DNA from: Salinibacteraceae bacterium
GTDB taxonomy: Bacteria; Bacteroidota; Rhodothermia; Rhodothermales; Salinibacteraceae
Direction: 5' to 3'
Assembly: GCA_007124945.1 (NCBI GenBank)
Contig: SLED01000197.1
Span: 1 to 40,888, forward strand
DNA: 40,888 bases
Part shown: positions 1 to 40,888 of the stretch, one piece after another
Layout of the letters: every line of letters starts with the position of its first letter
How positions within the stretch are numbered: position 1 is the stretch's first letter
The notes under the pieces: model-generated
What the model was told of the DNA's origin: nothing
The model's database searches: none
Seen by the model: only the letters and a program-made list of their open reading frames with translations
Made by a program: the position numbers and the translations under genes

Positions 1-1380
1 AAGGATTTGATGACAGCCGGTTACCTGGGGCTGGGGCTGGCGCGCACAAAGGGAGCGGACGGAATCGCAGAAGCGCTGGTCATTGTGCAAGCGCTCATCG
101 ATCATTTCTGGGAGGAGCTGCATCCGCAGAAAGAAATCCGCCGCCGCAATTCGCTGCAGTTCATCGCCGACCGGTTTAAGCAAACGATCCAGCTCTGGGA
201 TCATAGTCCGAAGGAAGCCGAACGTGAACCGCTTGAGATTGCGCAACAGGCGCTCAGCGCTATTCAGAGCTTCACAATGGAGGAGATGGAGGAAAACGCT
301 CCAGCACTGAGTGGACTTGTCTCGGCACTTCGGGACCGAGCGCGTCGCCTGCCGAATCTTAACGAGGAGGAAGAGGGGCAGGAGCAGCAAGAAGAGGGTG
401 CGGATGAGGCGACACCGGAAGCCGGGAAATCCGTTCCTGCCGCTGCCCCAACCGAAGTATCCTCGCAAAACGATGCGCGCAGCGCAGTAAATAGTGCCGC
501 CACGTTTTTGCGAGCAGAGGACCCAACAAGCCCAGCCCCCTATCAACTGATGCGCAGCCTGCGCTGGGGCGTTTTTGTCGGGTCGCCGCCGCATGAAGAT
601 CGCATCACGCGGATCGATCCGCCTCTGAAGCAGCGGCGCAACTATCTAAGCGGCCTTCTTGAAGAAAAGGAGTTCGAAACGTTGCTCATGGAAGCGGAGA
701 AGTCGTTTCAGAGCGGGCCATTCCACGTCTGGCTGGATCTTCAGCGCCTGCAGATAACAGCCACGTCGGCACTCGGAGAGCCCTATCAACCACTTACCAT
801 CGCATTAAAGGGGGCGCTGGCCGAGCTGCTTCAACGAGTGCCTGAGCTACCTTCCCTTCGATTCAGCGATGAGACCCCTTTTGCAAGCGGCCTTACAAAG
901 GAATGGATAGACGCGGAGATTTTAACAATGGCTGCCGCAGGAGGCGGGCGGGCTACCTCGCGCGGAAATGGTAGCGGCGGGGCAGATGAGGTCGACGCGC
1001 TGTATGAGGAGGCCCGGGAGAAGCTGGGGGCGGGAGACCTCTCCGGCGCGCTGGCACACATGAAAAACTCTGTAAAGGATGGCTCTCAGCGCGCCCGGTT
1101 TCGCCGCCGCCTGTACGAGGCTCAGCTCTGCGTCCGCGCCGAGCAGCATTCCATCGCACGAGCCATCCTTGAGGGGCTCGACCACGAGGTTGAAGCGCAT
1201 GGACTCGATTTGTGGTATCCACCGCTGGCGCTCCAGGTGTGGGGCCACCTGCACGATTGCTATAAAAACCTGGCCCGTGCAGCCCCCAATGCGGAAAAAG
1301 CATCGCTCAGTGAGCAGGCTACGCAAACGCTGCACAAAATTGCCAGGCTCGATGCCGACCGAGCCCTTCAATTAAAGTGA
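1..1380 (+). CDS. tssA: T6SS protein TssA, VasJ-type (5' partial)
   Basis: TssA proteins organise T6SS baseplate and tail assembly in the cytoplasm. The reading frame is already open at base 1 (Lys-Asp-Leu-Met), and the first residues match the middle of the ImpA N-terminal domain (pattern 'KDL...YL.L.L.RT.G', then 'W..LHP'). About 70 residues of the normal N-terminus are therefore outside the window, and the TTG/ATG at 7-12 is not the true start. An acidic Glu/Gln/Pro-rich linker lies at roughly residues 120-160. The C-terminal part (about residue 330 onward, 'DALYEEAREKLGAGDLSGAL' to 'LWYPPLALQVW') resembles the VasJ C-terminal domain, so this is a VasJ-like form rather than a TssA1-like form. 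It stands upstream of tssB across a 486-nt gap, perhaps as the last gene of an upstream unit. Family call firm; true length unknown. Confidence 0.88.
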   Translation, partial: KDLMTAGYLGLGLARTKGADGIAEALVIVQALIDHFWEELHPQKEIRRRNSLQFIADRFKQTIQLWDHSPKEAEREPLEIAQQALSAIQSFTMEEMEENAPALSGLVSALRDRARRLPNLNEEEEGQEQQEEGADEATPEAGKSVPAAAPTEVSSQNDARSAVNSAATFLRAEDPTSPAPYQLMRSLRWGVFVGSPPHEDRITRIDPPLKQRRNYLSGLLEEKEFETLLMEAEKSFQSGPFHVWLDLQRLQITATSALGEPYQPLTIALKGALAELLQRVPELPSLRFSDETPFASGLTKEWIDAEILTMAAAGGGRATSRGNGSGGADEVDALYEEAREKLGAGDLSGALAHMKNSVKDGSQRARFRRRLYEAQLCVRAEQHSIARAILEGLDHEVEAHGLDLWYPPLALQVWGHLHDCYKNLARAAPNAEKASLSEQATQTLHKIARLDADRALQLK

Positions 1381-1406
1381 AAGGAGGGTGCACGCAGGAT
1401 ATAAAA

Positions 1407-1537
1407 TGATTGTTGTCACACGTATAATCCCGGCAGGCAAATCCTTGCGGTGTCGAGTGCACACAGAACGCATTATGTATCCTGCGTTTCGCTAACTCCT
1501 GCTGCTGAGTACGAGTATTCGACAATTGATTGTTGTC
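1407..1537. repeat. 11-nt direct repeat pair upstream of tssB
   Basis: TGATTGTTGTC occurs at 1407-1417 and again at 1527-1537, exactly 120 nt apart on the same strand. An 11-nt exact repeat within under 500 nt is unlikely by chance. A related sequence in opposite orientation, GGCAACAATCT (9 of 11 positions), occurs at 19207-19217 in the gap before the second sheath gene. This could be a regulator binding site; that is inference. Confidence 0.35.
1423..1428 (+). promoter_or_regulatory. Candidate -10 box (TATAAT)
   Basis: A perfect TATAAT lies six bases after the first copy of the 11-nt repeat. No convincing TTGACA-like -35 stands 16-18 nt upstream, so it would need an activator or is fortuitous. 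If used, the tssB leader would be about 430 nt. Confidence 0.25.
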
Positions 1538-1717
1538 CGGTTGAGCGAGGATTTTGCGCATTTATGATTAGAGCATGCACCGATCTTTGCGGTGTACAAA
1601 AAAACTGATTCACTAAGTGCATAAGTGGCAGGAGCACCAACGGGTAAGCCGAAGCGCAATTCCGTGCCACTCCAATTCTACAATGTTACAATCCTATGAA
1701 TAGTCCCCAGCCTTTTG

Positions 1718-1723
1718 TATACT
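1718..1723 (+). promoter_or_regulatory. Candidate -10 box (TATACT) before tssB
   Basis: TATACT (5 of 6 to the sigma-70 -10 consensus) lies about 145 nt upstream of the tssB start. No clear -35 element is found at normal spacing. The same hexamer appears in the gap at 28208. Weak prediction. Confidence 0.25.
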
Positions 1724-1866
1724 ACAGTGACAAGTGTCGTCTCCGGGCAGGTAGTTGCGGAAGCGTGGTGAATCGATGTGTGGCGAAGCCCAATGTCTCC
1801 GTAAGCCGGTATGTTCTTCACCTGCCACAGTAGCGTAGGATAATTGACCATTGAACGAGGTATGTA

Positions 1867-2394
1867 ATGTCATCCAGTTTTCAGCACGAAAAACCACCTG
1901 CACGGATCAATCTCTTTTTGGAGGTTGCCAAAGGTGATGCCAAGGAAAAGTTAGAACTGCCCTTGCGCCTATTGGTGATGGGGGATTACCTGGGAGGAGA
2001 GGACGATACGCCTCTGGCTGAGCGAGAGGTGGTAAATCTCAACTCCAATAACTTTGAGGACGTGATGAGCTCGAATGATCTCGGGCTTGAGTTCACGGTG
2101 AAGGACCGCCTTCGAGGAGGGGACAACGAGATGAAGGTCAATCTGGATATCGACGGGATGCACTCGTTTAGTCCAGAGGAAGTTGCCAAGCAGATACCGG
2201 AGCTAAGCAAGCTGCTCGCCACGCGCAACCTGTTGCAGGATTTGCGCAACCGGCTCATCAGTATGGGGGATTTTCGGAAGGAGCTTGAGAAGGTGGTCAA
2301 GGACGAGGAGATGCGCGAGAAGCTGCTTGGCGAGCTTGCCGGGTTTGTGCAGGAAGATGGAGATGCTGGCGAGGCGGCCGAAGAGGAAGAGTGA
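1867..2394 (+). CDS. tssB: T6SS contractile sheath small subunit TssB
   Basis: TssB (VipA) pairs with TssC to build the cytoplasmic contractile sheath around the Hcp tube. The 175-aa length is normal for the family. The N-terminal signature 'ARINLFLEVAKGDAKEKLEL', followed by 'LRLLVMGDYLG', then 'SPEEVAKQIPELSKLLATRN' and a helical C-terminal region, is diagnostic. The protein ends in an acidic tail (EEAA/EEEE-like). The ATG is preceded by GAGG six nt upstream (1857-1860). The next gene, tssC, begins 62 nt downstream, as in nearly all T6SS loci. A second, fused TssB-like domain occurs at 19536-21431. Confidence 0.96.
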   Translation: MSSSFQHEKPPARINLFLEVAKGDAKEKLELPLRLLVMGDYLGGEDDTPLAEREVVNLNSNNFEDVMSSNDLGLEFTVKDRLRGGDNEMKVNLDIDGMHSFSPEEVAKQIPELSKLLATRNLLQDLRNRLISMGDFRKELEKVVKDEEMREKLLGELAGFVQEDGDAGEAAEEEE

Positions 2395-2456
2395 CCGATC
2401 CGCCGACGCGGGTCCTTTCACTGTCAGGTTTTGTTAATCAACGTATGGACTGAATC

Positions 2457-3980
2457 ATGGCGGAAACGCAAGCACAAGAGGCATCAGACGGTGGAGCAGT
2501 AGAGGAGCAATCACTGCTCGATAGCATTCTGCAGAAGGTTGAAGTGGAGAGTCCTGGTGAATCGGTCAGCATTGACGATTTCAAGGATCAGCGGGCTGTG
2601 GCGGAGAAGGACCGCGGTGCTATGGTGGCAGCGGCCCTGCGTGTGTTCGTCGATGCGGTGGTGGACATGGGCGAGCCACTGGAGAAGATCGACAAATACC
2701 TGCTCGATCAACTGATCTCCAATATCGACGAAAAGATCAGCCGACAGCTGGATGAGATTCTCCACCACGACGACTTCCAGCATATGGAGTCGGCCTGGCG
2801 GAGCCTTAAATTTCTGGTGGATCGGACTGATTTTCGGCAGAAGGTTAAAATCGAGATGCTTCACGCCACAAAGGATGAGCTGCGGGAGTCGTTTGAGGAT
2901 GCACCAGAGCTTATTCAATCCGCGCTGTATAAGCACGTGTACACGAACGCGTACGATCAGCCCGGCGCTGATCCTTACGCCGCCGTCGTAACCAACTACG
3001 AGTTTGACAATTCACCGCAGGATATTTCCCTCCTGCAAAACGCCTCGAAGGTAGGGGCATCAGCGCATTGTCCGTTCCTTGCCTCCATCGGACCGGCCTT
3101 CTTCGGTAAGGAGTCGATGGAGGAGTGGAAGAAGATCCCCGACCTGTCTGCCTACATGGAGACAGCAGATTATATCAAATGGAACTCCTTCCGAGAAACG
3201 GAAGACTCGCGGTATGTGGGGCTAACGTTCCCCAGCTACATGGCGCGGCTTCCGTATGACCCGGAAGACAACCCGGTCAAAGACTTTAACTACCGTGAGG
3301 ACGTCAAGGGCTCGGACCACGATCGGTATCTCTGGGGAAGTTCTTCCTTCTTGTTCGCCTCCAATATGGTGCGCGCTTTTCAGAGCGATGGATGGTGCGT
3401 GCAGATAAGGGGCCCTCAGGCAGGTGGAAAAGTGGAAGATCTCCCCGTCCATCTCTATGACGTTGGCAAGGGCAAGGAAATGAAGATTCCTACCGAGGTG
3501 CCGATCAGCGAGACGCTGGAATTCGAGTGCGCCAACCTGGGCTTTATTCCGCTGAGCCACTACCAGGATCAGGACTTCGCCGTATTCTTCTCGGCCAATT
3601 CCACGCAGAAGCCCAAGATTTACGACGATCCGGACGCTACTGCTAACAGCCGCATCAACTCGCGCTTACCCTACATCTTCCTGGCCTCGCGCATCTCGCA
3701 CTATCTGAAGGTGCTGCAGCGCGAGAATATCGGTGCGACCAAGGATAAGACCGTCATCGAAGACGAGCTGAACAACTGGCTCAACAGCCTTGTCACGGAA
3801 ATGCCCAACCCGACGCCCAAGCAGGTGGCCAAGTATCCACTACGTGCCGCCCAGGTGAAGGTGCATGATGTGGAGGACAACCCCGGCTTCTTCCGGGTCG
3901 AAACGATGATTATGCCTCATTTCCAGATCGAAGGAATGGATATCAATCTGTCCCTCGTTGGAAAACTACCCAAGGAATAG
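2457..3980 (+). CDS. tssC: T6SS contractile sheath large subunit TssC
   Basis: TssC (VipB) is the main sheath subunit; TssB/TssC heterodimers polymerise, contract and are disassembled by ClpV. The 507-aa length is normal. Visible family features are the N-terminal helix 'SLLDSILQKVEVES', the 'ESAWRSLKFLVDRTDF' segment (about residues 111-126), the 'GASAHCPFLASIGPAFFG' segment, and the C-terminal 'PGFFRVETMIMPHFQIEGMD' ending with 'SLVGKLPKE'. No strong Shine-Dalgarno sequence precedes the ATG. A divergent paralogue fused to a TssB domain is encoded at 19536-21431. Confidence 0.97.
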   Translation: MAETQAQEASDGGAVEEQSLLDSILQKVEVESPGESVSIDDFKDQRAVAEKDRGAMVAAALRVFVDAVVDMGEPLEKIDKYLLDQLISNIDEKISRQLDEILHHDDFQHMESAWRSLKFLVDRTDFRQKVKIEMLHATKDELRESFEDAPELIQSALYKHVYTNAYDQPGADPYAAVVTNYEFDNSPQDISLLQNASKVGASAHCPFLASIGPAFFGKESMEEWKKIPDLSAYMETADYIKWNSFRETEDSRYVGLTFPSYMARLPYDPEDNPVKDFNYREDVKGSDHDRYLWGSSSFLFASNMVRAFQSDGWCVQIRGPQAGGKVEDLPVHLYDVGKGKEMKIPTEVPISETLEFECANLGFIPLSHYQDQDFAVFFSANSTQKPKIYDDPDATANSRINSRLPYIFLASRISHYLKVLQRENIGATKDKTVIEDELNNWLNSLVTEMPNPTPKQVAKYPLRAAQVKVHDVEDNPGFFRVETMIMPHFQIEGMDINLSLVGKLPKE

Positions 3981-4025
3981 TGAAGTGCCCCGGCCCTTTG
4001 TGTAGGTGCTCCCATGTGAGGAGGA

Positions 4026-4043
4026 CATGCAGGCCATTGCATG
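4026..4043 (+). repeat. Inverted repeat (hairpin) between tssC and hcp, first
   Basis: CATGCA (4026-4031) and TGCATG (4038-4043) can pair across a 6-nt loop. No T-tract follows, so this is not an intrinsic terminator. It may be an mRNA-processing or stability element ahead of the highly expressed hcp gene; that role is inferred. Confidence 0.4.
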
Positions 4044-4051
4044 CAGAAGAC

Positions 4052-4066
4052 ACCGGATTCTCCGGT
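4052..4066 (+). repeat. Inverted repeat (hairpin) between tssC and hcp, second
   Basis: ACCGGA (4052-4057) and TCCGGT (4061-4066) form a perfect 6-bp stem with a 3-nt loop, 8 nt after the first hairpin and 34 nt before the hcp start. It lacks a following U-run, which argues for RNA stability or processing rather than termination. Confidence 0.45.
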
Positions 4067-4100
4067 ATAACGCTCATTCAAACGCAATGGAGGATTTATT

Positions 4101-4586
4101 ATGGCAACACCCGGCTATGCTGAGTTTCTTGACGACCAGGGTAACCTGATTGAAGGTGGTGTACAGATCGCCGGCCGCGAAGGCTGGTCTGAGATTATGG
4201 AGTTCGAGCATGGGATGGACATTCCCACAGATCCGCACACTGGCAAACTTACCGGTGTTCGGCAGCACGGCGAGTTGACGCTCGTAAAGGAATATGATTC
4301 GGCTTCACCATTACTCTACCGCGCCTGCTGCGTCGGACAGACGCTAAGTGAGGTTAACATCCACTGGTATCAGATTGACGACACCGGGACGGAGGTCGAG
4401 TACTTCCGGCATACGCTTGAGCAGGCCAAGGTGGCCGCAGTGAAGTCGTTTATGCACAACACGAAGGATCCGCGATACGAGCGGATGACCCATCTTGAAA
4501 AAGTATCGCTCGTCTACGGCCAGATCACGTGGCTCTATGTCGATGGGTCGCTTGAGTACACCGACTCGTGGGTGGAGGAGCGATAG
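4101..4586 (+). CDS. hcp: T6SS tube protein Hcp (TssD)
   Basis: Hcp hexamers stack to form the inner tube that is propelled out of the cell, and they can carry small effectors in the lumen. The 161-aa length matches the family. Typical features are the N-terminal 'IEGGVQIAGREGWSEIMEF' strand segment, the central 'GVRQHGELTLVKEYDSASPL' and the C-terminal 'MTHLEKVSLVYGQITWLY' strands. The ATG has a good ribosome site, GGAGG at 4088-4092, stronger than those of its neighbours and consistent with high expression. Two hairpins lie in the 120-nt gap after tssC. It is a canonical single-domain Hcp without a C-terminal toxin extension. Confidence 0.95.
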   Translation: MATPGYAEFLDDQGNLIEGGVQIAGREGWSEIMEFEHGMDIPTDPHTGKLTGVRQHGELTLVKEYDSASPLLYRACCVGQTLSEVNIHWYQIDDTGTEVEYFRHTLEQAKVAAVKSFMHNTKDPRYERMTHLEKVSLVYGQITWLYVDGSLEYTDSWVEER

Positions 4587-4674
4587 ATTAATGCTGCCTG
4601 AAGCGGGGCTGGCTGTTAGCTACTGCTCGGTAGCCGCTGAGGTGCGATGGCACCAGCTTAACGGTACACCGCAG

Positions 4675-4680
4675 AAGGAG
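4675..4680 (+). promoter_or_regulatory. Ribosome binding site deciding the tssE start
   Basis: AAGGAG at 4675-4680 overlaps a possible GTG start at 4680 and lies 11 nt before the ATG at 4692. A start inside its own Shine-Dalgarno sequence cannot use it, so the ATG at 4692 is preferred. Confidence 0.55.
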
Positions 4681-4691
4681 TGGATGACACT

Positions 4692-5105
4692 ATGGAGGCC
4701 GGATTATATGACGTGCTGCGGGGGTGCTTTCATGACGGCACCAAGCTGAGCGAGACGCCCGAATCGTCATGGCGCATGCAGAGCGTGCTGTCCAATTTGA
4801 CACACCTGTTCAACACGCGCCAGGGTGCGATTGCGCACCTGCCGGAGTACGGGTTGCCCGATCCATCAATCGTGTATCGCGACTCTCCCGACGCCATCCA
4901 TGTGTTGCAGCAGTCGGTCCGGCGAGCAATAGAACGGTTTGAGCCACGGCTTCAGCGGGTACGTGTCCGGCATGTCGATCGCGAAGATGACGTGCTGCGG
5001 TTAACATTCGTGATATCGGCTCGCCTCGCCAGCGGACAACGCGTAAAATTGCAAACCACCTTCGCCTCCGACGACCTCGTGCAGGTAAGCCCCTGGATGC
5101 GATAA
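4692..5105 (+). CDS. tssE: T6SS baseplate protein TssE (gp25-like)
   Basis: TssE is the gp25-like baseplate wedge component that initiates sheath polymerisation, in complex with TssF, TssG and TssK. The 137-aa product carries the diagnostic 'TRQGAIAHLPEYGLPD' motif (about residues 42-57) and a C-terminal gp25 beta region with 'LQRVRVRHVDR' and 'LRLTFVISARL'. Start at ATG 4692 (MEAGLYDVL...) is chosen because of AAGGAG upstream; an in-frame GTG at 4680 would add four residues. It sits between hcp and tssF, in the order expected of a T6SS operon. Confidence 0.92.
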   Translation: MEAGLYDVLRGCFHDGTKLSETPESSWRMQSVLSNLTHLFNTRQGAIAHLPEYGLPDPSIVYRDSPDAIHVLQQSVRRAIERFEPRLQRVRVRHVDREDDVLRLTFVISARLASGQRVKLQTTFASDDLVQVSPWMR

Positions 5106-5232
5106 GCCGCTGAATGCTGCACCACCCTCGGGCGCAAGGCCCCAACAGCGCTTCGAAATACGAACACTGCCAGCTTTTTTCTCCTCTCGCGGCGCTACTA
5201 CCGCCTGACTTCCACATCGTCAACCGAGCTTT

Positions 5233-6996
5233 ATGACGCGTAAGTACTTCGAAGAGGAGATGCGGTACCTGCACGAGGCAGGGAAGGTGTTTGCCGAGAC
5301 GTATCCGGAGCAAGCGCGCTACCTGAACATTGAGAGCATCTCGGATCGGGATCCCTACGTGGAGCGGCTTTTTGAGGGGTTCGCCTTCCTGGCCGGCAAG
5401 GTTCATGAGCGCCTGGATGATGAGCTGCCGGAGTATGCTGAGAGCCTGCTACACCTTATCGATCCCGATTTTCTGCGGCCCGTACCCGCCATGTCACTCG
5501 TGGAGTTTTCGCCCGAGCCCGGCGCGCTTCAATCGGCAGCCACGCTTCCTCGCGGAACTGAACTCGTGTCGGATGCGGTCGGCGAGGATGAGATTGCATG
5601 CCGCTTCCAGACGTCTGCTCCAGCAACCGTTCGGCCCATAAGGCTCGAAAACGCGAAGCTACACTGGTTATCGGATGGGACCTCAAAGGTTACCATTCAT
5701 CTTGCGCTGGAGGATGCGCTGCCGCTCTCGGAGCTTCAACTGGATGAGCTGCGCCTCTATTTTTATGCTGAGCCGCGCCAGGCAGCGCGCATGTACCTCC
5801 ACTTCACGCAACATGTCAGAAGCGTGACGGCACGCGCTGAAGGTACCGGAGAGCAGAGCCAGGGTCAGGAGCATAATCTCGGACAAGACGCCATCGCACC
5901 GGGCGGTTTTCGTAGAGACGAAAGACTTTTGCCCCGCAGCAAGCGCGCGTTCAGCGGGTTTCGGCTGTTGCAGGAGTACCTCTGCTTCCGTCAGAAATTC
6001 TGGTGCGTGGACGTCAAAGGCCTCGACCGATTGGAGCAGAGGGCGGACGAGGCTGATGCGATTACGCTCATTATTTATTTCGACAAAGCCTACCCGGAGG
6101 AGCATCGGTTTTCGAAGGAGAACGTCCGCTTGCATTGCGTCCCGGTTATCAACCTCTTTGAACAGGATGCCGACCCGATCCGCGTTGATCATGAGCGGTC
6201 GGAGTATCAGCTTCTCGCCGGAAGTCAGTCTCGCCACAGCTACGAGGTGTATGATGTGCAGAAGGTGGTTGGGCGCGAAGCCCGCACGGGGAAGACCCGT
6301 GTTTATCAGCCACTGTATGGCTCAGGGAGCCGCCAGAACGGTAGCCAACGCCGATATTCTCTGTCGCAGCGAATCGGCCCGTCGGGTCGCTTCGAAACCT
6401 ACATCCGGTTAAACCACGCCGGCGCTGATGGTGATATCGCCCGCGAGACCGTCTCGGTTGATTTGCGATGCACCAACGGCACGCTGCCTCGCGAATATCT
6501 CCAGGAGCATAGCATCCATGAGTTCGGGTCATCCGTGCCTTATGAAGTGCAACCGGATAATTTGCTCCAACCAACCTTGATCCTCTACCCCCCGCATCAC
6601 CGGCACGACGACCTTGTCTGGCAGTTCATCGCGCACCGCTCGCTGAATTACCGGACGGTAGCGGACAGAGAGGTACTGGTAGGACTGCTGGAGCTGTACG
6701 ACTGGTCGAAGAGCACGGGCAACCGGCGCCGGCGCGAGGGCATCCGTAATGTGACGTGGCGGCCTAAAGAGGTGCTGGATCGCGGCGCGATTAAGCGCGG
6801 CGCAGAGGTTGTCGTGGAGATTGAAGACGACCACTTCATGGGCGAGGGCGATGTGTGCGTCTTCGGGGAAGTACTCAGTCGCTTTCTTTCCCTCTACGCC
6901 ACTATCAATTCGTTTGTACACCTAACCATCGAAATGACCCCCTCAGGAACAACCTATCAATGGACCCCAGCGAACGGACAGCGACATCTCGTGTGA
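5233..6996 (+). CDS. tssF: T6SS baseplate protein TssF
   Basis: TssF (VasA/ImpG) forms the baseplate wedge with TssG and TssE. The 587-aa length is typical. The N-terminus is strongly conserved: 'RKYFEEEMRYLHEAGKVFA', then 'DRDPYVERLFEGFAFLAGKV' and 'DELPEYAESLLHLIDPDFLR', all within about the first 85 residues. Later features are 'PVINLFEQDADPI' and the C-terminal 'GEGDVCVFGEVLSRFLSLYA' block. A hydrophilic Gln/Gly/Arg-rich stretch around residues 200-230 is probably a loop insertion. The start has no clear Shine-Dalgarno sequence. The end overlaps tssG by 37 nt, indicating translational coupling. Confidence 0.96.
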   Translation: MTRKYFEEEMRYLHEAGKVFAETYPEQARYLNIESISDRDPYVERLFEGFAFLAGKVHERLDDELPEYAESLLHLIDPDFLRPVPAMSLVEFSPEPGALQSAATLPRGTELVSDAVGEDEIACRFQTSAPATVRPIRLENAKLHWLSDGTSKVTIHLALEDALPLSELQLDELRLYFYAEPRQAARMYLHFTQHVRSVTARAEGTGEQSQGQEHNLGQDAIAPGGFRRDERLLPRSKRAFSGFRLLQEYLCFRQKFWCVDVKGLDRLEQRADEADAITLIIYFDKAYPEEHRFSKENVRLHCVPVINLFEQDADPIRVDHERSEYQLLAGSQSRHSYEVYDVQKVVGREARTGKTRVYQPLYGSGSRQNGSQRRYSLSQRIGPSGRFETYIRLNHAGADGDIARETVSVDLRCTNGTLPREYLQEHSIHEFGSSVPYEVQPDNLLQPTLILYPPHHRHDDLVWQFIAHRSLNYRTVADREVLVGLLELYDWSKSTGNRRRREGIRNVTWRPKEVLDRGAIKRGAEVVVEIEDDHFMGEGDVCVFGEVLSRFLSLYATINSFVHLTIEMTPSGTTYQWTPANGQRHLV

Positions 6997-8036
6997 CCGA
7001 GGGCTCCCGGGAGGCCCCTCACTCGCGTGGCGATACCCGCGAGAACGAGGTCTACCGCCGCCTTTTTGAGGAAGGATATCGGTTCGATTTCTTCCAGGCG
7101 ATTCGTCTGCTGGAGCAATACGCTGAGGATGCAACTGCCCCCGGTGAAGTCACGGATATTCGTGAAGAGCGCGTTCGTCTGCGGCCACACGAAGGACTGG
7201 TGTTTCCGGCGGCCGATGTGCGCCGGGTATCGCCACCCACGGCGGACGGGACAGCCGCCGAGGTAACGAGCACCTTCCTGGGGTTGTACGGGATCGACTC
7301 CCCGCTACCGTACTATCTCTACGAGGATCTGGACTCAGACGAGGAGGATGTGCTGCCTCTTCGTGACTTCCTGGACATTTTCAATCATCGGCTCTATGCG
7401 TTTTTCTACCGGGCCTGGAGAAAGCACCGGCCCGGCATCTTTGGAAAACCTGGCCGGACTGATGAGCATGGCCGCCGCGCCCTTTCTATTGCCGGGTTGC
7501 CGCTGAGCATCGCGTCCGATGCGGCCAAGATAGATGACTTGCTCGCCGTTGCCGGTCACCTGGCCTCTCCCATACGCAATGCGCAGGGGCTGCGCCGTTT
7601 GCTCCGGGAAGTGTTTGATGAGCTACCGGTGCGCATCATCGAAAACATCAAGCGGTGGGTTTCCCTCCCATATCGGCCACGCATGGGCAGGCCTGAGAAT
7701 GGAAACGGGTTGTTGCTCGGGCGCACCACCACCATAGGCGAGCGCGTGCTCGACGTCGCAGGCATGTTTCGGATCGAAATCGGACCGATGTCGCTCGAGC
7801 AGTTTAAGTCGTTCCTTCCGCGAGAAGCCTCCGCCCGGCTCCTTGATGAAATCGTACGCCTGTACGCTCCGGATCACCTTCACTACGATGTGCGCCTCCT
7901 TCTCCACGCCGATGAAATCCCCAGCTGCTCGCTCGGCGACGGTGGGGTGCGACTCGGTATGAATTCCTGGCTGGGCCAACCCGAAAGCGATGTAACTGGA
8001 CGAGTGGTAACCTATGCATCCACGCACTACCTGTAA
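6960..8036 (+). CDS. tssG: T6SS baseplate protein TssG
   Basis: TssG (VasB/ImpH) is the partner of TssF in the baseplate wedge. Conserved blocks are 'GYRFDFFQAIRLLEQY' (about residues 38-53), 'VTSTFLGLYGIDSPLPYYLY', 'PLRDFLDIFNHRLYAFFYRA' and a C-terminal 'FLPREASARLLDEIVRLYAP'. The frame is open further upstream to 6855, but those residues overlap tssF deeply and resemble nothing in the family. ATG 6960 has AGGAA 10 nt upstream and gives a 358-aa product of normal length. The 37-nt overlap with tssF supports coupled translation of the two baseplate partners. Confidence 0.93.
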   Translation: MDPSERTATSRVTEGSREAPHSRGDTRENEVYRRLFEEGYRFDFFQAIRLLEQYAEDATAPGEVTDIREERVRLRPHEGLVFPAADVRRVSPPTADGTAAEVTSTFLGLYGIDSPLPYYLYEDLDSDEEDVLPLRDFLDIFNHRLYAFFYRAWRKHRPGIFGKPGRTDEHGRRALSIAGLPLSIASDAAKIDDLLAVAGHLASPIRNAQGLRRLLREVFDELPVRIIENIKRWVSLPYRPRMGRPENGNGLLLGRTTTIGERVLDVAGMFRIEIGPMSLEQFKSFLPREASARLLDEIVRLYAPDHLHYDVRLLLHADEIPSCSLGDGGVRLGMNSWLGQPESDVTGRVVTYASTHYL

Positions 8037-8062
8037 TCCCCCTGGACCTTGCATGTAAGACC

Positions 8063-10765
8063 ATGATTACCCGCGATCTGAAAAAGCTACTCGAAAAGCT
8101 GAACGACCACTCAACCCGTGCGCTTGAGGCGGCGGTGGGCTTCTCCATCAACAGGGGGCACTACGAGGTGACGATAGAGCATGTGGTGCTTAAGTTGCTG
8201 GACAATGGCGATGGCGATCTGCCTTTAATATTCGACCACTTTGGCGTTGACGCGGGACGCGTGGCCAACGCCCTTCAGCGTCATCTTGAGGGGTTCCGTA
8301 CAGGAAATACAGGGCGCCCGGCCTTCTCCTCCCGCATGCTCGACCACATCGAGGCTGCCTGGGTGGTAGCCTCTGTGCATCATGGATTTTCTGAGATTCG
8401 CTCCGGCACCCTGCTGGAGGCACTGCTTGAGAGTGATGATTTCCAGACGCTCTCCTATGCCGAAGCGTTTGCGGGTATCAAGCGAGACGACCTCCGGGAC
8501 AACTTCATGGACATTGTCGCGGGCTCAGCGGAGGAGTCGTGGCAGCGCCCCGGCATCGCCTCTGACGGACGGGCGGGCGAGCGAGGCGGAGAGGCGCTTG
8601 GTCAATTTACGACCAACCTGACGCAGGAAGCGCGGGAGGGACGAATCGACACGATCTCCGGGCGAGACAAAGAGATTCGCCAGATGATCGACATCTTGAG
8701 TCGCCGTCGCAAAAATAATCCAATACTGGTGGGCGAGGCAGGCGTCGGGAAGTCCGCCGTTGTGGAGGGTATGGCACTTCGAGTGGCAGAGGGTGACGTG
8801 CCGGATAGCCTCAAAGAGGTGGAGATTGTTGGCCTTGATATGGGATTGCTGCAGGCAGGCGCGAGCGTAAAAGGCGAGTTTGAGGAGCGGCTCAAGTCCG
8901 TGATACAAGAGGTGAAGGAAGCGTCAAAGCCAACCGTCTTGTTCATCGACGAAGCGCACACGCTCATTGGCGCAGGCGGACAGGCAGGCACAGGGGACGC
9001 GGCGAACCTCCTGAAGCCCGCGCTCGCACGCGGCGAACTCCGGACGATCGCTGCTACGACGTGGTCTGAATACAAAAAGTATATCGAGAAAGACCCGGCG
9101 CTGGAACGGCGTTTTCAGATGGTCAAGATTGATGAGCCGTCGGTCGATAACGCGGCAATCATGCTGCGCGGCATCAAGGCCAAGTATGAGGAGCATCATG
9201 GGCTGGCCATCACCGATGAAGCGGTACGTGCCGCTGCCGAATTATCGGCCCGGTATATCGCCGGGCGGCAGCTACCTGACAAGGCCGTAGACCTGCTCGA
9301 CACCGCCGCTGCACGCGTCAAGATGGCGCGCACGTCCACACCCGCAGTCATCGACGATCTGGAGCGCCGCCTCCTTTATCTCGATCGAGAGATTGAAGCG
9401 CTGGAACGGGACGTCTCGACAGGTATCCGCCCGAACGACGGTACGCTTAAGGAGCGCTCCAGCGAACACGCCCGGGTGAGTGAGCGGCTTGAGGAACTGC
9501 GCGAGCGCTGGATTGCCGAGTTGGATCTGGTGGCGAAGATAGAGGCTATCCGGGAGCAGCTTCAGGGTGAAGAGACGGTATCCGCCGCAGTGGCGGATAC
9601 CGATCCGCCTGCATCGAACGGGGAAAGCGGCGCGGAGGCCTCCGAAGAAACTGCTGCCGGCAACCCCGACCGCACCGCATTACTTGATGAGCTGGCTTCC
9701 CTTCAGGATGAACTTGAGGAACTCCGCGGCGAGGATGGTCCACTCGTACCGGGTCAGGTAGACAGCACCGTGGCGGCGGCCGTCGTTTCGGACTGGACCG
9801 GCATTCCGGCCGGCGCGATGGAGCGCGATGAAGCCACCCTCCTTCTCGAACTCGAAGATCGGCTCACAGAATCCATCTTGGGGCAGGACGAGGTGATCCA
9901 CGAAATTGCCGATTCTATCCGCACAGCAAAGTCGGGCATGGGCAATCCGGATGCGCCCATGGGGGTATTTCTTTTCGTCGGTCCAAGCGGTGTGGGGAAA
10001 ACCGAGTGTGCGCGCACGCTCGCCACGTTACTCTTTGGCGGTGAGCGATTTCTCACCACCATCAACATGTCCGAGTACCAGGAGAAGCACACCGTATCGC
10101 AGCTGAAAGGCTCGCCTCCGGGATACGTTGGATATGGAGAGGGTGGTATCCTCACCGAAGCCGTGCGCAGGCAGCCCTACTCCGTCGTACTCCTTGATGA
10201 AGTGGAGAAAGCCCACCGCGATGTGATGAATCTGTTCTATCAGGTCTTCGACAAGGGCTTTATGCGGGATGGTGAAGGGCGGGAGGTCAGCTTCAAGAAT
10301 ACCATCATCATGATGACCTCCAACCTGGCGTCAGACACCATCTCATACGTTTGCACCGAAGATGAGCGGCCCGCGCCCGATGCAATCCGCAACGCCATAC
10401 ACGATACGCTCGCAGAGCACTTCCAGCCGGCCCTGCTTGGCCGCATGAAGGTGGTGCCCTTCTACCCGCTCATGCAGGAGCCGATGGAGGGCATCACGCA
10501 GATCAAGCTCCGCCGCATCGACGAACGCCTGCGCGATGCGCACGATATCCGGTTCACGTTTGAGGACGAGGTGGTCGAGCGTATCGCAGAGCGCTGCACG
10601 CAGACGGATACAGGTGCCCGCAATATCGACTTTATCATCGATCGTGACGTCCTGCCCTCCGCTTCTCGGAGACTGATCGCCCGGATGGCTGATGAACGAA
10701 TGCCGTCTGAGCTGCAACTTGGCATGGACGAGCAGGGGCACTTCAAGTACACGTTTTTAGACTGA
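8063..10765 (+). CDS. clpV: T6SS AAA+ ATPase ClpV (TssH)
   Basis: ClpV is the hexameric ATPase that disassembles contracted TssB/TssC sheaths for reuse. The 900-aa chain has a Clp N-domain (about 1-150), a first AAA+ module with Walker A GEAGVGKS (224-231) and Walker B VLFIDEAH (292-299), an M-domain-like coiled coil with a Glu/Ala-rich insert (about 425-560), and a second AAA+ module with Walker A GPSGVGKT (640-647), pore loop GYVGYGEGG and Walker B VVLLDEVEKAH. The N-domain sequence ('STRALEAAVGFSINRGHYEV') and position among tss genes favour ClpV over housekeeping ClpB. Both nucleotide sites look intact. Its presence indicates a dynamic, recycling sheath. Confidence 0.95.
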   Translation: MITRDLKKLLEKLNDHSTRALEAAVGFSINRGHYEVTIEHVVLKLLDNGDGDLPLIFDHFGVDAGRVANALQRHLEGFRTGNTGRPAFSSRMLDHIEAAWVVASVHHGFSEIRSGTLLEALLESDDFQTLSYAEAFAGIKRDDLRDNFMDIVAGSAEESWQRPGIASDGRAGERGGEALGQFTTNLTQEAREGRIDTISGRDKEIRQMIDILSRRRKNNPILVGEAGVGKSAVVEGMALRVAEGDVPDSLKEVEIVGLDMGLLQAGASVKGEFEERLKSVIQEVKEASKPTVLFIDEAHTLIGAGGQAGTGDAANLLKPALARGELRTIAATTWSEYKKYIEKDPALERRFQMVKIDEPSVDNAAIMLRGIKAKYEEHHGLAITDEAVRAAAELSARYIAGRQLPDKAVDLLDTAAARVKMARTSTPAVIDDLERRLLYLDREIEALERDVSTGIRPNDGTLKERSSEHARVSERLEELRERWIAELDLVAKIEAIREQLQGEETVSAAVADTDPPASNGESGAEASEETAAGNPDRTALLDELASLQDELEELRGEDGPLVPGQVDSTVAAAVVSDWTGIPAGAMERDEATLLLELEDRLTESILGQDEVIHEIADSIRTAKSGMGNPDAPMGVFLFVGPSGVGKTECARTLATLLFGGERFLTTINMSEYQEKHTVSQLKGSPPGYVGYGEGGILTEAVRRQPYSVVLLDEVEKAHRDVMNLFYQVFDKGFMRDGEGREVSFKNTIIMMTSNLASDTISYVCTEDERPAPDAIRNAIHDTLAEHFQPALLGRMKVVPFYPLMQEPMEGITQIKLRRIDERLRDAHDIRFTFEDEVVERIAERCTQTDTGARNIDFIIDRDVLPSASRRLIARMADERMPSELQLGMDEQGHFKYTFLD

Positions 10766-10860
10766 GTTTGCCGCACTCTCGCCCACCTTATCTACCCTGA
10801 ACGCAGAGATTCCGGCCAGCGCGAGTTGCCGTTTGCGAACATCACCAACACCACACGGCC

Positions 10861-13725
10861 ATGAGTATCCCGTTTCGCTTCAACATTCTGGACGATAGCA
10901 TCGAGTTTGACCTATTCGACTTTGTCGGACGCGAGGGGCTCTCTCAGCTCTTCTGTTTCGATGTAGGCGTCTCCACAACGGAACCGGTTGATCTCGACAA
11001 TATTGTGGGAGAGATGGCGGGGCTCAACGTCCGGCAGCAGCGCAAGCGCGAGGAAAATGGCAGCACGACCTCCGAGGTGCTGGAGCGGACCTATTACGGT
11101 ATCATAAGCGAAGCGCAGGTGGGCGGCCGCTATCGGATGGCCGAGGGAGACCTGCTCGAGTTCTACCGTTTTCGCCTCGTTCCGCGATTCTGGCAACTCA
11201 CGCTGGGACAGCGTAGCCGTGTCTTTCGGCAGAAGACCGTGGGCGAAATTATCGGACAGGTGCTCGAAGACAACGACCTGTTCTCGGGCGATTTCGAGAT
11301 AGACCTGGAGGGCTTTTACGAGAAGCGCCAATATTGCGTGCAGTACCAGGAAAGCGATTTTGCATTCATCAGCCGGCTGATGGAGTACGAGGGCATCTAC
11401 TACTACTTCCTCATGGATGAGGGAGACCAGCGGGATGTGCTTGTGATTACCGATGTTAACCCCGGCGAGCAGGCCCTCAGCCCGAGTGCGATTGTAAGTG
11501 AACTACTTGGTATAGGGCGAGCCGGTGAGGACACCGAGATTGAAGAGGTGGAGTATAATACCGGTGCAGGTCTCGGCGAGAATCCCGCCATCAGCCGTAT
11601 CACGGCGAAGAGAACGCTCGTGCCCGCGCAGGTGACGATGTGGGATGATGACATCGAGGATTTCGTCACGCCCGACTCGGAGGCAGCGGGTGTTGACGTC
11701 TCGGGCAACACGGTGAATGGAGCCTATGAGGAGTACGGCGATCTTCTGCAGGAGGAACGGCAGGCCAACAAGAGCAAGCTCGACGGTGACGCCAGCGACA
11801 AAAGCGATCGGGAAGATCGTTTAAAGCAGCTCGCTCGCCGCCGAAGCGAAGAGATTGTGGCCAATCAGGCAAAGGTGTTTCGCGGTAGAAGTACGGATCC
11901 CCGCTTTTTTGCTGCAGGTGTGGTGGAGCCGTTTTTGTGGGATCAGGGCGGTCCTATTGGGCCTCCTGAGTTGCCCGGTGGCGAAGACCGGTTCCTGCTT
12001 ACTACGCTGGTACATGCAGGAGCACAACGTGCGCGCCATGTGGCAGATCTGGACACGCAAGAGACGCTGCTTGACCCCTATCCGGAAGATACGGAGGCGC
12101 TTCATCGGTATGTTGTGGGGCTGGAAGAGCCAGCCTACGTCAATGAGTTTGCCTGCATCCCTGAGCGCATCGCCTACCGACCTCCGCGACAGACGCCCGT
12201 TCCTCGGATCCCTGGCGTGCTTACCGCGCAAATCGAAAAACAGGGCGGCGGTGATCGTGTGGTGGACGACGAGGGCCGGTACAAAGTGAAGATGCATTTC
12301 GATCAGGAAGATCACGAGGACGGGTCCTCACGGCCCATCCGCATGGCCCAGCCCTACTCGGGGGCGGAATATGGTATGCACTTTCCCAACAAGAACGACT
12401 CCGAGGCGGTCGTCTCCTTTATCGACGGCGATGTAAATCGCCCGGTAATGCTCTCCACCGTACCCAACCCCAAGACCCACGCGCCGGCGCCGCTGGAAAT
12501 CAACAACTTCGTCACTACAGAGCAGACCAACCTCATCCGCACGGTTCAGAATAATCAGTTTATCCTCGAAGATCACGAGAGTAAGCTCGGCGTGCGCATC
12601 TACACCCCGCAGTATGAGAGCATTATTCAGCTGGGCTCCCCGGAGCTGCAGGTAGAGCCGTACGCGTTGATCGGGGGCGTTAGCATCGGTACCAACAATA
12701 CGGTAGAGCTTTTCGGGAAGAAGGGGGTCGTGATTAATGCGGGTGAGGAATTTGTGCCCGACCTCGATGCGTTTCAGGCGGCCGTGGAAGCGGTAGAGGA
12801 GATGATAGAGGAGGTGGTGGAGAAAGCCACCGAGGGAGAAAAGTCAGCACTCGATCAGATTAAAGCGAAGCTTGGAGAACTGAAGGAAGCTGCCATCGAT
12901 GCTGTGGCCGGTAAACTTGCTGGTGAATTGGGCGACTGGGAAGAGGGAATCGAAGATCCGCAGGTAGTGATCGAAGGTGAATCCGGTATTGTCTTTCACT
13001 CGGAAGAGGCTGGTATTACGTCACACACGAAGGCAGGCTACACCTTCTACACGCAGGAGGGCGGTGTTGACTTTGGTGCAAAGAGTGGTATCAAGTTCGC
13101 CACTGATGAGGGAGGGGTGAGCATGTATGTCAAAGAAGGTGGGATCTCTGGTAGTGCGTTCAAGGGGGATATCTCTCTGACCGCGCAGGAAAACAACATT
13201 AACCTGAAGGCAAGGAAAAAGAACATAAGCCTTGACGCCGAGAAGGAAGATGTTACAGTTGAGGCTAAAAAGAATGTAAAGCTGACTGGCAAGAATGAAA
13301 ATGTAAGCCTAACAGCCAAAACCAAAGACGTCAAGTTATCGGCTGAAAAAAAGGACATAGAGGGTGTGGCTAAAAAGAATGTGTCATTTAAGGCTGAAGA
13401 TGAGAATATTAGTCTTGAGGCTGCAGAGAAAATTGTATTAACATGTGGACAATCCAAGATAGAGCTTCGAAAAAATGGAACGATTCAGATCCATGGGAAA
13501 AACATTGATATCAAGGGTAATCAGAAGGTAGATGTTGATGGTAAGCAACATGTATCACTTAAGAGCGCTAAAGACATTAAGATCGAGGCTAAGGTTGGGG
13601 TGAAGATTGATGGGACCAAGGTAAATTCCAAGGCCAAGGTGATGAATAAGACCGAAGGCAACCTGGTCAATTCAGACGCAAGTGCGGCCAGTATTCTTAA
13701 GGGCGGTATCGTCAAAATCAACTAA
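10861..13725 (+). CDS. vgrG: VgrG (TssI) spike protein with repeat extension
   Basis: VgrG trimers form the needle tip below PAAR. The 954-aa chain has a gp27-like N-terminal region ('RFNILDDSIEFDLFDFVGRE'; 'YCVQYQESDFAFISRLMEYE' near residue 158), a gp5 OB-fold with 'DEGRYKVKMHF' and 'RMAQPYSGAEYGMHFPNKND', then unusual parts. These are a charged coiled-coil-like insertion (about 635-700, Glu/Lys/Ala-rich) and about ten nonapeptide-like units with pattern N-[IV]-x-L-x-A (about 768-860). A normal VgrG-type end follows ('LTCGQSKIELRKNGTIQIHG'). The repeat stretch is markedly A+T-rich: 26/60 and 23/60 G+C for 13201-13260 and 13261-13320, against 42/60 for 9001-9060 in clpV. No toxin domain is evident at the C-terminus. 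Confidence 0.95.
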   Translation: MSIPFRFNILDDSIEFDLFDFVGREGLSQLFCFDVGVSTTEPVDLDNIVGEMAGLNVRQQRKREENGSTTSEVLERTYYGIISEAQVGGRYRMAEGDLLEFYRFRLVPRFWQLTLGQRSRVFRQKTVGEIIGQVLEDNDLFSGDFEIDLEGFYEKRQYCVQYQESDFAFISRLMEYEGIYYYFLMDEGDQRDVLVITDVNPGEQALSPSAIVSELLGIGRAGEDTEIEEVEYNTGAGLGENPAISRITAKRTLVPAQVTMWDDDIEDFVTPDSEAAGVDVSGNTVNGAYEEYGDLLQEERQANKSKLDGDASDKSDREDRLKQLARRRSEEIVANQAKVFRGRSTDPRFFAAGVVEPFLWDQGGPIGPPELPGGEDRFLLTTLVHAGAQRARHVADLDTQETLLDPYPEDTEALHRYVVGLEEPAYVNEFACIPERIAYRPPRQTPVPRIPGVLTAQIEKQGGGDRVVDDEGRYKVKMHFDQEDHEDGSSRPIRMAQPYSGAEYGMHFPNKNDSEAVVSFIDGDVNRPVMLSTVPNPKTHAPAPLEINNFVTTEQTNLIRTVQNNQFILEDHESKLGVRIYTPQYESIIQLGSPELQVEPYALIGGVSIGTNNTVELFGKKGVVINAGEEFVPDLDAFQAAVEAVEEMIEEVVEKATEGEKSALDQIKAKLGELKEAAIDAVAGKLAGELGDWEEGIEDPQVVIEGESGIVFHSEEAGITSHTKAGYTFYTQEGGVDFGAKSGIKFATDEGGVSMYVKEGGISGSAFKGDISLTAQENNINLKARKKNISLDAEKEDVTVEAKKNVKLTGKNENVSLTAKTKDVKLSAEKKDIEGVAKKNVSFKAEDENISLEAAEKIVLTCGQSKIELRKNGTIQIHGKNIDIKGNQKVDVDGKQHVSLKSAKDIKIEAKVGVKIDGTKVNSKAKVMNKTEGNLVNSDASAASILKGGIVKIN

Positions 13726-13745
13726 GCGCATTGCGCGGCTATTTC

Positions 13746-14075
13746 ATGGCAAAACCAGCAGCTGTAGTTTCAAAGAACAATGTTCACGGCCCACCTCTCA
13801 TAGGAGCAGGTTGCCCGACGGTACTGATAGGCAATTTGCCCGCTTGGCGTGTCAGTGACCAGCACACGTGTCCCATGTTGAACAGCCCTCCACCATCCGG
13901 GCCTGGTACGCCGCATGGGCCGGGAGTCACGGCACCCTCGGGAGCGCCGACGGTCTTTATTGGGGGAATGCCTGCTGCCGTGTTGTCGGACAAGACCATC
14001 GAGCCAGGTGCCGTAGTCCCGCCGTTGGTACAGAATGTTACGATAGTGGGGGAGTTTACTGTGCTAATCGGATAG
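13746..14075 (+). CDS. PAAR-domain spike tip protein
   Basis: PAAR proteins form the sharp cone on VgrG and often carry or recruit effectors. The 109-aa product is essentially a stand-alone PAAR domain, with repeated 'GCPTVLIGNLPAWRVSDQHT', 'PHGPG' and 'GAPTVFIGGMPAAVLSDKT' segments and His/Cys candidates for zinc binding ('DQHTCPM'). It starts 20 nt after vgrG; ATG 13746 is preferred over a TTG at 13731, which lies almost at the vgrG stop and adds an unrelated MRGYF. The adjacent RHS gene suggests that PAAR and RHS, often fused in one chain, are split here. Confidence 0.92.
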   Translation: MAKPAAVVSKNNVHGPPLIGAGCPTVLIGNLPAWRVSDQHTCPMLNSPPPSGPGTPHGPGVTAPSGAPTVFIGGMPAAVLSDKTIEPGAVVPPLVQNVTIVGEFTVLIG

Positions 14076-14132
14076 GGATTTTCACGTAGCGGTTATCGAA
14101 AACCGTTGCTTTCGCTCTGGACCTTCAACGTT

Positions 14133-16856
14133 ATGTCTATTCGTGCTGACGTCGCATCTGGTAAGACAGGCGAATACGCCGTTGATTTGCGGTTACCTGG
14201 GTACATTCCTTTAGAGCTTGCCAGAACGTACGCGAGCGATGTGGAGCAGGGCGAATATTACGGTCCCGGCTGGCGATTCAATCTGAACATCTCGCTTCAC
14301 CTTGGAAATGACCGGCTCGTATTTAGCTCAGGAGGTGAAGAGGAGATCGTTTTCACACCCATTGATGTGAAGGTGCAGGCATGGCATCAGGATTCGGGAC
14401 TCATCCTACAGCATCATCCAGATGTCTATGTGGCGTTCTTTTCTCCGGCTTTGCAGCTGGTCTTTCCTAAGCAAAACGCCTATCGGGGCACGATAGCCTT
14501 AGATCGAATTGAAGATCTAAATGGTAATCATATTCAGTTTGCCTATCGACAGGGGCGAATCGTTACGATAGCAGACACCGTGGGTCGCAAAATCACACTG
14601 GGATACACGGGCAATACTATTTCATCGCTCGACGTCACTGGGCAGACCGGACAGAAGCCGGTACGTGCTCGTGCGTTTGAGTATGACTACCAGGGGCGTC
14701 TGATAGCTGTTCACGACCAGTTGAATAGAACTATACATTACGACTACAAGAAGCATTATGTCGTTGCTCGACGGGATCGCGCAGGCGCTGTGCGATATGC
14801 TCAGTACGATGCTGATGGACGTTGTCGAATGCTCTGGGACGAGCATGGTAGCGAAGCCGTTCGCATCGATTTCGACGACCTCCGTCAGCGGACCCGCTTG
14901 ACCAAAATCGATGGGTCGACGCAGATTTACCAGCACGTGTACAGCAGGCTGATACTAAACATGACGGATCCGCACGCTGATCAGCGGGCCTTCTATTATG
15001 ACGAACAGGAAAACATCATTGGTTTTACAAATCGGTTTGGGTCAATCGTGACCGTCCAGAAGGAAGAGGATGATGTCCTCAATCAGGTCGACGGAGAGGA
15101 GCGTCTCGCTTTGGTAGCATACAATGAAGAAGGTTTCGCTGGACGAGTAGAAGACGCCTACGAAAACACGTTCATCCTGGCCTACGACGCGGAATCCAAT
15201 CTCGTCGAGATAACGGACCCTGAAGGGCAAGCGTGGCACATCTCTCGCGACGGACGCGGGCGGGTTACACATCTCCAGACGCCCGAAGGCCGTAACGTTC
15301 AGCGCCTGCAGCATGAAGGGTCGGATGTTCTGGAGGATGATCTTGGACTTGTCTGGAAGCGCCAGCGCGACCTCTTCGGGAGGCTATGCGCGATCAGTGA
15401 TGCTGCTGGACGGAAGATCACGCTTGAAAGAGATGCAGCGGGGCACGTCAAGAAGCTCCAGATAGGAGACGCGTACACAGCTGAATTCTCTTACAACCCG
15501 GCCGGAAGGCTTACGACATTTGCAGATTCTGAGGGAAGGCAGTCACAGAGACGCTACGATTCGGCCATGCGCCTGGTTGACTGGCGACTCACTGATGGCA
15601 CGCAACGACGTTTCACGTACGACGCAGCTAATCGCCTCGCCGCGATAGTAAAGGGTCGCAAAGGATCGACGGAAATGAGCTACGATCAGGCTGGTCGTCT
15701 GGTCGAAATTGGTTTTGCCGATGGCAGTCACAGAGCGTACCGGTACACAGATGATGCGGTGATTGTCGAAAATGATTCTAATGCTAAGACGCGCAACTAC
15801 AACCCACTGGGAGAACTCACCCATGTGGCAGGGACGAATGGGTCGGAGACCGACGTGTCGTTTGGCCCCACTGGTGAACTGATCAGTTTTGAATCTGAGG
15901 GTACAGAGCATTTCTTTACGTACGACACGCTGGGCCGTGTAGCGGAATGGGATTTAAATGGCGCCACCGTAGGCTTCGGGTACGACGCGGACGGATGTGT
16001 GCGGTCGGTAGACTCCGAGCGGGGAAGCTGGAGCTTGACAGCAGATGAGCGTGGCCGGCCCATGCGGATTGTCAGCGAGGAGGCGATGTCCACGGTGGAC
16101 CTATCGTATGATGCAACCAGCCGCTTGCAGACGCTTGCGGTGGCCGGCAGCACTATCGCTCGGATTTCGTATGATGACCTTGACCGCGTCACGCGAATCG
16201 ACCTACCGGCCGAGGGACAATCCGTCGATATTGCAACCGGATCGGGGGAAGAGTCCCAACTCATCGACGTTTCGATTCCTGCTCAGGGGGATGCAGATTC
16301 AGCGGCTTCGTTCGCACTTTTCGCAGGTCCAAATGGAATTTCCGTGGGTATCCGGGTGGATGGTCGGGTGATTCCGTTCTGGATTCAGGGGACGCTACTT
16401 CGCTCGACCAATCTGTCGTTGCAGCAGGCGATCATCGTGTCGGCTATTCGCGGGATGGAGAGCCTGGTTTCTACTCAGGAAAGTCTGGATCGCGCACTTC
16501 TCGAGCGCTGGGCAAGTCCAGGCCCGCGAGAACTGTGGTTCACGTCAATTCCTGATCTGCCCGACACACCACCGTGGAATTTCTTCCACTGTTTCTTTCT
16601 TCACCCTGGATTTCTTCATCGCCACCGCCTTGGCATCGTTCCCCATCTTTTCGAGGCAGGGCGCTCTAACTATTGCGTCGGACCGAGCAGTCTGGTGACG
16701 GGCTCGCATGATCCAAGCGGTCTTAATCCGGTGTCGTGGCAGGAGCGGTCGCTGAGCCGACGTCTTGGGCTGCAGTCCCCGCTTTTCGCGCCCGGGCGCA
16801 TCGATCCAGAAGAAGCTGTAAAGCTGTTTTCCTCGTCGGCCGCGCATCAACCGTAA
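14133..16856 (+). CDS. RHS/YD-repeat protein, probable T6SS cargo with atypical C-terminus
   Basis: RHS proteins form a hollow shell that encloses a C-terminal toxin. The N-terminus ('ADVASGKTGEYAVDLRLPGY' then 'GPGWRFNLN') is the typical RHS entry domain. YD repeats ('YDYQGRLIAV', 'FTYDAANRLAAI', 'MSYDQAGRLVEI', 'FTYDTLGRVAEW' and others) run to about residue 690. The canonical RHS core (RYYDP..GRF...DP.G) is missing. A 215-residue unrecognised region follows, containing only a lone DPSGL (residues 860-864) with 43 residues after it. I cannot assign a toxin activity. ATG 14133 is chosen over TTG 14106; either is possible, as neither has a clear ribosome site. The upstream PAAR and downstream pentapeptide/DUF2169 genes support an effector role. 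No immunity gene is obvious. Confidence 0.85.
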   Translation: MSIRADVASGKTGEYAVDLRLPGYIPLELARTYASDVEQGEYYGPGWRFNLNISLHLGNDRLVFSSGGEEEIVFTPIDVKVQAWHQDSGLILQHHPDVYVAFFSPALQLVFPKQNAYRGTIALDRIEDLNGNHIQFAYRQGRIVTIADTVGRKITLGYTGNTISSLDVTGQTGQKPVRARAFEYDYQGRLIAVHDQLNRTIHYDYKKHYVVARRDRAGAVRYAQYDADGRCRMLWDEHGSEAVRIDFDDLRQRTRLTKIDGSTQIYQHVYSRLILNMTDPHADQRAFYYDEQENIIGFTNRFGSIVTVQKEEDDVLNQVDGEERLALVAYNEEGFAGRVEDAYENTFILAYDAESNLVEITDPEGQAWHISRDGRGRVTHLQTPEGRNVQRLQHEGSDVLEDDLGLVWKRQRDLFGRLCAISDAAGRKITLERDAAGHVKKLQIGDAYTAEFSYNPAGRLTTFADSEGRQSQRRYDSAMRLVDWRLTDGTQRRFTYDAANRLAAIVKGRKGSTEMSYDQAGRLVEIGFADGSHRAYRYTDDAVIVENDSNAKTRNYNPLGELTHVAGTNGSETDVSFGPTGELISFESEGTEHFFTYDTLGRVAEWDLNGATVGFGYDADGCVRSVDSERGSWSLTADERGRPMRIVSEEAMSTVDLSYDATSRLQTLAVAGSTIARISYDDLDRVTRIDLPAEGQSVDIATGSGEESQLIDVSIPAQGDADSAASFALFAGPNGISVGIRVDGRVIPFWIQGTLLRSTNLSLQQAIIVSAIRGMESLVSTQESLDRALLERWASPGPRELWFTSIPDLPDTPPWNFFHCFFLHPGFLHRHRLGIVPHLFEAGRSNYCVGPSSLVTGSHDPSGLNPVSWQERSLSRRLGLQSPLFAPGRIDPEEAVKLFSSSAAHQP

Positions 16857-16862
16857 CTCGTG

Positions 16863-17996
16863 ATGAATCCGGAGCAAGATAACAAGACCGATCTGCCCGA
16901 GCTTCGGCCGGAGGCCTCGTTGCAGGGGGCTGACTTGGCGGGCGAAGAACTGGAAGACGTGGACCTTCGCGGCGCGGATCTGCGCGAGGCTCGCTTCGAG
17001 GGTGCCCTGCTGGTGGGCGTAGATCTGACCGGTGCGGACCTCTCCGGTGCTCATTTTGCTGGCGCACGCCTTCAAGATTGCTTGCTGGAGGATGCCGAAC
17101 TCTCAGAAGCCGTTTTCACCGGGGCGTGCCTCGAGTCCTGTCTACTCGAAGGCGCGAAGATGGGCGGGGCCATGCTCGATAGAGTAGAGATAGTAGAATC
17201 GGATCTATCAGGCGTTCAACTGGAGGGTGCGTCCCTTCAGGAAGGCCGTCTCATCTCCAGCCTTTTTAATGAAGCAGTGCTGGTTCAGGCCAACCTGAGG
17301 GGTGCGAGGATCTACCAAAGCAGTTTCGCCAGGGCCAACCTGAGTGGATGCAATTTTGCCGAAGCTACTGGAGAGTTGGCGTCTTTCGAGGAAGCGCGAA
17401 TGGTTAAGGTCGACTTCTCTGAAGCTGATCTCCGTACCTGCCTCTTTAAACACGCAACCGTAATTGAAGCGACATGTCGGGAGACAATCCTCTCCGGTAG
17501 TATTTTCGATCACGCATGCCTTGCGGGTTCCGCGTTTGAGGAGGCGCAGCTTGTGCGCATTCACGCACTGCGCGCTGACTTTTCGGCTTGCCGATTCATC
17601 AATACCCGATGCGTTGAAAGCACGTTCGCGCGAGCGTCACTTCACCAGGCAGCTTTTCTCGAAGCGGTTCTCGACTACGCCAATTTTGAGTTTGCGGACC
17701 TTCGTGGAGCGAGGCTATCAAAGACCCAAGCGCAACAGGCGAACTTTGTAGGGGTGGATTTGACGGGTGCGCAGGCAGGCGAGTGCTTGTTCTTTGGCGC
17801 AGATTTCTGGTGGGCGGAAACAGACGGTTTCGAGGTTCGGGAATCTGACATGAAGCACGCGCGCATGCCCGAGGCGACCCGGGTAAAAACTGCACCTCGG
17901 GCGCGTCCGCCCACGGTAACGCCTAAACCATTATATCGGAAGGCGGCCACACCCGAGAAGCGAGCCCGCCACAAAGCCGACGCGCTGCAGAAGTAG
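16863..17996 (+). CDS. Pentapeptide-repeat protein, T6SS-associated
   Basis: The 377-aa protein is nearly all A(D/N)LXX-type pentapeptide repeats from about residue 15 to 335 ('LRGADLREARF', 'LTGADLSGAHFAGARL', 'FARANLSGCNFAEA'). This predicts a right-handed quadrilateral beta-helix of about 16 coils. The last 40 residues are a basic Arg/Lys/Pro-rich tail. There is no signal peptide and no catalytic motif. It starts 6 nt after the RHS stop and is followed 22 nt later by a DUF2169 gene. Pentapeptide repeats are often fused to DUF2169 in T6SS-linked proteins, so the two gene products may act together as cargo or adaptor. A gyrase-protection role (Qnr/MfpA type) is a less likely alternative. The frame also allows GTG at 16860. 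Confidence 0.85.
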   Translation: MNPEQDNKTDLPELRPEASLQGADLAGEELEDVDLRGADLREARFEGALLVGVDLTGADLSGAHFAGARLQDCLLEDAELSEAVFTGACLESCLLEGAKMGGAMLDRVEIVESDLSGVQLEGASLQEGRLISSLFNEAVLVQANLRGARIYQSSFARANLSGCNFAEATGELASFEEARMVKVDFSEADLRTCLFKHATVIEATCRETILSGSIFDHACLAGSAFEEAQLVRIHALRADFSACRFINTRCVESTFARASLHQAAFLEAVLDYANFEFADLRGARLSKTQAQQANFVGVDLTGAQAGECLFFGADFWWAETDGFEVRESDMKHARMPEATRVKTAPRARPPTVTPKPLYRKAATPEKRARHKADALQK

Positions 17997-18018
17997 TCAC
18001 CCTCGAAGGGTAGCCACT

Positions 18019-19170
18019 ATGATAATCCGGAATGAGACAGATTTTGAGGTCGCGACGACCTTTGGTACGGGCCAGGATAATCAGCCATGCATTGCATTCA
18101 TCGTGAAGGCCACTTTTCGATTGCCTCAACAAATCGGTGAGACGCCCACGCTTGCCGGGCAGCAATTGCCCATTGCTGCCGCCGCCGAGTACTTTGACGG
18201 CGACAGCTCGGGGAGTGTGTCTATGGAGAGTGACATGGTTACGTTTAAGCCGTACGCTGACATCGTGGTGTCGGGAACGGCGTATGCTCCGGGAGGCCGC
18301 CCATCATCCAGCGTGGACGTGCTTGTTCGCGTCGGTCAAAAGCGAAAGGTGCTTCGGATTTTCGGAGATCGTCAGTGGATCTTCCCCAGCCGGATGGTGA
18401 TGAAGCCGGTCATGAGTGATCCAGATCCGTTCACCGAAATGCCAATAATCTACGAGCGGGCATTTGGCGGGATTGACGGAGATGCCGGAAAGCATTGCAC
18501 GCAGAATCTGATAGGACGGGGCTATCTGGGAAAGAAGACGAAAGAGTCGGTGCATGAGACAAGGCTCCCGAATGTTGAGGATCCCACCCGGCTCATAAGC
18601 TCCTGGAAAGACAAGCCGATGCCGGCGGGCCTTGGATTCTACGGGCGGGCGTGGCAGCCAAGGGCGGCGCTTGCTGGGTCCGAGGAAGGCTTCGATAACG
18701 CGCATCCGTTTTTCGGTACGGCCGAAGATTTCAATCCGGCTTTTAACAACGGCGCACACCCCGACCTTCAGGTTGCACACTATCTTTCCGGCGATGAAGA
18801 GGTTGAATTGATCAACCTGACGCCTGATCGGAAACGCCGCTTTCAGTTACCGGGCATCCGGCCTGCGCTAACCATCGAGCGTTACAATGAGCCTCCGGAC
18901 ATTGAGGACCCCGATGTACTTGAGGCAATCGCAGCGGTAATGAATGAAGATGCTCCAGCCGACTTGGAGGGCGCGGTGCAGCCTCAGTACTCGCTCGAGA
19001 TGGACCAGCAGGACGTTGCGATGCATCTGGACACCCTGGTTTTTCTTGCGGACGACGACCTGTTCTACATGGTCTGGCGCGGGCAATTGCCGGTCGGTCC
19101 CGTAATTACGGAAGACGACATGGTAGACGCGTTTCTCCGCCTTGCTAAAGTTCATGTGCATCTCGAGTAG
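18019..19170 (+). CDS. DUF2169-domain protein, candidate T6SS effector adaptor
   Basis: The 383-aa product has the DUF2169 signature along its length: N-terminal 'PCIAFIVKATFRL', then 'FKPYADIVVSGTAYAPGG', 'KRKVLRIFGDRQW' and 'DPFTEMPIIYERAFGG' (about residues 135-150). DUF2169 proteins are known as adaptors needed to load some PAAR- or VgrG-linked effectors; the best-known case is the Agrobacterium Tde2 system. The start has GAAGGG eight nt upstream. The closest candidate clients are the pentapeptide protein and the RHS protein immediately upstream. No secretion signal is seen, so it should act in the cytoplasm. A 365-nt gap follows. Confidence 0.9.
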   Translation: MIIRNETDFEVATTFGTGQDNQPCIAFIVKATFRLPQQIGETPTLAGQQLPIAAAAEYFDGDSSGSVSMESDMVTFKPYADIVVSGTAYAPGGRPSSSVDVLVRVGQKRKVLRIFGDRQWIFPSRMVMKPVMSDPDPFTEMPIIYERAFGGIDGDAGKHCTQNLIGRGYLGKKTKESVHETRLPNVEDPTRLISSWKDKPMPAGLGFYGRAWQPRAALAGSEEGFDNAHPFFGTAEDFNPAFNNGAHPDLQVAHYLSGDEEVELINLTPDRKRRFQLPGIRPALTIERYNEPPDIEDPDVLEAIAAVMNEDAPADLEGAVQPQYSLEMDQQDVAMHLDTLVFLADDDLFYMVWRGQLPVGPVITEDDMVDAFLRLAKVHVHLE

Positions 19171-19535
19171 TTCGCGGCGTTCTGCGTTGACTTAACGACA
19201 CCAGGTGGCAACAATCTAATTCCGCGGTGAAAAAGACATTTTTAGGGGCAAGTTGGCTCTTTTCGTCCGGAAAGTTGCCTAAGAGACGCATTTGTACATG
19301 CTCCCTTTAACGCAAAAACCCATACCCGCATCGACGGGCTGGCCCAAAGCCGCCATGGCTGATTTGATCATTTGAAAGACGCTATCTATTTTAACAAACG
19401 GTGAAGGCCCTGCGGGAAGGCCTGACGTAGATGGACGCGTGGTTAATGATCCGATCAGTGAGTGCGGGTGGCTTTGTGCCTTCCCAGAAGCGTAGCAATG
19501 CTGGTTCACGATCAATAGACGGTAGGTGGAGATCC
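19171..19535. other. 365-nt non-coding gap before the fused sheath gene
   Basis: No convincing gene is seen. It contains an A5-GACA-T5 inverted repeat (19230-19243), a sequence related to the 11-nt repeat of the tssB leader (19207-19217, opposite orientation) and a candidate promoter at 19364-19392. It probably separates the effector module from the regulatory module. Confidence 0.5.
19364..19392 (+). promoter_or_regulatory. Candidate sigma-70-like promoter for the TssBC-fusion/FHA/PP2C/kinase unit
   Basis: TTGATC (19364-19369) and TATTTT (19387-19392) are separated by 17 nt, each matching consensus at four of six positions. The element lies about 145 nt upstream of the preferred start at 19536. 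It is the best-spaced pair in this gap, but promoter rules of this lineage may differ. Confidence 0.35.
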
Positions 19536-21431
19536 ATGGCTGACGACGCGCACCGAAATGTTGGTACTCGCATAACCTCTGATCCGGAGCGTACGGAGAT
19601 TGACAAGCCGTATGCTTCAAAGGATCAGGCGGTGGACATGCCGTTCAGGCTTCTCTACGTCGGTAATCTCTGCCCCGAACGCTCTGCTCCGGACTGGAAA
19701 GACGGATCTGAAGTTTTGTCTGTGGATTCGCAGGGTTTTGCTAAGTGCATGCAAGAGATTGCGCCGCGGCTCAACATCGACATTCCCAACCGGCTCGGCG
19801 AGCAGCCAAGAATACTGGAGATCGAGCTCGCGTTTTCATCTTTGGATGCCTTTGAGCCAGTAGCCATCGCCCGGCAAATTGACATCCTGGCCCCGCTTCT
19901 TGACGTGCGAGATAATTTGGAAGGCGTGGTACAGGGCAGGGCGTCGGTTGAGGAGCTCGGGAAGCAGCTGCGCGATCAATTTGGCGATACGCTCTGGGGG
20001 CAGGCCCTCATCGAAGCGCTTGAGTCCGACGCAGAAGCGAAGGCAGAGGAGGCCGCCGATAAAACCAGTACCCTCGACCGGCTTCTGGGTATGGTGGATA
20101 TGGGCGAGAACGGAAAGAATACCGCGCGTCCAAAGGGGGAGGCCGAAGAACTTGCGGACCGCATCACTGATGCGCTGCTCGGCCCTTCGCAGCAGCCCAC
20201 GCGCAAACGACCCGGCACGCCGGTAAAGCAGGCACTCGCCGACCTTGACCTGATCCTCGGGCGGCAACTAAATGAGATTCTAAATCATCCATCGGTCAGG
20301 GACCTGGAGTCCTCCTGGAGGGGGCTTAAAATGCTGGTCGATCGCCTCAACTTTCGAGAGAACGTATATCTGGAGGTGCTGCCGGCTACGAAATCGCAGC
20401 TTAACGAAGCGTTGCACTACCAGGTCGTGTTGCCGGAGCACGAGCGAGGAGGGTCTGGCCCGCCTCTTTCGGCTATTGTTGTCGACATGTCGTTCGGGAA
20501 CGGGAAGCAGGAGGTTGAGCAGCTTGAGGACCTGGCGAAGTCGGGCGCCAGTTTGCAAACGCCCATCGTGACGGATGCGGCGCCGTCGTTTTTTGGTGTC
20601 CAGAACCACGAGCGGGTAGCTGGCATCCCACCGCTAAATCAGCTTTTCGAGCAGCCGGAGTATATTGCGTGGCAAAAGCTGCGCGAAGAGCAGGAAGCCT
20701 CGCAGCTGGCGCTAACCGTGCCGTCCCTGCTGCTGCGTTATCCGTATGGAGACGAAAATCCTGTAGACGGCATCAATTTCAACGAGGCAGGTGCGCTGTG
20801 GGGGAGAGGGTGCCTTGCGGTGGCTGCTGCCATGGCGCAGAGCTACGTGGAGACAGGTTGGCCCACCCACATCCACAAGCGCCGGCTGGAGAATTTTCCC
20901 GTGGTGCCGCGGCCACAGGGGCATGCCCCCCTCGGCGCAGTTATTCCAAGCAGCAGGCAGTCAGAATTTGGGAAGGCCGGCTTTACCGTACTCGGGGCAC
21001 GCACGAACCGGGACACCATCGACGTCGCGCGCGCTCAAACGGTCGCCCGGCCGGAGTCGCACGATGACCTGGTATCACAGACCGAGGCCAAGATTCACGT
21101 AACGTTGCCCTGCCAGCTATTTGTCTCGCGCATGGCGCATTTCCTGCTCATGATTCAGGAGGAGTTGGAGCCTGTAGAACGGGCAGAGGAGCTGGTGGCA
21201 CCGGTGTCCGAGCGCGTCAGAGCGTTTCTGAAGGGCAAGATGGGCGACCCCGTCCCTCGCGACGCCGTATCGGTGGAGCCGGTGAAGCACGCAGAGATCC
21301 CGGATCAGTACCTGTATGCCGTCCGGCTGAAAACGCCCAAAAATGTTTTGCCTCGCGAGGTCAGCCTTGTGTTGGGCTTGAGGGCTCCAAAAGTCACCAC
21401 CGAAAATGGCGAAACGGATTCGGATGGATAA
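19536..21431 (+). CDS. Single-chain TssB-TssC fusion, second T6SS sheath-like protein
   Basis: The 631-aa product joins a TssB-like and a TssC-like domain. Residues about 33-175 match TssB in order ('MPFRLLYVGNL', 'DAFEPVAIARQIDILAPLLD', 'VRDNLEGV'). At about residue 177, 'TSTLDRLLGMVDMGE' resembles the N-terminal helix of TssC, and the rest follows TssC ('LESSWRGLKMLVDRLNFREN', 'TDAAPSFFGVQ', 'CQLFVSRMAHFLLMIQEELE', 'EVSLVLGLRAP'). It diverges clearly from the stand-alone TssB and TssC at 1867-3980, so it is not a recent copy. ATG 19536 has GGTGGAG just upstream and removes an odd 35-residue leader allowed by ATG 19431. It might cap or terminate the sheath, form a baseplate-proximal ring, or serve another contractile structure; the role is unknown. 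It precedes the FHA/phosphatase/kinase genes. Confidence 0.88.
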   Translation: MADDAHRNVGTRITSDPERTEIDKPYASKDQAVDMPFRLLYVGNLCPERSAPDWKDGSEVLSVDSQGFAKCMQEIAPRLNIDIPNRLGEQPRILEIELAFSSLDAFEPVAIARQIDILAPLLDVRDNLEGVVQGRASVEELGKQLRDQFGDTLWGQALIEALESDAEAKAEEAADKTSTLDRLLGMVDMGENGKNTARPKGEAEELADRITDALLGPSQQPTRKRPGTPVKQALADLDLILGRQLNEILNHPSVRDLESSWRGLKMLVDRLNFRENVYLEVLPATKSQLNEALHYQVVLPEHERGGSGPPLSAIVVDMSFGNGKQEVEQLEDLAKSGASLQTPIVTDAAPSFFGVQNHERVAGIPPLNQLFEQPEYIAWQKLREEQEASQLALTVPSLLLRYPYGDENPVDGINFNEAGALWGRGCLAVAAAMAQSYVETGWPTHIHKRRLENFPVVPRPQGHAPLGAVIPSSRQSEFGKAGFTVLGARTNRDTIDVARAQTVARPESHDDLVSQTEAKIHVTLPCQLFVSRMAHFLLMIQEELEPVERAEELVAPVSERVRAFLKGKMGDPVPRDAVSVEPVKHAEIPDQYLYAVRLKTPKNVLPREVSLVLGLRAPKVTTENGETDSDG

Positions 21432-21467
21432 AGCAAACACGGCTTCCAATAGCCTCGGCAGTGATCG

Positions 21468-23345
21468 ATGAAAAGGCGTACCTCATCAAGCTCCGCCCGT
21501 CCAAGCGCCCTGCTGGTGACGTTCAAGTCCCCGAAAGGCGGCAGGGAGTCACGGCGCATTACCGGCCGGGCGACGGTGGGACGCGGCTCTGACTGTGATA
21601 TTCAGATAGATGCAGCCCTCGTAAGCCGCGTGCACGCCTCGCTGCAGTATCAGGATGGTTCCTGGTGGGTGATCGACGAGCAGAGCACGAACGGCGTCTA
21701 CGCCGACGGAAAGAAGCGGCCCCGCGTAGAGGTGGTCGGGACGGTAGAGGTGCACCTGGGGAAGAGCGGGCCCGTCATTACGCTCCAACTGGAAAATGAA
21801 GCTTCACCTGCCAAAGGTCGCCCGCCGCAACAGGCAACTGACGCGCGAAAATTGAGTGATCACAAGCGTAGTCGACCAAGTCACGATCCGCCGAAGACCA
21901 GTACCGAACAACCCTCAACCACTCCGGACAGGCCGTCACCGGTTGAGGGCCCAGGCAGTGATGGTAGTGAAAATCGAGCAAGCGGCCAGCGTCGTGGACC
22001 TGAGAGTCGGGCGTCTGCTGATGACCGCGAAGATGATCCAGATGTCAGCGCTGAACAAGAAAGTCGCGCACAGAGATCTCCAGATACAGGCAGGCACGCG
22101 ACAGGAAAGTCCTCTACGTCCTCGAAAGCGTCCGATCGTAGGTCGTCCGAGAAGCCCGGGCGTCCTGCAGGTGGGTTGAAGCCGCTGGAGCACAAGCCCA
22201 CCACTTCGCACTTCCGCAGGAAATACTTTTCGGAGGAAGGTGGGGCCGGCGGAGAGCACACCCGCATGATTCGGAAGGCCTATCAGCAAGAGAAGAAGAA
22301 GCACACGCGGAAGTATCTGTATGTGTTGGCGGCCGTCGGGGTGGTGCTGCTATTTGTGGCGGCCTATGCCGTTTTTCAGCATGTGCAGAATCAGCGCCTT
22401 GAGCAGCGCGCCAGCGAGATTTTCTACGAGATGCGGCAGCAGGATATGCAGCTGGCGCAGATCAGCCTGGCGATAGAAGAAGCAGGCGGGTCTGAGTTTG
22501 ATGAGCTGCTGGCTCAGATGCAGCAAATGCGCGAGCAGATGGCGAGCAGGTACGAGGGCTACGTCAATGAGCTTGGGGTTCATCGCGGGCTCAACGAGGA
22601 AGAGCGCCTGATTTACACGGTAGCGCGTATCTTCAATGAGGGAGAGTTCGAGATGCCTGCCGGGTTCATCCGAAATGTCCAGCAGGAAATAAGAGACTAC
22701 TGGCTGGCTCAGGGGCGAAGCAGGTTTGCCGGCGCAATTGAGCGAGCAGAGGAAAACGGATACACTCCTTACATCGTCCGGACGATGAAGGAGCACGGAC
22801 TACCCCCTGAGTTTTTCTATCTTGCACTGCAGGAGAGTAATTTTCAGCTCGACGCTGTTGGCCCGGAGACACGATGGGGCATAGCAAAGGGCATGTGGCA
22901 GTTTATCCCGTCAACCGGACGAGCCTACGGGCTGACGATCGGTCCGCGAGAAGACGTCCGCGTCTTCGACGATCAGGATGAGCGGCACGATGTGGAAGCC
23001 TCCACGGTAGCAGCCGCACGCTACAAGGCAGAGATCTACAGCACCCTCGCGCAGGCATCCGGGCTTCTGGTCATGGCCTCGTACAACTGGGGAGAAAACC
23101 GGATTGTGAGTAGGCTGGATCAACTGTTTGAGGGTATTCCAGAGAACCCACGTGAGCGTAGCTACTGGCGATTCCTGAGTGAATACGAGGACCGGATGCC
23201 CGAGGAAACCAAGCAATACGTGATTCGGATTTTCGCTGCTGCCGTGATAGGGCAGAACCCGCGGCACTTCGGCTTTGATTTCGACAACCCACTGACGCCC
23301 CATATCGAAGAGGTGGCGGACGAGCGACTAACAACTGCACCCTGA
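21468..23345 (+). CDS. FHA domain - transmembrane helix - lytic transglycosylase fusion
   Basis: The 625-aa protein begins with a cytoplasmic FHA phosphothreonine-binding domain (about 13-105; 'VGRGSDCDIQID', 'VSRVHASLQY', 'DEQSTNGVYADGKK'). A long disordered Ser/Asp/Arg/Pro-rich linker (about 110-270) follows, then one transmembrane helix (about 283-305), a coiled-coil-like stalk, and a periplasmic MltD/SLT-type transglycosylase domain (about 415-605). The catalytic Glu is probably E456 in 'LALQESNF', with 'GMWQFIPSTGRAYGL' and 'MASYNWGENRI' as the usual motifs. No signal peptide precedes the FHA, which fits an N-in/C-out topology. The linker is rich in possible phosphorylation sites. The phosphatase gene starts 4 nt downstream and the kinase follows, so the fold likely couples threonine phosphorylation to local peptidoglycan cutting, perhaps for T6SS passage. 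Confidence 0.92.
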   Translation: MKRRTSSSSARPSALLVTFKSPKGGRESRRITGRATVGRGSDCDIQIDAALVSRVHASLQYQDGSWWVIDEQSTNGVYADGKKRPRVEVVGTVEVHLGKSGPVITLQLENEASPAKGRPPQQATDARKLSDHKRSRPSHDPPKTSTEQPSTTPDRPSPVEGPGSDGSENRASGQRRGPESRASADDREDDPDVSAEQESRAQRSPDTGRHATGKSSTSSKASDRRSSEKPGRPAGGLKPLEHKPTTSHFRRKYFSEEGGAGGEHTRMIRKAYQQEKKKHTRKYLYVLAAVGVVLLFVAAYAVFQHVQNQRLEQRASEIFYEMRQQDMQLAQISLAIEEAGGSEFDELLAQMQQMREQMASRYEGYVNELGVHRGLNEEERLIYTVARIFNEGEFEMPAGFIRNVQQEIRDYWLAQGRSRFAGAIERAEENGYTPYIVRTMKEHGLPPEFFYLALQESNFQLDAVGPETRWGIAKGMWQFIPSTGRAYGLTIGPREDVRVFDDQDERHDVEASTVAAARYKAEIYSTLAQASGLLVMASYNWGENRIVSRLDQLFEGIPENPRERSYWRFLSEYEDRMPEETKQYVIRIFAAAVIGQNPRHFGFDFDNPLTPHIEEVADERLTTAP

Positions 23346-23349
23346 TCCT

Positions 23350-24102
23350 GTGAACTGGTGGCGACGCAAAAAACGAAACAGCCTGCAGGTGGGCGAGCGC
23401 TCCGCCGTCGGGCAGGTACGCTCGGAAAATCAGGATGCGTGTGCCCACCTGACGGATGAGCGGGATGCGGGGGTAAATCTCTGCATCGTAGCCGACGGCA
23501 TGGGCGGACATGACGATGGGCGAGAGGCCAGCACGCTCGCGGTGGAGATCGTGGGCGAGGTATTCTTTGAGATGGCCGGGGAGCCCATTCCAAACAGGCT
23601 GCAACGATCACTCGAAGCCGCCAACGTAGCGATCTGGAACCGATCCAATGGCCGCGCCGGCCGGCGCATGGGTACGACCTGCACCACCCTTGCGCTCAAT
23701 GAATCGGGCGCCTTCATTGCACATGCCGGTGATAGCCGAGCCTATCGCATCACCCGAAAGCGTATGGAGCAACTCACGCAGGACCACACCGTCGTGCAGG
23801 AGATGATGCAGGCCGGCATCCTCACAGAAGAGGAGGCGGCCGCGCATCCCAAGCGAAACGCATTAACACGGGCACTCGGGATGGATGATACCATTGAAGT
23901 AGATGTCCTCCCGGAGCTTCCTTTGCAGGCGCGCGACCGATATCTGCTCTGTTCGGATGGACTCTTACTCGTAGACGAGCAGGAAATATACCAGATTGTG
24001 CGAGAGCACACGCCGCAGGAAGCCTGCGACCAACTCGTAGCACGCGCAAACGAGCGCGGAGGCCACGACAACATTACCGCGATGGTTATCGCTCTTCCGT
24101 AG
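23350..24102 (+). CDS. PP2C-family Ser/Thr phosphatase (PppA-like)
   Basis: This metal-dependent phosphatase should reverse phosphorylation by the kinase encoded next. The 250-aa chain is a bare PP2C domain with all acidic metal-site motifs: 'RSENQDA' near the N-terminus, ADGMGG (D49), HAGDSRAY (D128), CSDGL (D203) and GGHDN (D240). There is no transmembrane segment, so it is cytoplasmic. The start is GTG at 23350, 4 nt after the transglycosylase stop; no ATG is available before the first conserved motif. Its position between FHA and kinase genes parallels PppA in the threonine-phosphorylation pathway of Pseudomonas T6SS. Confidence 0.94.
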   Translation: MNWWRRKKRNSLQVGERSAVGQVRSENQDACAHLTDERDAGVNLCIVADGMGGHDDGREASTLAVEIVGEVFFEMAGEPIPNRLQRSLEAANVAIWNRSNGRAGRRMGTTCTTLALNESGAFIAHAGDSRAYRITRKRMEQLTQDHTVVQEMMQAGILTEEEAAAHPKRNALTRALGMDDTIEVDVLPELPLQARDRYLLCSDGLLLVDEQEIYQIVREHTPQEACDQLVARANERGGHDNITAMVIALP

Positions 24103-24129
24103 TAAACGAATGAGGTCTTAAGCGAAGCC

Positions 24130-26106
24130 ATGGATAGTTATCAAGATCCTGCCATCGGCAAAGAGGTGGACGGGTACCGTATTTTGGAGGTGCTCGGGCA
24201 GGGGGGGATGGGCATCGTCTACAAGGCAGAGGATGTCAACCTCTCCCGCATGGTTGCGCTCAAGATGATCGATCCGGGACTGGCCCGTGATGAAGCCTTT
24301 CTGCGTCGATTCCGTGCAGAGGCCCGCGCACTTGCGCGCATCGATAGCCGGCATATCGTTAGCGTCCACGCGCTGCGGGAGACCGATCTGGGCCTCTTTA
24401 TCGTGATGGAATTTGTGGATGGAGGCACGGTGTCCGATCTGCTGGAGGATGGACCCATGGCGTGGGAGGAGGCGCTTCCTGTCATACTTCAGACGCTCTC
24501 AGCACTCGAGGATGCCCACAGCGTGGGCGTATGGCATCGCGACATCAAACCCGGAAACATCCTGATATCGAAGGACGGCAAGGTGAAGGTAACCGACTTC
24601 GGTCTGGCCAAGCTCCATCAGGCCGGCGACGGATCGCAAACCGTGACGCAGGGCATTTCGGGTACGCTCTACTACATGTCGCCCGAGCAGGTAAAGGGGG
24701 GCGTTGATCTGGATCACCGGACGGACCTCTACTCCGCCGGCATGATGATCTACAAGATGCTGGCGGGTAGGCTTCCATTTGATCGCTCGGCTGGCGACTT
24801 TGCCATCATGCGCAAAATTGTAGAGGAGCCCGTACCCCGCCTCGACGGAGCCCGGGACGACCTGCCCCCGGCGCTCGTGGATGCTGTAGAAAAGGCCTTG
24901 CGCAAAGATCCCGACGATCGTTTTGCTACGGCCCGAGAGATGCGTCGGACCCTGGAAGGGCTCGCGGAAGCCGGAGCCCCCACACCGGTGCCCGACAGAT
25001 CACGAGACACGGCAGCAGCGAACACTGGCACAACGAAGCGGGGCTGGCTGATAGCCGTCTCCACCCTGCTGCTCCTGATGATTCCCCTGTCTGTCTATCT
25101 TTATCCGGCTGGAGAGAACGGGGACACAGCCTATTCGCTTGCCGAAATTACCACAGATCCCGAGGGTGCCACCGTTATGCTGGACGGAGACGTGGTGGGC
25201 GAATCGCCTGTACAAAATCTTCAACTGGAGCGCGATGAAGTAACCGTTCGAGTCCAAAAAGAAGGGTATGCAGCTGTTGACACGGTGGTGCTGTTGCAGG
25301 CCGGAAGTCCTGCGCAGCTCAGTCTTACGCTTGCTGAAGAGATGGACACAGGGACCCTCCGCATTACCTCAACACCGGAGGACGCCAACGTTTACGTAAA
25401 TGGCGAGGCGATTGGAGTAACGCCGTTCGTACATTCAGAGTGGCCATCGGGGATTGCCACAATCCGCCTGGAGAAGGAGGGGTACGAGCACTGGGAGGAG
25501 GCAGACGTTGAGATTGCGTCGGGCGAGGCGCAACATGTTGCCGCCAACCTTGAGCCCATCGCCGCGGGGCCCGGCGATACGACCGAAGAACCGGATCCCA
25601 CGCCCGAACCGGAGCCTGCCACCCTCTTGGCCGAGGTGCATCCCACGGGCACCATTTCGGTAGCGGGGCGGCAGGCTGAGAGCAGTGGCACGTTCCAGCT
25701 TCAACCGGATACGCACCAACTCGTCTTCTCCCATCCCGAGCACGGCTCTGTGGATACCACCTTGCAGTTAAGTGAGGCTGAACAGCACAACATCGCCGCG
25801 TATTTCGAGCATGAGGTCAATATTAACACCGACGGCCCGTGGGCTTCCATCCGGCTAAACGGCGAGAGCATCGATGCCACTACCCCGCGGCGTCTCAACC
25901 TCGGACCCGGCACCCACGTGCTCCACCTTCGGATAGATGGCAGGGACGAGTTCGAGATCGACGGCGGCGTACATCGCATCGAAGTAGCCGGTGAGGAACG
26001 CTTCCGACGCGAGTTTACAGGAAACGAGTATACACTTACGCTGGAGCCGGCATTCCAGCCGCACGATCACTTTCTGATTTTCCGAACGCATGAACGATCG
26101 CCGTAA
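24130..26106 (+). CDS. Transmembrane Ser/Thr protein kinase with PEGA repeats (PpkA-like)
   Basis: The 658-aa Hanks-type kinase has an intact cytoplasmic catalytic domain: Gly-loop GQGGMG (23-28), Lys45 in VALKM, HRD at 136-138, DFG at 156-158 and 'YYMSPEQ' as the APE-like motif. A Pro/Thr-rich juxtamembrane region leads to one transmembrane helix (about 306-325). The outer part carries two clear PEGA domains (about 338-404 and 408-475; 'DPEGATVMLDGDVVGESP', 'PEDANVYVNGEAIGVTP') and two weaker PEGA-like beta segments to residue 610. PEGA domains are surface or cell-wall associated and could be the signal input. Likely substrates are ligands of the upstream FHA domain; the upstream PP2C is the natural antagonist. 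Confidence 0.94.
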   Translation: MDSYQDPAIGKEVDGYRILEVLGQGGMGIVYKAEDVNLSRMVALKMIDPGLARDEAFLRRFRAEARALARIDSRHIVSVHALRETDLGLFIVMEFVDGGTVSDLLEDGPMAWEEALPVILQTLSALEDAHSVGVWHRDIKPGNILISKDGKVKVTDFGLAKLHQAGDGSQTVTQGISGTLYYMSPEQVKGGVDLDHRTDLYSAGMMIYKMLAGRLPFDRSAGDFAIMRKIVEEPVPRLDGARDDLPPALVDAVEKALRKDPDDRFATAREMRRTLEGLAEAGAPTPVPDRSRDTAAANTGTTKRGWLIAVSTLLLLMIPLSVYLYPAGENGDTAYSLAEITTDPEGATVMLDGDVVGESPVQNLQLERDEVTVRVQKEGYAAVDTVVLLQAGSPAQLSLTLAEEMDTGTLRITSTPEDANVYVNGEAIGVTPFVHSEWPSGIATIRLEKEGYEHWEEADVEIASGEAQHVAANLEPIAAGPGDTTEEPDPTPEPEPATLLAEVHPTGTISVAGRQAESSGTFQLQPDTHQLVFSHPEHGSVDTTLQLSEAEQHNIAAYFEHEVNINTDGPWASIRLNGESIDATTPRRLNLGPGTHVLHLRIDGRDEFEIDGGVHRIEVAGEERFRREFTGNEYTLTLEPAFQPHDHFLIFRTHERSP

Positions 26107-26277
26107 AAGGAAAGGTTACAGGAGCGTACGGCGTGATGGACGTGAGGCAGGGCTGCAGGAAATGCCGGAAGCATTCGAGCCCTTCGTGAAAACGGAAGAA
26201 TGCGTGTCCTACAGGAGGGTGATACTTCGCTTAATAATGTAACAGGATGATGAAACTGGTGCGATGCTGCCATTGAT

Positions 26278-26284
26278 AAAGGGG
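26278..26284 (+). promoter_or_regulatory. Ribosome binding site of the first CsgG-like gene
   Basis: AAAGGGG at 26278-26284 lies five nt before the ATG at 26290. It fixes the start and marks a fresh translation unit after the 183-nt gap behind the kinase gene. Confidence 0.5.
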
Positions 26285-26289
26285 TACCT

Positions 26290-28071
26290 ATGTGGTTCAA
26301 GCATGCAATGTGGAATAGATTTTTTCGACGATTACTGGCGTTTTTCGTAGGCGTCCTCTGCCTGTGCTTTACTCTGCATGATGCGCACGGACAGGAAGAT
26401 CCGCTGGAGGAGGGCACCGAGGCGTACTATGCGGGGGACTACAGCGGGGCTGTGGAGCTGCTCCAGGAGGTTCTGGCCGACGCCGATGCCACCGATGAGG
26501 CGAGGCGACAGGCCTTGCGGTATCTCGGCCGCTCCTTCATCCACGAAGGAGACGAAGATGAAGCACGGGAAGCGGTTCGCGACCTGTTGAATTTGGAGCC
26601 ACCGCCCGTAGAGTTCGACCCCGATGTTGAGCCACCTCCTTTGATGCGCCTCTATTACGAGTTGCGCCGCGAGCAGGAGGCTGCCGATGCCGAGGATGGA
26701 ATGCAAACCCTCGCAATACTCGACTTCGCGAACGACTCGGTAGATGAACGCGATCGGTACGATGGACTAACGCGCGGTTTGCCTTCAATGATGATAAGCC
26801 ACATGAGTGGGGCTACCGGCCTGCGCGTGATTGAGCGAGAGCGCATTCAATGGATACTGGACGAACTTGAGTTTCAGCAGGATGCCGAGCTCGTGGATCA
26901 GGAAACCGCGGTGGAAACCGGTCAATTGCTTGGCGTTCACGCGGTTGTGATGGGGAGCTTCATTGTTCACGAAGATGAAATGACGCTCACCGCGCGCCTC
27001 GTCGAAGTTGAAACAGGCCATACACCGCTCTCGGAGCAGGTATCTGGCTCGGCCAATAACTTCTCCGACCTGATAGCAGAGCTCAGCGGAAAGCTGTCGG
27101 ATGCACTTGGCGTGGAAGTGGGAGCTGGCGCAGGCGAGGGCGAAACGCGCTCGCTGGAGGCTATCATGGCCTATTCGCAGGGGTTGGCCGCGCAGGAAGA
27201 AGGGAATTACCGGCGGGCCTATACGGAATTCGTCCGTGCCCTTGAGCTCGATCCTGGATACACCCGGGCAGAGCGCCGCGCGGAGAGCCTCCGACCCATG
27301 ATTGCAGGGCCCGTCACCTCTACCTCGCTTACGATTGGGTTTCAGAATACCGACTTCTACTTCGCCGGACAGGGTACCGATACCGTCTTCGACTTCAGTT
27401 CCCCGCTGTTTGCGGTAACACTTTCAAGTCACCGCGGATCACTGACGGCGGCGTATGGGACCTCGACGCTCACGTCGGTTGCTACCGGTGAGGAACCAGC
27501 CTTCCAGGCCAGCCAGCAACTGCTGCAAATAAGCGGTACCTACGGTGGGAATGCCTATCTTGCACACACGATTGAGCAAGCTCCCCTGGCCATCTACGTG
27601 CCCTTCCGACTGAAGGGCGGCTACCAGTATGTGAACACGGACGATCCGGGAGTTTTCGAGTCCGAGCTTGAGAGTCAGCACATTGTAGATGCCGGGCTTG
27701 GAGCGGGCATTGGGTCACAGTTTCGATTCACCGATTTGCCCGGTACCAGCGGCACTGCCGTGCTCGGCAATCTCGTGCTTGAGGGCTCAGTCATGTTCAT
27801 CCCGGCAGGCTATGCCAACGTAACGGACGGTTTCGGCGACGTTTACATGAGTCGAACCCGGGACATCAACTTAGAAGTCCGGCTGGTGGAGTTGCTGAGA
27901 ACCGGAGTGGGAAGTGGTCTCGGCATCACACTGGGCTTTACGCATCGAACCATCGGTCGCGCTCAAGAGCAAGTTGACAGCTTCGGTGACGTATTGAGCG
28001 ATGCCTTTGGGGTGGGTAGCCTTGACCGCGTGTCAACTCAGCGACTCTTTCGGGTTGGCATCAACTGGTAG
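26290..28071 (+). CDS. TPR/CsgG-like protein with C-terminal outer-membrane barrel
   Basis: The 593-aa precursor has a signal peptide (about 1-34, ending AHG before QED), a TPR-like helical region (about 37-110), and a segment 'DVEPPPLMRLYYELRRE' shared with the next gene. A CsgG/FlgO-like domain (about 138-270) carries 'LAILDFANDS', 'LRVIERERIQWILDELEF' and 'TGQLLGVHAVVMGSF'. A further TPR follows (about 285-330), then about 260 residues of alternating strands ending in Trp ('RVGINW'), typical of an outer-membrane beta-barrel. It likely sits in the periplasm and outer membrane. It starts a three-gene paralogue series; the exact function is unknown. Curli-type export by a full CsgG pore is not implied, as the match is to the soluble fold. 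Confidence 0.8.
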   Translation: MWFKHAMWNRFFRRLLAFFVGVLCLCFTLHDAHGQEDPLEEGTEAYYAGDYSGAVELLQEVLADADATDEARRQALRYLGRSFIHEGDEDEAREAVRDLLNLEPPPVEFDPDVEPPPLMRLYYELRREQEAADAEDGMQTLAILDFANDSVDERDRYDGLTRGLPSMMISHMSGATGLRVIERERIQWILDELEFQQDAELVDQETAVETGQLLGVHAVVMGSFIVHEDEMTLTARLVEVETGHTPLSEQVSGSANNFSDLIAELSGKLSDALGVEVGAGAGEGETRSLEAIMAYSQGLAAQEEGNYRRAYTEFVRALELDPGYTRAERRAESLRPMIAGPVTSTSLTIGFQNTDFYFAGQGTDTVFDFSSPLFAVTLSSHRGSLTAAYGTSTLTSVATGEEPAFQASQQLLQISGTYGGNAYLAHTIEQAPLAIYVPFRLKGGYQYVNTDDPGVFESELESQHIVDAGLGAGIGSQFRFTDLPGTSGTAVLGNLVLEGSVMFIPAGYANVTDGFGDVYMSRTRDINLEVRLVELLRTGVGSGLGITLGFTHRTIGRAQEQVDSFGDVLSDAFGVGSLDRVSTQRLFRVGINW

Positions 28072-28207
28072 CTGCCCTCGCCCACCGTGGAAATCACCAA
28101 CTAAGTCTCTGGGGTTCATCCAACGGAGTAGAAAAAACCGTTCATAAAAATATTTGGCGCATGACCTTTTGTGCTTAACATGGGTGGCGTTGTTGCGCCT
28201 TTGCGCG

Positions 28208-28213
28208 TATACT
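28208..28213 (+). promoter_or_regulatory. Candidate -10 box (TATACT)
   Basis: TATACT lies about 200 nt before the lipoprotein start. No good -35 at 16-18 nt is visible; TTGTTG at 28190-28195 is too close. Same hexamer as the one before tssB. Weak. Confidence 0.22.
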
Positions 28214-28402
28214 CTTTTAGTAGAGATTAGGCGACCACGAGTGTTGTGGTTGTGCGATTGGTAGCGCACAGGGTCGCTTTAGCAAAGCCCGATACCACAT
28301 GATGTAACACGGGAGGATGGAAGACGCCTGGTCCGTGTTTGTCGTGGGCGGGTACCGGTAGTTTTAAACAGATCAAGTGCAGGTTCTCTATGTCGATGTT
28401 GC

Positions 28403-28409
28403 AAGGAGG
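28403..28409 (+). promoter_or_regulatory. Ribosome binding site fixing the second CsgG-like gene start
   Basis: AAGGAGG at 28403-28409 stands seven nt before ATG 28417. It is the strongest Shine-Dalgarno sequence noted in the window and selects this start over upstream in-frame codons at 28339 and 28390. Confidence 0.65.
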
Positions 28410-28416
28410 CAGATCA

Positions 28417-29523
28417 ATGAAGCGAATTCGACGGATGCCGTTTACGCTTTTCGTCATGATGGCAGCAGCAGTGGTTCTGGTAAGCTGTGCTACGTCGCCG
28501 GCTGTTGACACGTCCGCGGAGGTGAGCGAAGTGACCGCAGACGAGCCCGAAACTGTTGAAACCGTTCCGGATGAGGCCGCGGTTGCTCCGGATCCAGAGC
28601 TTGAGCGCGCCATCAATCAGTATGACGAAGGCCGATACAACGAAGCGATCGAGGCTTTTGCGCAGATCGCACAGGATGGGGAAAGGGAAATCGCGACGCG
28701 GCGCACGGCGTTGCAGTACCTTGGCCGGGCCTATCTCGCCCGGAACGAAATGGAGTATGCGCGCGAGGCGATTCATGAGCTGCTGGAGCTTGAGCCTCCG
28801 CTGGTGGAGTTAAATCCTGATGTTGAGCCTCCTCCTCTTATGAGGCTCTACTACGAGGTGCGAAAGGAATTTGCCGGCAGCTACGAGGTGGAGCGCGAAG
28901 ATTCCGACCTGCACACCATGGCAATCATGGACTTCACGAACAGTTCGGTAGATGATTTTGAGCAGTTCCAGCCGATGCAGCAGGGCTTCGCTTCGATGTT
29001 TATCAACCACATGAGCGGGGCCACCGATCTGCGTGTCATTGAGCGGGAGCGGCTTCAGTGGTTGCTGGAGGAGCTTGAGCTTCAGCGCGACCCGCAATTG
29101 ATTGATCAGTCAACCGCTGTGCAATCCGGACAGCTGCTCGGGGCATCGACCGTATTGTTTGGCTCGTTCACGGTACATGGCGATCAGATGCAGGTAATGG
29201 CGCGTCTGGTGCAGGTAGAAACCGGCGAAATTCTTCTCTCGGAGTCGGTGCGCGGCGAACGCGATAACTTCTTTGATCTCGCCGAACAGTTGAGCCTGGG
29301 AATAGCGCAGTCGATTAATGTGGCGCTGGATCAAGACACGATTGGCGAGCAGCGTGATACCCAGTCGCTGGATGCCATGATGGCCTATTCCGAGGGGTTA
29401 GTCCTGCTTGAGCGAGAGGAGTACGAGGCCGCCTACGAGAAATTTAACGAGGCGCTGGAATATGATCCGGAGTACGAGCGTGCCCGCGCCAGAGCCCAGA
29501 GCGTGCAGCCGTTGCTCAGCTAA
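28417..29523 (+). CDS. TPR/CsgG-like lipoprotein, paralogue 2
   Basis: The 368-aa precursor starts with a lipoprotein signal (MKRIRRMPF..., lipobox LVSC). An acidic Thr/Glu/Val linker, TPR-like helices, the shared 'DVEPPPLMRLYYEVRKE' segment and a CsgG/FlgO-like domain follow ('MAIMDFTNSSVDD', 'LRVIERERLQWLLEELEL', 'SGQLLGASTVLFGSF', 'MARLVQVETGE'). A C-terminal TPR ('AYEKFNEALEYDPEYERARA') closes the protein. It is a close paralogue of the preceding gene but lacks the barrel, so it ends where that protein's membrane domain would begin. Membrane anchoring by lipid replaces anchoring by barrel. Function is unknown; assembly or stabilisation of an envelope complex is inferred from CsgG-like relatives. 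Confidence 0.82.
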   Translation: MKRIRRMPFTLFVMMAAAVVLVSCATSPAVDTSAEVSEVTADEPETVETVPDEAAVAPDPELERAINQYDEGRYNEAIEAFAQIAQDGEREIATRRTALQYLGRAYLARNEMEYAREAIHELLELEPPLVELNPDVEPPPLMRLYYEVRKEFAGSYEVEREDSDLHTMAIMDFTNSSVDDFEQFQPMQQGFASMFINHMSGATDLRVIERERLQWLLEELELQRDPQLIDQSTAVQSGQLLGASTVLFGSFTVHGDQMQVMARLVQVETGEILLSESVRGERDNFFDLAEQLSLGIAQSINVALDQDTIGEQRDTQSLDAMMAYSEGLVLLEREEYEAAYEKFNEALEYDPEYERARARAQSVQPLLS

Positions 29524-29567
29524 TGCCACCCCATCGTTCAATGTAAGTCATCCCCACCCTCGAGTCC

Positions 29568-30875
29568 TTGTTTTCAATCTTCCGGTTTCCTCTTCTCGCT
29601 CTTGTCGCCGGCCTGCTGCTGGCCGGTTGCGCATCGGTGGACTATTCGGTGGTTGACCCGGAGTTGTACGAGGGGACGATAGAGCGCTTGGAGCGAGAGC
29701 TCGAGCGCAACCCGGACAACATGGAGGCGCGTCGGGACCTCGGGATCGTCCACCTTCGCACCGGCCAGTTTCGACAGGCGCGCCAGGAGCTGCGCACCGC
29801 CTATGAGGCAGGTGCAGAGGACCCCGAAACGTTGTTTAGCCTCGGGCTCGCACATGAGCGTTCCGGCGAGCGCCGCGACGCGATGAACATGTACCAGCGA
29901 TATACGGACGTCCCGTCGTCGTCGCGATATCGTGATCCAATGCAAGGCCGGTATCAAATTCTCGTCCGCGATGTCGCACGCGAGCAGGTGCGTAGAGCTT
30001 TGCAGGCTGAGGCAGATCTGGCAGATGTTGCACCAACCAGAGAGGTTGTGGCTGTGGTGCCGCTGGCCTATCAGGGCGATGAACCCAGGTTCGAACCGCT
30101 TGGCTTCGGACTGGCCGAAATGATCTCCGTGGACCTGGCGCAGGTTCGACAGCTTCGCGTTGTTGAGCGAGCCCGGCTTAATGTGCTGCTGGATGAACTG
30201 GAGCTCGCAGCCACCGACTTTGTCGATCAGGAGGCAGCGCCGCGTGCGGGCCGGCTGTTGGGGGCAGGTCGTATTGTTGGAGGGGCATACAACGTATTTG
30301 CTGATGTGGATCTGCAGCTCGACACGGCTTTTTGGGAGCTTGATCGTGCGGAGGAACCCACATTCGATTCGAAGCAGGATGCTCTCGAAAATCTTTTCGT
30401 ACTGCAAAAAGAGCTGGTGTTCGCGCTGCTCGATGAAATGAATATCCGGCTCACAGCAGCGGAGAGAGAGCGCATAGGGGAGCTGCCGACCGACGACCTT
30501 GAGGCTTTTCTCGAGTTCGGTCGTGGACTTATGCTGGAGCGCGTCGGGCAATTCCAGGAGGCGGTGCAGGCCTTTGAGCAGGCCTCCACGCTCGATCCGC
30601 AATTCTCCGAGGCTGTAGCGGCGGGTGAACGGGCGCGAGGGGTAGATGCAGCTTCGGGCGATGCAGCCTCGTTCCAGCGAACAGTGCAGGGGCCTGACAT
30701 CGTAGCCGAGCCGTCGGGCGCTACACCCGTTACCCGGCGTCTGCGCCAGTTGGGCACTGGGCTCGGCATTGGCGAGATCCCGGACGACCCCGCCGATGAG
30801 AGGCGTCCTGCGCCTGAGGTCTCAGACGAGGCGCCTCGCCTGCCCGATCCACCGCCCCCACCATCGAACGATTAG
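29568..30875 (+). CDS. TPR/CsgG-like lipoprotein, paralogue 3
   Basis: The 435-aa product has a lipoprotein signal ('LLALVAGLLLAGC') and TPR repeats (about 35-115; 'EARRDLGIVHLRTGQF', 'ETLFSLGLAHERSG'). The CsgG/FlgO-like domain (about 160-290) has 'LRVVERARLNVLLDELEL' and 'AGRLLGAGRIVGGAY', a TPR lies near 315-345, and the C-terminal tail is Pro/Asp-rich, ending in a run of prolines. It is more diverged than the two preceding paralogues and lacks the DVEPPPLMRLYYE segment. The start must be TTG 29568, as no ATG or GTG sits in frame before the signal peptide; this makes the exact start less certain. It lies 44 nt after paralogue 2 and 16 nt before the giant secreted protein, so these are probably cotranscribed. 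Confidence 0.8.
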   Translation: MFSIFRFPLLALVAGLLLAGCASVDYSVVDPELYEGTIERLERELERNPDNMEARRDLGIVHLRTGQFRQARQELRTAYEAGAEDPETLFSLGLAHERSGERRDAMNMYQRYTDVPSSSRYRDPMQGRYQILVRDVAREQVRRALQAEADLADVAPTREVVAVVPLAYQGDEPRFEPLGFGLAEMISVDLAQVRQLRVVERARLNVLLDELELAATDFVDQEAAPRAGRLLGAGRIVGGAYNVFADVDLQLDTAFWELDRAEEPTFDSKQDALENLFVLQKELVFALLDEMNIRLTAAERERIGELPTDDLEAFLEFGRGLMLERVGQFQEAVQAFEQASTLDPQFSEAVAAGERARGVDAASGDAASFQRTVQGPDIVAEPSGATPVTRRLRQLGTGLGIGEIPDDPADERRPAPEVSDEAPRLPDPPPPPSND

Positions 30876-30891
30876 TCGCGAGGCGCCAGGT

Positions 30892-33800
30892 ATGCATCGA
30901 GCTCCATCACTTCTGTGCATTGCCCTGATCGCAGGCATACTGCTGATGCTTGTGGCCGTGCCGAATATGGCAGTGGGCCAGCTGGCTGACACTCCGTCGC
31001 CTCGAGCGGGATTCGACCAGGCCAACAGCCGGCAGAGCGACTTTGGTGCAGAGCCAGAGACGTGGACGGTGGAGTTGGAAGGTACGGGCGACCGGTCCCT
31101 TAGCTGGCCCGTTATCGCCAGCGATGGCGCACTGGTGCTGGTGGACTCGTTTTTCGAAGAGTTCGAGGAAGAGGTAGGCTCCCCTGTGGTGGTCGTGCTC
31201 GAGCCTGACGGATCGACCCGGTGGTCTGTAGCGGTAGATGATTTTCCCGGGCAGGCAATAGGCGCGCCCGCCATTACAGAAGACGATATCATCATTGCAG
31301 CATTCGCCTCGACAGAACAGGCTACTGGTCTGATTGCTGTCTTCGATGAGGCTGGTGAGTTTGGAGCGCAGTTCGTAGATGAGCTGGCGGAGTTCAATGA
31401 GGGAGACCTCAGCGCAGACCGACGCGGAGGTGCCGCTCAAACCCCATTGTTGGATACTGAAGGACGTCTGTTCGTGCGCATGGAGGGAACCCTACTTGCC
31501 TTCGATGTGCCAGATGATGTGGGTCCCGACAACCTTTTAGAGGAGCTCTGGCGGGTGGATATCGGATTTCGTTGCCTGAATATTGGGCCGGATAACAGCA
31601 TCTACGGCGCTACCGGTTCTGATCTTTTCCGCCTGGACCCCGACTCGGGAGATCTGCTCAGCGAACCCATTCCCGTTAATGCGCAACAGGAGGGCTGCCC
31701 GGCTATCGACGATGACGGCAACGTATATGTCAGTAACGGCGTGGAGGTGGAACGCTGGGACCCGACACTCACTGAACTTGAGTGGGCTTCAGGAGAAGGA
31801 GTTTCGGCGCCGCTGTCAACACCTGTACTCTCCCCGGATCAGACCGCACTGTACTTTCATGGCCAGCCCGACGAAATAAGCGCCACCAGCCTGATAGCGC
31901 TGGACACGTCCACTGGCGATCAGCTGTGGAGCGTCGAAGGGGAAGAAGATCTGCTCGATGGCACGGCGCCATCCGTCAGTTCTGACGGACTGATCTTCTT
32001 CTCCGCCACCGGGGAGCCAGATCCGATAGAGGGTCCGCGAAGCAGCTTCTTCGCCGTGAATCAAGACGGGGAGCTTGTGCTAACACAGGAATTCACCACT
32101 CCCAATAACGACGCCCCGATCCTTGTCGGGCCGCCGATACTCTCCTCTACGGGAGGCGTGTATCAGACCACCTCGGGATCATCCTTCGACCAGGCCACGC
32201 ATCTGCAGGCGTTTCCCCTGCCCCGGGTGACGGTGTCGGATGAGGAGCTCGATTTCGGTCCCGTGGAGATCGGGCAGAGCGCTTCGCAAACCTTTGTGCT
32301 CGAAAATGATAGCGAGGCTACGCTAATCGTGGAAGAGCTTGCGCTGGATGACCCGGCAGAAGCGTTCTCGGTCTCGATTGATGAGGAGGAGCTTGACCCT
32401 GGCACTTCAGCAGAAGTGGAGGTGAACTTCGAGCCGCCATCTGCGGGACTGATCGAAGGCGTACTTTCCATTATCACAAATCTCGGAACTGTAGAAGTCA
32501 CACTCTCGGGCGAGGGTACGCGAGCGGTAGCGCCCGGCATCTGGCCGCGGCAGGGCTTCGATGCCGCCAACACGCGAACGAGCCCGTTTGGAGGGGGTAG
32601 CTCGTGGATAGCCTCGTTTGCGTCGCTGGAGGCATCCACGCCGGCAATCGCCGAAGATGGCACACTCTATCTCGTGGTTGAAGATGAGCTGGTAGCCCGC
32701 TCTTCCGATGGCGATGAACTGTGGCGAACCACGCTACCGATTGACACCGAACAATCTGCCCCCGTGCCCCCGGTGATAGCGACCGACGGGACCATCTACG
32801 TGTTTGATGGATCACTTGCAGGCGTAATTGCTGCTGTCGACCCCGATGGTGAGTTTCTCTGGGAGTGGCAGCGCTCAGAGGTGCCAGCACAGGTGAATGA
32901 TACCCTTCCCGGTCTCATCCTGACGGATACGGGACTGCTCCTCGCCTCAGACGGGTTTGATGTTTTCGCCGTTGAGCCCCTTGAGGATGACGCCTCATTC
33001 TTGTGGGAGCGCTTCACGCGAACCGAGGCGCCGCTGGGGTGCCTCGCTGCCTCGTCGGATGGTGCGGTTGTTTATCTTGTCGATCCAGTACTGAACGGAG
33101 GTACGCTGGAGGCTCTGGATGCAGATACCGGTGAGGAGCTCTGGGCGCTGGATGAGGTCGCGCCGGCACCCGCATGTCCGGCTATTGATGAGGACGGAAC
33201 GCTCTACCTTTTCGATCAGGAGGAAGATGCGCTGGCGGTAGTGAGCGATGACGGAGACCTCCTCGATGCATGGTTCTTGACCCCACCGCAAAGCCCCGAG
33301 AGTTTTCTCACGCCCACCGCCGGAGGGGATGGGAGTATCTACTTCGCAGCAAACTATGCCGGCGGAAACGGGGAGGAGCCCTTTGTCCTCCTGCAGGCTG
33401 TCGACGATGTGGGCGCGGGACTCTGGGTCGAGGAGCTTCGGGGAGCGGGAGGAGACGGACTTGCGGTCGAGACTGATGGCAATCTTCATCTCGGCCTTCA
33501 GGTCTCTCAGGAAGAGGAGGTCTTCGACACCGGAGAGGGACTTACGCTGAATGCCGCAACCGGCGGATTTGTGCAGCGCTACACCTCCTCCGACGGGCTT
33601 GCAGCGGCCCCGGTGGTAGCGGGAGATGGTACCGCGTACTTCCTCGGCCAGAGCACTACCGGAGATAATATGCGCTCGCTCCATGCTGTTCAGATGAGCG
33701 AGCTGGCAGCCAGTACTGAGTCAGTAGATTTTGGTGCAGTGGAGGTGGGCAGCGATGCCGTGGATATGCTTGAGCTCACGAACGCCGGGCCTGCCAGCAT

Positions 33801-35631
33801 TAGAGTTGAAGATATTCAGTTCGGGGACGGCGATGCCACCCCGTTTGCTTTCGACATGGAGGGGGAGGCCGCGTTGCCGGTAGAACTTGAGCCGGATGAG
33901 TCGCTGCAGGTGGACGTGTCGTTTGCTCCTCAGGCGCCCAACGCCTCTGAGGTGTTTCTGATAGTCACTCGTGAAGGGCAATCTATTCCGATATCGCTCC
34001 GTGGTGAAGGCCGGGAGGTGAACGTCACGTTCGACGACGCTCCCCTTGTATCAGGGGTCGATGCAGAGCTTGAAATTGACGTGGCTGGCGTCGCTCCCGA
34101 CGAGGCCCAACTACTTTTTCGTTCCGGCGGAGAAGCGCAGGTAGATACCGTGGAGATGGCCGTGGAAGGGAGCGTCCTGTTTGGAACTGTGCCCGGCTCC
34201 TTCGTAACCGCCCGAGGCGTGGACTTCGCCGTTGAGATGGTGGAGAGTGGTAATCAGTTCAGGATACCTTCAGATGAGTCCGCCTTTTTTCACCGGCGGG
34301 TAGCACTTAGCGCTGTTGCAGCTGACGGCCCCTTCGAGCCCGAAACCTACCGGATGATCTCTCTGCCATTCGAGGCTACGAGTTCCGGTGCAGCAGACGT
34401 GCTGGGGGAGCTGGGCTCGCCCGACCCTGACATCTGGCGGCTGCTTCGATGGTCGCCATCAGAGGAGGCGTATGAGGAATTCCCGGAGCGCGAGTTTGCA
34501 TTGGATCCCGGCCTGGCGTTCTGGCTGATCACGCGGGATGGCGACTCGTTCGATGTTACGGAGGCCACCACCGTGCCTGCAGCTGAGCCGTTCAGCCTCT
34601 CGCTCGAACCGGGCTGGAACCAGATCGGCGTGCCGTATGGCTTTGCCGTGCCGTGGTCCGAAGTAACGATCCAGGGCGAAGATCCGCTATCCTTCGATGT
34701 TGAGCCGCCTGTGGCGTTCGATGGGCAGGCCTACATTCCTGAAATTGCTACGCTTGATCCGTGGGACGGGTACTTTGTATTCAATGGCTCTGGTGAAGTG
34801 GTCGAGTTGGAGATACCGGCCGTTTCTGTCGAGCAGGTCCCGAACTCGATAGTGGCGGATGCCGAGCCCCCCAAGGGTGATTCCGGTTTCGGATTCCGGA
34901 TGCTTGCTGAGGCGAATGATCACGACGCCGGAGATCCTCACACCTACTTGTTGATGAATGGGCGTGCATCGGAGTCGCCCGTGGATTTGCAGAAAGCCCC
35001 GGCGATTGGGCGGATGTTGCAGACGGGCGTGGTGGATGAAGATCGCGGATTGCTGGCGCGGCACGTGCTTCCGTGGTCGGATGAGGGCGGGGTTTGGGAG
35101 CTCGAGATTGCGCAGCACGGAGCTGCCGCCCTGGAGCAGTGGAATGTAGAGCTCAGCCTCGAAATCCTCGGCGAACTTCCGGGCAGCTTCGAATGGCAGG
35201 TCCTGCTCACGGACACCGGAGAGGTTCTCGGCGATAGCGACGGCACTCTTGAGCTCCGCCTGGGCCCGGGTCAGCGATCGCAGCGAGTTCGAGTTGTTGT
35301 CGGCACTCCCGAATTTCTCGCAGATCAGGAGGCCAGTCTCGACGCGCGAGTACAGGGTCTCGATGTTCAGCAGCCGTATCCAAACCCGTTCCGTACGGAG
35401 GCAACCCTGAACTTCGAGCTTGGAGACGCCGAGTACGTCCGGATTTTCGTGTATGACGCGCTCGGGCGCCGGATTACCACACTGATGGATGGCCCGCGCC
35501 CGCCGGGAAGTCACACGGTGGTGTGGAAGGGAACGGATGCCACCGGGCAGCCCGTGGCCAGCGGCGTCTACCTGTATCGGATTGAAGCTGGCGACCATAC
35601 CTATACGGGATCCTTCACGCGTGTCCGATAA
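30892..35631 (+). CDS. Giant secreted protein: two PQQ-like propellers, two ASH domains, T9SS sorting domain
   Basis: The 1579-aa precursor has a signal peptide (about 1-29), then a duplicated unit. A PQQ-type beta-propeller (about 30-440, opening 'RAGFDQANSRQSDFG') plus ASH/choice-of-anchor-D domain (about 448-540, 'LDFGPVEIGQSASQTFVLEN') is repeated as a second propeller (about 549-935, opening 'RQGFDAANTRTSPFG') and second ASH domain (about 944-1040, 'VDFGAVEVGSDAV'). Further beta domains include a 'LEPGWNQIGVPYGFAVPW' segment. The last 86 residues (1494-1579) form a T9SS type A-like sorting domain with YPNPF, 'VYDALGRRI' and 'ASGVYLYRIEAG'. Secretion to the cell surface or medium by T9SS is expected. 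ATG 30892 is chosen because it starts the signal peptide; an upstream in-frame ATG would overlap the preceding gene. Ligand or enzymatic role unknown. Confidence 0.85.
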   Translation: MHRAPSLLCIALIAGILLMLVAVPNMAVGQLADTPSPRAGFDQANSRQSDFGAEPETWTVELEGTGDRSLSWPVIASDGALVLVDSFFEEFEEEVGSPVVVVLEPDGSTRWSVAVDDFPGQAIGAPAITEDDIIIAAFASTEQATGLIAVFDEAGEFGAQFVDELAEFNEGDLSADRRGGAAQTPLLDTEGRLFVRMEGTLLAFDVPDDVGPDNLLEELWRVDIGFRCLNIGPDNSIYGATGSDLFRLDPDSGDLLSEPIPVNAQQEGCPAIDDDGNVYVSNGVEVERWDPTLTELEWASGEGVSAPLSTPVLSPDQTALYFHGQPDEISATSLIALDTSTGDQLWSVEGEEDLLDGTAPSVSSDGLIFFSATGEPDPIEGPRSSFFAVNQDGELVLTQEFTTPNNDAPILVGPPILSSTGGVYQTTSGSSFDQATHLQAFPLPRVTVSDEELDFGPVEIGQSASQTFVLENDSEATLIVEELALDDPAEAFSVSIDEEELDPGTSAEVEVNFEPPSAGLIEGVLSIITNLGTVEVTLSGEGTRAVAPGIWPRQGFDAANTRTSPFGGGSSWIASFASLEASTPAIAEDGTLYLVVEDELVARSSDGDELWRTTLPIDTEQSAPVPPVIATDGTIYVFDGSLAGVIAAVDPDGEFLWEWQRSEVPAQVNDTLPGLILTDTGLLLASDGFDVFAVEPLEDDASFLWERFTRTEAPLGCLAASSDGAVVYLVDPVLNGGTLEALDADTGEELWALDEVAPAPACPAIDEDGTLYLFDQEEDALAVVSDDGDLLDAWFLTPPQSPESFLTPTAGGDGSIYFAANYAGGNGEEPFVLLQAVDDVGAGLWVEELRGAGGDGLAVETDGNLHLGLQVSQEEEVFDTGEGLTLNAATGGFVQRYTSSDGLAAAPVVAGDGTAYFLGQSTTGDNMRSLHAVQMSELAASTESVDFGAVEVGSDAVDMLELTNAGPASIRVEDIQFGDGDATPFAFDMEGEAALPVELEPDESLQVDVSFAPQAPNASEVFLIVTREGQSIPISLRGEGREVNVTFDDAPLVSGVDAELEIDVAGVAPDEAQLLFRSGGEAQVDTVEMAVEGSVLFGTVPGSFVTARGVDFAVEMVESGNQFRIPSDESAFFHRRVALSAVAADGPFEPETYRMISLPFEATSSGAADVLGELGSPDPDIWRLLRWSPSEEAYEEFPEREFALDPGLAFWLITRDGDSFDVTEATTVPAAEPFSLSLEPGWNQIGVPYGFAVPWSEVTIQGEDPLSFDVEPPVAFDGQAYIPEIATLDPWDGYFVFNGSGEVVELEIPAVSVEQVPNSIVADAEPPKGDSGFGFRMLAEANDHDAGDPHTYLLMNGRASESPVDLQKAPAIGRMLQTGVVDEDRGLLARHVLPWSDEGGVWELEIAQHGAAALEQWNVELSLEILGELPGSFEWQVLLTDTGEVLGDSDGTLELRLGPGQRSQRVRVVVGTPEFLADQEASLDARVQGLDVQQPYPNPFRTEATLNFELGDAEYVRIFVYDALGRRITTLMDGPRPPGSHTVVWKGTDATGQPVASGVYLYRIEAGDHTYTGSFTRVR

Positions 35632-35644
35632 ACTCTTTCATCAG

Positions 35645-36760
35645 ATGGATTTCCACATGGCCTCTCGCGCTGCGGCATCACTTCTGCTTTGCGCCGGTCT
35701 GGCATTGTGTTGCCTGGCCTGGCCGGCGCACGCGCAGATAGCTTCCACTGCCCCGCAGGGTCCTCGCCTTTCGTTTGATATTATCTCGCAGTCGTACCAG
35801 TTCAACGAAAACGAGCGCCTGAGCCAGCTTAGCACGCCGATTTCACTGCGTCTCCCTGTTGGGCAACGCTCTGTACTCTCCCTCCACACCACCAGCGCGC
35901 TCACCTCGGGGCCCGGCGTTCCCACCTTCGGGGGGATAGGGGACGTCCGCATCAATGGTGCCAGCCGTATCGCAATAGGCCCCGGTGATCTGGTGCTCGG
36001 CGCTCGGGTGTCGTTGCCACTCGGCAGCACCGAGCTCACGCCGGAGCGCTTTCAGACCACCGTGCTGTTCAGCCGGGACCACTTCCAGTTTCGAACACCG
36101 GTCTATGGGCAGGCGCTTTCCATTGCCCCCTCCGTCCTGTATGCCTTCCCGCTCGGAGAAAACGTTGCGCTTGGGGTGGGCTTCCGCTATCACTACCGCG
36201 ATTCGTACCGGCCCGTGGCCGACATGGAGGATGCATTTAACGCCGGAGATGATATCGCGGTGACGGCCGGCCTCGATGTGCGCCTCGCCCGGTCGTGGGA
36301 TTTAAGTCTCGACGCGGTCTACACCTGGTATGATGAAGATGCAGTCGGAGACCAGTCGATCTTCGCCGCAGGGGATCAGCTTATCGCAGGGGCGTCCATC
36401 ACGGGGCGCTTCGGGATGAACCAGCTGATCCTCTCGGGTCGATACCGCGAGCGAGGGCGACCCGAAATACCTCAGCTGGACGGATCGTTCGTTCCGGCTT
36501 TGCGGACGGTGTCGGATTTTGTAACCGGGCGCCTTGCTTTCGTCGCACAACCCACGGGATGGCTCTCCCTTGAAGGGCGACTGGGAGGGCGCTTTTATGA
36601 CGCTTCAGACATAACCGAGCGTCTTGATCTCGTTGACGTTGGCGTGCTGCCGCGCGTTAGCGTTTCCGAGGAAATCAGCCTGCGTGGGCGCTTTATCTAT
36701 ACCGCCGGTACGTTTGCTGGATTTGAGGCGGGGGTGGGGATTTCGGCGGTCCTCAGATAA
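35645..36760 (+). CDS. Predicted outer-membrane beta-barrel protein
   Basis: The 371-aa precursor has a signal peptide (about 1-31, ending AHAQ). The rest is alternating Gly/aromatic/polar strands typical of transporter-like outer-membrane barrels ('LGVGFRYHYRDSYRP', 'LSLDAVYTWYDEDA', 'LEGRLGGRFYDA'). It starts 13 nt after the giant T9SS protein. The upstream in-frame codons overlap that gene and encode no signal peptide, so ATG 35645 (or 35657) is preferred. No family is recognised. It could anchor or assist the secreted protein upstream. Its stop codon runs directly into the A-tract of the minus-strand terminator. Confidence 0.72.
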   Translation: MDFHMASRAAASLLLCAGLALCCLAWPAHAQIASTAPQGPRLSFDIISQSYQFNENERLSQLSTPISLRLPVGQRSVLSLHTTSALTSGPGVPTFGGIGDVRINGASRIAIGPGDLVLGARVSLPLGSTELTPERFQTTVLFSRDHFQFRTPVYGQALSIAPSVLYAFPLGENVALGVGFRYHYRDSYRPVADMEDAFNAGDDIAVTAGLDVRLARSWDLSLDAVYTWYDEDAVGDQSIFAAGDQLIAGASITGRFGMNQLILSGRYRERGRPEIPQLDGSFVPALRTVSDFVTGRLAFVAQPTGWLSLEGRLGGRFYDASDITERLDLVDVGVLPRVSVSEEISLRGRFIYTAGTFAGFEAGVGISAVLR

Positions 36761-36791
36761 AAAAAGCCCCGGCGAGACGGTTCGCCGGGGC
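36759..36791 (-). terminator. Intrinsic terminator of the cupredoxin gene
   Basis: A perfect 10-bp G+C-rich stem, GCCCCGGCGA (36766-36775) with TCGCCGGGGC (36782-36791), has a 6-nt loop. Seven A residues precede it on the plus strand (36759-36765), giving a T-run on the minus strand, so it terminates the minus-strand gene. It overlaps the stop codon of the convergent barrel gene and may also slow plus-strand transcription. Confidence 0.9.
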
Positions 36792-36820
36792 CTAAACTCA
36801 GGTACGTGATAGTACGTGGT

Positions 36821-37324
36821 TTAGCTTTCCACAACCACCATGGTGCCCTGCATCACGCCGTAGTGGCCCGGGTAGGTGCAGATGTAGCGGTACTCACCGG
36901 GCTCTTCTGGAGCGGTGAAGGTCATTTCTACGATCTCACCGGGATCGGCCATGGGGCTATATGCGATGATGGCGTCATCGTCCGGGACGTAGTCCGGAGG
37001 ACCGACTTCAAGGCCAGCCTCGCCAACGCGGTCAATCACGTCACCATCCATAGTGTTCAGGATGACCACGTTATGAAGCATCGCGGGGGAAGTCGTGCCG
37101 GAATTATCCAGCCTCAACGTGATTTCCTCACCTGCCGGCACCGTGAAGCGCTCATCAGCATAGAGCATCTGATCGTCAACCGTGCGGATGGTCAACTCGG
37201 TTGTCGGGGTGTCGGGGTCGAAGGCTTCGACGTCGTTGGGTTCTTCTGGAGCTTCACCGTTACAGGCGGCGAGCCCGCCGATCAAGAGAAGCCCTACGGC
37301 AAATAGACTTAATCTGGGCAACAT
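36821..37324 (-). CDS. Azurin/plastocyanin-like blue copper lipoprotein
   Basis: The 167-aa precursor has a lipoprotein signal (lipobox LAAC, Cys21), then one cupredoxin domain. Type-1 copper ligands are visible: His84 in 'AMLHNVV', and Cys149, His154 and Met158 in 'YICTYPGHYGVMQGTM'. This arrangement matches azurin/auracyanin-like electron carriers facing the periplasm. The start at 37324 is chosen because it opens the signal peptide; the frame extends upstream to 37405 without protein-like features, and no Shine-Dalgarno sequence is seen. A strong terminator lies directly downstream. It is transcribed opposite to the T6SS region and has no visible link to it; it probably serves respiration. 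Confidence 0.92.
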   Translation of the reverse strand: MLPRLSLFAVGLLLIGGLAACNGEAPEEPNDVEAFDPDTPTTELTIRTVDDQMLYADERFTVPAGEEITLRLDNSGTTSPAMLHNVVILNTMDGDVIDRVGEAGLEVGPPDYVPDDDAIIAYSPMADPGEIVEMTFTAPEEPGEYRYICTYPGHYGVMQGTMVVVES

Positions 37325-37515
37325 AGCATTAGTGTGGGATGAATGGAAGTAATTTGCGTGGGATGTAATCAGGCGGGGTGTGCAAGCCCGCATTATGTAG
37401 CACACGTAAACCAGCGATTACCGAGGAGATCCTTGTGCTGGGTCAAACAACTACTGCTTTTCGAAGATATTCACGGGTTGAGCGCACGTTCTTCAACGAT
37501 ACCCAACACCGTTTC

Positions 37516-37926
37516 TTAAATCGTATCGGTTTCGGCCACGTTTACAGGGCGAACGTCCCACATCAACATTTGCTCGATGTCGGCGAAATCCTCTTCTCCC
37601 TCTTCCCCCTTGAAGACGTAATCGCCCAGCTGCTCCCGCTGGTGGGCGGGTACGCGACGCCAGGATACCCCCTCCTGATCAACAAACTCGTCAGGGTAGG
37701 GCGACTTGACGCGGTACGACGGATGATAGTTACTGTAGGTCTTTTCTGCTTCATATAGCGCCGCGCGCCGGGCGCCCGCTTTCGTCATCGACCGCCCGAC
37801 TACCTTAAAGGGTGAAACGTGAATTAGCGCGCGGAAATAGCCATCGTCCTGTTCGGTATATTCCGGACGCATCACCTCAAAATCTTCAGGATGCGGGTAT
37901 GCACTTGCTTCGTTATGCTTGGCCAT
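37516..37926 (-). CDS. Hypothetical protein
   Basis: The 136-aa product is not recognised. It is acidic and soluble, rich in aromatic residues (Tyr, Trp, Phe), with 'DDGYFRALIHVSPFKVVGRS' and 'KAGARRAALYEAEKTYSNYH' segments that look like a compact alpha/beta domain. There is no signal peptide. A GTGGAG sequence lies about 10 nt before the ATG and supports the start. It sits between the M16 peptidase and the cupredoxin gene on the same strand, with gaps of 175 and 191 nt, so it may be its own unit. Coding character (no low-complexity artefact, sensible start) makes it likely real. Confidence 0.65.
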   Translation of the reverse strand: MAKHNEASAYPHPEDFEVMRPEYTEQDDGYFRALIHVSPFKVVGRSMTKAGARRAALYEAEKTYSNYHPSYRVKSPYPDEFVDQEGVSWRRVPAHQREQLGDYVFKGEEGEEDFADIEQMLMWDVRPVNVAETDTI

Positions 37927-37987
37927 AGATTTATTTCTCCACTTCGGGACGTTCCTTTAGCGACATCCCCTCGGTGATAAACTCTGT

Positions 37988-38009
37988 GTGTAATGTAGCG
38001 GATTTACAC
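37988..38009. promoter_or_regulatory. Inverted repeat upstream of the hypothetical gene
   Basis: GTGTAA (37988-37993) and TTACAC (38004-38009) form a palindrome with a 10-nt spacer, about 60 nt upstream of the ATG of the minus-strand hypothetical gene. The geometry suits a dimeric regulator site; no regulator is known. Confidence 0.3.
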
Positions 38010-38101
38010 CACTGCCGCCGATGCATGTTCGATGGCGCAGCTGAAGGATGGCTAAAGTTGTCAGAATTTCGTTAGCGGTAAGCGTTACTTCGTTCTGGAG
38101 G

Positions 38102-40888
38102 TTATTCGGCGGGGGCGACCCAGCGGGCATGGTCCTCATCGGCGTTCTCGCGTATCTCGTCGATGGGTCCTACCACGGCGATCACGAGGTTGTCAGGGTC
38201 CAGCATCGCGCGCGCAGCTTCGGTCACATCTTCAGCCGTTACTGCGCGAAGTGCCTCTACCTGCTCCTGGTCGCCGGCGTAGTAGTTCATGTACTGCCGG
38301 GCCTGGTAGGCGTACCGCCCGGTTAGCTGGTGATAAGCGAGCCGCTCGGCGGTTTTGTGGGGCGTATCGTAGGAGGCTGGGATAAAGCCCGCGAGATACC
38401 CATTTCTGGCCGCTTCCACCTCATCCTCGGTGACGCCTTCCGCTGCCATGCGCTCAATCTGGCGGAGCGCGCGGTCGATTCCTTCAGCCAGCGTCTCCGG
38501 ATTTCCGCTAAAGCGCCAGAGGTACGGATTGGTGATATCACGCCCGGGCTCCAGTTCGCCGAATAGCGCTGAGGTGATGCCCGTCTGCACGCGCAACTCC
38601 TCCATCATGCGGGAAACGAAACCGCCACCTGCCAGGATGTAGTGCATCAGCTCTATAGCGGCGTGATTCTCGGGTTTGCCATCAAGGCCGAGGTGGCCGA
38701 GCATCACATGACCCTGCCGGGTGTCGCGGTTGAGGCTTACGGTCTGCCTCCCTTCGATAGTGCGCGTGGCACCCTCCGCTGCGTCGGCAAGGTCGCTGTC
38801 GGCGGTATCGAAACGAAAGGCCTGATTGAGCTGGGCCTCGGTCTCCTCAGCGTCGAACGCTCCCGATAATGCGACGGTCACGCGATCCGGTCGATAGCGC
38901 GCTGCATGAAACGCCATCACGTCCGGATGGGTGATCGAGCGTACAGACGATGCCGAGGGGAAGCGGCCGAGCGGATGGTCTTCGTGGTACAGGGTCTGGT
39001 GGAAGAGCTGCCGCAAGGTTGTAGTGGCATCGTCACCGGCACGCTCAGCTTGTATGGCCAGCCGATCGCGCTCGGAAGCCAGTGCTTCTTCATTGAACTG
39101 CGGTGCTGTTACCAGCGCACCGGCGAGATCGATGAGCGCGTCGCCGGCGCGGGGCGGCCCGCTAAGCTGCAGGCGGGTGCGGTTATGGTCGACGTCGATG
39201 GAGAGGGAGGCGCCGTACCTGGCGAGCAGGTCGCTGATCTCGCTGCTCGAGTACTCCCCGGCGCCCCCACGACGGAGTAGCTCGGCGGTGAGTTCAGCCA
39301 GACCGTCCTTTCCGGCTGGATCGCGCGTCACAGGCGCGTCGATATAAACGGTCAGGTTGACAAGCGGCAGCAGCCGGTCCTCAATGAGGAAGGCCTGCAT
39401 TCCGTCATCTGTTGTGATGCGGTGTTCGGCAGGATCGGGGAAACTTAGTTCGGCCGGATCGGCGAAGAGGTTTTCATAATGGTCGGCCGGTGGTGGGGTG
39501 GCGAAGCCCGCGGGCCGGCGCGTGCTCATCCATGGCGGAGCATACCAGGGTTGTTCACCGATCGCCAGAGGTTCGTCGAGGCGCACGTCTCTCAATGAAT
39601 CCAGCGCCGGGAGGGCGTATCCTTCCCACGGGCGTGCGTGCGGGTCTGTAGCCTGATGCTTCGTTCCGAGCGCTTTGCTGCTAAGCGGGCCGCGAGGCAG
39701 AGAGTTCACGAACCACTCCTCCACGGGGCCGCCAGCGGGCCAGAGCCCGGGCCTTACCCGATTGTAAGCCTCATCGGGTGTAGCGGCTTCGCTGTCGCCC
39801 GCCTCCGCCGTTGTATCCGTGCGTTTGAGGCGGCCTACCGTGCGCATTTCCGGTGCAAAGTATCGTTCGGCGACGCGCGCGAGGTCCGCCGACGAGGTGG
39901 CGGCCCAGCGATCCGGCAGCTCATTCAGGTGCGCCCAGCCGTAGATGGACTCCATGCTGCCAATGGTGACGGCGCTCGACCCAATCTGCTCAAGGCTTTC
40001 GGCCATCCCCAGGACCAGACGGTTCGCGGCGGTCTCAATCCTGGTTTCGGATACGCCGTTCGCAGCAAGCGATGCCATCGCCTCATCCAGCGCTTCCTCC
40101 ACCGCATCGAGGTCGTCATTACTCCGGGTATTCACCTGCAGCGTAAAGTGGGAGGGAAACTTCGACGTCCACCCGGCAGCGCTGACGCTGGTAGCCAGCC
40201 CTTCTTCATCCACCAGTTTTTGGGTGAGTAGGCCGTCCGTCCCGCCCAGGATTTCAGCCATGAGATCGAAGACGTGAGCGTCGTCGTGACCTACTGCCGG
40301 CATGGGTACATGCCAGGTGATAGCCGGGCCTGCGGCTGTCTCTACCTCAAGCCTTTTCTGGCCGACGGGCTCCGGCTCCACCGTACGCAGCCGTGGCGAG
40401 GGGCGGCCCATCTGCCAGTCGCCCCAGTACGCTTCGGCCTGCTCGAACACTTCCTCGGCCTCTACATCCCCAACAACCACAATCACCAGGTTTTGCGGGA
40501 TGAAGTATTTGTAGAAGATCTCCCAGTGATCTTCGCGTGTGGCCCGTTCGAGGTCACTGAACCAGTGGGCCCAGCCGTACGGATGCGCGTCATAGGTGAG
40601 CGACCGGAGTACGCGCTGGTACGGCCCATCCGGGCGGTTGTCCTGCCGCCGGATCTGGTCAACCACCACCTCGCGCTCCGGCTCGAAGTACCGGATCACC
40701 GGGTTCTCCACCCGGCTCCGCTCCATCCACATGAAGAGCTCCAGCGCCTCGGCGGGAAGGTCGATGTCGAACTTCATCCAGTCCCGACCCGTGGAGGCCG
40801 TCAGCCCCGTTCCACCCGCCGGCTGGTAGATCCAATCGAAGTCGGTGCCGCTGGCGAATCGGTGCTGGGCCTCGAAGGCCTCCTGCAG
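38102..40888 (-). CDS. M16-family zinc peptidase, two-domain type (5' partial)
   Basis: At least 928 residues of a large M16 (pitrilysin/processing-peptidase) protein are present; the frame stays open to the window end, so the N-terminus, including the expected HxxEH zinc motif, is outside. The first visible residues include 'GTGLTASTGRDW' followed by 'LPAEALELFMWMERSR' and 'FEPEREVVVDQIRRQDN', the usual region after the active site. 'VVVGDVEAEEVFEQAEAYWG' closes the first subdomain. A second M16 pair starts near 'PLVNLTVYIDAPVTRDPAGK'; there the zinc motif position reads GLAELTAELLRRGG, lacking the His residues, so it is an inactive partner domain. Substrate unknown; periplasmic peptide turnover is usual for such proteins. 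Confidence 0.93.
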   Translation of the reverse strand: MQEAFEAQHRFASGTDFDWIYQPAGGTGLTASTGRDWMKFDIDLPAEALELFMWMERSRVENPVIRYFEPEREVVVDQIRRQDNRPDGPYQRVLRSLTYDAHPYGWAHWFSDLERATREDHWEIFYKYFIPQNLVIVVVGDVEAEEVFEQAEAYWGDWQMGRPSPRLRTVEPEPVGQKRLEVETAAGPAITWHVPMPAVGHDDAHVFDLMAEILGGTDGLLTQKLVDEEGLATSVSAAGWTSKFPSHFTLQVNTRSNDDLDAVEEALDEAMASLAANGVSETRIETAANRLVLGMAESLEQIGSSAVTIGSMESIYGWAHLNELPDRWAATSSADLARVAERYFAPEMRTVGRLKRTDTTAEAGDSEAATPDEAYNRVRPGLWPAGGPVEEWFVNSLPRGPLSSKALGTKHQATDPHARPWEGYALPALDSLRDVRLDEPLAIGEQPWYAPPWMSTRRPAGFATPPPADHYENLFADPAELSFPDPAEHRITTDDGMQAFLIEDRLLPLVNLTVYIDAPVTRDPAGKDGLAELTAELLRRGGAGEYSSSEISDLLARYGASLSIDVDHNRTRLQLSGPPRAGDALIDLAGALVTAPQFNEEALASERDRLAIQAERAGDDATTTLRQLFHQTLYHEDHPLGRFPSASSVRSITHPDVMAFHAARYRPDRVTVALSGAFDAEETEAQLNQAFRFDTADSDLADAAEGATRTIEGRQTVSLNRDTRQGHVMLGHLGLDGKPENHAAIELMHYILAGGGFVSRMMEELRVQTGITSALFGELEPGRDITNPYLWRFSGNPETLAEGIDRALRQIERMAAEGVTEDEVEAARNGYLAGFIPASYDTPHKTAERLAYHQLTGRYAYQARQYMNYYAGDQEQVEALRAVTAEDVTEAARAMLDPDNLVIAVVGPIDEIRENADEDHARWVAPAE

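Follow-up and report, generated by a model that had tools for sequence, protein, structure and literature searches.

MltE of enteroaggregative E. coli is a housekeeping transglycosylase which is recruited and stimulated by TssM. A recent review states that the type VI secretion system (T6SS) requires a peptidoglycan enzyme, MltE or TagX (PMC10433429), and that T6SS clusters do not commonly encode wall-cutting enzymes (PMC10433429). In the threonine phosphorylation pathway of PpkA, PppA and Fha (= TagH), which is known from the Pseudomonas H1-T6SS, Agrobacterium and Acidovorax, a transmembrane Ser/Thr kinase with periplasmic C-terminus, a PP2C phosphatase and an FHA protein belong to the T6SS locus. 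Phosphorylated Thr14 of TssL is bound by Fha in Agrobacterium (PMC3953482), and T640 of Fha is phosphorylated by PpkA in Acidovorax (PMC12607579). In the open-access literature, judged by titles and abstracts, we found no description of an FHA-transglycosylase protein in T6SS, and the combination of PEGA domain and T6SS also gave no description of such a protein.

Domain structure of the FHA-SLT protein

The window (the whole 40,888 nucleotide stretch analysed) encodes a protein, called FHA-SLT here, with the following features.

21468..23345, + strand: FHA-linker-TM-SLT protein of 625 aa, the subject of this study (ORF, Pfam, alignment, AlphaFold)
21510..21791, + strand: FHA domain, residues 15-108 (Pfam, AlphaFold strands, Foldseek, alignment)
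22251..22274, + strand: juxtamembrane motif GEHTRMIR, residues 262-269, with Thr265 as candidate phospho-threonine (homologue comparison)
22317..22373, + strand: TM helix, residues 284-302, N-in/C-out (hydropathy, positive-inside count)
22719..23285, + strand: MltD-type (family 1D) lytic transglycosylase domain, residues about 418-606 (Pfam SLT, NCBIfam PRK10783, PDB 8rhe)

The original prediction placed an FHA domain, a TM helix and an MltD/SLT-type domain in one chain, and Pfam, hydropathy and the AlphaFold model all agree with it. The Pfam matches of the chain are FHA at residues 36-86 (E 1.4e-14) and SLT at residues 440-547 (E 1e-13), and the AlphaFold model has an FHA sandwich (15-108), disorder (112-244), a long helix (261-339) and a helical C-terminal domain. 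The phosphothreonine-binding signature of FHA domains (GR, SxxH and N(G) pocket residues) is present as G38 R39, S53-R54-x-H56 and N75-G76, and both this pocket and the catalytic Glu are invariant in an alignment of 15 sequences. Foldseek matched the domain with the FHA of Rv1747/GarA, and DgcB was also among the structural matches. Around the TM helix the positive-inside count gave 7 K/R on the N-side and 2 on the C-side, so the FHA domain is predicted to be cytoplasmic and the SLT domain periplasmic. FHA-SLT thus resembles GarA/OdhI and Bdellovibrio DgcB in having an FHA domain and a phospho-Thr (a candidate in FHA-SLT) in one chain, whereas those proteins are soluble and the Thr of FHA-SLT lies beside a TM helix leading to a periplasmic enzyme. 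Against TIGR03354, the T6SS TagH equivalog, FHA-SLT scored 29 bits (cut-off 120.25; best stretch 34-194), and because of this low score it is not TagH.

The family 1D signature (Glu in ES motif, GMWQ, YNWG) is found in the transglycosylase domain. E456 S457, GMWQFIP and YNWG are conserved in the 15-sequence alignment, which bears out the apparently intact catalytic Glu456 (codon 22833-22835) of the original prediction. A catalytic domain with ES, GMWQFIP and YNWG is shared with MltD-type enzymes such as PDB 8rhe and PRK10783, but FHA-SLT differs from them as a membrane-anchored FHA protein in which Pfam found no LysM domain. The score with PRK10783, the MltD equivalog of NCBIfam, was 60.9 bits, far below the cut-off of 508, so FHA-SLT is a relative of MltD and not MltD itself.

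We consider, with a probability of about 0.6, that FHA-SLT is a dedicated transglycosylase of T6SSi with an MltE/TagX-like role, recruited or clustered by FHA-phosphothreonine binding. Like MltE it would be a lytic transglycosylase opening the wall for T6SS, but in contrast with the housekeeping MltE it is encoded by the T6SS cluster, is MltD type, and has a predicted inner-membrane anchor and a putative phosphopeptide reader. With TagX of Acinetobacter, a peptidoglycan endopeptidase, it shares that the enzyme is encoded by the T6SS cluster, whereas TagX cuts peptide stems, and neither an FHA domain nor a connection with a kinase has been described for it.

T6SS locus

The following genes, T6SS genes among them, lie around FHA-SLT.

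7..10765, + strand: T6SS core, TssA, TssB, TssC, Hcp, TssE, TssF, TssG and ClpV (profile matches)
10861..19170, + strand: VgrG, PAAR, RHS protein, pentapeptide protein and DUF2169 protein (profile matches)
19431..21431, + strand: TssB-TssC fusion paralogue, directly upstream of FHA-SLT (Pfam)
26290..30875, + strand: three TPR-CsgG/LpoB-like envelope proteins (Pfam, related loci)

The TssB-TssC fusion contains VipA (63-195) and VipB (267-537) in one chain by Pfam, and it adjoins FHA-SLT in most Rhodothermales loci, while relatives of the TPR-CsgG/LpoB-like proteins are usually found after the kinase in related loci. C330, another contig of this genome, begins inside TssK and carries this partial TssK, TssL, TssM and TagF; with it the genome has the T6SSi core genes, TssM, TssL and TssK included. 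TssJ was not seen in this genome and is present in G001 of the same genus. The complete locus of G033 has the order TagH-TssJ-K-L-M-TagF-TssA-B-C-Hcp-E-F-G-ClpV, followed by VgrG-PAAR-RHS-Penta-DUF2169-TssBC-FHA-SLT-PP2C-kinase, and G001 has the same complete locus split over two contigs with overlapping ends. Because this synteny is kept in many genomes, the arrangement is not due to chance.

In the complete loci (G033 and same-genus G001) the first gene is a separate TagH/Fha, so FHA-SLT is a second FHA protein there, joined via a TM helix to a transglycosylase. From these loci we reject the idea that it replaces the usual Fha scaffold.

Could FHA-SLT be an effector that the T6SS fires to cut the peptidoglycan of other bacteria? 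Peptidoglycan enzymes are common among T6SS effectors, and genes of VgrG, PAAR and RHS lie nearby. We give this hardly any credence, since a cytoplasmic FHA domain, a TM helix and coupling with kinase and PP2C are what one expects of a part of the machine, we recognised no candidate immunity gene next to FHA-SLT, and its position is far more conserved than that of usual effectors.

Phosphatase and kinase

Two genes downstream of FHA-SLT encode proteins of threonine phosphorylation.

23350..24102, + strand: PP2C-type Ser/Thr phosphatase with GTG start, PppA-like role (Pfam, NCBIfam)
24130..26106, + strand: transmembrane Ser/Thr kinase with PEGA domains, PpkA-like role (Pfam, motifs, TM prediction)
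25153..25557, + strand: PEGA repeats of the kinase, predicted periplasmic, approximate bounds (Pfam, 2 stretches, best 408-476)

The PP2C gene starts 4 nt past the FHA-SLT stop and the kinase gene 27 nt past the PP2C stop, in agreement with the spacing of within about 30 nt first described. The phosphatase has the motifs ADGMGG, GDSRAY, SDG and DNIT and scores above the cut-off for NCBIfam Stp1/IreP. The kinase (Pkinase E 3.9e-48, PEGA E 1.4e-32) has HRDIKPGN, DFG and SPE motifs and a TM helix at 306-324. Because the PEGA domains follow this helix, they are predicted on the same side of the membrane as the SLT domain, and the topologies agree with the original prediction here. So the tss locus holds a PP2C and a transmembrane Ser/Thr kinase with intact catalytic motifs, as expected for T6SS threonine phosphorylation. 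Compared with the PpkA/PppA/Fha pathway, the kinase here has PEGA repeats outside, and a candidate phospho-Thr is within FHA-SLT. The PP2C is not an obligatory part, because two genomes, G012 and G008, have the kinase directly after FHA-SLT with no PP2C between.

Juxtamembrane Thr265

The consensus G[EDSQ][HR]T265xx[IVLMF] was present in 28/28 homologues with intact FHA pocket and catalytic Glu, which are related sequences and not 28 independent events, and was absent in 5/5 homologues in which the FHA pocket or the catalytic Glu was lost. In the protein tree the motif was lost in three independent lineages. In two of the genomes, G078 and G368, the FHA pocket decays along with Thr265, and Glu456, GMWQFIP and YNWG are retained. 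Among the genes of the loci the motif is essentially confined to FHA-SLT, with single matches elsewhere in VgrG, the kinase and TssM (one each). These isolated matches do not support the idea that G[EDSQ][HR]Txx marks kinase targets in general across the locus.

The AlphaFold model puts Thr265 within the first turns of helix 261-339, and because of this place near the helix start its conservation may have a structural reason. The enzyme could then serve the T6SS with its FHA domain as a constitutive docking part and no phospho-switch, and kinase and PP2C would act on TagH only. TagH of module-bearing genomes has its own conserved Thr (e.g. DERTVF), and it is the classical PpkA target (PMC12607579). 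We think this unlikely, because a purely structural Thr is not expected to track the FHA pocket, and the phosphothreonine-binding pocket, invariant in intact homologues, decays together with Thr265 in G078 and G368.

According to our preferred reading of a dedicated T6SSi transglycosylase, FHA-SLT would be anchored in the inner membrane, and its periplasmic MltD-type domain would open a way through the wall for the TssJLM complex or the tail by cutting glycan strands. The cytoplasmic FHA domain would be the phosphothreonine reader, while the PEGA kinase and PP2C would control how far Thr265, which shortly precedes the TM helix, is phosphorylated, and probably do so for the separate scaffold TagH as well. 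Binding of FHA to phosphothreonine between FHA-SLT protomers and/or with TagH may concentrate the enzyme where the T6SS assembles. More tentatively, we can imagine that the inner-membrane kinase, possibly sensing wall or envelope by PEGA, directly switches the peptidoglycan cutter across the membrane, and that binding of phosphorylated Thr265 by FHA (of a protomer or TagH) clusters transglycosylases at the nascent T6SS and couples wall opening to weapon assembly.

The phospho-control of the original prediction gains indirect support from the intact pocket, the loss of Thr265 upon decay of FHA or enzyme, and the adjacent kinase and PP2C; the site-specific wall opening is something we infer only. 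The arrangement suggests that phosphorylation may decide where the cell's own wall opens for T6SS. FHA-SLT bears on the passage of the wide T6SS membrane complex through peptidoglycan and on how the cutting stays local, as a conserved cluster-encoded transglycosylase of two phyla joined to the type of phospho-reader that governs T6SS assembly. With Thr265 as the candidate phosphosite, and with variants in nature that lack one half or the other, this coupling is directly testable.

Distribution and variant forms

The FHA-SLT architecture was present in Rhodothermales, other Bacteroidota and Desulfobulbia, usually within a tss locus and beside the TssB-TssC fusion gene. Its carriers include Roseithermus sacchariphilus and Desulfopila sp. 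IMCC35008, which can be grown in culture and have complete genomes. In the order, TssM was found in 19/22 FHA-SLT carriers (Fisher p=2.8e-14; 114 genomes: 19 with both, 3 with FHA-SLT only, 5 with TssM only and 87 with neither), and in a Desulfobulbia sample of 243 genomes in 7/7 carriers (p=5.9e-7). The proposed link with T6SS is thus upheld in two phyla, by strong co-occurrence and by synteny. FHA-SLT is not essential for every T6SS, because five T6SS genomes of the order (G017, G080, G019, G022 and G077) are without it. A plasmid search gave generic transglycosylases only.

The architecture without tss genes, which the original prediction named as evidence against itself if found widely, does occur: no sheath gene was found in G406, G584 and G368, three Bacteroidota genomes carrying the fusion, nor with the degenerate forms of family f9. 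These carriers are an exception and not the rule, and a strict tie of the architecture to T6SS is rejected. In G406 and G584 the FHA domain, the Thr and the SLT domain are intact with VipB absent, and in G406 the gene adjoins a NamZ muramidase gene. It might mean that FHA-SLT is a general envelope transglycosylase under phospho-regulation, which often accompanies a T6SS but need not do so. We regard this as rather improbable, because of the strong TssM co-occurrence in two phyla and because the sheath-less pair is among T6SS-linked relatives such as G479 in the protein tree (modest support, midpoint root).

In G078 the FHA pocket and the Thr are lost and the SLT active site is kept. In the roughly 72 kb surrounding its T6SS genes we found no TagH, kinase or PP2C, and the only two Pkinase matches of the genome are on another contig. 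The FHA loss is not an artefact of ORF over-extension, because FHA-like sequence is present with the pocket changed to GS / RDEH / NQ.

Family f9 shows the opposite, with FHA and kinase kept and SLT dead. Its three homologues without catalytic Glu have a PEGA kinase nearby, and TagH (2/3) and PP2C (2/3) are found beside the gene. Retention of the gene and kinase there would suit a peptidoglycan-binding anchor or sensor, whose periplasmic domain would fasten the complex to the wall and not cut it. This is highly unlikely, since Glu456, GMWQFIP and YNWG are kept in nearly all homologues other than the three of f9, even where the regulatory part has decayed.

Domain architecture and gene setting

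The source genome is metagenome-assembled (415 contigs, 85.8% complete), and contig C8 (40,888 bp) was taken whole as the window. Its relatives include a presumably Salinibacter-like genus and other Rhodothermales. Domain annotation identified T6SS genes encoding TssA, TssB, TssC, Hcp, TssE, TssF, TssG, ClpV, VgrG and PAAR on C8, together with an RHS protein, a pentapeptide-repeat protein, DUF2169 and a TssB-TssC fusion, which is followed downstream by the FHA-SLT module and three TPR proteins.

19431-21431, single chain combining VipA and VipB domains (TssB-TssC fusion paralogue)
21468-23345 (+), FHA-TM-SLT protein (FHA-SLT), 625 aa
23350-24102 (+), PP2C phosphatase
24130-26106 (+), PEGA kinase
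26290-30875, three TPR proteins with CsgG/LpoB-like domains, after the kinase
30850-35631, large protein of PQQ/BamB-like and Ig-like repeats, FlgD-type domain at its C-terminus

A second contig of the same genome carried TssK (partial), TssL, TssM and TagF. In G001, a second species of the genus, TagH-TssJ-TssK-TssL-TssM-TagF-TssA...TssBC fusion-FHA-SLT were on a single contig; the remainder of FHA-SLT with PP2C and kinase was on another, and the end sequence ERAATTGAVPPPREATGADDAA is common to both.

The AlphaFold model of FHA-SLT showed an FHA domain at residues 15-108 (block pLDDT mostly 88-96). Residues 112-244 form a disordered linker, and the TM segment (284-302) lies within a long helix that spans 261-339. 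The best PDB matches by Foldseek were the FHA domains of Rv1747, GarA and OdhI. In profile searches the C-terminal part matched 8rhe, a LysM-containing protein of lytic transglycosylase type (E 2.1e-16), and the MltD family with a score under the equivalog cut-off. Domain matches, model and gene order confirmed the original observation of a single FHA-TM-SLT chain beside a PP2C, a PEGA kinase and a T6SS. The pThr pocket (G38 R39, S53, R54, H56, N75, G76) and the catalytic residues (E456 S457, G475-MWQFIP, Y539-N-W-G) were invariant in an alignment of 15 homologues from two phyla, and transglycosylase activity is predicted. Because seven K/R precede the TM segment and two follow it, FHA is predicted inside and SLT outside the membrane. 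The kinase is also predicted N-in, which would therefore place PEGA outside.

The TssB-TssC fusion had 27% identity to the local TssC and no match to VipB_2. Most Rhodothermales loci retain it immediately ahead of FHA-SLT, and a relative lies near FHA-SLT on the opposite strand in some Desulfobulbia loci. The Salinibacter-like G017 (loci L099, L140) had a same-lineage T6SS without the module, and a lone TssB-TssC fusion elsewhere on the chromosome.

Distribution and association with T6SS

Among 114 Rhodothermales genomes, the fusion was present in 22 and TssM in 24; they occurred together in 19 genomes and were both absent from 87 (Fisher p=2.8e-14). In a sample of 243 Desulfobulbia genomes, all seven with the fusion had TssM (34 TssM-positive; p=5.9e-7). 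Both tests count as independent genomes which in fact are not. The gene lay amid tss, VgrG and TssBC-fusion genes in most loci read, and in G479, outside the order, it belongs to a T6SS locus that also encodes PP2C and a PEGA kinase. However, VipB was not found in three fusion-bearing Bacteroidota genomes of 98-100% completeness (G406, G584, G368), and five TssM-bearing genomes of the order (G017, G080, G019, G022, G077) lacked the fusion. So the predicted link to T6SS was supported by TssM co-occurrence (19/22 and 7/7) and gene order but is not strict, and with exceptions both ways the module belongs to the accessory equipment of some T6SSs rather than to the core. In G406 and G584 (L126, L130) the FHA-TM-SLT motifs were intact and there was no sheath gene; the FHA-TM-SLT gene adjoins that of the exo-muramidase NamZ (by Pfam in G406).

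In family f9 (L012/G032, L087/G063, L089/G062) FHA was intact, but the catalytic Glu was lost and SLT is catalytically dead. A PEGA kinase was nearby in all three, PP2C was adjacent in G062 and G063, and TagH in G032 and G063. No VipB sheath gene was found in any f9 genome; G062, although VipB-less, has TssK-TssL-TssM (L112).

Candidate phosphosite and possible mechanism

All intact homologues shared G[EDSQ][HR]T-x-x-[IVLMF] just before the TM segment, after the unalignable linker; the form in the window is GEHTRMIR, with Thr265. With two truncated sequences set aside, an automated table gave the motif in 28/28 sequences with intact FHA pocket and E456, and in 0/5 with a decayed pocket (G078: GS, RDEH, NQ, checked separately; G368: GN, SPQH, TG) or dead SLT (the three of f9). 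These five represent three separate lineages in the tree. The roughly 72 kb surrounding the T6SS genes of G078 yielded no TagH, kinase or PP2C; Pkinase matches in this genome numbered two, both on another contig. The hydrophobic residue at pThr+3 is in line with preferences known for FHA domains. A structural reason for the conservation of Thr265 is an open rival to phosphorylation, because the entire linker is short in G368, the entire cytoplasmic part has diverged in G078, and Thr265 is near the start of the long helix in the model.

By eye, the separate TagH, the ordinary Fha scaffold, of module-bearing genomes has a conserved Thr after its FHA domain (for example, DDERTVFAASF in G001 and DDRTVF in G033). 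In the two Salinibacter-like module-less T6SSs (G017, G080) this Thr was missing and the FHA pocket looked decayed. This pattern fits a putative phospho-circuit common to TagH and FHA-SLT.

Most likely, the kinase would phosphorylate TagH and/or Thr265; FHA-pThr binding would gather the transglycosylase at the assembling T6SS, and PP2C would reverse it. The interpretation first drawn from the sequence, phospho-controlled and site-specific opening of the wall for the secretion machine, thereby receives partial support. Earlier papers give precedents: pThr14 of TssL bound by Fha (PMC3953482), Fha T640 as PpkA target (PMC12607579), and wall opening for T6SS by MltE and TagX (PMC10433429). If the mechanism is true, the novelty is that reader and cutter are covalently linked across the membrane.

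Relatives of the three TPR proteins also follow the kinase in most related loci. LpoB is an activator of wall synthases, so a wall-repair partner for the cutter is conceivable. Many related loci also encode relatives of the large repeat protein.
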